A DNA stretch of 64,000 nt from Collimonas fungivorans (lineage in GTDB: Bacteria > Pseudomonadota > Gammaproteobacteria > Burkholderiales > Burkholderiaceae_D), in assembly GCF_001584145.1 (NCBI RefSeq), contig NZ_CP013232.1, positions 2,232,001 through 2,296,000 of the forward strand, read 5' to 3'. A model generated the notes under the pieces. That model was not told where the DNA came from, ran no database searches, and saw only the letters and a list, made by a program, of their open reading frames with translations. Numbering within the stretch: the first letter of the stretch is position 1; each line of letters begins with the position of its first letter. The translations under genes and the position numbers were made by a program. Below are positions 1-64,000 of the stretch, piece by piece.

Positions 1-2
1 CG

Positions 3-704
3 GTGAGCACGACCGCAGCATCTCCTGCAACCGCTCCGGCTACCGGACGCTGGCGGCAGCTGGTGGCGGACTGGTCGTCGGACCAGCAGGCGTTCCAGGT
101 ATCGTGGGGCAAGGCCATGATGTGGATTTTCCTGCTGTCCGACACCTTCATCTTCAGCTGTTTCCTGACCGGCTACATGACGGTGCGCATGGCCAACACC
201 GTTCCCTGGCCGAACCCGAGCCTGGTGTTCAGCCTCAATATCGGCGGCGTCGAAGTGCCCTTGCTGCTGATCGCGATCATGACTTTCGTCTTGATCAGCA
301 GCAGCGGCACCATGGCGATGGCGGTCAATTTCGCCTACCGCCGCGAGCGTGTGCGCGCCGCCATCCTGATGTTTGTCACGGCGGGTTTCGGCGTGTGCTT
401 CGTCAGCATGCAGGTGTTCGAATGGAGCAAGCTGATTCTGCAGGAAGGCGTGCGCCCCTGGGGCAATCCGATGGGGGCGGCGCAATTCGGCTCGACTTTT
501 TTCATGATCACCGGTTTCCACGGCCTGCATGTGAGCGCCGGCGTGATCTACCTGATTACGGTGGCGGTGCGTTTGCTGCGCGGCAGATATGACGCAGTTG
601 GCAAGACCGGCGGGAATTACCAGATCGTCGAAATCGCCGGGCTGTACTGGCACTTCGTCGACCTGGTCTGGGTTTTCATTTTTGCCTTGTTCTATCTCTG
701 GTAG
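3..704 (+). CDS. Haem-copper (cytochrome c) oxidase subunit III family protein
   Basis: This is a membrane subunit of a terminal respiratory oxidase, 233 residues, with about five hydrophobic helices. Two signatures of the subunit III family are visible: HGLHVSAGVIYL near residue 175 and WHFVDLVWVFIF near the C-terminus. Subunit III stabilises the catalytic subunit I in the inner membrane and does not itself bind haem or copper. The GTG at base 3 is the first start visible, but only two bases lie upstream, so the gene may begin before the window. A subunit IV gene follows after 8 bp, so this is the tail of an oxidase operon whose catalytic subunits should lie upstream. It could belong to a caa3- or a bo-type enzyme; the window cannot decide. 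Confidence 0.88.
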   Translation: MSTTAASPATAPATGRWRQLVADWSSDQQAFQVSWGKAMMWIFLLSDTFIFSCFLTGYMTVRMANTVPWPNPSLVFSLNIGGVEVPLLLIAIMTFVLISSSGTMAMAVNFAYRRERVRAAILMFVTAGFGVCFVSMQVFEWSKLILQEGVRPWGNPMGAAQFGSTFFMITGFHGLHVSAGVIYLITVAVRLLRGRYDAVGKTGGNYQIVEIAGLYWHFVDLVWVFIFALFYLW

Positions 705-712
705 GTGCGCTC

Positions 713-1027
713 ATGACTTCCGCCACAGGACAACAACATCCGATCAGCCTGTACCTGAAGATATGGGGATTGCTGTTCGTGCTCAGTACGCTTTCCTATC
801 TGGTCGACTACTTCAATTTCCACAGCTACCTGCGCTGGACCCTGATCCTGGTCCTGATGCTGATGAAGGCGGGCCTGATCGTCGCCTTCTTCATGCACAT
901 GGCCTGGGAACGGCTGGCGCTGGTGTTCGCCATCCTGATCCCGCCGCTGTGCCTGCTGGTGCTGGTGGGCCTGATGGCGACCGAAGCCGACTACACTTTC
1001 CTGACCCGGCTTTCGTTCTTTCGCTGA
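713..1027 (+). CDS. Cytochrome c oxidase subunit IV family protein
   Basis: A 104-residue protein with three hydrophobic helices, matching the small prokaryotic subunit IV family (COX4_pro). After a short polar N-terminus comes a helix ending near LVDYFNFH, a second containing ILVLMLMKAGLIVAFFMHM, and a third hydrophobic stretch. The AFFMHM motif is common in this family. It lies 8 bp behind the subunit III gene and is presumably co-transcribed and part of the same inner-membrane oxidase. The role of this subunit is assembly or stability of the complex. It is the last gene of the operon, since the next gene converges from the opposite strand. Confidence 0.85.
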   Translation: MTSATGQQHPISLYLKIWGLLFVLSTLSYLVDYFNFHSYLRWTLILVLMLMKAGLIVAFFMHMAWERLALVFAILIPPLCLLVLVGLMATEADYTFLTRLSFFR

Positions 1028-1070
1028 AGTTTGAATTGCAGCTTGAATCAAAGTTTGAATTACAGCTTGA
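1027..1070. repeat. 20-bp direct repeat between convergent stop codons
   Basis: Two copies of a 20-base sequence beginning AAGTTTGAATT and ending CAGCTTGA lie at 1027-1046 and 1051-1070, differing at one base. The first copy starts on the last base of the subunit IV stop codon. The second contains the TAA stop of the convergent acyltransferase gene. This looks like a short tandem duplication; no function is implied. Confidence 0.7.
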
Positions 1071-2121
1071 TATACCAGCGCTGCCGGTCCATCACATACA
1101 CGATCAGCCACCAGACAGCGACAAAGGTCATTGCGAAAGCCAGCGACGCTATGTAAGGACCGGCCAGAGGCGCGATCCAGCTGGCGAACAATCGTTGGTA
1201 CAAGGTTTCCTGGCCTAGTCCAGGCAGCACGATCTGCATCAGTTCCGAGCCGGCATACGCTGCCACGGCATTGAGGCCGAAGCGCCGTCCCAATGCCGGC
1301 CAGTTGCACCGGTCCACCAGCCAGTGGAACAGCAGCAGCGCCAACGTGGCCCAGCCGGCGCACCACAGCACAAACGATGAAGTCCACAGGTTCTTGTTGA
1401 GCGGCAGCGCCAGCGACCACAGCGCCCCCAGGACCAGCGCCGCGACGGCGGCAAATAGCAACGGCTTCAAGCGGTTCTCGCGCAGCCAGCGGCCGGCGCA
1501 CAGGCCGAGCAAACTGGTCGCCAGCGACGGCAAGGTGCCGAGCAGACCTTCCGGATCGTGGCCGCGGCCGCTGGCGGCGTCGATCTGGTAAACGAAATGG
1601 CCGAACAAGGCGCTGTCGCTGCGGCTGGCCAGGTTGAGCCACGGCTCCAGCGAACCGCCGAGCGTCAGCAGGCCCCAGTAACCGAGCAGGATTGCGGCGA
1701 TCAAGCCCCATTGCGTGCGCGGCCGGGTATAGATGGAACATAGCGCGGTAGCGGCGAAGCACAGCCCTATGCGTTGCAGCACGCCCGGCAGGCGCATGTG
1801 GGCGCCGGGCATGATGAGCCAGGCCAGCAGATTGATCAGCAAACCCAGCGCCACGATGCGCAGCGCCCGCAGCAGGGCGGCGCGCGCCAGCATGCCCGGA
1901 TTGGCGCCTTGCGCCAGCCGCGGTTCGATGCCCAGCGCGGTCGAGACGCCGACCACGAACAGGAAAAACGGAAACACCAGGTCAGTCGGCGTGCAGCCGT
2001 GCCAGGCCGAATGTTCCAGCGGTGCGTAGACATGACCCCAGTCGCCGGGATCGTTAACCAGCAGCATGGCGGCCACGGTGCAGCCGCGCAGCGCATCAAC
2101 CGACGCCAGGCGGCGCGTCAT
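1060..2121 (-). CDS. HGSNAT/NagX-like membrane acyltransferase (DUF5009/DUF1624 type)
   Basis: A polytopic membrane protein of 353 residues with roughly ten hydrophobic helices. The N-terminus RLASVDALRG, the following VND, and DLVFPFFLFVVG match the heparan-alpha-glucosaminide N-acetyltransferase catalytic family, whose bacterial members (NagX-like) are thought to transfer acetyl groups to amino sugars or cell-surface glycans across the membrane. I place the start at the ATG at 2121, because the longer frame from 2181 adds 20 polar residues atypical of the family. The substrate is unknown and no sugar-catabolism gene is adjacent. The gene lies 84 bp behind the SLC13-like permease on the same strand, so co-transcription is possible. 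Confidence 0.75.
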   Translation of the reverse strand: MTRRLASVDALRGCTVAAMLLVNDPGDWGHVYAPLEHSAWHGCTPTDLVFPFFLFVVGVSTALGIEPRLAQGANPGMLARAALLRALRIVALGLLINLLAWLIMPGAHMRLPGVLQRIGLCFAATALCSIYTRPRTQWGLIAAILLGYWGLLTLGGSLEPWLNLASRSDSALFGHFVYQIDAASGRGHDPEGLLGTLPSLATSLLGLCAGRWLRENRLKPLLFAAVAALVLGALWSLALPLNKNLWTSSFVLWCAGWATLALLLFHWLVDRCNWPALGRRFGLNAVAAYAGSELMQIVLPGLGQETLYQRLFASWIAPLAGPYIASLAFAMTFVAVWWLIVYVMDRQRWYIKL

Positions 2122-2205
2122 GGAGCGGCAAACCGTTGTGATGCACAAAGCATGATGTCCCCTGATTTTTTTGTTCGCCAAAGATAGCAGAATTTAAGCC
2201 GGCAA

Positions 2206-3345
2206 CTAAGTCAGCAGCCCCCAGGCAATCAAGGCCGATAACGCCAGGAAGGGGAAAGAGTACAGATGGAAGCGCAGCCAGAGATGGCGCTCGGGCGCCA
2301 TGCGCAGCGCGATGATGTTGGCCAGCGAGCCGATCGCCAGGCCGAAACCGCCGGCGTTGACGCCGTATGCGATCACCTTGTAAGCGTCGGAATAATTGAC
2401 CAGCAGGATAGTCGCCGGCACATTGCTGATGACCTGGGAGCCGAGCAGGGCGGTCAGGAACAATTCAAGTTGTGAAAAATGCGGAATCGCCGCCACCCAG
2501 TCCTGGATGACATGCAGCTGCGTCAGCAGGCGGATGTCGATGAACATCAGGATGAAGACCAGGATCAGGCTCCAGTCGACCTTGGCGATGATCTCCCGGC
2601 AAAACAGCAGCGCCGCAGCCGCCACGCCAAGCAGGCCCCAGCCTGGATGGCCCAGTTCCACCGAGGCCACGAACGCCAGGTAGAGCAGCCCGCAGGTGCG
2701 CAGCAGCCCGACCCGGTAGGACGCCGGATTGTCTTCCAGCTCAGTGTGTATGGTTTGTCTGGGGAAGCAGAACCAGGTCGCCAGCAGTAATAGTAAAAAA
2801 ATCGTTAGCGCCAGCGGCGCCATCTGCCAGGTGAAGCCGGCGAAGGACAGGTGCGAGCGCTGCCAGAGCAGGATGTTTTGCGGGTTGCCGATAGGCGTCA
2901 GCAAGGAACCGGCGTTCACCGCCAGCGCCTCGAAGATCACCAGGCGGCCGATCGGCAAGCCGCTGATGCCGCCCAGGCCGACCGTCAGCGGCACCATGAT
3001 GAACAGCGCGATGTCGTTGGTCAGCACGGTAGACAGCAGGGCGGACGCCGACACCAGGAAGATGGCCAGCACGCGTTCCTGCTGCAGCCGGTTGATGATG
3101 GTGCGTCCCAGGTGTTCCAGGTAGCCGCTGACTTCGATGCCCTTGGTCAGCAGCAGCATGCCGGCCAGCGTGGCGATGGTGTTCCAGTCGACCCAGTTGC
3201 GGTATTCCGCCAGCGGCTGCGCCGAGAAAATCGAGAGGATTATCGCGATGGCCAGCAGCAGATGCATCAGCCGGTCGCGCAGGAACGGCAGGCCGATTTG
3301 CTGGATGAAAGATGGCGCCGTGGCTGGTTCAGTGGTTGTGTGCAT
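2206..3345 (-). CDS. SLC13/ArsB/CitMHS-type permease (YbiR-like)
   Basis: A 379-residue inner-membrane transporter with about eleven hydrophobic helices, belonging to the ion-transporter superfamily that includes ArsB, NhaD and citrate carriers. The two internal repeats each show the expected signatures: TNDIALFIMVPL then NAGSLLTPIGNPQNI in the first half, and SNVPATILL then SLANIIAL in the second. These asparagine/proline motifs form the re-entrant substrate and sodium sites in the superfamily. It resembles the uncharacterised E. coli YbiR, so the substrate is probably an inorganic or small organic anion, but I cannot say which. The start is ATG 3345. The region upstream to htpX is a divergent promoter zone of about 180 bp. 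Confidence 0.8.
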   Translation of the reverse strand: MHTTTEPATAPSFIQQIGLPFLRDRLMHLLLAIAIILSIFSAQPLAEYRNWVDWNTIATLAGMLLLTKGIEVSGYLEHLGRTIINRLQQERVLAIFLVSASALLSTVLTNDIALFIMVPLTVGLGGISGLPIGRLVIFEALAVNAGSLLTPIGNPQNILLWQRSHLSFAGFTWQMAPLALTIFLLLLLATWFCFPRQTIHTELEDNPASYRVGLLRTCGLLYLAFVASVELGHPGWGLLGVAAAALLFCREIIAKVDWSLILVFILMFIDIRLLTQLHVIQDWVAAIPHFSQLELFLTALLGSQVISNVPATILLVNYSDAYKVIAYGVNAGGFGLAIGSLANIIALRMAPERHLWLRFHLYSFPFLALSALIAWGLLT

Positions 3346-3526
3346 GGATGTTTGCGGAAGTATGGCGCAGATAGGTTGCTTTTGTTGTGCAAATATTATG
3401 CAAATGTGATGTTTTACGGGGCGGACAGTCTGGCATAATTGCTTAGCGGCCAGAACCTGTGCCCTTGAAATTTGCGGCGGCGACCTTATTTTAAATGCAC
3501 TTCCTTCCCATTCCGGAGTTTTCTAC

Positions 3527-4411
3527 ATGAAACGTATTTTCCTGTTCCTTGCTACCAATATCGCGGTGATGGTTGTGATGAGCATTGTTCTGTCGCTGCT
3601 GGGTGTGGACCGTTTCCTCACGCGCAGCGGCCTGAACCTGCCGATGCTGATGGTGTTTTCGCTGGTGGTCGGTTTCACCGGTTCGATTTTCTCGCTGCTG
3701 ATCAGCAAGCAGATGGCGAAATGGTCGACCGGCGCCCGCATCATCACCACGCCTTCCAATTCGACTGAGCTGTGGCTGGTGGATACGGTGACCAAACTGG
3801 CGCAGCGCGCCGGCATCGGCATGCCTGAGGTGGCAGTGTATCAGGGCGATCCGAATGCGTTTGCCACCGGCGCATTCAAGAACTCGGCGCTGGTCGCGGT
3901 GTCCACCGGCCTGCTGGAAAGCATGACCAAGGAAGAAGTGGAAGCGGTGCTGGGCCACGAGATCGCCCACATCGCCAACGGTGACATGGTGACCATGACC
4001 CTGATCCAGGGCGTGGTGAATACTTTTGTGGTGTTCCTGTCGCGCGTCATCGGTTATGCTGTCGATCGCGCTTTGTCGCGCGGCAATAACGACGGTCCCG
4101 GCATCGGCTATATGGCCACCGTGCTGGTATCGCAGATCGTGCTGGGCATAGGTGCATCGCTGATCGTCGCCTGGTTTTCGCGCCACCGCGAATTCCGCGC
4201 TGACGCCGGCTCGGCCAAACTGCTGGGCAGCGCCTTGCCGATGCAGCGGGCGCTGGCAAGGCTGGGCGGGGTTGAACCGGCGACGTTGCCGGAATCGATG
4301 GCGGCGCTGGGCATCAACGACAAGCCGGGTTTCATGGCGCTGTTTTCCAGTCATCCGCCGATAGAACAACGTATAGCTGCATTGCGCGATCCGCAAGCAA
4401 CAGCCTTGTAA
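3527..4411 (+). CDS. htpX: Heat-shock membrane zinc protease HtpX
   Basis: HtpX is an inner-membrane M48-family metalloprotease that degrades misfolded membrane proteins alongside FtsH. This copy is 294 residues, the normal length. It has two N-terminal hydrophobic helices (about residues 4-26 and 34-56). The zinc-binding motif HEIAH is at residues 144-148, followed by the family-typical NGDM. Two further hydrophobic segments follow, and the third zinc ligand is the glutamate in [16 protein letters not shown] lies shortly before the ATG. The gene appears monocistronic, as a strong hairpin terminator follows. In many proteobacteria htpX is under envelope-stress or heat-shock control; no clear promoter for that was identified here. 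Confidence 0.97.
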
Positions 4412-4429
4412 TTTTAATTTGCATGCAAG

Positions 4430-4462
4430 GCGGCGCTGGCCTTCGGGCCGGCGCCGCTTTTC
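4430..4462 (+). terminator. Rho-independent terminator of htpX
   Basis: A GC-rich stem formed by GCGGCGC and GCGCCGC, continuing inward to a TTCG tetraloop, is followed by TTTT. It lies 19 bp after the htpX stop and before the yciO start. Confidence 0.8.
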
Positions 4463-4479
4463 ATTTAGAAGATTGAGCC

Positions 4480-5103
4480 ATGAGCCAGTTTTTCCAGATC
4501 CATCCGGATAATCCGCAGCTGCGCCTGATCAAGCAGGCAGTGCAGATCATCCAGTCCGGCGGCATCGTCGCCTTGCCGACCGATTGCTGTTATGCGCTGG
4601 TCTGCCAGCTCGACAACAAGGATGCGGTAGAGCGCGTAAGGCGTATCCGCGGTGTCGACGACAAGCATCACCTGACGATGCTGTGCCGCGACCTGAGCGA
4701 GATTTCGCTGTACGCCAAGGTCGACAACCGCCAGTTCCGCCTGTTGAAAAGCGCAACCCCGGGCGCGTACACGTTCATCCTGGAAGCGACCAAGGAAGTG
4801 CCGCGCCGCCTGAGCCATCCGGCGCGCAAGACCATCGGCCTGCGCGTGCCGCAGCACAGCATCGTCAACGCCGTGCTGGAAGAGCTGGGGCAGCCGCTGA
4901 TCGGCACTACACTTATCTTGCCTGGCGAGGGCCATGCCCTGACCGATCCGGAAGAGGTGCGCGGCCAGCTGGAAAAGCAGATCGAACTGGTGATCGACGG
5001 CGGCGCCTGCAGCCTGGAGCCGACCACGGTGATCGATCTCACCAGCGATGAACCGGAGCTGATACGCCAGGGGCGCGGCGACGCCGGCTTGTTTGGCTTG
5101 TGA
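4480..5103 (+). CDS. yciO: YciO-type threonylcarbamoyl-AMP synthase family protein
   Basis: A 207-residue soluble protein of the Sua5/YrdC/YciO fold. It resembles E. coli YciO (206 residues) almost end to end: the opening MSQFFQIHPDNPQ, the middle LMKxxTPGxYTFIL region (here LLKSATPGAYTFIL), KEVPRRL, and the ending PTTVIDLT. TsaC/Sua5 enzymes make L-threonylcarbamoyl-AMP from threonine, bicarbonate and ATP for the t6A tRNA modification. YciO is a paralogue whose physiological role is less certain, so I would not assign t6A synthesis to this gene without finding tsaC elsewhere in the genome. It starts with ATG shortly after the htpX terminator and is followed by a site-2 protease gene, a common arrangement in Burkholderiales. 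Confidence 0.9.
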   Translation: MSQFFQIHPDNPQLRLIKQAVQIIQSGGIVALPTDCCYALVCQLDNKDAVERVRRIRGVDDKHHLTMLCRDLSEISLYAKVDNRQFRLLKSATPGAYTFILEATKEVPRRLSHPARKTIGLRVPQHSIVNAVLEELGQPLIGTTLILPGEGHALTDPEEVRGQLEKQIELVIDGGACSLEPTTVIDLTSDEPELIRQGRGDAGLFGL

Positions 5104-5238
5104 GCCTGCGTGAGGCTATACACCCGGCCCTTTGCAGTGCTTGTCTTTTTATAATTTTCTGCCTGCGATACAGTCCGATACAGTTCTTTTGCCAGATGCT
5201 GCCTCGGGCTTTAACGCCCCTCTGATAGAATCCCGCCC

Positions 5239-5898
5239 ATGAATGATCTTATCCAAACCGTCGCCGTGTATGCCTTGCCCGTGCTGTTCGCGATTACGCT
5301 GCATGAAGCCGCGCACGCCTACGCCGCCAAGTATTTCGGCGATTCGACCGCTGCCATGCTGGGACGCATGAGCCTCAATCCGATCAAGCACATCGACCCT
5401 TTCGGCACTATCCTGATTCCGATACTGCTGTATTTTTCCACCGGCGGCGCCTTCCTGTTCGGCTACGCCAAGCCGGTGCCGATCAATTTCGGCCAGCTGC
5501 GCAAACCCAAGCGCGACATGGCCTGGGTGGCGCTGGCGGGGCCGGCGGCGAATTTCGTGATGGCGCTGATCTGGCTGCTGGTGCTGATCGCCTTGGCGGC
5601 GTTCCAGGTGCAGGAAGATTTCTTCGCCTTGATGGCGCGCGCCGGCATCCTGACCAACCTGGTGATGTTCGCCTTCAACCTGTTTCCGATCCCGCCGCTG
5701 GATGGCGGCCGCATCCTGACCAGTTTGCTGCCCAACAAATACGCCTATAAATTTGCCCAGATCGAGCCTTACGGCTTTTTCATCGTGATGGGCCTGGTGC
5801 TGTTGAAAGTACTATATTTCTGGATGACGCCGGTCATGGCGATTGCCCGTACTGTCCTGCAATGGATAGTGTCGCCGCTGTTATTCTTGTTAAACTGA
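5239..5898 (+). CDS. Site-2 protease family (M50) membrane metalloprotease
   Basis: A 219-residue integral membrane protein with five to six hydrophobic helices. The catalytic zinc motif HEAAHAYAAKYFGD lies near residues 22-35 inside the first helix, and the second-site motif FNLFPIPPLDGGRI (NxxPxPPLDG) near residues 150-163 provides the third zinc ligand and substrate-gating loop. There is no PDZ domain, so this is the short form and not RseP. Such short S2P proteins are widespread and lack a well-defined substrate. It lies just upstream of trpS (35 bp), and the yciO/S2P/trpS order suggests a housekeeping operon or neighbouring transcription units. Confidence 0.9.
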   Translation: MNDLIQTVAVYALPVLFAITLHEAAHAYAAKYFGDSTAAMLGRMSLNPIKHIDPFGTILIPILLYFSTGGAFLFGYAKPVPINFGQLRKPKRDMAWVALAGPAANFVMALIWLLVLIALAAFQVQEDFFALMARAGILTNLVMFAFNLFPIPPLDGGRILTSLLPNKYAYKFAQIEPYGFFIVMGLVLLKVLYFWMTPVMAIARTVLQWIVSPLLFLLN

Positions 5899-5933
5899 AA
5901 TTGTTCCCCCTTTTCTGACCGCTCATACCGACT

Positions 5934-7136
5934 ATGTATCCTGACCGTGTTGTCTCTGGCATGCGCCCAACCGGCGCCTTGCATCTTGGCCACTACCACG
6001 GCGCCCTGAAAAATTGGGTAAGGCTGCAATCCGAATTGCCTTGCCTGTTTTTTGTCGCCGACTGGCATGCGCTGACCACGCATTACGACGATCCGAGCCT
6101 GATCGAAACCAGTACCTGGGACATGCTGATCGACTGGCTGGCGGCAGGGGTCGATCCCTCGCAGGCGACTCTGTTCATCCAGTCCAAGGTGCCGGAGCAT
6201 GCCGAACTGCACCTGCTGTTGTCGATGGCGACGCCGCTCGGCTGGCTGGAGCGGGTGCCGACCTACAAGGACCAGCAGGAAAAGCTGGCCGACCGCGACC
6301 TGGCGACCTACGGTTTCCTCGGTTATCCGCTGCTGCAGGCGGCCGACGTCCTGATCTACCGCGCCAGCCAGGTGCCGGTGGGCGACGACCAGGTGCCGCA
6401 TATCGAAATGATGCGCGAAATCGCGCGCCGTTTTAACCATTTGTACGGCAAGGAAAAGGGTTTTGAAGAGAAAGCCCAGGAAGCCGTCAAGAAGCTCGGC
6501 AGCAAACGCGCCAAGCTCTACAACGAACTGCGCACCGAATTTCAGCAGCAGGGCAGCGAAGATGCGCTGGGACAGGCCAAAGCCATGCTGGACGACGCCC
6601 AGAACCTGTCGATGATCGACCGTGAACGCCTGTTCGGTTTCCTGGAAGGCAGCCGCAAGCTGATCCTGTCGGAGCCGCAGGCGTTGCTGACCGAAGCCTC
6701 GCGTTTGCCGGGGCTGGACGGGCAGAAAATGTCCAAGAGTTATGGCAATGCCATCGCCCTGCGCGAAGACAAGGATGTGCTCAGCAAGAAGGTGCGCACC
6801 ATGCCGACCGATCCGGCGCGGGTGCGCCGCACCGATCCCGGCGATCCCGACAAATGCCCGGTGTGGCAATTCCATGTGGTGTACTCCGACGACGCTACCC
6901 GGCAATGGGTAGGCAAGGGCTGCCGCAGCGCAGGTATCGGCTGCCTCGAATGCAAGCAGCCGGTGATCGACGCCATCGTCAAGGAGCAGGAGCCGATGCA
7001 CGAGCGCGCCCAGCAATACCTGGACGATCCTTCGCTGGTGCGGGCGATCGTGGCGGACGGCTGCGATCATGCGCGCAAGCTGGCGCAGGATACGATGCGC
7101 GACGTGCGCGAAGCGATGGGGCTGAGCTATAGCTGA
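5934..7136 (+). CDS. trpS: Tryptophanyl-tRNA synthetase
   Basis: Class I aminoacyl-tRNA synthetase that charges tRNA-Trp. The HIGH-type signature reads GALHLGHYHG at about residues 15-24 and the KMSKS loop reads GQKMSKSYGN near residues 263-272. At 400 residues it is longer than E. coli TrpS (about 334). The extra length comes from a central segment rich in lysine and glutamate (GKEKGFEEKAQEAVKKLG) and a C-terminal section with a CxxC-like pair (GCLECKQP). This long variant is common in betaproteobacteria. The gene sits 35 bp behind the S2P gene and 43 bp before a methyltransferase gene on the same strand. Confidence 0.96.
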   Translation: MYPDRVVSGMRPTGALHLGHYHGALKNWVRLQSELPCLFFVADWHALTTHYDDPSLIETSTWDMLIDWLAAGVDPSQATLFIQSKVPEHAELHLLLSMATPLGWLERVPTYKDQQEKLADRDLATYGFLGYPLLQAADVLIYRASQVPVGDDQVPHIEMMREIARRFNHLYGKEKGFEEKAQEAVKKLGSKRAKLYNELRTEFQQQGSEDALGQAKAMLDDAQNLSMIDRERLFGFLEGSRKLILSEPQALLTEASRLPGLDGQKMSKSYGNAIALREDKDVLSKKVRTMPTDPARVRRTDPGDPDKCPVWQFHVVYSDDATRQWVGKGCRSAGIGCLECKQPVIDAIVKEQEPMHERAQQYLDDPSLVRAIVADGCDHARKLAQDTMRDVREAMGLSYS

Positions 7137-7179
7137 GCCAACTTCAAATTGCATCAATTCAACCGATAAGCAGGCAGGC

Positions 7180-7752
7180 GTGGCGATAAATCCGGTTTCT
7201 CCCTGGGTCAGCCGCTTCGGCGGCCTGATACCGGCCGCAGCCGGTCCTGTGCTGGACCTGGCTTGCGGCAACGGCCGCCATGCCATGTGGCTGGCGCAGC
7301 GCGGGCTGGAGGTGCTGGCGGTCGACCGCAACCCTGAACTGCTGGCGGAGGTAGCAGCGTCCGGCATAGCGACGCTGCAGATCGACCTCGAGACTGGCCC
7401 CTCGGAGCCGTTGTCGGCCTTGTTCCAGCCGCAGCGCTTCAGCGCCGTGGTGGCGACCAACTACCTGCACCGACCCCTGTTTCCCCTGATATTGTCTAGC
7501 GTGGCGCCACATGGCATCCTGCTATATGAAACGTTTGCCGCCGGCAATGAGCAATTTGGCAAGCCGTCCAGCCCCGATTTCCTGCTCCAGCCCGGCGAAT
7601 TGCTGGCCCTGCTGGCGGCCGACAGCGCCAGCCGCTGGCATGTGCTGGCTTTCGAGGACGGGTTCGTGGAAGGGCCGAAACCGGCCATGGTGCAGCGCAT
7701 CTGCGCCGTCAAGCAGGCCGGCGGCCTGGCGCCAGCCCTGCGGATTGGGTGA
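7180..7752 (+). CDS. Class I SAM-dependent methyltransferase
   Basis: A 190-residue soluble protein with the Rossmann-type SAM motif VLDLACGNGRHAMWLAQRG near residues 23-41 and the post-I acidic residue in VLAVDRN. Later segments (FSAVVATNYLHRP, APHGILLYETF) fit the TehB/UbiE-like branch. The acceptor substrate cannot be predicted. The start is the GTG at 7180 giving MAINPVSPW; no ATG lies further upstream in frame. It may be co-transcribed with trpS. Confidence 0.82.
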   Translation: MAINPVSPWVSRFGGLIPAAAGPVLDLACGNGRHAMWLAQRGLEVLAVDRNPELLAEVAASGIATLQIDLETGPSEPLSALFQPQRFSAVVATNYLHRPLFPLILSSVAPHGILLYETFAAGNEQFGKPSSPDFLLQPGELLALLAADSASRWHVLAFEDGFVEGPKPAMVQRICAVKQAGGLAPALRIG

Positions 7753-7893
7753 GGAATTGGATGAAAAGCCTGGCGCAGCCTATAGGTGGATTGCTATTAG
7801 GCAACTGTATTTGTAAGCTGTTTTACAAGCGGAAATACCCACAGCCACTATGATCCGCTACAATCAGTCTTTTATTTTTTCGCATTCACGATC

Positions 7894-8772
7894 ATGATCA
7901 AGGGCAGCATTGTTGCAATCGTTACTCCCATGCATACCGACGGCAGCCTCGACTTGCCAGGTTTGCGCAAGCTGATCGACTGGCACATCGCGGAAGGGAC
8001 CGACGCCATCGTTATCGTCGGCACTTCCGGCGAATCGCCGACAGTCACGGTGGAAGAGCACTGTGCCCTGATCAAGCTGGCGGTCGACCATGCCGCCAAA
8101 CGGATTCCCATCATCGCCGGCAGCGGCGGCAATTCCACCGCGGAAGCGATCCAGCTGACCCGTTTCGCCAAGGAAGCCGGCGCCGACGCTTCGCTGCAGG
8201 TGGTGCCTTACTACAACCGGCCGACGCAAGAAGGCATGTACCAGCATTTCAAGAAGATCGCCGAATCGGTCGACTTGCCTATCATCCTGTACAACGTGCC
8301 GGGCCGCACCGTGGCCGACATGAGCAACGAGACTATCCTGCGCCTGGCGCAGGTGCCGGGAATCATCGGCGTCAAGGATGCCACTGGCAATATCGGCCGC
8401 GGTTCCGACCTGATCCGCCTGGCGCCGCCTGAATTCGCCGTCTATTCCGGCGACGATGCGACCGCCATGGCGCTGATGTTCTGCGGCGGCAAGGGTAATA
8501 TTTCGGTGACCGCCAACGTCGCTCCGCGCGACATGCACCTGCTGTGCGTCGCTGCCATGGACGGCAATGTCGCCGAAGCTGTCAAACTGAACAACAAACT
8601 TTTACCGCTGCATAATAAATTATTTGTTGAGCCGAATCCTTTGCCTGTGAAATGGGCTCTCACAGAGATGGGCATGATGTCCGACGGAATCCGTCTGCCA
8701 TTGGTGCCGCTGGCCGCCGAGTACCATGCAACGGTGCGGGCGGCGCTGCGTGAATCGGGTGTATTACAATAA
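7894..8772 (+). CDS. dapA: 4-hydroxy-tetrahydrodipicolinate synthase
   Basis: Condenses pyruvate with aspartate semialdehyde, the first committed step of the diaminopimelate/lysine pathway, in the cytoplasm. The protein has 292 residues, the usual length. The TIM-barrel aldolase signatures are complete: GTSGESPT at residues 43-50, the catalytic tyrosine 133 in ILYNVPGR with Arg138, and the Schiff-base lysine 161 in GVKDATGN. It is followed 52 bp later by bamC, the conserved dapA-bamC (nlpB/dapX) pairing of proteobacteria. The roughly 140 bp upstream contain an imperfect dyad TTGTAA-N6-TTACAA (7811-7828) that might be regulatory. Confidence 0.97.
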
Positions 8773-8824
8773 ACTGCGCTGACAGGCGTTTCCATTTCTC
8801 TCGTTTTTTTGATCCTGTATCCAC

Positions 8825-10003
8825 ATGACTATTCGCAAGAACATTTCATCGACTCAAATCAGTCTCACACAACGTGGCGTTGTCATCGCTTTGGCGCTCG
8901 CCGGTCTGGCAGGATGTTCGTCGATCGGGTCGGTGCTTGAGCCGGATCGCATCGATTACAAAAGCGCAGGCAAGGTGACGGCGCCGAAACTGGATATCCC
9001 GCCTGACCTGACCCAGTTGCAGCGCGAGAATCGTTATGCGATTCCCGAATCGAACGCAGGCACCGCCACCGCTTCCGGCTACAACCTGGAGCAGGGCGTG
9101 ACACGCCCGGCCGAAGCTGCCGCCGCAGTCGCGCCGAACGCCGCGCCGGACATGCATATCGAACGCGACGGTTCGCAGCGCTGGCTGGTGGTGAAGGCCA
9201 CCCCTGACAGCCTGTGGCCTAAGGTCAAGGATTTCTGGCAAGACTCGGGTTTCCTGATCAATGTCGAAAATCCGGAAACCGGCGTGATGGAAACCGACTG
9301 GGCGGAGAACCGCGCCAAGATCCCGCAGGATTTCGTGCGCAACACGCTGGGCAAGGTCTTCGATTCCCTGTATTCGACCGGCGAACGCGACAAGTTCCGC
9401 ACCCGCCTGGAACGCGGACCTAACGGCACCACCGAAATCTACATCAGCCACCGCGGCGCGGAAGAAGTGCTGTCCGGCGCGCAGAAGGAATCGAGCATCT
9501 GGACTGCCCGCGCTCCCGATCCGCAGCTGGAAGCAGAATTCCTGGCGCGCCTGATGGGCCGCCTGGGCAATGACGAAGTGAAGGCCAAGGCTGCTGTCGC
9601 CAATGCGCCATCGCTGCAAGCACGTTCGAAGCTGGTCAAGAATGCCGCCGGCGATTACGTGCAAGTTGACGAAGGTTTCGACCGCGCATGGCGCCGTGTT
9701 GGCCTGGCGCTGGACCGCGTCGGCTTCACGGTGGAAGACCGCGACCGCACGCAAGGCCTGTACTTCGTGCGCTACGTCGACCAGGACGCGGACGCCAAGG
9801 ACAAGAAATCGGACAAGGGCTTCTTCGCCAGGATGTTCAGCAGCTCGGATAGCGACAAGGCAAAGAATGCGGCCAGCTACCGCATCCTGGTCAAAGGTTC
9901 CGACACCGGCAGCCAGGTCGCAGTGCTGAACAAGGAAGGCAAGCCCGAATTGTCGAAAACATCCGACAAGATCCTGGCCCTCTTGAACGAACAGCTGAAG
10001 TAA
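8825..10003 (+). CDS. bamC: Outer membrane protein assembly factor BamC (lipoprotein)
   Basis: A lipoprotein of the beta-barrel assembly machinery, which with BamA, B, D and E folds outer-membrane proteins. The 392-residue precursor has a hydrophobic signal ending in the lipobox LAGC (LAGLAGCSS), so Cys31 should be lipidated. The N-terminal loop with YKSAGK and PPDLT is the segment that contacts BamD in E. coli. Two helix-grip domains follow, the first around RWLVVKATPDSLWPKVKDFW and the second around VDEGFDRAWRRVGLALDRVGFTV. It is downstream of dapA, as in E. coli, and upstream of an MBL hydrolase. Confidence 0.95.
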   Translation: MTIRKNISSTQISLTQRGVVIALALAGLAGCSSIGSVLEPDRIDYKSAGKVTAPKLDIPPDLTQLQRENRYAIPESNAGTATASGYNLEQGVTRPAEAAAAVAPNAAPDMHIERDGSQRWLVVKATPDSLWPKVKDFWQDSGFLINVENPETGVMETDWAENRAKIPQDFVRNTLGKVFDSLYSTGERDKFRTRLERGPNGTTEIYISHRGAEEVLSGAQKESSIWTARAPDPQLEAEFLARLMGRLGNDEVKAKAAVANAPSLQARSKLVKNAAGDYVQVDEGFDRAWRRVGLALDRVGFTVEDRDRTQGLYFVRYVDQDADAKDKKSDKGFFARMFSSSDSDKAKNAASYRILVKGSDTGSQVAVLNKEGKPELSKTSDKILALLNEQLK

Positions 10004-10071
10004 GCTGAAGTTAAACTGTTACGCAGTCGTAAAAAAGCAATGCGGCTGTCTTCCTGTCACCAGAGCTACCC

Positions 10072-10848
10072 TTGAAATTCGCAAGTCTGGGTAGCGGCAG
10101 CGAAGGCAACGCGTTGCTGATTTCAGCAACGTCAGGCAGCGCCGTCACCAACGTGATGCTTGACTGCGGCTTCGGCATCCGGGAAACCGAACGCCGCCTG
10201 GCCCGCCTGGGCCTGGATGGCGCCGCACTCTCCGCAATTATCGTCACCCACGAACACCAGGACCATATCGGCGGCGTTTTTAAGTTCGCTCGCCGCCATC
10301 GTTTGCCTGTGTGGCTCACCTACGGTACTTACCAGGCCTTGCGCCAGGACAGCACGGCCGATGTCGCGGTCCGTTTTTGCCGTGACGGCGATGCCTTCGC
10401 CGTCGGCGATCTGCAATTGATTCCCTATACGGTCCCGCATGATGCGCGTGAGCCGGTCCAGTACGTCGCCACCGACGGCGATCGCCGGCTGGGCGTGCTG
10501 ACCGATGCTGGCAAGCTGACCGAGCACCTGGTGCAAGCGCTGGGCGGCAGCGATGCGCTGGTGCTGGAATGCAATCACGACAGGCAGATGCTGAGGGATT
10601 CGGCGTATCCGCCGTCGCTCAAGCGCCGCATAGGCGGCGAATACGGCCATCTGTCGAACGAGGCGGCGCGTGAAATCCTGGCGGCGCTGGATCAGTCGCG
10701 TTTGCGCAAGGTGGTTGGGGCGCACTTGAGTGCACGCAACAATTTGCCTGAGCTGGCGTATGCAGCGCTGTGCGGCGCCCGCTGCAGCGAATCGGTGGAG
10801 GTGACGATAGCGTGCCAGGAAGAAGGCTTTGGCTGGATCGAGATGTAA
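10072..10848 (+). CDS. MBL-fold metallohydrolase (YycJ/WalJ-like)
   Basis: A 258-residue cytoplasmic metallo-beta-lactamase-fold enzyme. It opens with FASLGSGSEGNALLI and carries the dinuclear zinc motif THEHQDHIGG, with further ligands in VPHDAREPVQY and ECNHDRQML. This pattern is typical of the YycJ/WalJ group, suggested to be 5'-3' exonucleases or nucleases linked to DNA repair; no function is proven for the betaproteobacterial members. The start appears to be TTG at 10072, because the conserved LGSGSEGN begins within five residues of it and no ATG is available. It follows bamC by 68 bp, an arrangement frequent in Burkholderiales, so dapA-bamC-MBL is probably one operon. Confidence 0.88.
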   Translation: MKFASLGSGSEGNALLISATSGSAVTNVMLDCGFGIRETERRLARLGLDGAALSAIIVTHEHQDHIGGVFKFARRHRLPVWLTYGTYQALRQDSTADVAVRFCRDGDAFAVGDLQLIPYTVPHDAREPVQYVATDGDRRLGVLTDAGKLTEHLVQALGGSDALVLECNHDRQMLRDSAYPPSLKRRIGGEYGHLSNEAAREILAALDQSRLRKVVGAHLSARNNLPELAYAALCGARCSESVEVTIACQEEGFGWIEM

Positions 10849-10897
10849 TGCGGGACGTGTAGGGCGCGGGAGATATTTACCCGATGTTCCGGGCAAG

Positions 10898-10928
10898 AAA
10901 AAAGCCGACCCAGGGGTCGGCTTTTTTT
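10898..10928. terminator. Bidirectional rho-independent terminator
   Basis: A stem AAAAAAGCCGACC pairing with GGTCGGCTTTTTTT lies between the MBL hydrolase gene and the convergent alanine-rich lipoprotein gene. A and T tracts flank the stem on both sides, so it can stop transcription from either direction. Confidence 0.92.
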
Positions 10929-10941
10929 AAGCAACCAATGA

Positions 10942-11256
10942 TTACTTGGAAGCAGCAGGTGCGGCAGCAGCTTTAGCAGCGTCAGCAGCAGCGTCAACAG
11001 CTGTGTGAGCAGCATCAGCAGCAGCGGAACCAGCAGCAGCAGCAGCGGAACCAGCAGCAGTTGCAGCGTCAGCAGCAGCCGAACCAGCGGCAGTTGCAGC
11101 AGCAGCAGCGTCGGATGCAGCGGATGCAGCAGCGTCAGCAGCAGGAGCAGCGACGGATGCAGCAGGAGCAGCGTCAGCAGCAGGAGCTTCGTCTTTTTTG
11201 CCGCAAGCAGCCAGAGTCAGAGCCAACAGGGATGCGATCAACAGTGTTTTTTTCAT
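10942..11256 (-). CDS. Extremely alanine-rich small lipoprotein
   Basis: A 104-residue protein starting MKKTLLIASLLALTLAACGKKDE, with a clear lipoprotein signal and lipobox LAAC. After the lipidated cysteine and a short charged stretch, nearly the whole protein is alanine with spaced Ser, Asp, Thr and Gly (repeats such as AGSAAADAA). This composition favours a long amphipathic or Lpp-like helix, but I know of no domain that matches. I start it at ATG 11256 because an AAGGAAC ribosome site lies seven bases upstream and the signal begins there; the longer frame from 11280 is unlikely. The coding strand is dominated by GCA/GCT/GCC codons (CAG/TGC-type triplet runs), so length may vary between strains. 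It is probably anchored in the outer membrane. Confidence 0.8.
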   Translation of the reverse strand: MKKTLLIASLLALTLAACGKKDEAPAADAAPAASVAAPAADAAASAASDAAAAATAAGSAAADAATAAGSAAAAAGSAAADAAHTAVDAAADAAKAAAAPAASK

Positions 11257-11294
11257 GAATGTTCCTTCAGTAGTAATCAAAAATTTTGCGATGA

Positions 11295-11312
11295 ATAATT
11301 ACCGGTAATTAT
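11295..11312. promoter_or_regulatory. 18-bp perfect palindrome upstream of the lipoprotein
   Basis: ATAATTACCGGTAATTAT is a perfect 18-base palindrome centred about 48 bp before the lipoprotein ATG. It lies where a promoter or operator for that gene would be expected. The length is what a dimeric regulator would bind. No regulator gene is adjacent, so its binding protein is unknown. Confidence 0.5.
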
Positions 11313-11730
11313 CGCTCTACAGGATGTTTTCGCAGTGCTTTGCCGGGACTGCGCATCGCGATGCAACAAAAACTTTCCAGCTCAGAATTATAGCTGGAAT
11401 TTGTTAAATATGACATTAACGGTTTGCTATTTGGTAAGAATTTGTATCAATGCAACAGCACCTTCACATGTCCGGGTAAACGCCGCTGTTTTGTTGGTGA
11501 CAGGCGGTAGCCATACATGCTCGGTTTGTCGTTGAGCGCGCATTTGCCGTCGTTGCATGACTAATCGCAGTAAATGCGTATGAATATCCGCTTTCGGTGA
11601 TTTATTTGTTAAATAATGTGAATTACAGATAATGTTTATACAAATCGGATTAAATATTAACTTCGCTATATGTTTTATTATTAATGGCATTAAAACAAAG
11701 TTATATTTATTCTATATCGGGGTTTTAACT
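11313..11730. other. AT-rich intergenic region without genes
   Basis: About 420 bp between the lipoprotein promoter and roxA. It is much richer in A+T than its neighbours, especially 11580-11720. No open frame here has a credible start, ribosome site or recognisable protein. I see no tRNA or riboswitch structure. It may be a promoter region, a decayed insertion or horizontally acquired DNA. Confidence 0.5.
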
Positions 11731-11761
11731 CTACAGGGTGGGCATGGCTGCCCCCCTACGC
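11731..11761. repeat. REP-like hairpin sharing a motif with the 26-kb element
   Basis: The core AGGGTGGGCATGGCTGCCC followed by CCCTACG resembles one arm of the inverted repeat at 26080-26181, which contains GTAGGGTGGGCA. It lies immediately downstream of roxA and could act as its transcription end. It is a single, degenerate copy. Confidence 0.4.
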
Positions 11762-11773
11762 GCATTCAGCTGC

Positions 11774-12895
11774 TCAGCCGAGCGTAATCCAGCCGTCTTC
11801 GTACCAGGTATGGAGCGCCTCCAGCACATCGGTGGAAACCTTGGCGGCGTCTTCGCTATCGAGCCGGCGCTGGTCAGCCAGCAATGTCAACGAAGCTTTG
11901 TCGGCGCGGCCGGCAGCAAACGATTCGCCATTGATGAATACATGCTTGCCGCGATACAGCATCTGGGTCTTGCGCGACAGCGCCACGCCACGCTTGTGTA
12001 GTGACACGGTAAAGCGCGCCAGGGTCAGGGGCCGTGGCGGCGATTCGAAAAACACGCTGGCCTTGGGTTCGGACAAATACTCGCCGACGAAAATGGCGAT
12101 ATCGTCTTCTGTGAAGCGTACCTTGTTGAGCTCGTCCGAGATTTGCGCCAGCATGCCGGTGCCGATTTCAGCCGGATGCTTGCTGGCTTGCAGGTCCGGG
12201 TCGGCATAGCGCCCCGGCAGGTCGATCGAATCGGCCATGAACTGCAGGAAAGCTTCGCCCAGCTCCTGGAACGGCGGCGCGCGGAAGCCGATCGAATACG
12301 TCATGCATTCGCCGATTGCGGTGCCGTCGTGGGCGTATTGTGGCGGCAGGTAGAGCATGTCGCCCGGTTCCAGGACAAATTCCTGCTCCGGTTCGAAGTT
12401 CTTGAGTATCTTCAGCGCGCTGCCTTCGACCAGGGTCAGGTCCTGGGTAGCGCCGATTTTCCAGCGCCGCTGGCCGTGGGCCTGCAACAAAAACACATCG
12501 TAGGAGTCAAAGTGCGGACCGACGCCGCCGTTATCGGTGGCATAGCTGATCATCAGGTCATCCAGCCGTGCATCGGGGATGAAGCGGAACTGGCGCAGCA
12601 GGGCGTCGGCGCCGTCGTCGTGCAGGTTGACGCCTTGCACCAGCAGGGTCCAGTCTTTCTGCGCCGTGCTCGGCAGTTCCGGGGCCGGGCCGTTGCTGAC
12701 TTGCCATTGCTGCTTGAAATGGGTCACCAGGCGCGATTCGACGTCGTCGCGCCGGGCCAGTTCAAACAGGGCGTCGGGCGACAGCAGGGGAATGAAGCCA
12801 GGCAAAGCCTGGCGGATCAGCAGGGGTTTTTTGTGCCAGTAATCGCGTAAGAATCGCGCGGGCGACAGGCCGCCCAGGAGTGTTGAATTTTTCAT
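11774..12895 (-). CDS. roxA: Ribosomal oxygenase RoxA/YcfD (uL16 arginine 3-hydroxylase)
   Basis: A cupin/JmjC-type Fe(II)- and 2-oxoglutarate-dependent oxygenase. E. coli YcfD hydroxylates an arginine of ribosomal protein uL16. The product is 373 residues from ATG 12895, the same length as E. coli YcfD; the longer frame from 12958 adds 21 residues with no family support. The iron ligands are visible as H128 and D130 in GPHFDSYDVFLLQ and H189 in LPPQYAHDG. The second half is the winged-helix dimerisation region. The gene stands alone, followed by a REP-like hairpin. Confidence 0.92.
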   Translation of the reverse strand: MKNSTLLGGLSPARFLRDYWHKKPLLIRQALPGFIPLLSPDALFELARRDDVESRLVTHFKQQWQVSNGPAPELPSTAQKDWTLLVQGVNLHDDGADALLRQFRFIPDARLDDLMISYATDNGGVGPHFDSYDVFLLQAHGQRRWKIGATQDLTLVEGSALKILKNFEPEQEFVLEPGDMLYLPPQYAHDGTAIGECMTYSIGFRAPPFQELGEAFLQFMADSIDLPGRYADPDLQASKHPAEIGTGMLAQISDELNKVRFTEDDIAIFVGEYLSEPKASVFFESPPRPLTLARFTVSLHKRGVALSRKTQMLYRGKHVFINGESFAAGRADKASLTLLADQRRLDSEDAAKVSTDVLEALHTWYEDGWITLG

Positions 12896-13073
12896 GCCGC
12901 CATTATATCGGGTTGCATGCCTTAAAATGAGGGCAGGGAATCTGGATTCGACGCGCAATCAAGGCGGTGCAGGCCGTTTGGATGGGCTTAGTACGTAATT
13001 TTTTGCTATCTCGGCAAGACGGGACCGTTCCGGCGGGTATAATCCGAACGCATGTTAAATGAAAGGAATGATC

Positions 13074-13616
13074 ATGAAGATTGCCAAAAATACGGTAGTG
13101 ACTGTACGCTACAAATTGTCAGATGCCCAAGGCAATCTGATCGAAGAAAGCAGCGAACCGATGGTGTATTTGCACGGCGGTTACGAAAACACGCTGCCGA
13201 AAATCGAAGAAGCACTGGATGGCAAGGAAGTCGGCTATCAGACCGAGCTGCAGGTTGAGCCGGACGACGCGTTCGGCGAATACGATTCGAACCTGGTCAA
13301 GATAGAGCCGCGCAACCGCCTGCCGACGCCGCTGGAAGTCGGCATGCAGTTCGAGGGCACGCCGGACAACGAGGATGAAGAAGAACAGGCATTGATTTTC
13401 ACGGTGACCGATATCGCCGATGACAAGGTTGTGCTGGACGGTAATCATCCGCTGGCCGGGATTGCCCTGCGTTTCGACCTGAGCGTGACGGAAGTGCGCG
13501 CTGCCTCGGAAGAAGAAATCGCCCATCAGCATGTGCATGGCGCCCATGGCCACGACCATGACGATCATGACGACGATGGCGCTGACGATCATTTTCGCAG
13601 CCATCCTATCCACTAA
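13074..13616 (+). CDS. slyD: FKBP-type peptidyl-prolyl isomerase SlyD
   Basis: A cytoplasmic prolyl isomerase and chaperone with a metal-binding tail, used in nickel delivery to hydrogenases in E. coli. The 180-residue product has the split FKBP domain: the N-terminal strand ending with GGYENTLPKIEEALDGKEVG, the insert-in-flap chaperone region around RNRLPTPLEVGMQF, and VLDGNHPLAGIALRFD. The C-terminus is histidine- and aspartate-rich (HVHGAHGHDHDDHDDDG), the expected metal-binding extension. Three in-frame ATGs lie at 13059, 13068 and 13074; AAAGGA sits six bases before 13074, which is also the family start (MKIAKN). A terminator follows. Confidence 0.95.
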   Translation: MKIAKNTVVTVRYKLSDAQGNLIEESSEPMVYLHGGYENTLPKIEEALDGKEVGYQTELQVEPDDAFGEYDSNLVKIEPRNRLPTPLEVGMQFEGTPDNEDEEEQALIFTVTDIADDKVVLDGNHPLAGIALRFDLSVTEVRAASEEEIAHQHVHGAHGHDHDDHDDDGADDHFRSHPIH

Positions 13617-13656
13617 GCTGTCAGTGTCTTGCGCCGTGCAACTGTGACGGCGCCTG

Positions 13657-13691
13657 AAAAAAAGCCGCAGACCTGTTCTGCGGCTTTTTTG
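13657..13691. terminator. Rho-independent terminator between slyD and convergent gene
   Basis: AAAAAAAGCCGCAG pairs with CTGCGGCTTTTTT around a seven-base loop. A/T tracts flank both sides, so it can serve slyD and the convergent gene ending at 13718. Confidence 0.9.
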
Positions 13692-13717
13692 TTTTCAAAC
13701 AACCGGCTGAGGCGCGG

Positions 13718-14683
13718 CTAGCGGCGCGACAGCGTAGGCTGGTCGGCAGGTTTTCCGAGTTCGAACAGTTTCGGGCTGGCCGGGTCCACCGTGACTTTCA
13801 GCCAGCCGGCGGGGACTTCCAGGTCGCCCAGGTTGCGCTGCCAGACGATATTCGCGGGATTGGGCGAAGCGGTCCCGTGCGGTCCGTGGATTACGAGCAC
13901 CTTGCCCTCGAAATGCGCGGCGTGTGAATTGATGCGCTGGCGGATTTCGGTAAAGCCGTCACGCTTGACGTTGAAGTCGAACACACGATGGCGCTGGGTG
14001 GCCAGCGGATCGCCGTCGCAAAACAGGACCACCGCATCCGATTTCTTCTGCGACGCATTCAGGAAAACGCGCTGCAGCCATTCCCGGTTGGCGATCTGCC
14101 GGTCTTCGAATTCGCTGTTGCGGCCGCCTTCCGCCAGGTAATGGTTATTGGCGGCGGGCAGGTTGATGGTGGCGAACACCACGTTGCCGATTTCCCAGCG
14201 CGCATTCTCCACGTAGCTGCGGAATTTCGGCGAGGTCGATTGCCGGATCAGCGGGATCTTGCTGTCGCCAAAAGAAAATTCGTCGGAAAAGAACAGGTCG
14301 CGGATCCGGCCCAGGCGTTCTATTGCGGCGGAGCGGTCGGCCGTGGTTCTGCACGTCACCCAGTCGCTGGCCGACAGAGAAACGATCAAGCCGTTTTTTG
14401 CGCTGCTCAGCAAAGCCTTGCGCTGGCCGTACAACTTGTCGGTGCACGGCTCGCTGCTGGCCTTGATGCCGTTCGCCACCACAAACGCCAGGTTGTCGGC
14501 GTCGGTTTCGCTGATGGCGCTGCGCAGTGCTGTTTCATCGGCATTGCTGCGAAACACATGTGCAATCACGCCGAAACTGAAGCCGTTGGTTTGCGCCAGC
14601 ACCGATCCGCAATTTGCCGCCAGCGCCAGCAGCAGCACTAGCTGAAGCGGCAGTGCGCGGCGCGGGCGGACGAACATGCTCAT
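13718..14683 (-). CDS. Exported metallophosphoesterase-like protein with altered active site
   Basis: A 321-residue protein with a signal peptide (hydrophobic residues about 12-28, cleavage near SVLAQ). The fold appears related to secreted metallophosphoesterases: segments LAFVVANGIKASSEPC, GLIVSLSASDWVTC and KVLVIHGPHGT line up by eye with the usual GDIK...C, GDNEW..C and HGDTH blocks. In this copy the metal-binding Asp of GDIK is Asn, the GDNEW block is SASDW and the last block is HGPHG. It is therefore probably catalytically altered or inactive; this is inference from memory of the family. Its ATG (14683) overlaps the stop that mutS would have if its apparent frameshift is corrected (TGATG), which suggests translational coupling to mutS. 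Confidence 0.65.
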   Translation of the reverse strand: MSMFVRPRRALPLQLVLLLALAANCGSVLAQTNGFSFGVIAHVFRSNADETALRSAISETDADNLAFVVANGIKASSEPCTDKLYGQRKALLSSAKNGLIVSLSASDWVTCRTTADRSAAIERLGRIRDLFFSDEFSFGDSKIPLIRQSTSPKFRSYVENARWEIGNVVFATINLPAANNHYLAEGGRNSEFEDRQIANREWLQRVFLNASQKKSDAVVLFCDGDPLATQRHRVFDFNVKRDGFTEIRQRINSHAAHFEGKVLVIHGPHGTASPNPANIVWQRNLGDLEVPAGWLKVTVDPASPKLFELGKPADQPTLSRR

Positions 14684-14747
14684 CAGCTTTTCTGCCCGTT
14701 GCTGAGATGTTTAAGCCGATACAGCTGCTCCAGGGCTTCGCGCGGAG
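14683..14747 (-). other. mutS: Out-of-frame continuation of mutS (C-terminal 20 or so codons)
   Basis: Read one frame away from the mutS ORF, this stretch encodes the normal MutS C-terminus ([18 protein letters not shown] and a short tail) and stops at 14683-14685. It becomes contiguous with mutS if one C is added to the CCC at the junction (GGG at 14758-14760 on the plus strand). Either one base was lost in the sequence or the strain carries a real frameshift. Confidence 0.8.
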
Positions 14748-17336
14748 TCAGGGCATCGGGTCGATGCTGTCCAGGGCGATCAGCAATTCGCTGTCCAGGA
14801 CCTCGCTGCCGGCGGTTTCATCGATGTCCAGACTGGCGGCTTGCGCAAACAGGTCGAATTGCGGCGTCGGCTGCATCGATTGCGATTCCAGCAAAGCCAG
14901 GTGCTTGCGGGCGGCGCGGATCACCGGCGCCGGTACGCCGGCCAGCTGCGCCACCTGCAAGCCGTAGCTCTGCGATGCGGGCCCTGCCTGCACTGCATGC
15001 AGGAAGACGATGCTGTCCTTGTGCTCGACCGCCGACAAATGGACGTTGGCCGCAGACGGATGCAGGTCCGGCAGCTGGGTCAGTTCGAAATAATGGGTGG
15101 CGAACAAGGTGAAGCTGCGGGTGGCGTCGATCAGGTGGCGCGCGATCGCCCACGCCAGCGCCAGGCCGTCGAAGGTCGAGGTGCCGCGGCCTACTTCATC
15201 CATCAGCACCAGCGAGTTTTCGCTGGCGCCGTTGAGGATCGCTGCGGATTCGGTCATTTCGACCATGAAGGTGGAACGGCCGCCGGCCAGGTCGTCGGCG
15301 GCGCCGATGCGGGTGAAGATGCGGTCGATCGGGCCCAGCACGGCGCTGTCGGCCGGCACGTAGCTGCCGACGTAGGCCAGCAGGGTGATCAGCGCCACCT
15401 GGCGCATGAAAGTCGATTTACCGCCCATGTTGGGGCCGGTGATCAGCAGCAGCTTGCGTTCGGTTGACAGCTGGCAGTCGTTGGCGATGAAGCGTTCAAT
15501 CTGCTTTTCCACCACCGGATGGCGTCCCTGCACGATCTGGATCGCCGGTTCGTTCACCAGCCGCGGTACGCACCAGTCATGGCGCGCGGCATGGTCGGCC
15601 AGCGCCACCAAGGTGTCGAGCTGGGCCAGCGCGTGGGCGATGTTTTGCAAGGTGCCGATATGCGGCGCCAGGTCTTGCAAGATCTGGTCGTACAGCGCTT
15701 TCTCGCGGATCAGCGCGCGTTCCTGCGCCGACAGGGCCTTGTCTTCAAACGCTTTCAGTTCCGGCGTGATGTAGCGCTCGGCATTCTTCAGGGTCTGGCG
15801 CCGGCGGTAATCGTCAGGCACCTTGGTGGTCTGGCCGTGCGTGACTTCGATGTAGAAGCCGTGCACCTTGTTGTATTCGACGCGCAGGTTGGCGATGCCG
15901 GTGCGTGCCCGTTCACGCGTTTCCAGGTCGACCAGGAACTGGCCGGCGTTTTCCGACAGTCCGCGCAGTTCATCCAGTTCGGCGTCGAAGCCGGTGGCGA
16001 TGACGCCGCCGTCGCGCACCATGGTCGACGGCTCGGCCGCGATCGCGGTCTGCAGCAGCTGCAGGCAGTCGACCGGGGTTTCCAGCGCGCTTTGCAGCTC
16101 CTGCAGCAGCGGCACTTGGTTTTCAGCTTGATTTTCGCTGCCGCACATGGCGATGTCGGCGCGCAGGGAGTCCAGCTGCAGCAGGCCGTCGCGCAAGCCG
16201 GCCAGGTCGCGCGGCCGCGCCGACAGCAGGGCGATGCGGGCGGTGATCCGTTCGATGTCCGGCACCGCGCTCAGCGTACTGGAAATGGCGCTGCCGGTAT
16301 CGGCGGCAATCAAGGCGCCGATCGCCGCATGGCGGCCGCGGGCCACTGCCTGGTCGCGCTTGGCGTGGTGCAGCCAATGGCGCAGCAGGCGCGAGCCCAT
16401 TGCGGTGCGGCAGTGGTCCAGCAGCGAAAACAGGGTGGGCGCGCCGGACGAGGCATCCTGGCCGCGTATGGTTTCGGTCAGTTCCAGGTTGCGCCGGGTG
16501 GCGGCGTCGAGGCCGATGAATTCGTTTTCGGTTTCAACCGTGAGCGTGCGCACATGCTGCAAACCCTTGCCCTGGGTCGACTGCGCATAACGCAGCAGGG
16601 CGCCTGCGGCGCCGATGGCAGCGCTCAAGCCCTCGGCGCCGAAGCCGCCCAGGCTGCTGACGGCGAGCTGGTCGAGCAGCGCTTTCTGGCCGTTGGCGAT
16701 ATCGAAATGCCATTCTGGCACGGTGGTGGCCTTATCGACCACGGCGCTGCCCCACATCGTTTCCACCATGTCGGCGGCCAGTATCTCGGCCGGCGCGATG
16801 CGTTCCAGTTCCTGCTTTAGCAGGGTATCCAGCGTCGCCGCTTCGCAGGCGAATTCCATCATCTTCAAGGCGCCGCTGGCCATCGACAGCCAGGCCAGGC
16901 CGACCTTGAGCGCCTTGCGCTGCTGGGTAACGTACAGCGCCAGCAAGGGCTGGTCCGATTTTTCCGGCAGCAGGTTGGAGTCGGTCAGGGTGCCGGGCGT
17001 GATCACGCGCAGCACTTTGCGATCGACCGGCCCTTTGCTGGTGGCCGGATCGCCGATCTGTTCGCACAGCGCCACCGATTCGCCCAGCTTGATCAGCTTG
17101 GCCAGGTACTGGTCGGCGGAGTGGAAGGGTACGCCGCACATCTTGATCGGTGCGTTGTTGTAGGTGCCGCGCGCGGTCAGCGTGATGCCGAGCAGGCGCG
17201 CCGCTTTTTCCGCATCGTTGAAAAACAGTTCGTAAAAATCCCCCATCCGGTAAAACACGAGCGTGTCCGGATAGTCGGCCTTGATGCCGAGGTACTGCTG
17301 CATGCCGGGTGAAACTTTTTGTGCCGCTGCCGTCAT
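14748..17336 (-). CDS. mutS: DNA mismatch repair ATPase MutS (apparent C-terminal frameshift)
   Basis: MutS recognises base mismatches and recruits MutL for repair. This ORF is 862 residues. The N-terminal mismatch-binding Phe-x-Glu motif is in GDFYELF. The connector, lever and clamp domains follow, then the ATPase with Walker [11 protein letters not shown], Walker [14 protein letters not shown] and the composite-site FATHYFEL. The ORF stops at DSIDPMP, about 20 residues short. In the adjacent frame the family's C-terminal helix-turn-helix ([13 protein letters not shown]) continues to a stop at 14683, so a single missing C near 14758-14760 explains the truncation. The ATPase is intact, so the shortened protein might still work, since the extreme C-terminus mainly affects tetramer formation. 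Start ATG 17336. Confidence 0.95.
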
Positions 17337-17509
17337 CGGGCGGCCCGTTGCTGGAAATTTGATTGCATTAAATGGGTTCTTTCTCAGGTGCCGGATGGCA
17401 CCTGATCGCTAATATTCGAGAATAGGCGATATTGTAAGCCGAACAAGGCTCAGCCGCCATTTGTTTGCGGTTCGGGATGCCTGTTGCACAAGCATTGGCG
17501 CGCTTGCTT

Positions 17510-18403
17510 TTATCGCGGCGGCGCGCTGTCCTGGAAAAACATTTCGCGCATCAGGAACTGCTGCAGTTCTGCCGTATCCTTCAGCCTGGCGCTGAGCGTG
17601 ATGACGCGGCCCAGCCGTTGCGAGCGCCACGGAATGTCGGTGCTGGTCTTCTTGCGAATCATCTCTATCATCTTGTTGACGATCGCCATCTCGATGCTTT
17701 CGTCGCTGCCGCGCTCGACCGGGATGTTCTGCTGCGCGCTGCGGCTGGCGTTGGCGTTCCAGCCGCGGAAAATCAGGCTGGCGCGGAACGGGGTTTTATC
17801 GCGCACTTCGAAGATGCCGCCGGACTTGTCCTTGTCCATGCCCATCCAGCCGCGCTGCGCCTGGATATTGGCGCGCGCGATGTCGTTCGGCGATTGCGGC
17901 GCTTCTTCCGCGGTCTCGCCGGCTTCGGCGCGTTCCTGGGCCTGGGCCGCTTCACGCCGCTGGCGCGCGGCCTGGATGTGTGAAGAAAAATCCTCTTCTA
18001 CCGATTGCTGGTACTTGGGGGCGTCGGGCGGCGGCGGTATGCTCGGTTCCGGCGCGGCTGCGACGACTATCGGTTTGCGGACCTGATCCTGTTTCGATGC
18101 GGACTTGCGTGGTTTGGGCGCGGATTTCGGCTTGGCGGGAGGCGTCTGCAGTTTCGGCGGCGGCACGCTGCTGGGCGCAGTCGCGGCGCTGATGAGCAGC
18201 AATCCCATGTTGCCAGGCGAGGGCGAGGCCAACGGCAGCTCGACCGCCAGCTTGGTCAGCAAGAACCAGATGCCGATAATGTGGACCAGGACGGAAACCA
18301 GCACGCCGATGATCTTGGAAATGCGCCATTGACCGGCCTGCTGCTGGTCTGTCTGCGACGTTTCGCCCGGAGTTTCGCCTGGATTAACACTCCCTTCCTT
18401 CAT
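17510..18403 (-). CDS. Inner-membrane-anchored TonB/TolA-like protein, function unknown
   Basis: A 297-residue protein I do not recognise as a named family. It has a short polar N-terminus rich in Thr and Gln, one hydrophobic helix (about residues 31-53, IGVLVSVLVHIIGIWFLL), then a proline/lysine/alanine-rich periplasmic linker (KPKSAPKPRKSA, PSIPPPPDAP), a charged predicted coiled coil (about residues 138-168), and a compact C-terminal domain of about 120 residues. That architecture resembles TonB or TolA: membrane anchor, spacer and a distal binding domain. No ExbB/ExbD or TolQ/R partner is adjacent. The C-terminal domain contains MGMDKDKSGGIFEVRDKTPFRASLIFRGW split over a few strands, without obvious catalytic residues. 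Confidence 0.7.
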   Translation of the reverse strand: MKEGSVNPGETPGETSQTDQQQAGQWRISKIIGVLVSVLVHIIGIWFLLTKLAVELPLASPSPGNMGLLLISAATAPSSVPPPKLQTPPAKPKSAPKPRKSASKQDQVRKPIVVAAAPEPSIPPPPDAPKYQQSVEEDFSSHIQAARQRREAAQAQERAEAGETAEEAPQSPNDIARANIQAQRGWMGMDKDKSGGIFEVRDKTPFRASLIFRGWNANASRSAQQNIPVERGSDESIEMAIVNKMIEMIRKKTSTDIPWRSQRLGRVITLSARLKDTAELQQFLMREMFFQDSAPPR

Positions 18404-18513
18404 CGATTCAGCCTTGTATCGTCAACGTGATTGCAAGTTTGATAGCGTCGGCGGCGGCTCCGCAGGAAACCGTGCCGTCCGCTGTCAAGGTTCTGGCGCC
18501 AAAGGTCGTCATG

Positions 18514-19818
18514 TTACCGTAACCAGCTTAAAACGCCATTGCCGGCGGCCCGCCCGGAGGCCAGGCAGGCGCTGAGCAGGTAGCCGCCGGTGGGCGCTTC
18601 CCAGTCCAGCATTTCGCCGGCACAGAATACGCCCGGCAAGGCCTTCAGCATGAGCCCCTGGTCCATGCCTTCAAACCTTACGCCGCCAGCGCTGCTGATG
18701 GCTTCGTCGATAGGGCGGGCAGCCAGCAGGGTCAGCGGCAGCGCCTTGATGGCTTGCGCCAGCAGCAAGGGCTGGCCAAAATCGGCGGCCGGCACCAGTT
18801 CCCGCAGCAGGCTGGTCTTGACCCCTTTCAGGCCGAGGCGGCTTTGCAGGTGGCTGGACCAGGAGCGCGCGCCGCGCGGCCGCGCCACTTCGTCCGTGAC
18901 GCGTTGCAGGGACCAGTCCGGCAACAGGTCGAGATATATCTGGGCGCTGCCGCTGGCGGCGATGCGGTCGCGCAGGCCCGCCGACAGCGCATAGACCAGG
19001 CTGCCTTCGATGCCGTCGGCGGTAATCACGAATTCGCCCTGCTTGCGCAGTTCCGGCCGGTCGCCATCGCTGACCGGGGTGCCGGCCACCGGAGTGCCGG
19101 CCACCGGAGTGCCGGCCACCGGATTGCCGGCCACAGTGATAGCTACCGATTTCAGATGATGGCCGGCGAAGTGCTCGCGGAAATATTCGCTCCAGCCTGC
19201 CTCGAAACCGCAATTCGCGGGCAGCAGCGGTGCCAAGGCCACCTCGCGCTGCGCCAGCAGCGGCACCCATTTTGCATCGGAGCCCAGGCGTGCCCAGCTG
19301 CCGCCGCCCAAGGCTAGCACGACGGAATCGGCATTCACTGCGAGCGGTCCTTGCGGTGTTTCGAAAGACAGCGCGCCGGCTTCGTTCCAGCCTAGCCAGC
19401 GATGGCGCATGTGGAAGCCGACGCCGGCCTGGCGCAAGCGATGCAGCCAGGCGCGCAGCAGCGGCGCGGCTTTCATGTCGGTAGGGAACACGCGGCCGGA
19501 GGAGCCGATGAAAGTTTCTATGCCAAGCGCGTGCACCCATGCGCGCAGGGCATCCGGGCTGAACTGGTCCAGCAGCGGTCCGATTTGCGGACGGCGCGCG
19601 CCGTAGCGCGACAGGAAATCGTCGTAGGCCTCGGAGTGGGTCAGGTTCATGCCGCCTTTGCCGGCCAGCAGGAACTTGCGGCCTACCGAGGGCATGGCGT
19701 CATACACATGGACTTGCATCCCGCCGGCCGCCAGCACTTCGGCCGCCATCAGGCCGGCCGGGCCGCCGCCGATGACGGCGACTGTTTTTTGCAATCCGGA
19801 ATTGTTCAGCGAAGTCAT
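18514..19818 (-). CDS. BaiN/HI0933-like FAD-dependent oxidoreductase (TIGR03862 type)
   Basis: A flavoprotein of about 434 residues. The dinucleotide-binding motif VAVIGGGPAGLMAAEVL is at the N-terminus and GKGGMNLTHSE follows, characteristic of the HI0933/BaiN family. Near the C-terminus AGEMLDWEAPTGGYLLSACLASG forms the second FAD contact. The substrate is unknown; some family members reduce bile acid or steroid double bonds, but that cannot be transferred here. I start at ATG 19818; the frame continues upstream to a TTG at 19830. In the middle is a VAGTP pentapeptide repeat encoded by a 15-bp tandem repeat (19081-19134), inserted in a surface region and probably neutral. Confidence 0.85.
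   Translation of the reverse strand: MTSLNNSGLQKTVAVIGGGPAGLMAAEVLAAGGMQVHVYDAMPSVGRKFLLAGKGGMNLTHSEAYDDFLSRYGARRPQIGPLLDQFSPDALRAWVHALGIETFIGSSGRVFPTDMKAAPLLRAWLHRLRQAGVGFHMRHRWLGWNEAGALSFETPQGPLAVNADSVVLALGGGSWARLGSDAKWVPLLAQREVALAPLLPANCGFEAGWSEYFREHFAGHHLKSVAITVAGNPVAGTPVAGTPVAGTPVSDGDRPELRKQGEFVITADGIEGSLVYALSAGLRDRIAASGSAQIYLDLLPDWSLQRVTDEVARPRGARSWSSHLQSRLGLKGVKTSLLRELVPAADFGQPLLLAQAIKALPLTLLAARPIDEAISSAGGVRFEGMDQGLMLKALPGVFCAGEMLDWEAPTGGYLLSACLASGRAAGNGVLSWLR
19081..19134. repeat. 15-bp tandem repeat inside the flavoprotein gene
   Basis: The unit GCCGGCCACCGGAGT starts at 19081, 19096 and 19111 (the last with one change), with a partial fourth copy at 19126. Being a multiple of three, it keeps the frame and encodes repeated VAGTP. 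It may vary in copy number between strains. Confidence 0.85.
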
Positions 19819-20007
19819 CAGTCGGGGCAAGCCAATAAAGCCAATCCTGTAGTGTGGTTCAAGGGAGGTTCAACAGGAAAAATCGCAGGAAGAGTTGCAG
19901 GAACTGCCATAAAAATCTGCCAGAGGAAGCGGTCTGCAACTTTACCATATTGCAGCAATCAACACGGCCGGCAAGCAGCCGCTAAAAGCATCTAGTGACA
20001 TGGAAAC

Positions 20008-20037
20008 AAAAGAGGCTGGTTTGCACCAGCCTCTTTT
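20008..20037. terminator. Rho-independent terminator of ilvD
   Basis: A perfect 13-bp stem AAAAGAGGCTGGT / ACCAGCCTCTTTT with loop TTGC lies 54 bp after the ilvD stop on the minus strand. T tracts follow in both directions. Confidence 0.9.
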
Positions 20038-20090
20038 ACAGAGAGTTACATTTTTCCTGCCAGATAAACGCTAGGACACAATAGCCAATA

Positions 20091-21977
20091 CTAGCGTTTC
20101 AGCTGGCTGCTCAGTTGGCTGATATCGCGCACCGCGCCGCGGTCGGCCGAAGTCGCCATGGCGGCATAGGCTTGCAATGCCTGCGATACATAACGCTGGC
20201 GATTGACCGGTTTCCAGGCGTCCTTGCCCTTTGCTTCCATCGCGGCACGGCGTTGCGCCAGGTCGCTGTCGCTGATCTTCAGGTGCATGCGGCGTTCAGG
20301 GATATCGATTTCGATGATGTCGCCTTCCTCCACCAGGCCGATGGCGCCGCCTTCGGCCGCTTCCGGCGAGGCATGGCCGATCACCAGGCCGGACGAACCG
20401 CCGGAGAAGCGGCCGTCGGTGAACAGCGCGCAGGATTTGCCCAGGCCCTTGGATTTGATGTACGAAGTCGGGTACAGCATTTCCTGCATCCCCGGGCCGC
20501 CTTTCGGTCCTTCGTAGCGGATGATGACGACGTCGCCGGCATGCACGGTGTCGCCCAGGATCGCTTCCACGGCGTCGTCCTGGCTCTCGAAGACACGGGC
20601 GCGGCCGCTGAACTTGAGGATGCTTTCATCGACGCCGGCGGTTTTGACGATGCAGCCGTTTTCCGCCAGGTTGCCGTACAGGACCGCCAGGCCGCCGTCT
20701 TGCGAATAAGCGTGCGCCTTGTTGCGGATGCAGCCGTTGTCGCGGTCGGTGTCGAGGCTGGCGAAGCGCTTTTCCTGGGAGAACGCGACCTGGGTCGGCA
20801 CACCGCCGGGAGCTGCGCTGAACATCTTATGTACCGCCGGATCCTGGGTTTGCGTGATGTCGTTATTGGCGATGGAATCCGCCAGGGTCTTGGCGTGAAT
20901 CGTCGGCCGGCTGGTGTCGAGCAGGCCGGCGCGCGCCAGTTCGCCGAGGATGCTGACGATGCCGCCGGCGCGGTGCACGTCTTCGATATGGTATTTGTCG
21001 GTCATTGGCGCCACCTTGCACAGGCAAGGCACGTGGCGCGAGATGCGGTCGATGTCAGCCATCTTGAAATCGACTTCGGCTTCCTGCGCCGCCGCCAGCA
21101 GATGCAGCACGGTGTTGGTCGAGCCGCCCATGGCGACGTCCAGCGTCATGGCGTTTTCAAACGAAGCCTTGGTGGCGATGTTGCGCGGCAGGACCGAGTA
21201 GTCGTCTTGTTCGTAATGGCGTTTGGCCAGCTCGACGATCAGGCGGCCGGCGCGCAGGAACAGTTCCTTGCGGTCGGCGTGGGTGGCGAGGATGGTGCCG
21301 TTGCCGGGCAGCGCCAGGCCCAGCGCTTCGGTCAGGCAATTCATCGAGTTGGCGGTGAACATGCCGGAACAGGAGCCGCAGGTAGGGCAGGCCGAGCGTT
21401 CGATTTCAGCGATGTCGGCATCGCTGACGCTGGCGTCGCCCGCCTTGATCATAGCGTCCACCAGGTCGATCTTGAAAATCTTCTGGTCGATGACGGCCAC
21501 GCCCGGCAGCTTTTCAACCACCTTGCCGGCTTCCATCGGGCCGCCGGAAACAAACACCACCGGGATATTCAGGCGCATGGCTGCCATCAGCATGCCGGGC
21601 GTGATCTTGTCGCAGTTGGAGATGCACACCATGGCATCGGCGCAATGGGCGTTGACCATGTATTCGACCGAATCGGCGATCAGTTCGCGCGACGGCAGCG
21701 AGTACAGCATGCCGCCATGGCCCATGGCGATGCCGTCGTCCACCGCGATGGTGTTGAATTCCTTGGCGACGCCGCCGGCTGCTTCGATTTCGCGCGCCAC
21801 CATCTGGCCCAGGTCCTTGAGGTGGACGTGGCCCGGCACGAACTGGGTAAACGAGTTGACTACCGCAATGATCGGCTTGTCGAAATCGCCGTCTTTCATG
21901 CCTGTGGCGCGCCACAGGGCGCGGGCGCCGGCCATGTTGCGGCCGTGGGTGGTGGTGCGGGAACGGTATTGCGGCAT
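20091..21977 (-). CDS. ilvD: Dihydroxy-acid dehydratase
   Basis: Dehydrates 2,3-dihydroxy-acids to 2-oxo-acids in valine, leucine and isoleucine synthesis, using an iron-sulfur cluster in the cytoplasm. At 628 residues it is the long E. coli-type form. The cluster cysteines are in [12 protein letters not shown] (about residue 122) and [19 protein letters not shown] (about residue 195). The C-terminal [23 protein letters not shown] is the family signature. ATG 21977 has a GGAGAAG ribosome site. It is divergent from metC across about 320 bp, and no ilv partner or attenuator-like leader peptide is visible. Confidence 0.97.
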
Positions 21978-22299
21978 GGTCTACTTCTCCAGACATGATC
22001 TACTTCGATTAGTGGCTTAAGGCTGACGCTAGATTGCCTTGCCCATAAGGCCATGTCAAATATATGATTTATGGGCTATTAATATCTATTGCATATATAT
22101 TGGATTTTGCGTGTTTGCCGATGCTGGACTGCAGGATTTCTTGCTGATTTGTATTTAATTACTCAATAATATTAAATTATTAGAAAAATATTCTAATAGT
22201 TTGTGATTTAGGGATCTTTGTTGCAATAATTTTCCATGCGGATAATCCTACAATGACTGCAGGTAATCTCGCCGTACAGTCCAGCATGGAGCGCTTCTT
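21978..22299. promoter_or_regulatory. AT-rich divergent promoter region ilvD/metC with a dyad
   Basis: About 320 bp of AT-rich sequence separate the divergent ilvD and metC genes. It contains an 8-bp inverted repeat TATTAGAA-N5-TTCTAATA at 22178-22198, about 100 bp before the metC start. The composition would suit Lrp- or H-NS-type binding, but no specific box is recognised and no coding frame is supported. Confidence 0.4.
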
Positions 22300-23511
22300 A
22301 TGACTTCCGATCATTCCTCAGGTTCGCCGGCAATGCATGCCGAAACACATGTCGACACCCAGCTGGTGCATTGCGGCCGCGAACCGGCGCGTTTTGCCGG
22401 CATGGTGAATACGCCGGTGTTCCGCGGTTCGACCATCATCGCCAACAACCTGGAAGACTGGGAAGCCGCGCGCCAGATCGACAATCCGATGTCCAACTAC
22501 GGCCGCTTCGGCACGCCGACTACCCGTTCCTTCGAGCAGGCGATCGTGACACTGGAAGGTGGCCATAACTGCCTGGTGTTCCCGTCCGGCCTGTCGGCCT
22601 GCACCCACAGCATCATGGCGTTCGTCAAAAGCGGCGACCACGTCCTGATTACCGACAGCGTGTATGGCCCGACCCGCACCTTCGCCGACCGCGTCTTGCG
22701 CCGCATGGGCGTGGAGGTGGAGTATTTCGATCCGCTGATCGGCGGCGAAATCCGTACGTTGCTGCGGCCGAACACCAGCGTGGTGTTTGTCGAGTCGCCC
22801 GGATCGTGGACTTTTGAAGTGCAGGACATCCCGGCCATCGCCGAAGAGGCGCACAAGGTCGGCGCTTACGTATTGCTCGACAATACCTGGGCCACGCCGC
22901 TGTTTTTCAAGCCCTTCGAACATGGCGTCGATGTCTCGATCCATGCCGCCACCAAGTACATCGTCGGCCACTCCGACGCCTTGCTCGGCGTCGCCAGCGC
23001 CAACGAACGGGCCTGGTGTATCCTCAAGCACGGCGCCCATGATTTCGGCCAGACCGCCGGTCCGGACGATATTTATCTGGCGTTGCGCGGCATGCGCAGC
23101 ATGGGAGTGCGCCTGCGCCAGCACTCGGAGAGCGGCATCCAGCTGGCCGAGTACCTGCAGACCCAGCCGCTGGTGGAGCGGGTGCTGCATCCGGCCTTGC
23201 CGTCCGATCCCGGCCACAAGCTGTGGCAGCGCGATTTCCTCGGCGCCAGCGGGCTGTTTACGATTGCCCTGAAAGAAGTCGGCCGTCCGGCGCTGTCGAA
23301 ATTTTTCGACGGCCTGCAATTGTTCGGGATCGGCCTGTCGTGGGGTGGTTTTGAGAGCCTGGCTCTACCGCTGGACAAGCCGCCGACCCGGGTGGCTTCG
23401 GGTACAACCTACCCGAACCCGCTGGTGCGGATCCATGTCGGCCTGGAAAACATCGACGACCTGGTCGCCGACATGGGCCAGGCGTTCAAGCGCATGGAGC
23501 AGGCGCTTTAA
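22300..23511 (+). CDS. metC: Cystathionine beta-lyase
   Basis: A PLP-dependent Cys/Met-metabolism enzyme of 403 residues. Cystathionine beta-lyase cleaves cystathionine to homocysteine in methionine synthesis. Family motifs are VFPSGLSAC near residue 88 and the PLP lysine in SIHAATKYIVGHSD near residue 216; the substrate-binding region GLSWGGFESL is characteristic of the MetC branch, in contrast to MetB/MetZ. A GGAG eight to nine bases upstream supports ATG 22300. The Lrp-type regulator converges on it with only five bases between stop codons. Confidence 0.9.
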   Translation: MTSDHSSGSPAMHAETHVDTQLVHCGREPARFAGMVNTPVFRGSTIIANNLEDWEAARQIDNPMSNYGRFGTPTTRSFEQAIVTLEGGHNCLVFPSGLSACTHSIMAFVKSGDHVLITDSVYGPTRTFADRVLRRMGVEVEYFDPLIGGEIRTLLRPNTSVVFVESPGSWTFEVQDIPAIAEEAHKVGAYVLLDNTWATPLFFKPFEHGVDVSIHAATKYIVGHSDALLGVASANERAWCILKHGAHDFGQTAGPDDIYLALRGMRSMGVRLRQHSESGIQLAEYLQTQPLVERVLHPALPSDPGHKLWQRDFLGASGLFTIALKEVGRPALSKFFDGLQLFGIGLSWGGFESLALPLDKPPTRVASGTTYPNPLVRIHVGLENIDDLVADMGQAFKRMEQAL

Positions 23512-23516
23512 TCTGG

Positions 23517-23984
23517 TTAATCTAATCCCATGTAGTCGAGCGGCAGCGCCGTCGTGTGCTTGATCTGTTCCATGGCGAAGCTGGCGTTGACGTCGAACAA
23601 GGCGTTCGACTGCGTCAGCTTCTGGTATACCGCGTCGTAGGCGGCGATATTCGGCACCACCACCCGCAGCAGGTAATCGATGTTGCCGCTCATGCGGTAA
23701 AACTCGACCACTTCCGGAATCAGCTTGACGGTATTGCTGAACTGCGCATACCAGTTGGCGTTGTGCTGGTTGGTCTTGACCGAAACGAATACCGTGACGC
23801 CGACGTTGAGCTTATTGGCGTCCAGCAGCGCCACCCGGCGCAGCACCACGCCATCCTCTTCCAGTTTCTGTATGCGGCGCCAGCATGGCGTCGAGGACAG
23901 GTTCACCTTCTCGGCGATCTCCGCCACCGGCGTGCTGGCGTCTTCCTGCAGGATGGCCAGAATCTGTTTATCTATTTTATCCAT
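23517..23984 (-). CDS. Lrp/AsnC family transcriptional regulator
   Basis: A 155-residue DNA-binding protein. The N-terminal MDKIDKQILAILQEDASTPVAEIAEKVNLSSTPCWRRIQKLE is a typical AsnC helix-turn-helix (residues 1-45, shown in part by DKQILAILQ and STPCWRRI), followed by the ligand-sensing RAM domain (GNIDYLLRVVVPNIAAYD). I start it at ATG 23984, where the family N-terminus begins; the frame from 24041 adds 19 unlike residues. Lrp proteins respond to amino acids. Its closeness to metC and ilvD suggests control of amino acid metabolism, but it is divergent from the autotransporter gene and could regulate that or itself. Confidence 0.9.
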   Translation of the reverse strand: MDKIDKQILAILQEDASTPVAEIAEKVNLSSTPCWRRIQKLEEDGVVLRRVALLDANKLNVGVTVFVSVKTNQHNANWYAQFSNTVKLIPEVVEFYRMSGNIDYLLRVVVPNIAAYDAVYQKLTQSNALFDVNASFAMEQIKHTTALPLDYMGLD

Positions 23985-24144
23985 GGTCGGCTTGATTCGA
24001 GATGAGTGTCGGCAGAGGCAGTTTAGCGCCACTTGCGCCAACGCAGCGGATTTCGAGTGTTTTGCCTATGTCCTCGATTGACTTTGCCGCCCGGGAGGCA
24101 GATATTAACGGCGCAACATCTATAAATACAAGAGGGAGACACAA

Positions 24145-26076
24145 TTGCGCATTTCTTTACCAAAACCATTCCGCCTGCGCCCCATGGCCCGTGCACTGAC
24201 ATTGGCAACCCGTACTGCTGCCGTACTGGGCGCGGGATTCGTCATCTGCGCGCCGGCCGGCGCAGCGAATTTTTCGCAGATGGTGTTTTTCGGCGACTCG
24301 CTGACCGACACCGGATATTTCACCGGCGTCGGCAAGCAGCCGTCGTTTACCACCAATCCCGATCCGGTCTGGGCGCAGATCCTGGCGCATAAATACGGCA
24401 CCACCGCCAATCCGGCGGCCGTGCTGACGCCGAGCGGGGTGCAAGCGGCCGGCGGCACCGACTATGCAGTCGGCGGCGCCCGCGTGACCAGCCAGAACGG
24501 CTGGCCCGACGCCGCCACGGCGCCTCTGGTGCCGACCGTCACCAGCCAGGTCCAGGCTTACCTGGCCGCCAATCCGCGCCTCGACAGCAAAGGCTTGTAC
24601 GCGGTCTGGGCAGGCGCCAACGACATATTCGGCTATACCCAGACCAATATCGCAGGCCTGCTCAATCCGGCGACGCAGACCGCCACCGCGGTGCAGACGA
24701 TCCAGCAAGTCGCCGGAGAAGCCGGCAATGTGGTCAGCCTGGTCAGGCAATTGCAGCAGGCCGGCGCCGGCACCGTGATTGTCATCAATCTGCCGGACGT
24801 CGGCCGCACTCCACAAGGATCGTCGATCCCTGCGCTGGCCACCTTGTGGACAGCGGCTTCGACCAGCTTCAACGACAGCCTGAACAGCGGCCTGAGCGGC
24901 CTGGGCGGCAATATCGTCGCGCTCAACGCCTTCGGCTTGCTGCGTGAAGCGATCGCCAATCCTGGCTTGTACGGCTTCACCAACGTCACCACACAGGCTT
25001 GCACCACCAGCTCTTCGTCGACTTGCACCACCTCGACTCTGGTGGCGCCGAACGCCGACCAGACTTATCTGTTCGCCGACGGCGTCCATCCTACCGGCGC
25101 CGGCCATGCCATCCTGGCGCAGTATGTCGAATCGGTATTGCAGGCTCCGGGCCAGATCGGCATGCTGGCGGAAGCGCCGCTGGCCGGCGCCCAGGCTTTC
25201 ACCCGGGTGATCGACGACCGCCTGCGCCTGACGCCGCGCGCAGGACAGGTAGAAGCCTATGCCGCCTATGACAACACCCACCAGAGCCTGGACCACAACG
25301 GCAACAATCCTGGCCTGGACGGTTCGTCCAACAGTTTGTCGGTCGGCGTCGACTATGCGCTTAACCAGAACGTTACGGTCGGCGGCGCTTTCGGTTTCGC
25401 CCATAACAAGGCGAATTTCGGCAACGACACCGGCGGCTTCAAGCTGGACCAGGCTATGTTGTCGGCCTATACCCAGTACCGCGACGGCGCCTGGGCGCTC
25501 AACGCGCTGGGCATGGTCGGTTCGCTGCAGTACAAGGACGTGACCCGCAACATCGTCTTGGGCGCCACTACCCGCAGCGAGAGCGGCAGCAGCAACGGCC
25601 ACCAGTTCCTGCTGCGCATCGGCGGCCAGTACGACTTTGACCTTGGCGCGCTGGTCCTGAGCCCGGTCGGCAACTTGACCTGGCAACAGGTCAATGTCGG
25701 CGGCTATACGGAAAACGGCAACGACAGCACGGCCATGAACTTCCAGTCGCAGCGGCGCAATTCGCTGGTGTCGAGCCTGGGCGCGCAGGTCAGCAGCAAG
25801 CTGACGCTGGGTCAGTATGCGGTGCAGCCGTTCGCCAAGCTGGCGTGGGAAAAAGAGTTTGAAGACAGCGAGCGCGACGTGCGCGCCAATGTGGTCGGCA
25901 TGGCCGGCAGTTTCGGTTTGCCGGCGTACCAGGGGCCTTCCAACAGCGCCCGGCTGGATCTCGGCGCCAGCATTGCGCTGGCGACGGATTTCAGCGCTTA
26001 CGCCAGCTACAGCGGCCAGTTCGCCGGCGGCAACAAGACCAACTCTTTCCAGGTCGGTTTGAAAAAAGCGTTTTAA
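24145..26076 (+). CDS. GDSL-type autotransporter esterase/lipase
   Basis: A 643-residue outer-membrane enzyme of the EstA/EstP type. A signal peptide covers roughly residues 1-41 (cleavage after PAGA). The passenger is a GDSL hydrolase: the nucleophile Ser52 in FFGDSLTDTG, the oxyanion block in WAGANDIF near residue 155, and the Asp/His pair in DGVHPTGAGH near residue 312. The C-terminal 280 or so residues form a 12-strand autotransporter beta-barrel ending in phenylalanine (GLKKAF). Such proteins hydrolyse fatty-acyl esters at the cell surface and affect rhamnolipid production and motility in Pseudomonas. The start is TTG at 24145 behind GGGAGA; the next in-frame ATG (24184) would shorten the signal peptide to a more usual length, so either is possible. 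Confidence 0.92.
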   Translation: MRISLPKPFRLRPMARALTLATRTAAVLGAGFVICAPAGAANFSQMVFFGDSLTDTGYFTGVGKQPSFTTNPDPVWAQILAHKYGTTANPAAVLTPSGVQAAGGTDYAVGGARVTSQNGWPDAATAPLVPTVTSQVQAYLAANPRLDSKGLYAVWAGANDIFGYTQTNIAGLLNPATQTATAVQTIQQVAGEAGNVVSLVRQLQQAGAGTVIVINLPDVGRTPQGSSIPALATLWTAASTSFNDSLNSGLSGLGGNIVALNAFGLLREAIANPGLYGFTNVTTQACTTSSSSTCTTSTLVAPNADQTYLFADGVHPTGAGHAILAQYVESVLQAPGQIGMLAEAPLAGAQAFTRVIDDRLRLTPRAGQVEAYAAYDNTHQSLDHNGNNPGLDGSSNSLSVGVDYALNQNVTVGGAFGFAHNKANFGNDTGGFKLDQAMLSAYTQYRDGAWALNALGMVGSLQYKDVTRNIVLGATTRSESGSSNGHQFLLRIGGQYDFDLGALVLSPVGNLTWQQVNVGGYTENGNDSTAMNFQSQRRNSLVSSLGAQVSSKLTLGQYAVQPFAKLAWEKEFEDSERDVRANVVGMAGSFGLPAYQGPSNSARLDLGASIALATDFSAYASYSGQFAGGNKTNSFQVGLKKAF

Positions 26077-26079
26077 GCA

Positions 26080-26181
26080 CGTAGGGTGGGCACGCTTTTG
26101 TGCCCACGCCCACGTGCGATCTCAAATCTCTCTGCTGCGTTTACACATAACGCGTGGGCACAAAAGCGTGCCCACCCTACG
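26080..26181. repeat. REPIN-like element: two 30-bp inverted REP units
   Basis: A perfect 30-bp inverted repeat (26080-26109 and 26152-26181) flanks a 42-bp spacer. Each arm is itself a hairpin (GGGCAC-GCTTTT-GTGCCC) headed by CGTAGGGT. Two opposed REP units with a short spacer match the organisation of REPINs, which are mobilised by RAYT transposases. It starts right after the autotransporter stop codon, a typical extragenic site, and may stabilise or terminate its mRNA. No RAYT gene is in the window. Confidence 0.8.
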
Positions 26182-26199
26182 GTTTTTTATGCGCAGCAT

Positions 26200-26805
26200 T
26201 TATTCAGGGGCTTTGGCCGCCGGCTTGACCGGCAGCGCAGGCTTGTCGTCGAAATCCACTGCGGGCAAGCCGGTATCGAGGCCCAGGTAGTGTTCGATCA
26301 GGCCGAAGAAACGATCGTAGAACTGGCCGGCGGGGATCGTCTCGCTGGCGACCTTGACCAGCGAATCGGAAGTGCTGCCGATCGGCATCGACACCGAGCC
26401 CAGTACGCTCAGGCCGACGCTGGCCGAGTTGTTGGTTTTCTTCAGTGCGTAACGGTCCTGGGTGGCGCTGACAAACAGCGTGCTGCTTTTGCCTTGCTTG
26501 TCGTTGGCGGCGCATACCACGTGGAATTCGATCTCGACGTGGACGTCGCTTTCCGGCTGGAAGTGCTTGTGGCCGTCGACCAGGTCATCCTTGGCTTGCT
26601 TGATGATGTAACCCTGGCTCAGCAAGGTGCGGCGCGCGGCTTCGCAGGTGTCGGCGCTGGACTTGGCGAAGTCGTGGGAAAAAGTGCTGGTTTCGCTGAA
26701 CTCCTCACCCTGGTAGACCTTGGGTTTGGTGCTCGAGCAGGCGGCGAGGGCGCTGCCCAGCAAGACCAGCAGCGAAACGCGCGAAAAACTGTACATCCTG
26801 GACAT
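26200..26805 (-). CDS. DUF2242 family lipoprotein
   Basis: A 201-residue lipoprotein. From ATG 26805 (with AAGGAG upstream) the signal MSRMYSFSRVSLLVLLGSALAAC ends in the lipobox LAAC. The mature protein (YQGEEF, SADTCEAARRTLLSQGYII, FHVVCA, TIPAGQFYDRFFGLIEHYL) matches the DUF2242 family of Burkholderiales lipoproteins, whose function is unknown. The longer frame from 26856 adds residues before the signal and is unlikely. It is convergent with the autotransporter gene across the REPIN-like element. Confidence 0.85.
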   Translation of the reverse strand: MSRMYSFSRVSLLVLLGSALAACSSTKPKVYQGEEFSETSTFSHDFAKSSADTCEAARRTLLSQGYIIKQAKDDLVDGHKHFQPESDVHVEIEFHVVCAANDKQGKSSTLFVSATQDRYALKKTNNSASVGLSVLGSVSMPIGSTSDSLVKVASETIPAGQFYDRFFGLIEHYLGLDTGLPAVDFDDKPALPVKPAAKAPE

Positions 26806-26929
26806 GAACGAAAACTCCTTGAATCGGCTGAGGCTAAGTAATAGCGGCGATGGCATTTTAGACCATCGCGCTCAATATTCAGCCGATTCGACAGAAGTCC
26901 GGGCGTTTCGTTGCAATTCTAGGGCCTGT

Positions 26930-27787
26930 TCAAGCTGTCCTTGGCCCGCGGACCACGGTGTATTGTTCGGAATTGCCGGAAAGCCATTGTTCCGCCAGCT
27001 CGCGGTTGTCATGCTGCCATGGATGGAAATCGCGGCGCAGGTAGGCCAGCAGCGGGCCTGTGCTGAGCCAGACCAGGCCGTAGCGGCCAAAGAAGAAACG
27101 GGCGGCGTCCAGCCATGTGCCAGGCTTGAACAGCACTCGGTCGTGCCAGAGGTTGTTGATCGTTTGCCCGGTCGCCATCAAGGTTAAATGCAGCATGGCA
27201 AAAGCGTAACCGCGCATCCGCGCCCGATAGTCGCCACCCAGCGTGTGGAACAGGTCGAAAGCCACCGCCTTGTGTTCGGTTTCTTCCACCGCATGCCAGC
27301 GCCACAGGGTTTGCAATGAAGGTTCCGCGCCGTCCAGCAGCGGCGGGTGGCGTAGCGTCAGGTCGGCCATCGCCGCAGTGTAGTGCTCCAGGGCTACGGT
27401 AACCGCCAGCCTGCGCATTGCAGGAACCTTATGCTGGTGTCCCAGTGCGATCAGGTTGCCGGACCAATGCTGCCAATGGTTGTGCAATCCTTGTTTTTCC
27501 AGCTCGGCGTTGTACAAATCGTGCACGCGGCGGTGAGCGGCTTCCTGCCCGACAAAGTCCTGGATCATGGCGCGCAACACGCTGTTCTCTGGCGAGTCCG
27601 GCAGCGCTTGCGCGGCCTCACGCACGGAGTCGATGAATTCCTGCTCGCCGACTGGAAAACTCATCGACAAGGCGTTGAAGTATTGGGTGCGGAACGGTTT
27701 TCCTGCCAGCCAGTGACGCGGGAAGCCTTGCGACAGGTCGACCAGCAGTCTTCTTACCATCAATGGAGTGGAGGTATTCACGGACAT
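26930..27787 (-). CDS. Predicted metal-dependent hydrolase (PF10118 type)
   Basis: A 285-residue soluble protein from ATG 27787. It has the helical-bundle pattern of the PF10118 'predicted metal-dependent hydrolase' family with conserved acidic and histidine residues: FVGQEAAHRRVHD (about residues 83-95), ALEHYTAAMAD, and WRWHAVEETEHKAVAFDL. The EQEAxH and EExEH arrangement resembles a ferritin-like di-iron site, so an oxidase function is as plausible as hydrolysis. It is divergent from a TetR repressor with only 88 bp between start codons, so it is the likely regulated target. Confidence 0.85.
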   Translation of the reverse strand: MSVNTSTPLMVRRLLVDLSQGFPRHWLAGKPFRTQYFNALSMSFPVGEQEFIDSVREAAQALPDSPENSVLRAMIQDFVGQEAAHRRVHDLYNAELEKQGLHNHWQHWSGNLIALGHQHKVPAMRRLAVTVALEHYTAAMADLTLRHPPLLDGAEPSLQTLWRWHAVEETEHKAVAFDLFHTLGGDYRARMRGYAFAMLHLTLMATGQTINNLWHDRVLFKPGTWLDAARFFFGRYGLVWLSTGPLLAYLRRDFHPWQHDNRELAEQWLSGNSEQYTVVRGPRTA

Positions 27788-27817
27788 GCCTTTGTGGATT
27801 TGCGATATAACCACTAT

Positions 27818-27834
27818 ACTGAGCTTTATTCAGT
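27818..27834. promoter_or_regulatory. Candidate TetR operator in the divergent promoter
   Basis: An inverted repeat ACTGA-N7-TCAGT lies in the 88-bp gap between the PF10118 gene and the tetR gene. A second CTCAGT half-site occurs near 27853. Size and location suit a TetR-family operator controlling both genes. Confidence 0.5.
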
Positions 27835-27875
27835 TTTTAAACTCGCAACTTGCTCAGTTTTCGACAGGCACGACC

Positions 27876-28529
27876 ATGGCCAAGCGCAATCAAGCTTCTT
27901 CCTCTGAAATCATGCGGAAATTGCCGACCCAGGAGCGTGCGCAGCGCACCATAGAGACCATTTTTGAAACCACTGCTCAGATTCTGGAAAGCGAAGGTCC
28001 AGCCGGGCTGACCACCAATAAGGTGGCGGAAAAGGCCGGTTTCTCGATCGGCACCCTGTACCAGTACTTCCCCAGCAAGGAAGCGATACTGACCGCCTTG
28101 ATCGCGCGCGAGCGGCGGCGCGTGATGGATGAGCTGGATGCATTGATGGAAAGCGCCGAAAGCCAGGTCGGCCAGCTCGAGCCGAAGAGTTTCCTGCGCC
28201 AGTTCATCCGCATCAATATCGAAGGCCTGGGCAGCGGCCGCAGCGCCAAGCGGGCAATGGTCCGCTTCGCCTGGCAGCACGATCATCACGAAGACATTAC
28301 CCAGGCCTTGCGCGAGACGGCGGAACGGATCGCCATCAGCATGCAAAGGATCCACCACCCCAAGCTGCGATCGCCGACGCCGGCCATGATGTTCGTGGTC
28401 ACCCGCGCCGTGATAGGCGCCATCCGCAGCGCTTCACTGGAAAGGTCGCCGCTGCTCGGCAGCATCGAATTTGAAGACGAGCTGGTGCGGCTGGCCTGGG
28501 GCATGTTGTCGGAACAGGACGATTCCTGA
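27876..28529 (+). CDS. TetR/AcrR family transcriptional regulator
   Basis: A 217-residue repressor. The N-terminal helix-turn-helix reads GPAGLTTNKVAEKAGFSIG followed by TLYQYFPSKEAIL (about residues 40-72), the standard TetR pattern; the remaining helices form the ligand-binding and dimerisation domain. The start is ATG 27876 just after the divergent promoter; the longer frame from 27768 would run through the promoter and the divergent gene's start. It probably represses itself and the PF10118 hydrolase gene through the ACTGA dyad. The inducer is unknown. Confidence 0.9.
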   Translation: MAKRNQASSSEIMRKLPTQERAQRTIETIFETTAQILESEGPAGLTTNKVAEKAGFSIGTLYQYFPSKEAILTALIARERRRVMDELDALMESAESQVGQLEPKSFLRQFIRINIEGLGSGRSAKRAMVRFAWQHDHHEDITQALRETAERIAISMQRIHHPKLRSPTPAMMFVVTRAVIGAIRSASLERSPLLGSIEFEDELVRLAWGMLSEQDDS

Positions 28530-28623
28530 TGAAAGTGTCCGATTCAAGAGAGGGCGGGGCAAATGCTTATAATGCATGGCAACTGCCGCTCCGCCAGCCA
28601 AAAACCGATCCAGAAAAACGCGA

Positions 28624-29685
28624 ATGAAATACCCCGCATTGCTTTCCTTTCAAGAAGTGCTTCCTCAGCTCAGGCAGTTCGACGCCGTCATCGATGCCCG
28701 CAGCCCTTCGGAATTTTCCGAGGACCATATTCCCGGCGCCATCAACTGCCCGGTGCTGGACGATGCGCAAAGAGCGCAGGTCGGCACCATGTACAAGCAG
28801 GTCAACACATTCGAGGCGAAAAAGTTGGGAGCGGCGCTGATCGCCCGCAATATCGCCTTCCATATCGAGACCCTGTTCCTGGACAAGCCGCGTGAATGGA
28901 CGCCCCTGGTTTACTGCTGGCGCGGCGGCAACCGCAGCGGCGCCATGGCGCACATCATGGCGAAAATCGGCTGGCCGGTGGCGCAGCTGGACGGCGGCTA
29001 CCAGTCGTATCGCAGGCATGTCAACGCCAGCCTGGCCGAGCTGCCGCTGCGCTTCGGCTTCAAGGTGATTTGCGGCCCCACCGGCAGCGGCAAGAGCCGC
29101 CTGCTGCAAGTGCTGGCGCAGCAGGGCGCGCAAGTGCTGGACCTGGAACAGCTGGCGGCGCATCGCGGTTCGGTGCTGGGCAACTTGCCGAGCGAACTGC
29201 AGCCTTCGCAAAAAGCTTTCGAGAGCCGGCTGTGGGACATGCTGCAGGGTTTCGATCCGCAGCATCCGGTGTTCGTCGAATCCGAGAGCAAGAAAGTCGG
29301 CAACCTGCGAGTGCCGGAAGTGCTGATGGCATCCATGCGCAATTCGCCCTGTTATGCGGTGGCGCTGTCGCGTCCGGACCGGGTGCGGCTGCTGCTGGAA
29401 GACTATGTGCATTTCATCGCCGACCCCGCCTTGCTGAATACCCAGCTGATTTGCCTGGCTTACGTCCATGGCCGTGACAAGGTCGCATACTGGCAGCAGC
29501 TGAGTTTGTCGGGACGGATCGAGGAACTGGTCGATGAGCTGTTGCTGAAGCACTATGACCCGGCTTATGCGCAGTCGATCAGGAGGAATTTCGACCAGTT
29601 TTCCGAGGCGCAGGTAATCGATCTCCCGGATATTTCGAGCGCCGCTTTTGCCCGCGCGGCGAAACAGCTGCATCAAGAGAAATAA
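28624..29685 (+). CDS. mnmH: tRNA 2-selenouridine synthase
   Basis: MnmH (SelU) converts 2-thiouridine at the wobble position of certain tRNAs to 2-selenouridine via a geranylated intermediate, using selenophosphate. The 353-residue product starts at ATG 28624. It has an N-terminal rhodanese domain with the catalytic cysteine 98 in YCWRGGNRSG and a C-terminal P-loop domain with Walker A GPTGSGKS at residues 151-158. Its partner selD follows 58 bp downstream on the same strand, so the two form a functional operon. Start ATG 28624 matches the usual family N-terminus; the upstream frame has no support. Confidence 0.95.
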   Translation: MKYPALLSFQEVLPQLRQFDAVIDARSPSEFSEDHIPGAINCPVLDDAQRAQVGTMYKQVNTFEAKKLGAALIARNIAFHIETLFLDKPREWTPLVYCWRGGNRSGAMAHIMAKIGWPVAQLDGGYQSYRRHVNASLAELPLRFGFKVICGPTGSGKSRLLQVLAQQGAQVLDLEQLAAHRGSVLGNLPSELQPSQKAFESRLWDMLQGFDPQHPVFVESESKKVGNLRVPEVLMASMRNSPCYAVALSRPDRVRLLLEDYVHFIADPALLNTQLICLAYVHGRDKVAYWQQLSLSGRIEELVDELLLKHYDPAYAQSIRRNFDQFSEAQVIDLPDISSAAFARAAKQLHQEK

Positions 29686-29743
29686 GCGCCGATGGCGCGT
29701 ATACTTCATTCTTATCTTTGACCGACTTTACCTCAGGACGCGT

Positions 29744-30799
29744 ATGCCCGATCTCGCTGAACCCAGTATCCGACTGACTTCCTTTTCGCACGGCGGCGGT
29801 TGCGGCTGCAAGATCGCGCCGGGCGTGCTGGCGGAAATCCTCAAGGGCTCGAACGGATTCCCGGTGCCGAAAGAATTGATGGTGGGGATTGAAACCGCCG
29901 ACGACGCTGCCGTCTATAAGCTCAACGACGAACAGGCGCTGATCGCGACCACCGATTTTTTCATGCCCATCGTCGATGACCCTTACGACTTCGGCCGCAT
30001 CGCCGCCACCAACGCAATCTCGGACGTGTACGCCATGGGCGGCACGCCGATCATGGCGCTGGCCCTGGTCGGCATGCCTATCGACAAGCTGCCGCTGGAA
30101 GTCATCGCCAGCATCCTGAAAGGCGGCGAGTCGATCTGTGCCGAAGCCGGCATCCCGATCGCCGGCGGCCATACCATCGATTCGGTCGAGCCGATCTATG
30201 GCCTGGTGGTGCTGGGCCTGGTCCATCCGTCCAAGGTCAAGCGCAACGCCGGCGCCAAGGCCGGCGACAAGCTTATCCTCGGCAAGCCGGTTGGTGTCGG
30301 CATCTTGTCCGCGGCCTTGAAAAAGGGTGCGCTGGACGCCGCCGGTTATGCCGCGCTGATCAGCAACACGACCAAGCTGAACAAGCCGGGCCGCCTGCTG
30401 TCGGAACTGGCTGGGGTTAATGCCTTGACCGACGTCACCGGCTTCGGCCTTCTGGGGCATATGCTGGAACTGGCGCGCGGCGCCAAGCTGTCAGCCCGGC
30501 TCGAGATGGGAGCCATCCCCTTGCTGCCGCAAGTGCAGCAGCTGGCCGAGCAGGGATATGTCACCGGCGCTTCGGGCCGCAACTGGAACGGCTACGCCAA
30601 GGATGTGACCTTGGCCGACAGCATCACGCCGGTGCAGCGCAGCTTGCTGACCGATCCGCAAACTTCGGGCGGCTTGCTGGTTTCCTGTGATCCCGCCGCA
30701 GCCGGACAGGTGCTGGAACTGTTCCGGCGCGAAGGGTTTGCCGACGCTGCCGTCATCGGTGAAATGACAGCAGGCAGCGGTGTGCAAGTCGTATCCTGA
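29744..30799 (+). CDS. selD: Selenide, water dikinase (selenophosphate synthetase)
   Basis: Makes selenophosphate from selenide and ATP, supplying MnmH and, where present, selenocysteine synthesis. The 351-residue protein starts at ATG 29744. The active-site segment SHGGGCGCKIAPG holds Cys20 and Lys23, equivalent to E. coli Cys17 and Lys20, so this is the cysteine form and not a selenoprotein. The ATP-binding regions (TTDFFMPIVDDPYDFGRIAATNAI in part, and TDVTGFGLLGHML) are intact. The stop codon abuts the stop of the convergent PepSY gene with no spacer. selA and selB are not in this window, so selenocysteine use cannot be judged. Confidence 0.96.
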   Translation: MPDLAEPSIRLTSFSHGGGCGCKIAPGVLAEILKGSNGFPVPKELMVGIETADDAAVYKLNDEQALIATTDFFMPIVDDPYDFGRIAATNAISDVYAMGGTPIMALALVGMPIDKLPLEVIASILKGGESICAEAGIPIAGGHTIDSVEPIYGLVVLGLVHPSKVKRNAGAKAGDKLILGKPVGVGILSAALKKGALDAAGYAALISNTTKLNKPGRLLSELAGVNALTDVTGFGLLGHMLELARGAKLSARLEMGAIPLLPQVQQLAEQGYVTGASGRNWNGYAKDVTLADSITPVQRSLLTDPQTSGGLLVSCDPAAAGQVLELFRREGFADAAVIGEMTAGSGVQVVS

Positions 30800-32212
30800 C
30801 TAAGCGCGGTTCCTGAAAAACAACGTATCGCCAAGCCAGACCGCAATCATCGTGACTCCCATCAACGGGAAGATGATGCCGAGCAGCGCCATGTAGCCTT
30901 TCCAGCGTGTGATCGACGGCGGCGGCTGCATCACGCGCTTTGGCGCGCCGATCGAATTTTGTGGACGGCGCTTCCACCACATGATGAATCCGGTCGCGGC
31001 CATGCCCAGCAGCGTCAATGAAATGGCGGCGCAGATCAGCTGGTTGGCGAGGCCGAAATACTCTCCCATATGCAAGGCAACGCCGAGCGAAACCAGCTTG
31101 GAGACCGGGTTGTACTCGGAAAAACGCATGTCCTTCATGATCTTGCCGCTGTACTGGTCGATGTGCAGCGTGCGCTGCTGGTCCAGGTCGGAACGGACGA
31201 ATTCCCCTGCGCCGGGCGCATACGAGGCGGTGAACACATCGGAACTCTTGCCGGGCAGGACCAGCTGGTAGGTCTGCATGCCGTTGTGTGCGGCGATCGC
31301 TACCACCTGGTCGATGGCCAGGCGCCGTTGCGGCATGTCGTGTGACATGGGCACCATGGTGGCGCCGACTGCCCACGGGACGTTGGCTAGCGGCAGGTCC
31401 TGCATTTTCATGCCGGGCATGTCTGCCATCGAGGCGTGCGCGTCTGCATCATGGACATGGGTTTCCTTCGCTGCTGCCTTTGGCGCCGCCGCCCAGGTAA
31501 CCACTGCCTGGAAGTTCTTGCCCCAGAAACTGGACCACGGCAAGCCGCTCATGATGAAGAACACCGCGCCTATCGAGACCCAGATGCCGACCACCAGGTG
31601 CAACTCGCGCCAGACTGCCCGGCCGCGCAGGCTGAGTCGCGGCAGCAGCGTGCCCCACACTGAAAACTGCTTGCGCGGCCACCAGAGCGCAATGCCGGTG
31701 CCGACCATGACCAGGGTCCAGCAGGCCGCCAGTTCCATCAGCCAGCCGCCCCATTTGCCCAGCAGCAGGTCGCGGTGGATTTGCCGCACTTGTTTCATCA
31801 GACGGTGCTCAACGCTGAGCGTGCCCAGCACCTGGCCTGTGTAGGGATTGACATAGACGCTGCTGCTGTCGCCGGAAGCCAGGCGGAATACTGCTTCGGT
31901 GCTGCGCCTCGGGTCCTGGCTGACAGTGATCGAGCTTGGCTTGGCATCCGGTGGCAGCGCGCCGGCGGCGATGCCGAGCAGCTTGTCGTAACCCAGCCGG
32001 GCCTGGGTGCTGGCGGGCACGAACAGCTTGTCGCCGTAGAGAGCGCTTTCTATCTGCGGCTTGAAGACATAGATGGTGCCGGTGATCGCCAGTACGATCA
32101 GGAAAGGCATCACGAACAGGCCGGCATAAAAATGCCAGCGCCACAGGATGCGGTAATTGCGCGACGAAACTGAGCTCGTTTCATCAGGCGCGTTTTGCTG
32201 AATTGTCTGCAT
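30800..32212 (-). CDS. PepSY-domain transmembrane protein (PiuB-like) with His/Met-rich insert
   Basis: A 470-residue inner-membrane protein with four to five helices and periplasmic PepSY domains. Helix one follows NYRILWRWHFYAGLFVMPF, and HRDLLLGKWGGWLMEL, LWWPRK and MWWKRRP are typical of the PepSY_TM family that accompanies siderophore or metal receptors and is thought to act as a ferric reductase. Between helices, near residues 251-275, lies a segment with HVHDADAHASM and MPGMKM, a histidine/methionine pattern reminiscent of copper-binding loops. It is 30 bp downstream of a TonB-dependent receptor gene and behind a DUF2946 gene, so the three probably form a metal-uptake operon. Which metal is unproven. 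Confidence 0.88.
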   Translation of the reverse strand: MQTIQQNAPDETSSVSSRNYRILWRWHFYAGLFVMPFLIVLAITGTIYVFKPQIESALYGDKLFVPASTQARLGYDKLLGIAAGALPPDAKPSSITVSQDPRRSTEAVFRLASGDSSSVYVNPYTGQVLGTLSVEHRLMKQVRQIHRDLLLGKWGGWLMELAACWTLVMVGTGIALWWPRKQFSVWGTLLPRLSLRGRAVWRELHLVVGIWVSIGAVFFIMSGLPWSSFWGKNFQAVVTWAAAPKAAAKETHVHDADAHASMADMPGMKMQDLPLANVPWAVGATMVPMSHDMPQRRLAIDQVVAIAAHNGMQTYQLVLPGKSSDVFTASYAPGAGEFVRSDLDQQRTLHIDQYSGKIMKDMRFSEYNPVSKLVSLGVALHMGEYFGLANQLICAAISLTLLGMAATGFIMWWKRRPQNSIGAPKRVMQPPPSITRWKGYMALLGIIFPLMGVTMIAVWLGDTLFFRNRA

Positions 32213-32242
32213 GACTGTTCCTTGCTAAAATTTTTGCAGCGT

Positions 32243-34603
32243 TTACAAACTGACTTTGGCTTCCAGGTAGAAGGTCCGGCCTGGATAGGGGTAGTAGACG
32301 TAGTAGCGCTTGTCGGTCAGGTTGTCGATGCCGATTCCCAGCTCCGTGTTCCTGGTCGGCTTGAAGGTCAGCTTGGTGTCGAACACCAGGAAGGAGCTGG
32401 TGCCGCCGAAGGTGTCGGGGTTGGTGTCGGTATTGGTCAGCGTGTTGTACTGCCGCCCCGAATAACGCCCCGCCAGCATCACGGTGGCCTGGTCATTGAC
32501 GTGATAGCTGCCGACCAGGTTGCTGCGCCACAGCGGGATGCGATAGAAATTCTTGCCGACGGTCGCCGGGTTCTTGCTGTTTTCCAGGATGATCGACCTG
32601 GTATAGCCGACGCTGGCGCTCAGGTCCAGTCCGCGCAGGAACACATCTTCGCCGGAATAGCTGAGCTCGATTCCGCGCGAGCGCACCCGGTCTATGTTCT
32701 GGATGCTGGTGACGTTGGGGAACACCGTGGTGTTGGTCTGGCTGAACAAGGTGTTCTTCACATCGTCTTCAAACAGCGACATGCGCAGCATGCCGTTGAA
32801 TTGCGACCATTCCGCGCTCAATTCTTTCGCCAGGTCGTTTTCCGGTTTCAGGTTGGGGTCGTTGTTGACCAGCGTCGACCCGGTCAGGCTGCCCTGGAAC
32901 AGCTCGCTGACAGTCGGGAATCGGTAGGCGCGGCCGGTGGAAAAGCGCAATGTCAGGTCGGAAGTCGCCTGGTAGGACAGCGCCGCCTTCGGTGACCAAT
33001 AGGACAGGCTGCGGCTGTCGTAACTCTTGCTGTAATGCTGGGCCGCGGCGCTGGTGGCGCGTGCGCCGTCGTAGGCGCGCCAGTCCTCGTAACGCAGGCC
33101 GTAGGTCAGTTTCCACAGCTGGTTCAGTTGCCAGGCATCCTGGGCAAACAGGGCCTGGGTTTCGGTCTTGCCGGCGAATGCGTTGTTGAAGCCGCTCGCG
33201 TCGTTGCTGCGCCAGTTGCTCAGGTTGTAGGTGGTGTTTTCCAGGAAATAATTGTCGTAGTGATAGCCGAGGGTCGGCCAATGGCTGCCGGCGGCGACGG
33301 TTACCGGTTTGTAGTCGGCTACCAGGTCCAGGGTTTTCCAGCCGGAGCCGTCGCCGTAGGTGGCGACGCCGCTCAGGTTGCTGGCCAGCCCGCTGCTGGC
33401 GGAGCGGGAGATGCTTTTCGAGACGTCGAAATACGATGCGATCGCCGAGTAGTTCCAGCCGCTGGCATGGCGGGTTTTCAGCGTCAGGCCGTATAGCTGG
33501 TTTTCGCTTTCGCTGGCTGCCGGCGCAAAGAACGACGCCGGCAGGTTGTACTGGTAGCCGCCGATATTGACCAGGCCCGAATACACCGGATTGCCGTTGG
33601 CGTCGCGCAGGAAGGTCTGGGTGCTGTTGCTCACCTGCTGGCGCCAGTAGCCGAAGGTAAAGCCGGCTTGCAGGGTCGGCGTGATGTCGTAGGCGGCCTT
33701 GAACTTGAACTGGTCCTGCACCGCACGCTCGGCGCCTTCGGCATTGACGCCGAAGATGGTGGCGGGGGCGCCGTTCGGATCGGTATATTGGTAGGCGCCG
33801 GTCACCGGGATCGCGGCAGCGCCAGCCGCTTGCCCGGAGCGCGGCTGGCTGGCATACACAAACGGCTGGCCGGCGTTGCTGAGATGGTCGATGCCGAGCA
33901 GGAAGGAGAGGTCGCCGACCTTGTTGCCGATCGCCGCAGTGCTCTTGTTGCCGTCGAAATGGCCGTCGACGCCGAACAGGCTGAACTGCTGGCTGAATAC
34001 CTGGGCCTTGAACATCGCTTCCAGCCTGGTCGGCATCTTGGTGGTGATCGCTACCGTGGCACCCATCGAATTGCCGGGGTAGAGGGCAGAGAAGGGGCCG
34101 TAGACCACATCCACCTGTGCGATGTCTTCCGGGAATACCATGGACCAGCGCGGCGGGAAGCTGTGGGTATTGCCGAGGAAATTGCTGAGCAGCAGGCCGT
34201 CGGCATACACCAGGCCGCGCGCGGTCTGCGAAGTGCCGTTGCCGCGCACTGAAATGGTGGCGTTCTCGTCACCGATAAAACGTTTGCGGACCGCCATGTT
34301 GGGCATGTACTTCAAGGCGTCTTCGGTATTGATGACGTTGAGGTTTTCCAGTTGCGCGGCGGTGATCCGTTCGCTGCTGGCTGGCAGGTTGGGATCGAGC
34401 ACCCGCTTTTCCCGGGTTCCCGTGACAAACACCTCGGGCACTGCATGGATATCTTCATCCGCCGCCCACGCGCTTTGCGAGAGCACGGGCAGGGCCAGCA
34501 TGACGGCCAAGGACGATGTCTGGCGTAAAAAAGACGGCAACTGATGTGGCAACAGGTAGCGGCGCGATGAAACATTCCTAGTTTGCGCGAGCAAATCAAG
34601 CAT
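32243..34603 (-). CDS. TonB-dependent outer membrane receptor
   Basis: A 786-residue outer-membrane transporter from ATG 34603. A signal peptide (SLAVMLALPVLSQSAWA) precedes the plug domain, which starts with a TonB-box-like VPEVFVTGTRE and contains ATISVRGNGTSQTARGLVYADG and VDVVYGPFSALYPGNSMGA. The barrel shows receptor hallmarks such as RFSTGRAYRFPTVSELFQG and NDPNLKPE. The substrate cannot be read from the sequence. The pairing with PepSY_TM and DUF2946 proteins suggests a metal or metallophore. The upstream region carries a 13-bp dyad at 34623-34635. The frame extends 28 codons upstream without family support. Confidence 0.92.
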   Translation of the reverse strand: MLDLLAQTRNVSSRRYLLPHQLPSFLRQTSSLAVMLALPVLSQSAWAADEDIHAVPEVFVTGTREKRVLDPNLPASSERITAAQLENLNVINTEDALKYMPNMAVRKRFIGDENATISVRGNGTSQTARGLVYADGLLLSNFLGNTHSFPPRWSMVFPEDIAQVDVVYGPFSALYPGNSMGATVAITTKMPTRLEAMFKAQVFSQQFSLFGVDGHFDGNKSTAAIGNKVGDLSFLLGIDHLSNAGQPFVYASQPRSGQAAGAAAIPVTGAYQYTDPNGAPATIFGVNAEGAERAVQDQFKFKAAYDITPTLQAGFTFGYWRQQVSNSTQTFLRDANGNPVYSGLVNIGGYQYNLPASFFAPAASESENQLYGLTLKTRHASGWNYSAIASYFDVSKSISRSASSGLASNLSGVATYGDGSGWKTLDLVADYKPVTVAAGSHWPTLGYHYDNYFLENTTYNLSNWRSNDASGFNNAFAGKTETQALFAQDAWQLNQLWKLTYGLRYEDWRAYDGARATSAAAQHYSKSYDSRSLSYWSPKAALSYQATSDLTLRFSTGRAYRFPTVSELFQGSLTGSTLVNNDPNLKPENDLAKELSAEWSQFNGMLRMSLFEDDVKNTLFSQTNTTVFPNVTSIQNIDRVRSRGIELSYSGEDVFLRGLDLSASVGYTRSIILENSKNPATVGKNFYRIPLWRSNLVGSYHVNDQATVMLAGRYSGRQYNTLTNTDTNPDTFGGTSSFLVFDTKLTFKPTRNTELGIGIDNLTDKRYYVYYPYPGRTFYLEAKVSL

Positions 34604-34622
34604 AAAAAAATTCCCATGGACA

Positions 34623-34635
34623 GACGATAATCGTC
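34623..34635. promoter_or_regulatory. Dyad upstream of the TonB receptor
   Basis: GACGATAATCGTC is a 6-1-6 dyad located 20 bp before the receptor start codon. It contains a GATAAT half-site similar to Fur boxes but is not a good match to the full consensus. It may be an operator or chance. Confidence 0.3.
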
Positions 34636-34703
34636 CCCGGATTGCAAGTGCGATCGGGGATAGGCGGCGCTGGAAGTTATTTCTCAAGCGCCGGCAATGA
34701 CAA

Positions 34704-35099
34704 TCAGGAGAGAGCCGAGGGTGGGTCTAGCGGATGGGTTTGCCCGCGGAACGGGCGTGGCGGGATGTAGTCGTAAAGCAGCGGGACGGCATGGGTGACA
34801 CTGGCCGCAATGTTGGGCAGCAGCCCGAAAGCAGCTGTCGGCGGCGGGCTGTTGGCCAGTAAAGTACAGTAGCCGCAGGCATTCCAGTGGTCGGCATGCG
34901 GCGCGGAAGATTTGCCGCTGTCGCCCGGATCGGCGCTGACCAGTCCGGCCGCGGTGCAGATCTCGCCGTGTATTTCTCCGTATCGCTGTATCGCCCCCGC
35001 CGCCTTGAGCGACTGCGAAACCGTCGGCATGAGGATGCCCAGCCAGATGGCAAACAGGCAGGTCCAGACCACAAGTTTTTGACGGCGGATACGTAACAT
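34704..35099 (-). CDS. DUF2946 family protein
   Basis: A 131-residue protein from ATG 35099. A hydrophobic N-terminal segment (VVWTCLFAIWLGILMPTV) is a signal or anchor. The conserved part is ICTAAG, HADHWNACGYCTLLA, typical of DUF2946 with its Cys/His cluster (H..C..CTLL), a likely metal-binding site. DUF2946 genes are frequently seen next to TonB receptors and PepSY proteins; the function is unknown. It is the first gene of the presumed operon with the receptor (about 100 bp downstream) and the PepSY protein. The longer frame from 35150 is not needed. Confidence 0.8.
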   Translation of the reverse strand: MLRIRRQKLVVWTCLFAIWLGILMPTVSQSLKAAGAIQRYGEIHGEICTAAGLVSADPGDSGKSSAPHADHWNACGYCTLLANSPPPTAAFGLLPNIAASVTHAVPLLYDYIPPRPFRGQTHPLDPPSALS

Positions 35100-35288
35100 G
35101 GATGACTTACGGAGATGTAAGCATTGCGAAGACAGGATGAAACGGGCCAATTATATATGACGATGAGAGCCGCACAAAACCGTTATGCCAGGCAGTGTAT
35201 TTTTGTTAACTGTCGGTTCGGAAGCATCCAGATACCGGCAGCGCCGGTAAAACCGGAGCGGTTGCCAGATGATTGGAACTGTCCGCTT

Positions 35289-36203
35289 TCAAGCGGGCTG
35301 CACCTCCGGCTGGCTGGCCAGCACCGCGCTGCTGGCCGCTTGCTGCGCTTGTTTCATCTCGCTCAGCAGGCAATGCAGCATCTCGCTCGACAGTCCATGC
35401 AATACCAGGCGGTAGCCGGCGCCCAGGGTCGACATCGGCACCAGTGGATGCTTGTTATTCAGCAGCAGCAAATGCTGGGGAGAGTTGAGTATGGTGGCTG
35501 CATACACCGCCATGGTTTCATCCAGCTGCAGCGAGTTGGCGGCGCGCCAGAAATCGTTATCGGTCAGGAACAGCTGGTAGACCGGCGTGAAAATCTCGAT
35601 GGCGGTCTGCAAGTCGATGAAGTTGAGAGCACACTGCGGCATGGCCGCCAGCGCCAGCGGCGGTTCGCTGATCATGCTGAAGTCGACATCCTGCAGCGCT
35701 GCCAGGGTTTTGCCTTCGGCGCGCAGTTGCTGGTTGAGGCGGATCACGAAATTGAACAGGTTCAGGTCATGCTTGAGGAACAGTTCATCCCCCAGGTCGT
35801 CTATCGTTAGTGGCTTGAGCGGAGACAGGGCGACGCTGACCGGTGCATTGCGCTCGATGAATTCGATGATCTGGGCGCCAAGGTGGAAATGGCGCAGTAT
35901 CAGCCAGTTGGCCTCGGGCGAGACAAATCCTTTCAAGCCCCATACCAGCAGGCGATGCAGCGTTTTCGAGGCGGACCAGCGTTTCGGCAGGATCGTCTTC
36001 AGGATCTGGATCAGGATGATCATCAGCCGCGCCAGCGGCCGCACGAACGGCAGCAGGTACTGGCGCGAAGGCGACGCCAGGTCGTGCAGCCAGGCGCTCT
36101 TGACCGCATCCGGCAGCGGCGTGCTGCCATCCAGGTAGAGCGCCAGCCAGGGATTGGGATCGCGCGGATCGTGTGCGCGTTGCAGGAAATCGTCGCTTTG
36201 CAT
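35289..36203 (-). CDS. Unknown protein of a lipid operon (possibly DUF6999-like)
   Basis: A 304-residue protein that I do not recognise with certainty; it may belong to the DUF6999 group. No signal peptide is obvious. One moderately hydrophobic segment (RLMIILIQILKTILP, about residues 60-74) could be a membrane or membrane-associated helix. The N-terminus has HDPRDPNPWLALYLDG; the middle contains histidines (LRHFHLGAQIIEFIE) and acidic pairs (KHDLNLFNFVIRLN) that could bind a metal, but no catalytic motif is clear. It is the last gene of a tight four-gene operon, 16 bp behind the ketosynthase/oxidase fusion, and should act on the same lipid product or its transport. Confidence 0.7.
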   Translation of the reverse strand: MQSDDFLQRAHDPRDPNPWLALYLDGSTPLPDAVKSAWLHDLASPSRQYLLPFVRPLARLMIILIQILKTILPKRWSASKTLHRLLVWGLKGFVSPEANWLILRHFHLGAQIIEFIERNAPVSVALSPLKPLTIDDLGDELFLKHDLNLFNFVIRLNQQLRAEGKTLAALQDVDFSMISEPPLALAAMPQCALNFIDLQTAIEIFTPVYQLFLTDNDFWRAANSLQLDETMAVYAATILNSPQHLLLLNNKHPLVPMSTLGAGYRLVLHGLSSEMLHCLLSEMKQAQQAASSAVLASQPEVQPA

Positions 36204-36219
36204 GGTGTTGGCCCGGTGG

Positions 36220-38100
36220 TTAATCTTGTATGTGTTCCAGCTGCATCAGGTACAGCTGCGCGGTGCGCTTGGCCGTTGCGTAGATGGCCTCGGCTGCCTT
36301 GGGATCCAGCGCCAGCGTGATTTCTATCGCGGCCAGCCAGCGCGCCAGGTGGTGTTCGTCGTTGGCGCCATGGTATTCCAGGAAACGGAAGGCCTGCGGC
36401 GGCAACGCGACCTGCTGGCGCAGCAGCGGCAGCAGCGCCGGCACGATGCGTTGCCCGGTGCCTTCGATAATATAGATCGCGCCCAGCAGCCCGACCGGGT
36501 TAGGGCTGGATGCCAGGGTGTGCAGATAACTGTTGAGCGCCTCGCCGCCCGGATTGCGCTTGAGCGCAGCGAGCGGCAGTTCGCCGCCGGCGGCCTGGTA
36601 ATCCTGGTACAGGATCATGAAATCGTTCTGCTCTTCGCCGGCATGGGTGGTGATCAGCTGGCCGAGCGCGGCAAACTCGCCGTTGAGCGAGGCGACCGCT
36701 TCACGCATCCACAAACTGCCTTCCTTCACCTGCGGCACCCATTGCGCGGTCCAGTTGCGGTAGGCGGCGACGTCGAAACGGCCGCTCACCAGGCGATGGA
36801 TCACCGGGGTGCGCCAGGCTTGCGAACGGTAGTCTTGCCACAGGCTGGCCAGGCGCGTCAGCAGAGGCTGCAGCGGCAGCGGCGCAGCCTCGGGCTGGTG
36901 CGGCGCGGCTATCGCCGGCGTCGACGCAGCGGTGCTGCTGTCGCCTGCCGCCGCTGGCCGGGCGGATTCAGGCGCGTTCGCATCTTCCACCTCGAACAGC
37001 ATGTAGGCGGCAGTGATGCGGCCCGATTCCGGAATGAAGCAGAAAATCTTTTCTCCGGCGCGCAGCGTTTTTTCCTGCAGGAACTCGGCCAGCATGATGA
37101 AAATCGATGCGGCGCCGGTATTGCCGCGAGTGGCCAGGTTGCTGTACCAGCGTTCCGGCGGGATCGTCAGCCCGGCCTTTGCCAGCAGCTCTTCAACCAC
37201 CGGCATGAATTTGGCGGAAGAGTAGTGGCACAGGAAATGGTCAACCTCTTCGGACTTGATCCATCCTGCTTCCACCAGCTTGACGTATTCATGGATGCAG
37301 ACGTCGAACAGGTGCGGCAGCAGGCGGATGTCCTGGCGCAGCGACAGCGCGCCGGCCGCCTCGGCTTCGCTCGAGGAGGCAAAATCCAGGAACGATTTGC
37401 TGCGGTCTTCCGTCAGGCCGAGCTGCATGCAGACCGGATAGTCGCCGGAAAAACTTTTCTGGTGCACCCATTTCAGCTTGATGCGCAGGCCGTTGCGCGG
37501 CTGCGGCTGGCGGCTGAACAGCATGGCGCCGGCGCCGTCGGACAGCATCCAGCGCAAGAAATGGGCGTCGAAGTCGCTCTGGTAGCCGCGCGGCGCAAAG
37601 CGGCTGCGCTTGAACATGCGCGACGGCATTTCGGCAGCAACCGCCAGCGCCTGCCGGTGGCTGCCAAGTTCTATCGCCTGTGCGGCAAATTCTATCGCGC
37701 TGACGCCGGCCGCGCACACGCCCTGGCTGGACAGCGTTTGCATCGGCGGCGCGCCCAGCTCGCCCTGGATCATGTTGGCAAAACCGGGCATCAGGGCATC
37801 GCCGCCGGAAGAGCCGACGCTCAGCAGGGAAATCTGCTCGAGCGTGGTCTCGGTCTGCCGCAAGCAGTCGCGGATGGCGCTGGCCGCCAGCTGGGCATGG
37901 TTTTGCACAGTATTGCCTTCGGCATCGATGGCATAGTGCCGTGTCTGTATGCCATTCTCCGCCAGGATGCGTTGCTTGATGCGGCCCGAGATCCGGTTGA
38001 TGGGAGCGATGTAATGATCCATCTCGTCGTTGCCGACGGGCTCTCCGGGCATGTGGAATCCTGCGGCGGCGAGATACACGCGATTGAACTCAGTTGGCAT
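36220..38100 (-). CDS. DarB-like beta-ketoacyl synthase III fused to a haem-oxygenase-like di-metal oxidase
   Basis: A 626-residue two-domain fusion. Residues 1-370 are a FabH-fold ketosynthase with a full Cys-His-Asn triad: Cys129 (SSQGVCAAG), His292 (LCHYSS) and Asn327 (RGNTGAAS). The N-terminal pattern PGEPVxNDEM...RHYAID resembles StlD/DarB ketosynthases of dialkylresorcinol pathways. Residues about 372-408 are an Ala/Pro/Ser linker. Residues 410-626 resemble haem-oxygenase-like iron enzymes (PqqC/CADD/UndA type): Glu490 in HAGEEQND, Glu546 in IIEGTG, and His577, Asp581 and His584 in EYHGANDEHH give the H-x3-D-x2-H ligand pattern. The position usually held by the first-helix His appears to be Asp493. 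The gene overlaps the desaturase gene by 11 bp. It probably condenses acyl groups and oxidises or cleaves the product; the reaction is unknown. Confidence 0.85.
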   Translation of the reverse strand: MPTEFNRVYLAAAGFHMPGEPVGNDEMDHYIAPINRISGRIKQRILAENGIQTRHYAIDAEGNTVQNHAQLAASAIRDCLRQTETTLEQISLLSVGSSGGDALMPGFANMIQGELGAPPMQTLSSQGVCAAGVSAIEFAAQAIELGSHRQALAVAAEMPSRMFKRSRFAPRGYQSDFDAHFLRWMLSDGAGAMLFSRQPQPRNGLRIKLKWVHQKSFSGDYPVCMQLGLTEDRSKSFLDFASSSEAEAAGALSLRQDIRLLPHLFDVCIHEYVKLVEAGWIKSEEVDHFLCHYSSAKFMPVVEELLAKAGLTIPPERWYSNLATRGNTGAASIFIMLAEFLQEKTLRAGEKIFCFIPESGRITAAYMLFEVEDANAPESARPAAAGDSSTAASTPAIAAPHQPEAAPLPLQPLLTRLASLWQDYRSQAWRTPVIHRLVSGRFDVAAYRNWTAQWVPQVKEGSLWMREAVASLNGEFAALGQLITTHAGEEQNDFMILYQDYQAAGGELPLAALKRNPGGEALNSYLHTLASSPNPVGLLGAIYIIEGTGQRIVPALLPLLRQQVALPPQAFRFLEYHGANDEHHLARWLAAIEITLALDPKAAEAIYATAKRTAQLYLMQLEHIQD

Positions 38101-38965
38101 TCTTTTTCCCTGGCGGCATAAGGCTGCGGCTGGACCAGCGCGACCACAGCAGACTCAAAATGAAAGTACGGAACATGTATGGCAGCAGCGGCCCTGCATT
38201 CAGTTGCGGGTGCAGCAAGTGGCGGTAGCGCTGGTGCAGGCCAGGCAAATGCGTCCAGTGCGCACGCGGATGGTGATGGTGGGCCGTATGGAAGCCGATA
38301 TTGAATAACAGCGGATTGACCAGGCCCTCGAAATTGCGGGCGAAGTCGGCCGGCGAGCGGCCGTCGGCATGGGCATGCTGCAGGTAATTGGTCGCCAGCA
38401 GCCAGTGCAAGCCATGCAGCTGCGGCAGCAGCACCAGCAGCAGGAATTTATGCCAGTCGAGCCAGCCTAGCAGTATCCACAGCAGCGCCACCGCGAAGTA
38501 TTGGCGCAGGAAATAATGAAATACGCCGGCGTGGCGCCGCCGCATCCGGAGCAGCCAGCGCCATATCAGGGGATACAGGACAAGCGCCGCCTGCAAGGGG
38601 TGCAGCAGATAACCGAGCAGATGGTTGGTGTCGCCGCCAAAACGATAGGTGCGCGCCACGTCCAGCGGGCCGTGGCGGTAGCGATGATGGTTGCCGTTGT
38701 GCGCCGGATAGAAGACGAAGGTGGGGTGGCCCTGCAACAGGGTGATCCAGAAGTCGGCGAGGCGATTGAGCCAGCGTCTGTCCCACATGCGCAAATGGGC
38801 GTGGTTGTGATGGATGACCCCTGTGCCCAAGGTCAGGAACAGCAGCAAGCCGTACAGCAGCATGTTAAGCAGCGATAGCTGCGGATGACGCCAGAGGTAG
38901 GCGACCAGCAGCGGCAAGGCAAGGATATATGCCAGGCTTTGCCAGTCGCTCCTGTTACGCAGCAT
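38090..38965 (-). CDS. Membrane fatty acid desaturase family enzyme
   Basis: A 291-residue membrane-bound non-haem di-iron enzyme. All three histidine boxes are present: HHNHAH (about residue 52), HNGNHH (about residue 89) and HTAHHHH (about residue 225), with paired hydrophobic helices between them. The family includes acyl-lipid desaturases, alkane hydroxylases and UndB-like decarboxylases. I place the start at ATG 38965: the open frame runs further upstream but there it is the antisense-like, Cys/Thr-rich shadow of the preceding gene, whereas 38965 gives a normal N-terminus. It overlaps the upstream hydroxylase gene and the downstream ketosynthase gene by 11 bp each, a sign of translational coupling. 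Confidence 0.88.
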   Translation of the reverse strand: MLRNRSDWQSLAYILALPLLVAYLWRHPQLSLLNMLLYGLLLFLTLGTGVIHHNHAHLRMWDRRWLNRLADFWITLLQGHPTFVFYPAHNGNHHRYRHGPLDVARTYRFGGDTNHLLGYLLHPLQAALVLYPLIWRWLLRMRRRHAGVFHYFLRQYFAVALLWILLGWLDWHKFLLLVLLPQLHGLHWLLATNYLQHAHADGRSPADFARNFEGLVNPLLFNIGFHTAHHHHPRAHWTHLPGLHQRYRHLLHPQLNAGPLLPYMFRTFILSLLWSRWSSRSLMPPGKKNAN

Positions 38966-39734
38966 TCTGCTTCTCGTCCGGTTTTGCGCCGCGGGCAATC
39001 CTGGCTTCCGCGGCATCGGGCGCCAGTTCGGTGGCAAACAGCCGATCCATGAACGGGAACATGAAGCCGTAGTTGCCGCGGTAGCAGGCGTGGTGCAGAT
39101 GATGGCGGCGCGCGCCGTTGAGCCACCAGCGATCGCGGTCGGCGTCGGGCAGGTAATCGTAGTTGGAGTGCCCGATGTTGTTGAATACGATGCTGAAGAC
39201 CGGCACGAAGGCCAGCGAGTAGATGCTGAAATCGTGCAGCAGCATGGGCAGCAGCAGTACATTACCCAGCATCATGGCTTCCAGCGGCGTGAAGCTGTAG
39301 CAGGTCCAGGGCGTGGTGACGACAGAGCGGTGGTGCGGCAGGTGGAAACGCTTCAGCCAGGACACATGCAGCAACCTGTGGCTGAGGTAAAAATGCACTT
39401 CGTTCCATACCACCATGAACAGGATTTCGAACCCGATCTGCCAGCCGGATGCCTGTTCGGCCAGCCTGGCCCAACCGAGTTGCAGCAAGCCCCAGGGGAA
39501 CACCATGCCGGTGCCGAACAGAAAGATGGTTACAGCGGATTCGCCTAGTTCGCGCCGCAGCTGCTGCGGCGCCAGCGGCCGCGGATCGAGCACCCGGCCA
39601 TAACCGAAGGCGGGCAGGATGCGGCGGCTGAGCAGCCAGTTGAGGCTGCCGAATACAAAATACAGGCAGGCGAAAAATACGACGCCAACGCCCATGATGG
39701 TGTACCACTGGCAAGTCAGGATGAAATCGCGCAT
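38955..39734 (-). CDS. Sterol desaturase/fatty acid hydroxylase family protein
   Basis: A 259-residue membrane enzyme with four hydrophobic helices. The family's histidine motifs are visible: HFYLSHRLLH (about residues 113-122), HLPHHRS (about 130-136) and HHLHHACYRGNYG (about 210-222), ligating a di-iron centre that hydroxylates or desaturates lipids. Bacteria rarely make sterols, so a fatty-acyl or isoprenoid substrate is likely. It is the first gene of the four-gene lipid operon. The start at ATG 39734 has no strong ribosome site; no better alternative is evident, though Met14 (39695) is possible. Confidence 0.87.
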   Translation of the reverse strand: MRDFILTCQWYTIMGVGVVFFACLYFVFGSLNWLLSRRILPAFGYGRVLDPRPLAPQQLRRELGESAVTIFLFGTGMVFPWGLLQLGWARLAEQASGWQIGFEILFMVVWNEVHFYLSHRLLHVSWLKRFHLPHHRSVVTTPWTCYSFTPLEAMMLGNVLLLPMLLHDFSIYSLAFVPVFSIVFNNIGHSNYDYLPDADRDRWWLNGARRHHLHHACYRGNYGFMFPFMDRLFATELAPDAAEARIARGAKPDEKQNAA

Positions 39735-40166
39735 GAGATTTTGGGGCTGGCTTTAGGAGCCGGTTCTTTTAATGATTGTCGCGAACGTATGTTGTCTCGA
39801 CGCAACCCTGAATTTCGCGATGATAGCATGTTGCCAACGACGCGCAGGGGGTGCGGGAACAATAAATATCACTGTAGCGCCGCCCCCTATTGGGCTAGCC
39901 GTTAAACAGAGATGACGGCAGGCTGACCAAGAATGTCACCTGCCTGACCGTGTTGGTCAGCGTTGCAGCATGCGTCATGCGCAAAATATCTTTCTAGTCC
40001 GCCCGGCAGCCATTGTGCGCGCGCGTAACGCACTGTTTCCCTGTTTTGCCGCGACGTGGTGGCACGATGTTTGCGATACATCGGCAAATCCGTGAACAGG
40101 CTTCATTCCGAAGCCTGGAGTACGGCGTGGCCTATGGTTCACGCATCTACCGCAAAGATTAAAACA
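39735..40166. other. Intergenic region between divergent genes, no gene found
   Basis: About 430 bp upstream of both the lipid operon (leftward) and the lipoprotein gene (rightward). A 61-codon frame on the minus strand (39902-40087) has no ribosome site or similarity and I discount it. Promoters for both flanking genes must lie here, but I recognise no specific operator. Confidence 0.4.
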
Positions 40167-41747
40167 ATGCCCTCAAAAATGCTTTCTCCGGCGCCGTCCC
40201 GCCGGATTCGTCCGCTCGCGCTGCCCTTGCTGCTTTCTCTGCCTCTGCTGCTTGCTGCCTGCGGCGGCGGTGGCGGCTCATCCGATTCTTCTGCCAGCCA
40301 GAATCCCCCTTCGAGCGCCGCGCCGGCCACCCCTCCTGGTGCACCGGCGGCGACGCCGCCGGCCACCGCAACACCGCCAGCTTCGGTGCCGGTCGCGGAT
40401 TTTAGTGTGACAACGAAAGTAATCGCCACTGGCGCAACGGGCAAGGTCTTCGGCCTCAAGGCCAATTTTTTCAATGACGGCCTGGTCCCGCCCAGCCCGA
40501 TGTCCAACTATGGCTTTCCCAACCCGGTCATCCCCGTGGTCAATGCGGATGGCAGCCTGGATGTAGCTTGGCTGGATTACTCTGGCGCGACCCAGTCGGC
40601 GGTGTCCGGCCTGGCAGCGCCTGGCACGATCAGTATCACCCATGTCAATCCTGACCTGAGCGCCGGCGCGACAACGGCGACCAGCCTGCGCTCCTACAAG
40701 CTGCTAGGCTTTACCAAGGATGCCAGCGGCGCCTTCTATGTAGCCTATAACGTCGACCATCCGTACCGGAATGCGGTCGCCGGCGACGTCAATAACGTCA
40801 ATGGCAATGAACTGCATATCGCCAAGGCGTCCAGCGCCAGTTTTGCAGCGAAAGCCTGGGATACCCTGGTGTTCGGCAACCAGGACAACAGCAAGGACAA
40901 GAGCAAGGGCAACCCCGGCACGGCAGGCGGCGGCGCCTTGAGCTATGACGCGGTGAACCAGAAGCTGGTGCTGTATGTGGCGCACCAGATGGCCTGGGGC
41001 GATAACGGCACGCGTCACCAGGCCGGCTATTTCCGCTACTTCGATGGCATTACCGGAAACGTCGTGACGCCTGCCGGCAATGCGATGAACATGGGATCGG
41101 CCTGGTTCTATTCGCACAATTTCAACCAGCGCCTGCTGATCGACAACGGCATCGCCTACACGCTGGCGCATGGCGACGCCTATCCGCGTCAGCTGGGCTT
41201 TTCGGCGCGGACCTTGGCCGCCTACCTGGGCAACGACAGCACTGTTTTCGACAAACCTTACCAGGCCATCGACGGCGCCGAGGGCGACAACACCACCAAC
41301 GCCGAGACCGGCCAATTCATCAAGCTGAGCAGCGGCGATTTTGCGATGGTCCACGCGACATCGCAAGGCCGTGCGGCTCGCGACGTGCGGATCAGCCTGG
41401 TCAGCGGCACGGATGGCAGCGTGCGCTCCAGCGCCTGGCTGACCAGCAACGCCGCCAACACGCAAGCCATCATGCCTAAGCTGGAAGCTTACGGCAGCGG
41501 CTTTGTAGTTTCTTATGGTCTGTGGAATTCAAGCAACCGCACCAACCGCGCGATCGAGTGGCATTTCATGCAGCTCGACGCCAGCCTGAATCCGCTGCAG
41601 CTTTCGAATCCGGTGCCCGGCATCGAATTCGTCGCCGATCTGCCGCTGCTGCGCTTCACTGGAGGTCCTAACTCCGGTCGCGTGGGCTGGGTTTCCGGCA
41701 ATGACCAGGGGACCTTGAGCGTGAACCTGGTTCCCGCCGCACACTAA
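40167..41747 (+). CDS. Large putative lipoprotein, function unknown
   Basis: A 526-residue protein from ATG 40167. The signal PLALPLLLSLPLLLAACGGGGG ends with the lipobox LAAC, followed by a low-complexity Gly/Ser/Pro/Ala spacer (to about residue 75), a common design for surface-exposed lipoproteins. The remainder has beta-strand-rich repeats with aspartates and asparagines (VVNADGSLDVAWLDYSG, RISLVSGTDGSVRSS), suggesting a beta-propeller, but I recognise no family. The frame upstream of 40167 runs into the promoter region and lacks a signal. It is divergent from the lipid operon, so a shared regulatory region is possible. Confidence 0.72.
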   Translation: MPSKMLSPAPSRRIRPLALPLLLSLPLLLAACGGGGGSSDSSASQNPPSSAAPATPPGAPAATPPATATPPASVPVADFSVTTKVIATGATGKVFGLKANFFNDGLVPPSPMSNYGFPNPVIPVVNADGSLDVAWLDYSGATQSAVSGLAAPGTISITHVNPDLSAGATTATSLRSYKLLGFTKDASGAFYVAYNVDHPYRNAVAGDVNNVNGNELHIAKASSASFAAKAWDTLVFGNQDNSKDKSKGNPGTAGGGALSYDAVNQKLVLYVAHQMAWGDNGTRHQAGYFRYFDGITGNVVTPAGNAMNMGSAWFYSHNFNQRLLIDNGIAYTLAHGDAYPRQLGFSARTLAAYLGNDSTVFDKPYQAIDGAEGDNTTNAETGQFIKLSSGDFAMVHATSQGRAARDVRISLVSGTDGSVRSSAWLTSNAANTQAIMPKLEAYGSGFVVSYGLWNSSNRTNRAIEWHFMQLDASLNPLQLSNPVPGIEFVADLPLLRFTGGPNSGRVGWVSGNDQGTLSVNLVPAAH

Positions 41748-41763
41748 GCAGACAGTAGGCAAC

Positions 41764-41788
41764 GGGACAGCACAAACCGTGCTGTTCC
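41764..41788. terminator. Weak hairpin after the lipoprotein gene
   Basis: GGGACAGCAC pairs with GTGCTGTTCC around a five-base loop, 17 bp after the lipoprotein stop. There is no T tract, so it may be a weak or Rho-assisted terminator. Confidence 0.35.
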
Positions 41789-41836
41789 ACTCCGCTGCCT
41801 AAGCCGCTGCGGCGATTCCGCCGCCAGGAGCAGCAC

Positions 41837-42526
41837 TTAATTGTAGATGTGCTGCGGCTCTGGCATGGCGGTCAGCTGCTGCAATGAAGCTATCAGGTCG
41901 ACAAAACGCTGCCCCTGCACCGTGACGTGCTGGCGCAGCAGGTCGGCCGCCAGTTCGCTGTCGCCGGCGATGATGGCTTGCACCACGCCGTCGTGCTCCT
42001 GGTACGACACTTTCAGGCGGTCGCGCACCCGCAGCTGCAGCCGCCGGTAAGGCCGCAGCCGGCGCTGCAGCGACTGCGCCTGGGCCGCCAGGAAGGCGTT
42101 ATGGCTGCCTTCGTAGATGGCGCCATGGAACGCTTCGTTCATGTAGAAATAAGTATCGGGATCCTGCGCGTCGCGCGCTTCCATGCATGCCTGGTGCGCC
42201 GCCAGCAGGCTGGCATGTTCCTCGCCGGACATCCGGCGCGCCGCCAGGCGGCCGCACATGGCTTCCAGTTCTGCCATCACCTCAAACATTTCCACCAGCT
42301 GCCGCGGGCCGATTTCGGCAACCACGGTGCCGCGCCGCGGCCGCGTCACCACGATGCCCATTGAAGCCAGCTGGATCAATGCCTCCCGCACGGGCGTGCG
42401 GGAAACCCCGAACTTGATGGCCAGGTCGGTTTCATCAAGATGCTGGCCTGGACGAAACTCACCAACCGCGATCATCTCTTCGATGGTTTCGCGCAGCGAT
42501 TCCGAGCGATTTTTTGTCGTGAGCAT
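41837..42526 (-). CDS. GntR family regulator (FCD domain), MdcY-like
   Basis: A 229-residue repressor from ATG 42526. The winged helix reads LDETDLAIKFGVSRTPVREALIQLASMGIV (about residues 29-58 in part), and the C-terminal helical FCD domain carries the family's metal/ligand residues (ELEAMCGRLAARR, NEAFHGAIYEGSHN). It is divergent from the TRAP-malonate operon, the position of MdcY in other malonate clusters. A site resembling the MdcY palindrome (ATTGTATACAAT, as I recall from Acinetobacter work) lies between them. The natural effector is presumably malonate or malonyl-CoA. Confidence 0.85.
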   Translation of the reverse strand: MLTTKNRSESLRETIEEMIAVGEFRPGQHLDETDLAIKFGVSRTPVREALIQLASMGIVVTRPRRGTVVAEIGPRQLVEMFEVMAELEAMCGRLAARRMSGEEHASLLAAHQACMEARDAQDPDTYFYMNEAFHGAIYEGSHNAFLAAQAQSLQRRLRPYRRLQLRVRDRLKVSYQEHDGVVQAIIAGDSELAADLLRQHVTVQGQRFVDLIASLQQLTAMPEPQHIYN

Positions 42527-42619
42527 AATTTGGCCGTTTCTGGGATTATGTGTATTTGTGTATTCGAGATTTGATTGTAAGGCGTATTTATTCGTTGACA
42601 TGAAAATGTTTTATGGAAT

Positions 42620-42633
42620 ATTGTGTATACAAG
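42620..42633. promoter_or_regulatory. Candidate GntR (MdcY-type) operator
   Basis: ATTGTGTATACAAG contains the symmetric core TGTATACA and differs little from the GntR/FCD palindrome ATTGTATACAAT. It lies about 100 bp before the TRAP binding-protein start and about 95 bp before the GntR start, where an operator for both would sit. Confidence 0.5.
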
Positions 42634-42730
42634 GAAATGAAAAAAGAATACATAGCATCTATCTTCAGCAATAACCGCATGAAAAGTAGCTAAAACTGTA
42701 TCGATAGTTTTTCCAACACAGGGAGGGGAT

Positions 42731-43750
42731 ATGTCTTTAATCAGCAGGAGGACGGTGCTGGGCGCGCTTGCGAGCACACCGTTCTGGTCCATGTCGTCAG
42801 TCTGGGCGCAATCGGGCGCCTTGAAAATTTCCCACCAGTTTCCCGGCGGTACCATCAGCGAAGGCGACTTCCGCGACCGCCTGACCCGCATGTTCGCCGC
42901 TGAAGTCGGCAAACGCACCAAGGGTAGCCTGAAATTCGAAATCTATCCTGGCTCTTCCCTGATGAAGACCAATTCCCAATTCTCTGCATTGCGCAAAGGC
43001 GCCCTGGATTTTTCCCTGGTGCCGCTCAACTACGCCGGCGGCGAAGTGCCGGAAGTTAACATCGGCCTGATGCCTGGCCTGGTGACATCGTATGAGCAGG
43101 GCGCGGCCTGGAAGAATTCGGAAGTCGGCAAGGAATTGTCGCGCATCCTGCTGGAAAAGGGCGTGATCATTGTCAGCTGGATCTGGCAGGCCGGCGGCGT
43201 GGCTTCGCGCGGCAAGCCGATCATCGATCCGTCCGACGCCAAGGGCCTGAAGGTACGCGGCGGTTCGCGCGAGATGGACCTGATCCTGAAAGAAGCCGGC
43301 GCCGCCGTGGTGACCCTGCCTTCCAATGAAATCTATGCGGCGATGCAGACCGGCGCGATGGATGCCGCCATGACGTCGTCGACCTCGCTGATCTCCTTCC
43401 GCCTGGAAGAAGTTTCCAAGAGCCTGACCAGCGGCCGCGACAAGGCCTACTGGTACATGCTGGAGCCTTTGATGATTTCGAAGGCGACCTTCGACCGCCT
43501 CACCAAAGAGCAGCAGGTGGCGGTAATGGAGGTCGGCGCCGAGATGGAGAAGTTCGCCACCAACGCCGCCCGGCTGGACGATTCCGGCGTCGCCGCGGTG
43601 TACCAGAAGGCCGGCGCCAAAGTGGTCGACCTGAACGCGGCGACTGTCAAGAAGTGGCAGGACATTGCCCGCAACACAGCGTGGAAGGACTACGCTGCCA
43701 GGAACGACAACTGCGCCAAACTGCTGAAACTGGCTGAGAAACTGCTATGA
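42731..43750 (+). CDS. TRAP transporter periplasmic binding protein (DctP family)
   Basis: A 339-residue solute receptor with a signal peptide (RRTVLGALASTPFWSMSSVWA). It matches the DctP family: the entry LKISHQFPGG, MKTNSQFSALRKGALDF, and GLKVRGGSREMDLILKEAGA with the conserved arginine that binds the carboxylate. In this operon the ligand is probably malonate. GGGAGGGG provides a strong ribosome site. Its TGA overlaps the ATG of the DctQ gene (ATGA). Confidence 0.93.
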   Translation: MSLISRRTVLGALASTPFWSMSSVWAQSGALKISHQFPGGTISEGDFRDRLTRMFAAEVGKRTKGSLKFEIYPGSSLMKTNSQFSALRKGALDFSLVPLNYAGGEVPEVNIGLMPGLVTSYEQGAAWKNSEVGKELSRILLEKGVIIVSWIWQAGGVASRGKPIIDPSDAKGLKVRGGSREMDLILKEAGAAVVTLPSNEIYAAMQTGAMDAAMTSSTSLISFRLEEVSKSLTSGRDKAYWYMLEPLMISKATFDRLTKEQQVAVMEVGAEMEKFATNAARLDDSGVAAVYQKAGAKVVDLNAATVKKWQDIARNTAWKDYAARNDNCAKLLKLAEKLL

Positions 43751-44340
43751 GCCACGGCTTCGACCCGAAGCCAAACGCCGGACCCGCCTTGCCTGCCATG
43801 CCGGACAATCCGGTAGTGGCAGTCCTGGCCGGTGTCCTCGAACGCTTCCATAAACTCGCCCTGTATCTTTCCATGACAGCACTGATGCTGACGTCGCTGA
43901 TCATGACGTACTCGGTGGTGGCGCGCTATTTTTTCCATGTCCCCACCGACTGGCAGGACGACGCCACGGTGTTCATGCTGGTCGGCGTGATCTTCCTCTG
44001 CGCCGGCTACGCCCAGTCGTCGCGCGGCCATATCGGTATCGAAGCCTTGTCTTCGATACTGCCGGCCGGGGTGAACGCGGTGCGGCTGCTGCTGGTCGAC
44101 CTGGTGTCTTTCCTGTTTTGCGGATTCTTTTCCTGGAAATCGTGGACCCTGTTCCATGAAGCCTGGTCGGAAGGCCAGACCACCTCATCCACGTTTGCGC
44201 CGCCGCTGTGGATTCCTTATTCGCTGATGGCGCTGGGCATGACCGTGCTCACCTTGCAGCTGCTGGCCCAAGTGCTGGCGCGCCTGACCGACCGCAGCAA
44301 ACCACGCAGTACACCTGCCCACACTGTCCCGGGAGAGTAA
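43747..44340 (+). CDS. TRAP transporter small permease (DctQ family)
   Basis: A 197-residue inner-membrane protein with four hydrophobic helices, the usual size for DctQ. Characteristic segments are VVARYFFHVPTDWQDDATVFMLVGVIFLCAGY (in part) and RGHIGIEAL. It pairs with the large permease to form the sodium-driven membrane part of the transporter. It overlaps its neighbours at both ends (ATGA with the receptor gene, TAATG with the DctM gene). Confidence 0.9.
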   Translation: MSHGFDPKPNAGPALPAMPDNPVVAVLAGVLERFHKLALYLSMTALMLTSLIMTYSVVARYFFHVPTDWQDDATVFMLVGVIFLCAGYAQSSRGHIGIEALSSILPAGVNAVRLLLVDLVSFLFCGFFSWKSWTLFHEAWSEGQTTSSTFAPPLWIPYSLMALGMTVLTLQLLAQVLARLTDRSKPRSTPAHTVPGE

Positions 44341-45689
44341 TGAGTCCGCTTGCCTTAGGTGCCTTGTATGGCATCGTCACGATTGTCGTGATGTGTTCCG
44401 GCATGCCGATAGCGTTTGCGCTCGGTGTAGTCGCGACCAGTTTCATGTACTTCTTCATGCCGGCCTCATCGCTGGATACCATCACGCAAAACGTCTACGA
44501 GGAAATCGCCTCGGTGACCCTGCTGTCGATTCCCTTGTTCATCCTGAAAGGGGCGGCCATCGGCAGATCGCCGGCCGGGCGCGACCTGTATTCGGCGATC
44601 CATGCCTGGCTGAGCAAGGTGCCGGGCGGGCTGGGCATCGCCAACGTGTTTGCCTGCGCCTTGTTTGCGGCGATGGCCGGTTCTTCGCCTGCAACCTGTT
44701 CGGCGATCGGGTCCGCCGGCATCCCGGAAATGCGGCGGCGCGGTTATTCGCCCGGATTCGCCGCCGGCATCATCGCTGCCGGCGGCACGCTGGGCATCTT
44801 GCTGCCGCCATCGATCACCATGATCCTGTACGCGGTGGCGTCGGAACAATCGCTGGGCCGGCTGTTCCTGGCCGGCGTCGGGCCGGGGGTGTTGCTGGTG
44901 ATCCTGTTCGCCGGTTATGCCGTGTACCGGGCCCGCAAGGAATACCGCCTGGCGCATGAAATCTACAGCCAGGGCGGCATCAAGTCTGCCTACCTTGACG
45001 ACGAGCATTTCACCTTCGTGCAAAAGGTCGAGATGCTGCCGCGCGTGCTGCCTTTCCTGATCTTGCTGATCGGCGTCATGATCGCCTTGTACGGCGGCTT
45101 CGCCACGCCGTCCGAAACCGCCGGCCTGGGCGCCTTGCTGGCGATCGTGCTGATCGCAGTGGTGTACCGCATGTGGCGGCCGCGCGACCTGATGCCGTTC
45201 CTGAATTCGACCATCAAGGAATCCTGCATGCTGCTGCTGATCATCGGCATGTCCCTGCTGTATTCCTATGTCATGAGCTACCTGCATATCAGCCAGTCGG
45301 CGGCGCAATGGGTAGTCGCCTTGCATCTGTCGAAATGGCTGCTGCTGGCGGTGATCCTGCTGATGGTGATCGTGCTCGGTTTCTTTTTGCCGCCGGTATC
45401 CATCATCCTGATGACCGCGCCTATCATCTTGCCGCCGCTGCGCGAAGCCGGCTTCGACCTGATCTGGTTCGGTGTGGTGATGACGGTGGTGATGGAAATG
45501 GGGCTGATCCATCCGCCGGTAGGACTGAACCTGTTTGTCATCAAGAACATTGCGCCCGACATACCCTTGTCGGACGTGATCAAGGGTACTTTGCCGTTCC
45601 TGCTGCTGATGTTCCTGGCGATCATCCTGCTTTGCCTGTTTCCAGGCATCGTCACCGGCCTGCCTGATTTGCTGATGGGAGCCCGATGA
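44340..45689 (+). CDS. TRAP transporter large permease (DctM family)
   Basis: A 449-residue protein with about twelve helices, the ion-coupling permease. Family motifs are FILKGAAIGRS, SPATCSAIGSAGIPEMRRRGYSPGFAAG in part, GGTLGILLPPSITMI, and FATPSETAGLGAL. I start at ATG 44340, overlapping the DctQ stop (TAATG); the frame from 44208 lies within dctQ. The final TGA overlaps mdcA's ATG, tying malonate uptake directly to its decarboxylase. Confidence 0.93.
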   Translation: MSPLALGALYGIVTIVVMCSGMPIAFALGVVATSFMYFFMPASSLDTITQNVYEEIASVTLLSIPLFILKGAAIGRSPAGRDLYSAIHAWLSKVPGGLGIANVFACALFAAMAGSSPATCSAIGSAGIPEMRRRGYSPGFAAGIIAAGGTLGILLPPSITMILYAVASEQSLGRLFLAGVGPGVLLVILFAGYAVYRARKEYRLAHEIYSQGGIKSAYLDDEHFTFVQKVEMLPRVLPFLILLIGVMIALYGGFATPSETAGLGALLAIVLIAVVYRMWRPRDLMPFLNSTIKESCMLLLIIGMSLLYSYVMSYLHISQSAAQWVVALHLSKWLLLAVILLMVIVLGFFLPPVSIILMTAPIILPPLREAGFDLIWFGVVMTVVMEMGLIHPPVGLNLFVIKNIAPDIPLSDVIKGTLPFLLLMFLAIILLCLFPGIVTGLPDLLMGAR

Positions 45690-47350
45690 TGGAAAACCGG
45701 CGCTGGGACTTGCGGAACGCCAATCGCGAGCAGCGCCTGCAGCGCGCTGCCAATCTCCTTGGCGGCGCCTGCAAAGGCAAGCTGGTGGAAGCCGGCCGGA
45801 TTGCCGACCTGCTGTACAGCGTGCTGGAATCCGGCGACCGCGTTTGCCTGGAAGGGAACAACCAGAAGCAGGCCGATTTCCTGGCCAAGGCGCTGGCCAG
45901 GCTGGATTCCGCCCGCATCAGCGGCCTGCACATGCTGCTGTCGGTGCTGGCCTTGCCGGAGCACCTGGATGTGTTTGAAAACGGCGTCGCCGAGCGCCTC
46001 GATTTTTCCTTTTCCGGACCGCAGGCGGTGCGCCTGGCGCGGCTGGTGGCGGCCGGCAAGCTGAATATCGGCGCCATCCATACTTACCTGGAATTGTTCG
46101 GGCGCTACTTTGTCGATCTCACGCCGCGGGTGGCGCTGGTGGCGGCGCAGGCGGCTGACCGCCACGGCAACCTGTACACCGGGCCAAATACCGAGGACAC
46201 GCCGGCGATTGTCGAGGCCACCGCCTTCAGCGGCGGCATCGTGATCGCCCAGGTCAACGAGATAGTCGATGTGCTGCCGCGCGTGGACATTCCCGCCGGC
46301 TGGGTCAGCTTTGTGGTGCAGGCGCCGACGCCGCACTATATCGAACCGCTGTTTACCCGCGACCCGGCGCAGATTTCCGAAATCCAGGTCTTGATGGCGA
46401 TGATGGCGATCAAGGGCATCTATGCCGAATACGAGGTGCAGCGCCTGAACCATGGCATCGGTTTCGATACCGCCGCGATCGAACTGATCCTGCCGACGTA
46501 CGCCGCGTCGCTGGGCCTGAAAGGCAAGATCTGCCAGCACTGGGCGCTCAATCCGCATCCGGCGCTGATCCCGGCGATCGAAGCCGGTTTTGTCGAATCG
46601 ATCCATTCCTTCGGTTCCGAACTCGGCATGGAAGATTACATACGGGCCCGCCCGGATGTGTTTTTCGTCGGCGGCGACGGCTCCATGCGCAGCAACCGCG
46701 CCTTCAGCCAGGTGGCCGGCCACTATGCCTGCGACATGTTCATCGGCTCTACCTTGCAGATCGATTTGCAAGGCAATTCATCCACCGCAACTACAGGACG
46801 CATCGCCGGTTTCGGCGGCGCCCCCAACATGGGCGCCGATGCGCGCGGCCGGCGCCACGCCAGCCCGGCGTGGCTGAAAGCCGGACGCCAGGCACGCGAC
46901 GGCAAGAACCTGATCCCGCGCGGACAAAAGTTGGTGGTGCAGATTGTCGAAACCTTCCGCGAGCATATGCAGCCGGCCTTCGTCGAACGGTTGGACGCTT
47001 GGGAACTGGCAGAACAGGCCGACATGGCGATTCCGCCGGTGATGATCTACGGCGAAGACGTCAGCCACATCCTGACCGAAGAAGGGCTGGCCAACCTGTT
47101 GTTATGCCGCACCGACGAAGAGCGCGAACAGGCGGTGCGCGGCGTCGCCGGTTATACCCCGGTCGGACTGGGGCGCGACAAGCGCATGGTGGAAAACCTG
47201 CGTGACCGCGGCATCATCCAGCGGCCGGAGGACCTCGGCATCGACCAACGGCTGGCGACGCGCGACCTGCTGGCGGCGAAAAGCATGAAAGACCTGGTGC
47301 GGGCTTCAGGCGGTTTGTACGATCCGCCGAAACGCTTCAGAAACTGGTAG
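45686..47350 (+). CDS. mdcA: Malonate decarboxylase alpha subunit (acetyl-ACP:malonate ACP transferase)
   Basis: The 554-residue alpha subunit transfers the acyl carrier protein from acetyl to malonate, giving malonyl-ACP and acetate. Length and sequence (NRRWDLRNANREQRL at the start, LEGNNQKQADFLAKAL, GDGSMRSNRAFSQVAGHYACD in part, FGGAPNMGADARGRRH) fit the family closely. Two adjacent ATGs (45686 and 45689) are possible starts; the first overlaps the TRAP permease stop. It is the first enzymatic gene of the biotin-independent malonate decarboxylase operon mdcACDEG...BH. Confidence 0.96.
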   Translation: MMENRRWDLRNANREQRLQRAANLLGGACKGKLVEAGRIADLLYSVLESGDRVCLEGNNQKQADFLAKALARLDSARISGLHMLLSVLALPEHLDVFENGVAERLDFSFSGPQAVRLARLVAAGKLNIGAIHTYLELFGRYFVDLTPRVALVAAQAADRHGNLYTGPNTEDTPAIVEATAFSGGIVIAQVNEIVDVLPRVDIPAGWVSFVVQAPTPHYIEPLFTRDPAQISEIQVLMAMMAIKGIYAEYEVQRLNHGIGFDTAAIELILPTYAASLGLKGKICQHWALNPHPALIPAIEAGFVESIHSFGSELGMEDYIRARPDVFFVGGDGSMRSNRAFSQVAGHYACDMFIGSTLQIDLQGNSSTATTGRIAGFGGAPNMGADARGRRHASPAWLKAGRQARDGKNLIPRGQKLVVQIVETFREHMQPAFVERLDAWELAEQADMAIPPVMIYGEDVSHILTEEGLANLLLCRTDEEREQAVRGVAGYTPVGLGRDKRMVENLRDRGIIQRPEDLGIDQRLATRDLLAAKSMKDLVRASGGLYDPPKRFRNW

Positions 47351-47405
47351 CAGCAAGAAGCAACAAAAAACAGCAAGAAACAATCAGAAGAGCAAGGAAC
47401 TGTTG

Positions 47406-47720
47406 ATGGAAACCTTGAATTTTCGTTTTGAGCATGGCCGGCGCCTTTTGCCGCCGCAGGCCCAGCTGTCCGGCGTAGTCAGCTCGGGCAACCTGGAAGT
47501 GCTGGTCGAAGCGGTGGCGCTGAACGGCGCTTGCACGATTGAAATCAAGACTGCGGCGCGCGGCTTCGGCGCCATCTGGGAAGCGGTACTGGGCGATTTC
47601 CAGCAGCGCTGGCAACTGGCCGACGCTCGTATCGCCATCAACGACATGGGCGCCACGCCGGCGGTAGTCAGCCTGCGCCTGGACCAGGCGCTGCAAGCCA
47701 TGACAGGGAGCGCGCCATGA
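47406..47720 (+). CDS. mdcC: Malonate decarboxylase acyl carrier protein (delta subunit)
   Basis: A 104-residue carrier protein bearing the 2'-(5''-phosphoribosyl)-3'-dephospho-CoA group. The attachment serine lies in VSSGNLEVLVE (family VGSGDLEVL). Conserved segments ARGFGAIWEAVLGDFQQRW and INDMGATPAVVSLRL follow. The start is ATG 47406, preceded by AAGGAAC; a TTG lies one codon earlier. Its TGA overlaps the mdcD ATG. The prosthetic group is made by MdcB and attached by MdcG, both encoded downstream. Confidence 0.95.
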   Translation: METLNFRFEHGRRLLPPQAQLSGVVSSGNLEVLVEAVALNGACTIEIKTAARGFGAIWEAVLGDFQQRWQLADARIAINDMGATPAVVSLRLDQALQAMTGSAP

Positions 47721-48622
47721 ACAGCTACCTGGAAGCGAATGCCCGCGAGCGCCTGGCTGCGGTGCTGGACGCCGGCAGTTTTTACGAATTCCTGCCGCCC
47801 GCGCTGAAAATCGTCAGCCCGCACCTGGCGCAGCTGGATGCGCCGGTATCGTTCGACGATGGCGTGGCGATCGGCCAAGGGCGACTGTTTGGCGAATCCG
47901 TGTATGTGGCGGCGCAAGAGGGCGGTTTCATGGGCGGCGCGGTGGGCGAGGTGCATGGCGCCAAGCTCACCGGCTTGCTGCTGCGTGCGGTGCGCGAGCG
48001 GCCGTTTGCGGTAGTGCTGCTGCTGGAAAGCGGTGGCGTGCGGCTGCATGAAGCCAACGCCGGCCTGATCGCAGTGTCGGAAGTGATGCGCGCCTTGCTT
48101 GAGGTGCGCGCCGCCGGCATTCCTGTGATTGTGCTGATCGGCGGCTCCAACGGTTGTTTCGGTGGCATGGGCATCGTCGCCCGCTGCGCCAATGCGATCG
48201 TGATGTCGGAAGAAGGGCGGCTGGCGATGTCCGGGCCGGAAGTGGTTGAAACCGCCAACGGCGTCGAAGAATTCGATTCGCGCGACCGGGCGCTGGTATG
48301 GCGCACCACCGGCGGCAAACACCGCTACTTGCTGGGCGATTGCCAGATACTGGTGGCCGACGATAGCAGCGCGTTCCGCCAGGCCGCTTTCGACCTGGCG
48401 CGGGAATGCCATGCCCACGCTGGCGGCATCGGCTTGACGCTGGCGACGCTGGAAGCAGAGCAGCAGTTGCTGCAGGATCGCATCGACAGTTTTGGCCAGG
48501 CCGTCGATCCGCTCGATATCTGGGCCAGCATCGGCGTGGCCGACGCCGCCCGCCTGCCGATGCTGGAAGCCGAGGCTTTTGTCGCCGCTACCGCTGCACT
48601 GCGCCTGGGAGCACAAACATGA
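47717..48622 (+). CDS. mdcD: Malonate decarboxylase beta subunit
   Basis: A 301-residue carboxyltransferase-fold protein. With MdcE it decarboxylates malonyl-ACP to acetyl-ACP. Crotonase-like segments include QEGGFMGGAVGEVHGAKLTGLL, LLESGGVRLHEANAGL and GGSNGCFGGMGIVA (each in part). It overlaps mdcC and mdcE by ATGA junctions, so the subunits should be made in matched amounts. Confidence 0.95.
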   Translation: MNSYLEANARERLAAVLDAGSFYEFLPPALKIVSPHLAQLDAPVSFDDGVAIGQGRLFGESVYVAAQEGGFMGGAVGEVHGAKLTGLLLRAVRERPFAVVLLLESGGVRLHEANAGLIAVSEVMRALLEVRAAGIPVIVLIGGSNGCFGGMGIVARCANAIVMSEEGRLAMSGPEVVETANGVEEFDSRDRALVWRTTGGKHRYLLGDCQILVADDSSAFRQAAFDLARECHAHAGGIGLTLATLEAEQQLLQDRIDSFGQAVDPLDIWASIGVADAARLPMLEAEAFVAATAALRLGAQT

Positions 48623-49341
48623 GCAAAAGCATGGATTGGAAGAACCTGGCGGCGACCTTGTTCCCGGATGGCCATGCGGTGGCTGAGCGAGATGATTTCC
48701 TGAGCGGCACGGCACAGGTGGGCGGCGACACGGTGACCGTGATCGGCACCACCGGCCATGCCGCGATCGGCGTCGAAATCGCCTTGCTGCAGGCACAGGC
48801 GATCCTGGCCACGGTGCGCGATCATCCGCAGCGTTCCATCGTGATCCTGGTCGATACCCAGGGCCAGCGCCTGCGCCATCGCGACGAAATGCTGGGCATC
48901 AACAGCTACATGGCGCAGCTGGCAAAATGCATCGACCTGGCGCGGCGCCGGCAGCACAAGATAATCGGCCTGGTGTACGACCAGGCCTTGTCCGGCGGCT
49001 TCATCACCAGCGGCCTCATGGCCGACGGCTGCTACGCCTTGCCGGAAGCAACCATCCGCGTCATGGGACTGGCGGCGATGGCGCGCATCACCAAGGTGCC
49101 GGAAGCCAGGCTGACCGAGCTGGCCAAGAGCAATCCGGTATTCGCGCCCGGCGCCGTCAATTACCTGCAGATGGGCGGCGTCGAAGCGATCTGGCATGCC
49201 GACCTGGCGCAGCAGCTGGTGCAGGCTCTGAATCAAGCCAACCCGCAGGACCTGCGCAGCGCCGCCGGCCTGCAGCGCGGCGGCCGCAGCCAGGCCTGGA
49301 CCGTAACACAGGCTGTGATCGATCATGCCGGCCCGCCATAG
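48619..49341 (+). CDS. mdcE: Malonate decarboxylase gamma subunit
   Basis: A 240-residue partner of MdcD in the decarboxylase active site. Family segments are VIGTTGHAAIGVEIAL, VDTQGQRLRHRDEMLGIN and DQALSGGFITSGLMADG. I start at ATG 48619, overlapping the mdcD stop; the frame from 48406 is a shadow within mdcD. It overlaps mdcG by about 17 bp. Confidence 0.94.
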   Translation: MSKSMDWKNLAATLFPDGHAVAERDDFLSGTAQVGGDTVTVIGTTGHAAIGVEIALLQAQAILATVRDHPQRSIVILVDTQGQRLRHRDEMLGINSYMAQLAKCIDLARRRQHKIIGLVYDQALSGGFITSGLMADGCYALPEATIRVMGLAAMARITKVPEARLTELAKSNPVFAPGAVNYLQMGGVEAIWHADLAQQLVQALNQANPQDLRSAAGLQRGGRSQAWTVTQAVIDHAGPP

Positions 49342-49990
49342 CCTGGTCTGGCTGAGCGCCGACGGCTGGCAACGCGCGGCGCAGACAGCGGCGGCAGGCA
49401 ACCGCGCCATACTGGAGCGCTGGCAGTCGCGCGACTGGCCGGCAGTCTTGCGCCGGCGCCAACCCGATACCCCGGAAGACCAGTTATGCCTGGGATTGGC
49501 GCTGCCGCCTGACGCCAATGGCGACAAGGGCAGGATCCCGTTCCTGGCGCAGTTCGGCGACGTCCAGAGGATTACCGATCCGCTGGCGTTGAGGGCCGCG
49601 TTGCCGCAGGCGCCGCCGGCCTGGAGCCGCGCATTGAATGCGTTTGCGGGTGATTGCCTGCACAGCGGCATAGCGATGCGCATATACGGCTCTTGGGCAT
49701 GGCAGATCCTGACGCAGCAGAGTTACCTGACCCGGACTTCGGATATCGACCTGCTGTTCACGCCAGGCAGCGCGGAAGAACTCAGGCGCGGCATCGCCTT
49801 GCTGGCGCAGCATGCGGCGCGGCTGCCGCTGGACGGCGAGGTAGTGTTTGCGGACGGCCAGGCGGTAGCCTGGAAGGAATGCTGGCAGGCGCTGCAGGGC
49901 GACGGCGGCCAGCAGGTGCTGGTCAAGGCGCGCAGCACGGTCAGGCTGGCGCCTATGGCCGGGCTGGTAGCGACGCTGGAAGGCGCATGA
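49325..49990 (+). CDS. mdcG: Malonate decarboxylase holo-ACP synthase (phosphoribosyl-dephospho-CoA transferase)
   Basis: A 221-residue nucleotidyltransferase-like enzyme that attaches the prosthetic group to MdcC. The catalytic region YGSWAWQIL and SDIDLLFTPGS (Asp-x-Asp) is near residues 119-140, as in the MdcG/CitX-related family. It starts inside the end of mdcE. A MITE-like element begins directly after its stop codon and separates it from mdcB. Confidence 0.9.
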   Translation: MPARHSLVWLSADGWQRAAQTAAAGNRAILERWQSRDWPAVLRRRQPDTPEDQLCLGLALPPDANGDKGRIPFLAQFGDVQRITDPLALRAALPQAPPAWSRALNAFAGDCLHSGIAMRIYGSWAWQILTQQSYLTRTSDIDLLFTPGSAEELRRGIALLAQHAARLPLDGEVVFADGQAVAWKECWQALQGDGGQQVLVKARSTVRLAPMAGLVATLEGA

Positions 49991-50161
49991 TGCTAGTGTA
50001 ATGTTTTGCACATAATGACACTTAATAAATGGCGTCTTTTCGCGCCATGCGTCGTTGCAAATCCTCGCGATAGTCCCGCTATCGCTCCGGTTTACGCCTA
50101 GCCTGACACGAAAATACACCATTTCTTAAGCGCCATTACATGCAAAACACTACACTAGGCA
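49991..50161. mobile_element. MITE-like palindromic element between mdcG and mdcB
   Basis: The two ends of this roughly 165-bp segment are inverted repeats. CTAGTGTAATGTTTTGCA at 49993 onward is matched from 50157 backward by CTAGTGTAGTGTTTTGCA, and pairing continues for about 54 bases with about ten mismatches. The centre contains a hairpin GCGATAG-TCCCG-CTATCGC near 50068-50086. It has no coding capacity. This is the structure of a miniature inverted-repeat element. CTAG occurs at both outer edges and may be the target site. The right end overlaps the first codons of mdcB. Confidence 0.8.
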
Positions 50162-51072
50162 GCCGCTCCGCTGCGACGCAGCTGCCGGCATCGCCCCAGT
50201 TGCGCCGCCAGAACCCGGTGCAGCAGCTGAGCGCGCGCCAGCAACGGGCGTTCTGCCTGGCGGCAGGGCGGCTGGCCTTGCGCAGTTTGTACCGCGAATT
50301 GCAGCTTTACCCAAAACCGGGCCTGGTGTCGCTGCTGGACAGCGGCAGCCACGACGACATGGACGCAAGCACTTTCATGCGCAGCCTGTTCGCGCTGCGC
50401 CACTATTTCATACGGATCACGCAAGCCGGGATGGCCGACAAGGATTTCGCCGTGCTGAAGCAATTGGGCATGGACGCCGAGCAAGCCATGCTGCGCGCCA
50501 CCGGCGGCGTCAATACCCATCGCGGCGCGATTTTTTGCCTTGGCCTGCTGTGCGCGGCGGCCGGTTATTGCCATGGCCGCCGCATGCCGCTGTCGGCGGC
50601 GGCGATCCGCGCCACGCTGCTGATACAGTGGGGCGATGCCCTGGGCCGGCACATGCAGGACCGGGCCGGCGTCTCGCATGGCCGGCAAGTGGCGCAAAAA
50701 TACGCGGTAAGCGGCGCCAGCGAAGAAGCCGCACTGGGTTTCCCGTCGCTGTTCGAGATCGCCTTGCCGCGTTTCCTGCAGACCCTGGGCGCCGCGCGCG
50801 GCTACGACGCCGCCGCTGTCGATACCTTGTTCGCCCTGATGGCGGCCATCAGCGACACCAATCTCTACCACCGGGGCGGGCCGGACGGGGCCGCCAGGGT
50901 CAAAACCAGCGCTCGCCAGTTCCTGGATGCGGGCGGCTGCGCAACAGATGGCTGGCGCGAACGCGCAATTAGTTGCCATAAGGTATTTATTCAGGATAAG
51001 CTGTCGCCCGGTGGCGCAGCCGATTTATTGGCCGCGACCTATTTCCTGCATGGACTTAGCTATTTGCGGTGA
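50140..51072 (+). CDS. mdcB: Triphosphoribosyl-dephospho-CoA synthase
   Basis: Makes the precursor of the MdcC prosthetic group from dephospho-CoA and ATP (CitG/MdcB family). Conserved regions are LYPKPGLVSLLDSGSHDDMDASTF (in part), GGVNTHRGAIFCLGLLCAAAG and DTNLYHRGGPDG. The 310-residue ORF starts at ATG 50140, and its first codons (MQNTTLG) lie inside the terminal repeat of the MITE-like element. The N-terminus before the first conserved block (about 45 residues) has little similarity to family members as I remember them. The original start may have been lost or moved by the insertion; later in-frame Met codons are within the conserved region, so this start is likely used. Confidence 0.9.
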   Translation: MQNTTLGSRSAATQLPASPQLRRQNPVQQLSARQQRAFCLAAGRLALRSLYRELQLYPKPGLVSLLDSGSHDDMDASTFMRSLFALRHYFIRITQAGMADKDFAVLKQLGMDAEQAMLRATGGVNTHRGAIFCLGLLCAAAGYCHGRRMPLSAAAIRATLLIQWGDALGRHMQDRAGVSHGRQVAQKYAVSGASEEAALGFPSLFEIALPRFLQTLGAARGYDAAAVDTLFALMAAISDTNLYHRGGPDGAARVKTSARQFLDAGGCATDGWRERAISCHKVFIQDKLSPGGAADLLAATYFLHGLSYLR

Positions 51073-51162
51073 TCGAGAGGTTGCCGATCGGCCCTGCTGC
51101 TATTGCTCTTATACACACATCGCATACACATCGATTAATCCACAATCATTTCTGGAGTACAA

Positions 51163-52299
51163 ATGAAGAAGTTGTCTTTGGCCGTCAGCATCGGCCTGTT
51201 TGGCTTGTTTGGAATTGGTAGCGCTAACGCAGAGCCCGGCATCACCTCGAATACCATCGTCATCGGCCAGTCGGCCGGTTTTACCGGGACCGCCGCCGAG
51301 GAAGTAAAACAGGCGACCGCAGGCGCACAGCTGTATTTCGACATCGTCAACAAGCAGGGCGGGGTATTCGGCCGCAAGATCGTGCTGGAATCGCTGGATG
51401 ACGGCTTCGAACCCAAGCGCACTGTGGAAAATACCCGCAAGCTGCTCAATGAAAAGAATGCGTTTGCGCTGTTCCTGTATCGCGGCACGCCGACCACCGA
51501 GTCGATCCTGAGCGCCATCAATGACGCCAAAGTGCCGCTGATCGCTCCGGTTAGCGGCGCCACTTCCTTGCATGAGCCTATGCAGCGCTACCTGTTCAAT
51601 GTACGCTCCAAGTATCGCGATGAAGTCGGCACGGCGATCGAGCAGCTGTCGGGCATGGGCTTGCAGCGCTATGCGGTGCTGGTGTCCAACGATTCGTTCG
51701 GCAACGACGCACTGGAAGGCTTGAAGCAGGCCATCAAGAAATACAAGCTGCCGGAACCGGTGATCGCCAATTACGAGCGCAATACGGTAGCGGTGGAAGG
51801 CGCAGTGAAAAAGATTTTCGACGCCAAGCCGCAAGCCGTGCTGCTGATTTGCACTGCCAAGCCATGCGCCGCTTTCATCAAGGAATACCGCCTGGCGGGC
51901 GGCCAGCAGCAGTTGATTGCGTTGTCGAATGTCAGCTCGCAAGTGTTCCTGCAAGGCTTGGGCAAGGATGCGCGCGGCCTTGGCATGACCCAGGTGTTTC
52001 CGAATCCGAGAAGTTCAAGCGCTCAGATTTCCAAGGAATTCATGACCGCGCTCAAGAATCGCAGTGAATTGTCCGACTCCTACCCGACGCTGGAAGGCTT
52101 CATTTCCGCCAAGGTGCTGGTGGAAGGCTTGCGCCGCGCAGGCAACAAGCCGACCCGCGAAAACCTGGTGAGCAGCCTGGAAAGCATGGGCGGCTACGAT
52201 ATAGGCGGGATGGCGTTGAAATACGGTCCGGGCAGCCGCGACGGCCTCAACTTCATTGAACTGACGGTGATCGGCAAGGATGGTTACGTTCTGCGCTAA
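51163..52299 (+). CDS. ABC-type branched-chain/aromatic substrate-binding protein (LivJ-like)
   Basis: A 378-residue periplasmic receptor with signal peptide (LSLAVSIGLFGLFGIGSANA). It belongs to the Leu/Ile/Val-binding family: IVIGQSAGFTGTAAEEV near the N-terminus, FDIVNKQGGVFGRKIVLESLDDGFEP and APVSGATSLHEP. No ABC permease or ATPase gene is adjacent, so it is an orphan receptor. It lies between mdcB and mdcH on the same strand, an unusual position; it could bind malonate or another acid for sensing or work with an ABC system elsewhere. A GGAG site precedes its ATG. Confidence 0.88.
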   Translation: MKKLSLAVSIGLFGLFGIGSANAEPGITSNTIVIGQSAGFTGTAAEEVKQATAGAQLYFDIVNKQGGVFGRKIVLESLDDGFEPKRTVENTRKLLNEKNAFALFLYRGTPTTESILSAINDAKVPLIAPVSGATSLHEPMQRYLFNVRSKYRDEVGTAIEQLSGMGLQRYAVLVSNDSFGNDALEGLKQAIKKYKLPEPVIANYERNTVAVEGAVKKIFDAKPQAVLLICTAKPCAAFIKEYRLAGGQQQLIALSNVSSQVFLQGLGKDARGLGMTQVFPNPRSSSAQISKEFMTALKNRSELSDSYPTLEGFISAKVLVEGLRRAGNKPTRENLVSSLESMGGYDIGGMALKYGPGSRDGLNFIELTVIGKDGYVLR

Positions 52300-52335
52300 G
52301 AAATTCCGGCAAATCGGGCCGGGTCCGGGCCTGGC

Positions 52336-53262
52336 ATGAGCCAGCGCCTAGCGATCCTGTGCCCGGGCCAGGGCGGGCAGCATGCCGGCATGTTCGACTT
52401 GCCGTGCACCGATCCGGCCACGGCAGGGCTGCTGCAGCAATGGCTGTCCTTTGCCGTGCCGGGACAGCAGCTGGAGCAGGTGCTGGCTGACGAAGAATTG
52501 TTGTTTTCAAACCGGTTCGCGCAGCCGCTGATTGTGGCGGCGAGCGCTGCCGCCTGGTCGGCATTGCAACCCTTGCTGCCGGCTCCGGCGCTGGTAGCCG
52601 GATACAGCATAGGCGAGCTCACGGCCTACCATGTCGCCGGCGCCATTTCGGCGCCGCAGGCGATCCGGCTGGCGGCATCGCGCGCGGAGCTGATGGATGC
52701 CTGCCTGCAGGCCGCCGCGCCGCAACTCCTGTGCGCGCTGAGCGGCATCGCCGTCAGCACCCTGGGCAGCTTGCTGGAATCCGAACATTTATATCTTGCG
52801 ATTGAAACCGGCGCCGACAGCTGCATCGTCGGCGGCCTTGCCCATGACATGCAGCGGGCGACCAGAAAAATCGAAAACCTGGGCGGTAAACTCCGCCTGC
52901 TGCCGGTGGCAGTGGCTTCCCATACGCCATTGATGGATGGCGCGGTGCAGCCGTTTGCGCAGCAGCTGCAGCAGCAGTTTTCCGTGGCCCCGCCGGTGCC
53001 GGTGCTGTCGGGATTAAGCGGGCAAGCGTTAACAAAAAAAGAACAGGCAGTCAACGTGCTGTCCCGGCAGCTGGCGCAAACCATACGCTGGAGCGACTGC
53101 ATGGACGCCTGCGCCGAACAGGGCATCACGGTAGCTCTGGAGCTGGGGCCGGGGGCCGCGTTGTCGCGCATGCTGCAAGACCGGCATCCGCAGATCGCCT
53201 GCCGCTCGATAAGCGAATTCCGTTCGCTGCGCGGCGTTGCCAGCTGGCTGCAGCGCCTCTGA
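52336..53262 (+). CDS. mdcH: Malonyl-CoA:ACP transacylase of malonate decarboxylase
   Basis: A 308-residue FabD-like acyltransferase that loads malonate from malonyl-CoA onto the MdcC prosthetic group, activating the decarboxylase. CPGQGGQHAGMF near the start and the nucleophile motif AGYSIGELTAYHVAG (GxSxG) are visible; the catalytic histidine is in VASHTPLMDGAV. It is the last gene of the mdc run, 36 bp after the binding-protein gene and convergent with the LysR gene (7 bp between stops). Confidence 0.92.
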   Translation: MSQRLAILCPGQGGQHAGMFDLPCTDPATAGLLQQWLSFAVPGQQLEQVLADEELLFSNRFAQPLIVAASAAAWSALQPLLPAPALVAGYSIGELTAYHVAGAISAPQAIRLAASRAELMDACLQAAAPQLLCALSGIAVSTLGSLLESEHLYLAIETGADSCIVGGLAHDMQRATRKIENLGGKLRLLPVAVASHTPLMDGAVQPFAQQLQQQFSVAPPVPVLSGLSGQALTKKEQAVNVLSRQLAQTIRWSDCMDACAEQGITVALELGPGAALSRMLQDRHPQIACRSISEFRSLRGVASWLQRL

Positions 53263-53269
53263 TTTGCGG

Positions 53270-54175
53270 TCAGAATTTATCCGCATCCGGCATCAGCCGC
53301 AAGAACGCTTCGATGAAATTGGCAGTCATGACAGGTGCATCGCGCCGGTAGATCAAGGCAACGGCGGAGTGCGCATCCGGCTCCGGCAGCGGCAGGAAAC
53401 GGACGCCGGCCGGCGCCACCTCTTGCATGCTGTGCGGCACGACCGCGATTCCCAGGTTGGCTTCAATCAGGTTCAGCTGCGACGACTTGCGCGATGTGGC
53501 GCGTGCCGCTTTTGGAAAGAAACCATGCCGCATGCAGAGTTCAGCCACCAGGTAGCTGAGGCCGCCCCTGTCCTTGTGCGGGAATGATACGAAATGTTCA
53601 TCGCGCAGTTCGCCGATTTCGACACTGCTCTTTTGCGCCAGCCGGTGTTCAGCGGATACCGCCAGCATCAGCTTCTCATCGAACAGTTTCTTCACCTGGA
53701 TGTTCGGGAACTTGCGCAAGATCGGCAAGCGCACCAGGCCGAAATCCGCTCGGCCTTCATCGATATCCAGCGCCTGGTGCTCGGACGGCGCCTTGGAAAA
53801 ATCCAGCGATACGCCGGGAAACTGGATCAGCAGCACGTTGAAGACGGCGCCGATGGCAGCGGTCAGGGTCACCGAGCTCGAATGCAGTACGCGGATCAAC
53901 CCTTGCTCGCCTTTGCCCACCTGGTATGCCTGCACTACAGCGTCGGCCAGGTCTTCCAGTATCCGTTTGCTTCTCTCGTAAAACAGCTGGCCGGCCTGGG
54001 TCAGTTCGACATGGCGCGAATCGCGCTGCAGCAGCGACACCTGCATCTCGCCTTCCAGTTCTTTCATCTGCCGGCTCAGCGCCGACTGCGCGATATACAG
54101 GCGTTCGGCCGCCCGCGTGTAGCTGCCGGCGTCGACAATTTCGACGAAATACTTCAGCTGCCTGAGTGAAATCAT
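53270..54175 (-). CDS. LysR family transcriptional regulator
   Basis: A 301-residue regulator. The N-terminal helix-turn-helix is LRQLKYFVEIVDAGSYTRAAERLYIAQSALSRQMKELE (in part), followed by the effector-binding domain. It converges on mdcH rather than diverging from a target, so it may be an MdcR-type activator of the malonate genes or may regulate an unrelated gene. Similarity to BenM/CatR-type regulators is general. The cluster already has a GntR repressor, so two regulators may share control. Confidence 0.88.
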   Translation of the reverse strand: MISLRQLKYFVEIVDAGSYTRAAERLYIAQSALSRQMKELEGEMQVSLLQRDSRHVELTQAGQLFYERSKRILEDLADAVVQAYQVGKGEQGLIRVLHSSSVTLTAAIGAVFNVLLIQFPGVSLDFSKAPSEHQALDIDEGRADFGLVRLPILRKFPNIQVKKLFDEKLMLAVSAEHRLAQKSSVEIGELRDEHFVSFPHKDRGGLSYLVAELCMRHGFFPKAARATSRKSSQLNLIEANLGIAVVPHSMQEVAPAGVRFLPLPEPDAHSAVALIYRRDAPVMTANFIEAFLRLMPDADKF

Positions 54176-54316
54176 GGTTATGCCGTTTCGAGATAGATGC
54201 CCGCCATATTCGATATTGGCGCTGCCGGACCTGGTGAGGCTACAGTGACAACAACAGCAGTTTTACCTTGGCTTTTTGACGTGGTCAATCAGTTTGCAAG
54301 AAAACCAGAGGGCGTG

Positions 54317-54502
54317 ATGTTCGAATTATTATTGATTGTGGTTGGCGCGTGCGGCGTCGCAGCCAGCATTATCGCCAAGGTCGTTTACGGCCGTCGAAGC
54401 GATGTTGCCGAGGACAGCCGTGATGCAGGGCGCCTGGAGCGAAAGCCGCAGTTGTCCAAGCCGGGCCGGACCGAATCCGGGCGGCGTGGCGGCGATCGTT
54501 GA
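54317..54502 (+). CDS. Possible small membrane protein
   Basis: A 61-residue frame with one hydrophobic helix (FELLLIVVGACGVAASIIAKV) followed by a basic, polar tail. GAGGG lies a few bases before ATG 54317. The frame can be extended to ATG 54197 (101 residues), which adds a segment with little recognisable character. It lies between the LysR start and the ndvB end. I recognise no family and treat it as tentative. Confidence 0.35.
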   Translation: MFELLLIVVGACGVAASIIAKVVYGRRSDVAEDSRDAGRLERKPQLSKPGRTESGRRGGDR

Positions 54503-54523
54503 TGAACCGATTGTTCGCTTGCA

Positions 54524-57500
54524 TCAAGCCTTGGGCACTGCGGTTGCGCCGGGCCGCGAGCGCAGCAGGACATCTACCGCGTGTTCGCGCTTGTCGTCCA
54601 ATAGATTGACCGCGCCGTCTTCCTGCGCCACGCCGTCGACTTTGAAATGAGTAACCGCATCCTCGGCGGCGCTTTGCGTCACGACAATCCTGTACATGGT
54701 CTCGCGGTAGCGGTAATCCATGCGACAAGTATCCCAGTCGTGCGGCAGGCATGGCGCGACATGCAGCTTGTCGCCTTCCAGTCTTAAACCCAGCAGCGAT
54801 TCCACGATCAGGCGGTACATCCAGCCGGCCGACCCGGTGTACCAGGTCCAGCCGCCGCGGCCAACGTGCGGCGCTCCAGCGTAGACGTCGGCCGCAACGA
54901 CATAAGGCTCGACCTTGTAGGTGGCGATTTTCTCGGCAGTCTTGCCATGGTTGAGCGGATTGATCAGGCGCATCAGTTCCCAGGCGCGTTGCTGGTCGCC
55001 CAGCTTGGCGAACGCCATCACGGTCCAGATGGCGGCATGCGTATACTGGCCGCCATTCTCGCGCACGCCGGGAACGTAACCGCGGATATAACCCGGATCC
55101 TGGTCGGATTTGTCGAACGGCGGGTCGAGCAGCTGGATGATGCCGTCTTTGCGCCGCACCAGGCGCTGGTCGACGGCCTGCATCGCGGTCTGGACCCGTT
55201 GCGGATCGCCGGCGCCGGACAGCACCGCCCAGCTTTGCGAAATCGAATCGATCTGGCATTCGACATTCTGGGCGGAGCCAAGCGGGGTGCCGTCGTCGAA
55301 ATAGGCGCGGCGGTACCAGCCGCCGTCCCAGCCGTTCTTGGCGATGTTTTTCTGCAGCTGGCCGGCTTCGGCCTGGCAGCGGTCGGCGAACGCCTGGTCT
55401 TGCTGGCCGAGCGCGATTTCGGCGAAGCTGGTCAGCACGTCGTACAAGAAAAAACTGAGCCAGACGCTTTCGCCTTTGCCTTTGTCGCCGACCTTGTCCA
55501 TGCCGTCGTTCCAGTCGCAGGATCCCATCAGCGACAAGCCGTGCACGCCGAATTTCAAGCTTCTCTCAATGGCGCGCACGCAATGCTGGTACAAGGTTGC
55601 GGCCTGGCTCGAATGGCCCGGCAAGTCGTAGTAGGAATCCTCATCCGGATTGACCGCGCGGCCTTCCAGGAAGTGCGCGCTTTCCTCAAGCACGGCATGG
55701 TCGCCGGTGCTGCTGACATAGCGGTGGACCGCCAGCGGCAGCCACAGGTAGTCGTCGGAGCAATGGGTGCGCACGCCGCGGTCGCTGGGCGGATGCCACC
55801 AGTGCTGGACGTCGCCTTCGACGAACTGATGGGTGGCGCACAGCAGCAAGTGCGCGCGCAGCAGTTGCGGCTGGCAGTGCACCAGCGCCATGGCATCCTG
55901 CAGCTGGTCGCGGAAACCGAAAGCGCCGCCGGACTGGTAATAACCGCTGCGCGCCCACAGGCGGCAAGCGATAACCTGGTACATCAGCCAGCCGTTGGCC
56001 AGCAGGTTCAGTTCACGGTCTGGCGTGTCGACCTGGACTGCGCCCAGCGTACGTTCCCAGAACGCATGCACGGCTTGCAGCGCTTCATGCGCCGCCGCGG
56101 CGCCGCGATAGCGCTGCACCAGGCTGCTGGCATTGGTCTGGCGGCTATCGGCCATGCCGAGGATGAAGACAATTTCGCGCTGCTGGCCCTGGTTCAGCTC
56201 GAACTGCACCTGGATCGCGGCGCAAGGATCGAAGCCGGCGCCGACCTTGCCGGACAGGCGCAGCCGTTCCATTGCCGCGGGTTTTTGCAGGGAGCCGTTG
56301 CGGCCGATGAATTCATTGCGGTCGCCGCTGACGCTGCGGTTGCTGGCGTCGACATCGAAGAACGCGGTGCGGTCGGTGAATTCGGTGTTGTAGGGATTGC
56401 GTGCAAACACGGCGCCGGTGGCCGGATCGGTTTCGGTGACGATGTGCATGGCAGATTTGGGGCGCAGGTCACCTAGCACCCATTCGACATAGCCGGTGGC
56501 CGACAGTTTGCGCATGGTGTCGGATTCGTTGCGCACCCGCAGTACCGAATACTTGACCGACGCATCGGCCGCGACATATACGGTCAGCTCGGAAACAATG
56601 CCATCCTCGATATGTTCGAACACGCTGTAGCCGAAGCCGTGCCGCGTCACATAATCGCCTTTGCCGCGCCTTGGCAGCGGAGTGGGGGACCAGTAATGTC
56701 CGCTTTCTTCGTCGCGCAGGTAGAATACTTCGCCGCCGCCGTCGCTGACCGGATCGTTGGCCCACGGCGTGAGCCGGAATTCATGGGCGTTTTCACCCCA
56801 GCTGTAGGCTTGCCCGCTTTCCGAGATCACGCTGCCGAACTGCGGATTGGCGATGATGTTGACCCAAGGCGCCGGCGTCAGCTGGGTATCGGAGGTGGTG
56901 ATGACATACTCTCTTCCGTCAGCCGTGAAACCGCCGAGGCCGTTCGCCAGGTCCAGTTCGCGCGGTGGTAGCTGAATTTGCAGCCGGATTTCATGGGCGA
57001 CTGCAGGCAGCGTCTGCCGCAATGCCGGTATCAGGCGCGGCAGGCGGATTTCCATCAGGTCGCGGCGGTTGATCTGTTCGGCCAGCGTGCCGCGGCTGTC
57101 GCTCAGGATGACCCGCGCCACCGACTGGAACAGGACCCGGTCTTCATCCGAGATCTGGTCGACCAGCCGCACGAAAATGCCGCCTGGGCGGTCGATTTCA
57201 TGGGCGCCGGTGACCGATGAAATCAATCCCATGATCTGCTCTTGCAGCAACTGCCGGTAACCGGCATGGTCTTCGTTCCAGATCACCAGGTCGACCGCCA
57301 GTCCTTTCGAACGCCAGTAGGCATGGGCTTGCACCAGCTGCCGCACCAGTTCGATGTTTTCCTGGCTCTTGAGGCGCACCAGCACGATCGGCAGGTCGCC
57401 GGAAATGGCGTAGCCCCACAAGCCTGACTGCCCGCGATGGTTGCGGATCAGGACGCTGGCGTCGGCGCGCAGCAGCGGATTGACGTAGATCACCGAATTC

Positions 57501-58807
57501 GCCAGGCGGCTGTAAAGCTGGGCGTCGGCTTCGCTGGCATTGAGCTGGCGCAGCACGACCTGGCTATGCGGCCAGGACAGTTCGACCACCCGGTCCGCCA
57601 GGTGGCGATCCTGGTATTTTTCGATCAGGCCGAGGCAGATGTCGCGCGAATCGCCGATGCCGGTGACCATGTCGATGGTGGCCGTCTGTTCCGCTTCCAG
57701 CGTGATCTGGTAACGGATAGCGACGATCGGGTCGAGCACCGGGCCGGCGCTCCCTGCCAGCGGTCCTTGCCGGCGCATCGCTTGCGGCGCGGTCACGGTA
57801 TTGCCGCGGCCGATGAACTGCATGCGGTCGGTTTCATACGACACCGCATCAATGTCGGCGCCGTGCAGCGCCATCAGATGGAACATCCATGGCATTTTTT
57901 CATTCATCGAACGCGGCCGGCGCGTGCACAGGATGGCGCGCTGGGCCGCCACGATTTCGGTTTGCACGAACAGGTTGCTGAACGCCGGATGGGTGGCGTC
58001 GGCGGCGGCCGGCGCCAGCACGACTTCGGCGTAGCTGGTGATGTCTATGGTGCGCCGCGAGCGCGAGCGGTTGACGATGCGGGTGCGGCGCAGTTCGATA
58101 TCGTCTTCCTGCGACACCACGATTTCGGTATGCAGGTCGAAGCTGTTGTCGCGCCGGCGGAATTCGGCGCGGCCTTCGGAGAAGATCACTTCGTAGCTGT
58201 CCGGCTGCGCCAGCGTCGGCTGGAAGGCGGTCGACCAGAAATGGCCGGGTTCGCCGCCGTTCAGTTCGCGCACGTAACAGAAGGTGCCCCAATTGTCGCG
58301 CGTGCTGTCTTCCTGCCAGCGGGTGACGGCGAGATCGTTCCAGCGGCTGCGGCTGCCGCCGGCGCTGGTGATCATCACGTGATAGCGGCCGTTCGACAGC
58401 AGCTGCACTTCCGGGGTGCGCGGATCGGGGCGTTGCAATACCCGCATCTGCAAGCCCTGGTCGGCTACGGCGGTACGGATGTCGGCCAGTTCCGTGGTGT
58501 TGGAATAGGTGGCGCTGGCTTTTGGCACGCGTTCGTGCAGCAGCGACATGGTGGCCTGGAACAAAGGGTCCGATTCGAAGCGCTTTTGCATGGGCCGGTC
58601 CAGCAGCAGATAGGCCAGCGACAGGAAACCCATGCCCTGGTGATGCGCCATGAAAGAACGGATGACGACGCTGCTTTGTCCGCGCGGCAGGCGCGACGGC
58701 GTGTAGTCGATCGCTTCGAAGAAACCGTATTCGCCCTCGAAACCTTCGGCTGACAGCTGCTGCAGGTTGCGGCAGGCTTCTTCCGGCGCCACCATCAGCG
58801 CCATCAT
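54524..58807 (-). CDS. ndvB: Cyclic beta-1,2-glucan synthase, C-terminal part (GH94-like)
   Basis: A 1,427-residue ORF that is the C-terminal half of NdvB. It contains two glycan-binding beta-sandwich repeats (RFRRRDNSFDLHTEIV; VYYLRDEESGHYW-like in GEVFYLRDEESGHYWSPT) and the GH94 phosphorylase domain with the catalytic Asp in GSCDWNDGMDKVG. In NdvB this part controls chain length by phosphorolysis. It begins MMALMVAPEEACRNLQQL, which is internal sequence in intact NdvB, and its ATG overlaps the preceding ORF's stop. The two frames join if one C is added to the run at 58817-58820 (GGGG on the plus strand). A real split into two coupled proteins is possible but less likely. Confidence 0.9.
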   Translation of the reverse strand: MMALMVAPEEACRNLQQLSAEGFEGEYGFFEAIDYTPSRLPRGQSSVVIRSFMAHHQGMGFLSLAYLLLDRPMQKRFESDPLFQATMSLLHERVPKASATYSNTTELADIRTAVADQGLQMRVLQRPDPRTPEVQLLSNGRYHVMITSAGGSRSRWNDLAVTRWQEDSTRDNWGTFCYVRELNGGEPGHFWSTAFQPTLAQPDSYEVIFSEGRAEFRRRDNSFDLHTEIVVSQEDDIELRRTRIVNRSRSRRTIDITSYAEVVLAPAAADATHPAFSNLFVQTEIVAAQRAILCTRRPRSMNEKMPWMFHLMALHGADIDAVSYETDRMQFIGRGNTVTAPQAMRRQGPLAGSAGPVLDPIVAIRYQITLEAEQTATIDMVTGIGDSRDICLGLIEKYQDRHLADRVVELSWPHSQVVLRQLNASEADAQLYSRLANSVIYVNPLLRADASVLIRNHRGQSGLWGYAISGDLPIVLVRLKSQENIELVRQLVQAHAYWRSKGLAVDLVIWNEDHAGYRQLLQEQIMGLISSVTGAHEIDRPGGIFVRLVDQISDEDRVLFQSVARVILSDSRGTLAEQINRRDLMEIRLPRLIPALRQTLPAVAHEIRLQIQLPPRELDLANGLGGFTADGREYVITTSDTQLTPAPWVNIIANPQFGSVISESGQAYSWGENAHEFRLTPWANDPVSDGGGEVFYLRDEESGHYWSPTPLPRRGKGDYVTRHGFGYSVFEHIEDGIVSELTVYVAADASVKYSVLRVRNESDTMRKLSATGYVEWVLGDLRPKSAMHIVTETDPATGAVFARNPYNTEFTDRTAFFDVDASNRSVSGDRNEFIGRNGSLQKPAAMERLRLSGKVGAGFDPCAAIQVQFELNQGQQREIVFILGMADSRQTNASSLVQRYRGAAAAHEALQAVHAFWERTLGAVQVDTPDRELNLLANGWLMYQVIACRLWARSGYYQSGGAFGFRDQLQDAMALVHCQPQLLRAHLLLCATHQFVEGDVQHWWHPPSDRGVRTHCSDDYLWLPLAVHRYVSSTGDHAVLEESAHFLEGRAVNPDEDSYYDLPGHSSQAATLYQHCVRAIERSLKFGVHGLSLMGSCDWNDGMDKVGDKGKGESVWLSFFLYDVLTSFAEIALGQQDQAFADRCQAEAGQLQKNIAKNGWDGGWYRRAYFDDGTPLGSAQNVECQIDSISQSWAVLSGAGDPQRVQTAMQAVDQRLVRRKDGIIQLLDPPFDKSDQDPGYIRGYVPGVRENGGQYTHAAIWTVMAFAKLGDQQRAWELMRLINPLNHGKTAEKIATYKVEPYVVAADVYAGAPHVGRGGWTWYTGSAGWMYRLIVESLLGLRLEGDKLHVAPCLPHDWDTCRMDYRYRETMYRIVVTQSAAEDAVTHFKVDGVAQEDGAVNLLDDKREHAVDVLLRSRPGATAVPKA

Positions 58808-61800
58808 CGATGCATAGGGGCTATCACCAGGTCGTCGCCGAGCCCGCGCTTGAAGCCGAGGCCGGGTACGCCGAATGCGCGGTACTGGTAGTTGAGGCTG
58901 GCGTCGAAGGTATGGTAGCCCGATTCTGAAATGCCCCAGGGCACGCCGCGCTGCATGCCGTATTCGATTTGCCGCTTTACCGCCGATTCGTAAGTCTGGC
59001 CGAGCAGGGTGTTTTCAAAGTTCGGCATGACCAGCAAAGGCATCAGGTATTCGAACATCGATCCGCTCCACGACAGCAGGATCGGATCGCCGCCGGCGAT
59101 GGTGAGCTGGCGCCCGAGCGCGAACCAGCTTTCCTGCGGCACTTGTCCCTGGGCGATGGCGACGAAGGTGGCGAGCCTGGCTTCGGACGCCAGCAGGTCG
59201 TAGAAACTGACGTCGCGCCGGCGCTCGCTGACGTTATAGCCGATGGCCAGCAGATGGGTGGCGGGATCGTACAGGAAACCGTATTCCATGCGGGCGAACT
59301 CGCCGGCCTGGGTCACCAGCTGCTCGATCAGCAGCATGCGTTCGGCGGCGTGGCGGCTGCCTTCGGCCACCAGCTGGCTGAGGGCAGCCAGGGTTTCGCT
59401 CTTGGGCGCATCGCCGACGCCGGCCAAGCCTGGTTCCAACAGCGGCGCCAGGTCGGCATGGGTCTTGGCCAGCTGGCGCAAGGTCGGGATCTGGTCGAGC
59501 TGGGGAAGTTTTGTGATCCATTCCGCCGGCGCCAGCGCGGATATCCAGGGCGCCAGGATATCCAGCTCGTTCAGGGCTTCGCGGCACTGGCTGGCCAGCG
59601 CGCGCGCCCAGACATTGAGCTGGGTGTCGGGCACGGTGTCGAGGCCGGCGACAAAACCGGCGGCGCAATGGCTGAGGCCTTGCAGACAATCGTGCGCCAC
59701 GGTCAAGGTAGCCGGCGCACAATCGCAGGCGTCCTGCAGGTCTTTTTCGAACTGGACCAGTTTCGCCAGCGGCCCGCCGCCGGCGGTGTCGCGCAGGATT
59801 TCATAGGTGTCGCGGATGCCGGAAAATACCCGCGCCTCGAATATTGGCGTATCGAGCAGCTCGCTCAAGCCCGGCCGCAGGGTCAGCAGGTGGCCGGCAA
59901 GGTTGCCGCTGTCGACGGTCGAGACGTAGATCGGATGCAGCGGCTTCAGGTATTGGGTGTCGTACCAGTTGTAGAAGTGGCCCTGGTAGCGTTCCAGCGA
60001 GGCCAGCGTCTGGAAAGTGTTCTGGGTGCGCTCCAGCAGCTGGCCGGACGGGATGTAGCCGAAGTCGCAGGCGCTCAGGTTGGCCAGCAGCGACAGGCCG
60101 ATGTTGGTGGGCGAAGTGCGGCGCGCCACCACGGCGACCGGGTGCTCTTGCACATTGTCGAGCGGCAGCCAGTTGTCTTCGGGGCCGACATAGGTTTCGA
60201 AAAACAGCCACATCTTGCGCGACAGCGATTTCAGGAACTGGGTCTGCTCGTGCGACAGCTGCGCTGCGCGGCGTGCAATCGGCTGGCTGATCCAGTAGGC
60301 GATGAACGGCGACAGCCACCACAGCAGCAGGATGGGCGCGGCCGCCTGCAGGGCCGGTGGATTGCTGATCACCAGCCAGGCAGCGGTGGCCAGCGCCAGC
60401 GCCGGCGCGATCCACATCGAGCGGTAGTAGGACAGCAAGCTGTTGCTGGCTTGGCGGCCGGCCTCGCTGGACGGCTGCCATTCCAGCAGCTTGCGGTGCG
60501 AAACCAGGATCCGCCATTGGGTGCGGACGATGGCGTCGAGGTTGAGCGCGGCTTCGTAAGGCAGGAAAATCAGGGTCAGCGCGGCGTGGGCGAAATGCTG
60601 CAGGGTCGCGTGCAGCGAAGCCGAAAGATGCTGCCGCAGCAGTACGTCGTCCGGCTTGCGCAGCAGGCTCAGGATGCTGGCGCAGAGCGAGGGAATCAGC
60701 AAGATGCCGAGCGCTGCGGCGGTCCAGAACCAGGCCGAAGGCAGGCCGATCCAGCCGCTCAGCAGCAACGCCGTCAGCGCAAAAGGGAAGACGCTGCGGC
60801 GCAGGTTGTCGAACAGTTTCCAGCGCGACAAAGGGGACAGCGGATTGCGATGATGGCCGATCTTGCCGCTGGCGGCATCGCGTGCGCCCGGCACCCGCGG
60901 CAGTAGCCAGGAAGCGATCTGCCAGTCGCCGCGTATCCAGCGGTGGCGGCGGCTGACGTCAGCGCTGTAGCGCGACGGATACTGCTCGTACAGCTGGACG
61001 TCGCTGAGCAGGCCGGCGCGCGCATAACAGCCTTCCAGCAAGTCATGGCTGAGCACGCGGTTTTCCGGCATGCGATCTTTCAAGGTTTGTTCGAAGGCGT
61101 CGACATCGTAGATGCCTTTGCCGACGAAAGAACCTTCGCCGAAGATGTCCTGGTAGACGTCGGACACGGTGCGGGTGTAAGGGTCGATGCCGGTTTCGCC
61201 GCCGCACAGCAGTTCATAGTAGGAAGCGCCGGCGCTGGGCAGGCTGACTGCTACGCGCGGCTGCAGGATGCCGTAGCCTTCCACCACGCGCTGGCGGCTG
61301 GCGTCGTACCGTGCGCGGTTCAGCGGATGCGCCATGGTGGCCACGAACTGGCGGGCAGCATCGCGCGGCAGCTCGGTGTCGGTGTCGAGCGTGATCACGT
61401 ACCTGACATTGCCGAGGTCTTCGATATCGCCGACGATCAGCGAAAAGGTGTCGGCCGCGCCGTCGCGCAGAAGGGCGTTGAGGTCAGCCAGCTTGCCGCG
61501 CTTGCGTTCGTAGCCCATCCAGGTTTTTTCCAGCGGGTTCCAGCGGCGCGGGCGGTGCAGCAGCAGGAAATTGTCGCCATGGTCTTGGCGGTATTTCCCG
61601 TTCAGCTCCTCGATATTGTGTTCGATATGCCGCAGCAAGAGAGCGTCTTCCGGCAGCACTTCCGCCTCGGCGTCGGCGAAGTCGGTCAGCAGGCAAAAGC
61701 GCAGGTTGACGTCGCGGTTGGCGAGAAAGCGCACCTCGAGGGCTTCCGTCAGGCTGTCGATGTTCTGCTTGCTCGACAATATCGTAGGCACCGCCACCAG

Positions 61801-63333
61801 GGTGCGCGATGCGGCCGGAACGCCGTCCGAGAAATCCATGCGCGGTAGCGGGTGCGGTATGGCGACCAGGGTAATCAGCCAGTTGACCATGGCGTGCGCT
61901 AGCTGGCTGCTGGCAACCAGGGCCAGCGCTGCAACCACGGCCAGCAGCCAGTGGCTGGCGCCGTCGGCATGAGCTTTGAAGGCAATGCCGGCGGTGGCGG
62001 CGAGGGTGATCAGCACAATGCTGCCGAGGTAGCAGCTCAAGGGCGCAGCCTTGCCCATGCGCCGGAGCGCCTCCAGCGGCGACAGCTTGAATCCCACGGC
62101 CTGCTCCAGCTGCGGCAGTCCCTGGCCTATCAGGTAATAGCCGACATGCGCACGACGCTGGTCGGCGCTGTCTTGCGCGGCATGGACGGCGGCGAGCCGG
62201 ACCGCATGCCCGGCGATTTCAAATTCCGACAAGCTGCTGTGGCGGGCGATTCTCTCGATCACATGCCGGTAGTGGTCGCGGGTAGAAAAATCCATGCGGG
62301 CATAGACGTCGACCGGGTCCTTGCGCAAGGTATGGTCGACCACGCTCATGGTTTCAACAAATTCGCGCCAGTCCATGGCGCTCAGGAAGCGCAGGCTGCC
62401 GATGCTGTTGCTGATCGATACCTGGTCGGCGGCTTGCTGCTGTGTCTCAAGCTGGACCAGCTGTTCGATGGTCTGGCCGGATTCGGCCAGCCGTTGCGAC
62501 AGCCAAGTCATGGGCAGCGTCAGCGCCGGGCTTTGCCCTTGCAGGCGGCGCACCAGTTCGGCCACGAACGAACTATCCATGGGCGGATCGGAACGCGCCA
62601 TGTCGGCTACCAGCAGGATCAGGTTGCCGGGATCGTTTTCGGCGCTTTCCACCATGGCGTCGGCCCAGGAATCGGCGAGGTTGCGGTTGAAACTGGTGAG
62701 CGCCAGACGGGCGGCGACGCGCCGCAGGTTTTCGATCAGCGCCAGGCGCAGCATGATGGGAATCGCCCACAATTCGCCCAGTTTCAGGGGCGTGACCTGC
62801 TGGTAGGCGGCCACAAAGCGGCTCAGGCTTTCCGGATCGACGCGGCCGTCGCCGTGGGAAATGGTTTCCAGCGCAATGTCATAGACCCGCGGCCGGCCGG
62901 CCGAGCTGCCGCGCAGCAGGCGCGGCAATTCCCTGCTGTAGTTCTTCGGCAGGTGCCGCTTGGCGGTGCGGATCTGTTCTTCGATCAGGTAAAAATTGTC
63001 GAGCAGCCATTCCGCCGCCGGCGTCACCTGGCGGCTGGCCCGGATCGCTTCGGTCAGCAGACTGCAGGCGTCGATGATGACTTTTTCATTGTCGGCCAGG
63101 CGCGACAGCAGCTGGTCGCGTCCGCGTTCGCTGCTGAGCTTGTGGGCGTTGGCCAGCACCCGGCCGTGCTGTTCCATCTGCAGGGCGCTGAACAGCTCCG
63201 CGCGCAACGGCAATTCATCATTCGCCGGATCATTGCTCAGGCTGCCAGGCAGCAGGGCATTTTTGATGTCGAGCATATTGTCGCGAAATGCCCGGCGTAA
63301 TGATTCGCGCAGTGGTTCGTTATTTGATTTCAA
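58804..63333 (-). CDS. ndvB: Cyclic beta-1,2-glucan synthase, N-terminal part (GT84)
   Basis: A 1,509-residue ORF forming the N-terminal half of the inner-membrane cyclic glucan synthase, which makes periplasmic cyclic beta-1,2-glucans for osmotic adaptation and host interaction. Hydrophobic segments lie around residues 435-490 and 870-1010. The glycosyltransferase domain shows the acidic motif ITLDTDTELPRDAA near residue 656 and RHRWIRGDWQ near residue 795, plus GKGIYDVDAFEQ. The final residues DDLVIAPMHR replace the family's continuing sequence (APYASMxALM), because the frame shifts one base at 58817-58820. Full NdvB is typically about 2,800-2,900 residues; the two ORFs together give about 2,936. 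Confidence 0.92.
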   Translation of the reverse strand: MKSNNEPLRESLRRAFRDNMLDIKNALLPGSLSNDPANDELPLRAELFSALQMEQHGRVLANAHKLSSERGRDQLLSRLADNEKVIIDACSLLTEAIRASRQVTPAAEWLLDNFYLIEEQIRTAKRHLPKNYSRELPRLLRGSSAGRPRVYDIALETISHGDGRVDPESLSRFVAAYQQVTPLKLGELWAIPIMLRLALIENLRRVAARLALTSFNRNLADSWADAMVESAENDPGNLILLVADMARSDPPMDSSFVAELVRRLQGQSPALTLPMTWLSQRLAESGQTIEQLVQLETQQQAADQVSISNSIGSLRFLSAMDWREFVETMSVVDHTLRKDPVDVYARMDFSTRDHYRHVIERIARHSSLSEFEIAGHAVRLAAVHAAQDSADQRRAHVGYYLIGQGLPQLEQAVGFKLSPLEALRRMGKAAPLSCYLGSIVLITLAATAGIAFKAHADGASHWLLAVVAALALVASSQLAHAMVNWLITLVAIPHPLPRMDFSDGVPAASRTLVAVPTILSSKQNIDSLTEALEVRFLANRDVNLRFCLLTDFADAEAEVLPEDALLLRHIEHNIEELNGKYRQDHGDNFLLLHRPRRWNPLEKTWMGYERKRGKLADLNALLRDGAADTFSLIVGDIEDLGNVRYVITLDTDTELPRDAARQFVATMAHPLNRARYDASRQRVVEGYGILQPRVAVSLPSAGASYYELLCGGETGIDPYTRTVSDVYQDIFGEGSFVGKGIYDVDAFEQTLKDRMPENRVLSHDLLEGCYARAGLLSDVQLYEQYPSRYSADVSRRHRWIRGDWQIASWLLPRVPGARDAASGKIGHHRNPLSPLSRWKLFDNLRRSVFPFALTALLLSGWIGLPSAWFWTAAALGILLIPSLCASILSLLRKPDDVLLRQHLSASLHATLQHFAHAALTLIFLPYEAALNLDAIVRTQWRILVSHRKLLEWQPSSEAGRQASNSLLSYYRSMWIAPALALATAAWLVISNPPALQAAAPILLLWWLSPFIAYWISQPIARRAAQLSHEQTQFLKSLSRKMWLFFETYVGPEDNWLPLDNVQEHPVAVVARRTSPTNIGLSLLANLSACDFGYIPSGQLLERTQNTFQTLASLERYQGHFYNWYDTQYLKPLHPIYVSTVDSGNLAGHLLTLRPGLSELLDTPIFEARVFSGIRDTYEILRDTAGGGPLAKLVQFEKDLQDACDCAPATLTVAHDCLQGLSHCAAGFVAGLDTVPDTQLNVWARALASQCREALNELDILAPWISALAPAEWITKLPQLDQIPTLRQLAKTHADLAPLLEPGLAGVGDAPKSETLAALSQLVAEGSRHAAERMLLIEQLVTQAGEFARMEYGFLYDPATHLLAIGYNVSERRRDVSFYDLLASEARLATFVAIAQGQVPQESWFALGRQLTIAGGDPILLSWSGSMFEYLMPLLVMPNFENTLLGQTYESAVKRQIEYGMQRGVPWGISESGYHTFDASLNYQYRAFGVPGLGFKRGLGDDLVIAPMHR

Positions 63334-63569
63334 TTCCGAAGTTTCTATTTATGCAATGAACCTGGAGAGAACCGGATCGCATGGCGTGCAAGAGTCAGAG
63401 ATCCGGTTCTGGCCCGGCCGGACCTCCTTGCTGGGAGAAGAGGCTGGGGACGGTAGAAATTGAGACCGCAGGAGTAGGGACTGATGCGCCGCGGACTGAT
63501 TTCCTGCGGACCCCCTGCGTATTACAGCTTAACAGCTTCCCGGGATAATTTTTTAATATCAACCTGCTA
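63334..63569. other. Upstream region of ndvB
   Basis: About 235 bp that must contain the ndvB promoter (read leftward). Apart from an AT-rich patch near 63546-63560, I see no clear operator, small gene or RNA. Confidence 0.35.
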
Positions 63570-63611
63570 CTGATCCGGCCGCTGCAGCTAAGGTCGCAGC
63601 GGCCGGATCAG
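63570..63611. repeat. Perfect 16-bp inverted repeat (hairpin)
   Basis: CTGATCCGGCCGCTGC and GCAGCGGCCGGATCAG pair perfectly around a ten-base loop, 65 bp after the end of the Nramp-like gene. It may be its terminator, although no T tract follows, or a REP-type repeat. Confidence 0.7.
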
Positions 63612-63675
63612 GCTACGTCAACAGGCGGAAAAATTCAGTGCGCTGCCGCACATAGTGAAAATCCGAGAGACTGGT

Positions 63676-64000
63676 TTATTTCCCCAGGGTCCAGAACATC
63701 GTCAATACGGCCAGCGCCATGGCGCCGGTGCAGACCCAGCCCAATATCTTCAGCCTGGCGTCAATCACGAACTGTCCCATGATCTTGGGATGGGCCGCCA
63801 TCAGCATCATGACCACCATGATGGGCACCGAAATGACGCCGTTGATTACCGCGCTCCAGTACAAGGCCTTGATCGGATCGATCGGGGTGAAGCAGAGCAC
63901 CACGCCGACGGCGGTCGAGACGGCGATGATGCCGTAGAATTTTTTGGCCGCTGCGGGTTTCAGCTCCAGGCTGTTTTTCCAGTGGAATGCACCCGCCATG
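63676..64000 (-). CDS. Nramp family divalent metal transporter, C-terminal part (truncated by window end)
   Basis: At least 107 residues of an integral membrane protein with three hydrophobic helices. FYGIIAVSTAVGVVLCFTPIDPIKALYWSAVINGVISVP (in part) matches the C-terminal helices of Nramp/MntH-like transporters, which import Mn(II) or Fe(II) with protons. The frame is open to the edge of the window, so the true start lies beyond 64000 on the minus strand, and the ATG near 63999 is internal. The metal-binding motif of helix 1 is outside the window. Confidence 0.75.
   Translation of the reverse strand, partial: MAGAFHWKNSLELKPAAAKKFYGIIAVSTAVGVVLCFTPIDPIKALYWSAVINGVISVPIMVVMMLMAAHPKIMGQFVIDARLKILGWVCTGAMALAVLTMFWTLGK

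Follow-up and report, generated by a model that had tools for sequence, protein, structure and literature searches.

A recurrent operon with a DarB-like ketosynthase fused to a haem-oxygenase-like oxidase in Collimonas fungivorans

Introduction

In the synthesis of dialkylresorcinols, according to the available part of PMC3949708, DarB acts as the cyclase and DarA as the aromatase. The locus considered here, found in a 64,000-nucleotide stretch of the Collimonas fungivorans genome (hereafter the window), encodes a ketosynthase whose closest known relatives are StlD and DarB, joined in one polypeptide with an oxidase domain and set in an operon with three further genes. What might such an operon make, and is it simply a dialkylresorcinol cluster of unusual layout? 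A first-pass annotation of the DNA had held that it is not a standard cluster of that kind, noting the absence of a "DarA-type cyclase", a slip of wording given the roles above. A literature search, which judged titles and the beginnings of abstracts and had most subscription journals outside its scope, turned up no publication on this gene set among the papers listed, nor any on DUF6999, the family of the last gene. The words ketosynthase, fused and fusion do not occur in the text of the oxidase review PMC13108848, and the Collimonas genome paper contains none of the words ketosynthase, desaturase and resorcinol.

The operon and its surroundings

The four genes occupy positions 35289-39734 of the window, all on the minus strand, in a genome that consists of one contig of 5.6 Mb. 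The first encodes a membrane hydroxylase of the PF04116 type (HYD; 38955-39734, 259 aa, E 3.8e-23) and the second a membrane desaturase of the PF00487 type (DES; 38090-38965, 291 aa, E 1.2e-21), the start of which is taken as the ATG at 38965, the mechanical open reading frame beginning upstream at 39262. The third gene (36220-38100, 626 aa) encodes the fusion protein, in which a StlD/DarB-like ketosynthase (about residues 1-375; PF08541, E 2e-9, and PF08545, E 9.6e-6) is followed by a haem-oxygenase-like oxidase domain (about residues 400-626, at 36220-36903; PF14518, E 9e-12). HYD and DES overlap by 11 bp (38955-38965), as do DES and the fusion gene (38090-38100), and a gap of 16 bp (36204-36219) precedes the DUF6999 gene (35289-36203, 304 aa; PF22523, E 2e-129). 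These coordinates bear out the arrangement described in the first-pass annotation. The last protein, for which it had given no function, belongs to a recognized family.

Genes for an acyl carrier protein, a ligase or an exporter are absent from the operon. Base composition gives no sign of transfer (GC 0.621 in the operon vs 0.614 in the window), and the nearest named relatives of the fusion gene are from Collimonas, at 98%, 94% and 94% identity. Genes for a TRAP transporter (DctM), a malonate decarboxylase alpha subunit and a CitG-like protein lie near the operon, at 44208-51072. Elsewhere the window holds an autotransporter bearing a GDSL lipase domain (24145-26076) and two very large adjacent minus-strand reading frames (54524-63333), the first with GH94 domains.

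Distribution and gene order

Of 7997 candidates scored in a search with the fusion protein, 5194 are relatives at E 0.001; each of the best 120 of these spans the whole query and bears PF14518. When each species was represented by a single genome, a relative was encoded in 140 of 149 pattern stretches, and the 80 best of these served for the comparison of gene order. The order hydroxylase, desaturase, fusion, DUF6999 recurs on one strand in 73 of these 80 loci, which are the closest relatives and do not sample distant ones, and no locus has a contrary order; ketosynthase, oxidase and DUF6999 lie on one strand in 77. The seven remaining loci lack one or more parts at 75% coverage: two meet a contig end (L005, L021), two have partial matches (L012, L071), and in three one gene match is missing (L051, L078, L084). 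Such recurrence is far beyond chance, and the search across genomes that the first-pass annotation had proposed thus finds a conserved neighbourhood.

Sampling by DUF6999 gives a wider view. The family is present in 11 of 397 sampled Pseudomonadota genomes, in 13 of 300 from the order of the window and 6 of 60 near relatives, and in 2 of 119, 5 of 59 and 5 of 60 genomes of three other families, samples that overlap one another. Among 28 DUF6999 neighbourhoods, at least five of which repeat records among the 80 (L104, L105, L107, L108, L127), ketosynthase, oxidase and DUF6999 are consecutive on one strand in 26; of the two exceptions, one has DUF6999 alone near an integrase-core gene (L100) and the other is cut by a contig end (L139). 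Clustering of neighbour genes was left unused, being confounded by spurious reading frames in high-GC DNA.

Around this trio the arrangement varies. Three loci have only one of the two membrane enzymes (L106, L128, L137), and three have none near the core by similarity (L099, L125, L138). In Pseudoalteromonas (L098) and five other loci (L101, L133-L136) the ketosynthase and the oxidase are split, with a gene for a 185-residue membrane protein, m185, in front. Named relatives of the DUF6999 profile of L099/L100 include Sphingomonas, Sphingobium and Novosphingobium, and for this reason L099 and L125 are here called sphingomonad-like. Ketosynthase, oxidase and DUF6999 stay together, also where the first two are separate genes, and as a core they have a patchy but wide distribution. 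The constancy of the trio amid these arrangements points to a three-protein core with exchangeable membrane enzymes. The earlier idea of a single pathway unit therefore stands insofar as there is one conserved operon, but the hydroxylase and desaturase are variable partners and the core comprises three proteins only.

Inheritance and an apparent insertion spot

Pairwise distances for ketosynthase, oxidase and DUF6999 correlate closely over 103 loci (r 0.91-0.97), and those of the ketosynthase correlate with those of the hydroxylase and the desaturase over 87 loci (r 0.89). None of 999 shuffles reached the observed values, for which shared species history accounts in part.

Within Collimonas, DUF6999 is present in 4 of 15 genomes. 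In a fifth (G399) the right flank is on a contig end, with coordinates that fit L005, which has the operon without DUF6999. The other ten have neither a DUF6999 match nor a cut operon, absence being judged by DUF6999; in eight of them the left flank matches up to about window position 35100, and the closest match to the right flank lies between 0.7 kb (G405) and 16.8 kb (G409) further on. The DNA at 39900-43800 is matched in 14 of the 15 genomes. Positions 35151-41850, between a DUF2946 gene and a GntR regulator, thus appear to be an insertion spot in Collimonas, and exchange of the operon between lineages is likely.

The operon is bordered at 30800-35150 by a Collimonas module of PepSY-TM, TonB receptor and DUF2946 genes. 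These adjoin it in the Collimonas loci L006, L007 and L103-L105 (two of which repeat two others) and are without a match in the remaining loci of the set of 80. They were considered as part of the system and set aside, since the same DNA is present in eight of the ten Collimonas genomes that have neither a DUF6999 match nor a cut operon.

The membrane enzymes

The enzyme types first assigned to HYD and DES hold up, both in the Pfam matches and in the conservation of the His boxes that PF04116 hydroxylases and PF00487 desaturases share with them. In HYD, boxes within H114-H135 and H211-H215 are kept in 92-94 of 94 rows, and in DES the residues H53/H57, H89/H93/H94 and H226/H229/H230 occur in every row that reaches them (92 or 93), the reference being included in both cases. 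Neither protein has an NCBIfam match or a solved relative at E 0.1. Judging from motifs, the operon may encode three di-iron oxygenases.

The His- and Glu-rich m185 (L098:9621-10178) has no Pfam or NCBIfam match. Twelve residues (D26, H30, E36, E43, H47, H81, E82, H86, D88, E102, H104, H106) are invariant in all six sequences, making it a candidate membrane metalloenzyme, new to the families searched. A relationship to the desaturase was rejected, the match having a probability of 0.4%.

With a membrane desaturase and a hydroxylase at hand, the operon could alter the fatty acids of membrane lipids: one chain would be extended, hydroxylated, desaturated and oxidised, and pass into phospholipid or lipid A. 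Two neighbours are in keeping with this idea. A diacylglycerol kinase gene follows DUF6999 in one 2.2-Mb genome of the family of the window, and in one sphingomonad-like genome DUF6999 is directly followed by a gene for a protein with MFS, acyltransferase and AMP-binding domains (L099:4697-8098), which we take to be LplT-Aas-like. Such neighbours are not conserved, however, and the second sphingomonad-like locus, L125, has no match to the LplT-Aas-like protein, which was on that ground rejected as a core partner. The ketosynthase is StlD-like and not FabH-like, and the patchy presence just described, in four Collimonas genomes and a fifth cut by a contig end, also argues against a role in membrane lipids, which we regard as unlikely.

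The ketosynthase and its separation from DarB

An ordinary dialkylresorcinol cluster is the reading that automatic mining would suggest, since "resorcinol" is the label it gives to DarB-like ketosynthases. StlD and DarB are indeed the nearest known enzymes, and the available parts of papers on Variovorax and Achromobacter report predicted "resorcinol" regions, one of them with DarB as core gene. The catalytic triad Cys129-His292-Asn327, recognized already at first pass, is present in all 106 aligned loci and in all seven DarB proteins examined. (In the head-to-head ketosynthases OleA and PpyS, by the accessible portion of PMC4578411, a catalytic Glu reaches into the partner monomer.) The seven DarB proteins have a Pro before the catalytic His; the fusion has C291 at that place.

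The window domain falls below both curated DarB cut-offs, scoring 338.7 bits with NF005293 (cut-off 450) and 273.1 with NF053539 (cut-off 550). The first of these profiles matches at 1e-60 in 14 of 299 genomes, seven above the cut-off (561-601 bits) and seven below (302-364 bits). All seven genomes with the lower scores carry DUF6999; a profile search of the Pseudomonadota sample found no DUF6999 match in the seven with the higher scores. Nor do the seven DarB loci, each about 4.1 kb, contain a match to the oxidase or to DUF6999. Caulobacter vibrioides, a laboratory model whose genome served as a control, has matches both to DUF6999 and to the DarB-like ketosynthase family.

A tree of 38 ketosynthases, in which 15 of the 35 inner branches are open, unites the seven DarB proteins with a Prevotella plasmid protein on a branch supported at 98/99 and free of any core-type sequence, so that the operon ketosynthase lies outside the DarB group. 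The window protein itself clusters with those of Deefgea, Iodobacter and Chitinibacter (98/94). Fused core-type ketosynthases require a single change in 100% of bootstrap trees, with support of 57/100 for a branch of their own, and the split ones require two. A Streptomyces plasmid ketosynthase sits in the same unresolved fork as the core-type sequences, and a single clade or origin of all the latter is on that account not shown. A Streptomyces plasmid cluster (L111:7703-15349) encodes a DarB-like ketosynthase, two acyl carrier proteins, a second ketosynthase, a P450 and a FAD monooxygenase.

In all seven DarB genomes a gene of about 305 codons adjoins the DarB gene. We take it for DarA by position alone, since the table of PMC3949708 (available part) has darA and darB as neighbours; its sequence matches no NCBIfam family, and no Pfam family over a cut-off. 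With it as query, no match was found in the genome of the window or in three other Collimonas genomes searched. It is missing from 24 of 27 DUF6999 genomes, and in the other three, a further point in favour of a dialkylresorcinol reading, it lies on other contigs. Thus, in place of the DarB and StlD arrangement, the ketosynthase here is fused or adjacent to an oxidase, with DUF6999 after it, and lacks the DarB neighbour. The missed cut-offs, the position outside the DarB group and the absence of this gene uphold the first-pass view that this is no standard dialkylresorcinol cluster. As to gene content that explanation is largely refuted, and it seems to us quite improbable.

The oxidase domain

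The assignment of the second domain to the haem-oxygenase-like oxidases, also made at first pass, agrees with its PF14518 score (45.6 bits vs a cut-off of 28.9) and with its H577-x3-D581-x2-H584 motif, kept in all 226 rows, which comprise 106 loci and 120 listed proteins that overlap, are not all independent and, split forms excepted, are near relatives throughout. H486, E490, D493 and E546 are likewise invariant in this set. UndA, CADD, BesC, SznF, AetD and FlcD share with the window domain PF14518 and the positions of the two Glu and the H-x3-D-x2-H residues. Unlike them, it has Asp for the second ligand His and, four residues ahead of the first Glu, an additional His, and in the lineage of the window it is tethered to a ketosynthase. 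Where the oxidase is a separate protein, PF14518 matches those of L099 and L101 but, at E 1, not that of L098, which is nonetheless 35% identical and keeps every motif residue.

The published ligand motif, E-H-E-H-(D/E)-H, begins with two variably spaced residues of helix 1 and fits about 85% of 150 analysed groups, about 9% being without strong prediction (PMC11363339, available part). The corresponding series in the window, E490-D493-E546-H577-D581-H584, departs from it, with Asp at the second place in 226/226 rows; in profile alignments D493 falls on a ligand His both of UndA and of 3dde. Among the aligned rows there is no conserved His after E490 on its helix and there is one four residues before it, so the predicted site would consist of two His and four carboxylates, or would draw a His from a shifted position. 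The accessible portion of PMC13108848 describes ligand sets in which three His are combined with three or with four carboxylates, as well as a variant with a single iron. In a structure model, helices span 408-622 and one is broken at 491-492; a kink at ligand residues is described, in the literature as available, for AetD, UndA and BesC. The fold of the oxidase family is a seven-helix bundle; a fold comparison of the whole fusion was filled by the ketosynthase domain. From the residues conserved, metal binding by the oxidase domain is predicted.

That the oxidase is UndA-like, cleaving the ketosynthase product to an alkene or shorter carbonyl in the manner of a fatty acid decarboxylase (the role of UndA in the part of PMC13108848 at hand), is very doubtful, as the two share a superfamily and a distant profile match (E 0.0025), but 3dde, whose name says no more than that it is a domain of unknown function and haem-oxygenase-like fold, matches better (1.4e-16), and the Asp at the second ligand position in every row means that reactivity may differ. 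The UndA likeness drawn at first pass thus survives as common superfamily membership, and is otherwise weak because the profile match is distant and a metal-ligand position differs. On a Citrobacter freundii plasmid (L112:3883-8049), genes for a protein named thermostable hemolysin, an AMP-binding protein, a haem-oxygenase-like oxidase and an SDR occur together, and in this oxidase the place of the core-family Asp is taken by His.

The DUF6999 protein

The third member of the core scores 430.9 bits with PF22523, against a cut-off of 27. Its AlphaFold2 model is all-helical (mean pLDDT 89.8), and a fold search with it gave no match. Thirteen residues (R47, N99, R104, H105, N119, H145, D146, D197, D228, N250, R265, H269, E274) are invariant in 206-207 aligned rows, repeats included, and we would guess that this mix of His and acidic residues might suit a metal site or acid-base catalysis.

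A proposed pathway

From these features we infer a possible function, held at somewhat short of even confidence: a small operon for biosynthesis that moves between lineages, with a core that joins acyl units and oxidises the product, DUF6999 for a third step and membrane enzymes for tailoring. Like DarB and StlD, the ketosynthase domain would join a pair of acyl thioesters, with a cyclohexane-1,3-dione or some related beta-dicarbonyl lipid as the result; it could instead extend one chain. The tethered oxidase would then use O2 on the joined product, standing where DarA stands in dialkylresorcinol synthesis, and DUF6999 would provide an obligate third step. At the membrane, hydroxylase and desaturase might put oxygen or double bonds into the alkyl chains, a task that other lineages would leave to other membrane enzymes or dispense with. 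The final product would be an oxidised lipid with a ring or ketones. Against this proposal count the lack of a carrier protein, ligase and exporter in the operon, the departure of the oxidase from the published ligand motif, the L098 oxidase without PF14518, and the three loci (L099, L125, L138) without a membrane enzyme match.

Implications

A broader and slightly more hesitant suggestion is that chain-joining lipid pathways include a distinct class, represented by this operon, where an oxidase of altered metal site and a DUF6999 protein of possibly new fold replace the DarA aromatase and lead to an undescribed class of lipid. The operon provides a ketosynthase that carries its own oxidase, the metal-ligand positions of which are unlike the published motif. 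Some of the regions labelled "resorcinol" by automatic mining may in fact be this operon. For DUF6999, the operon supplies a constant genomic partner and a role open to testing.
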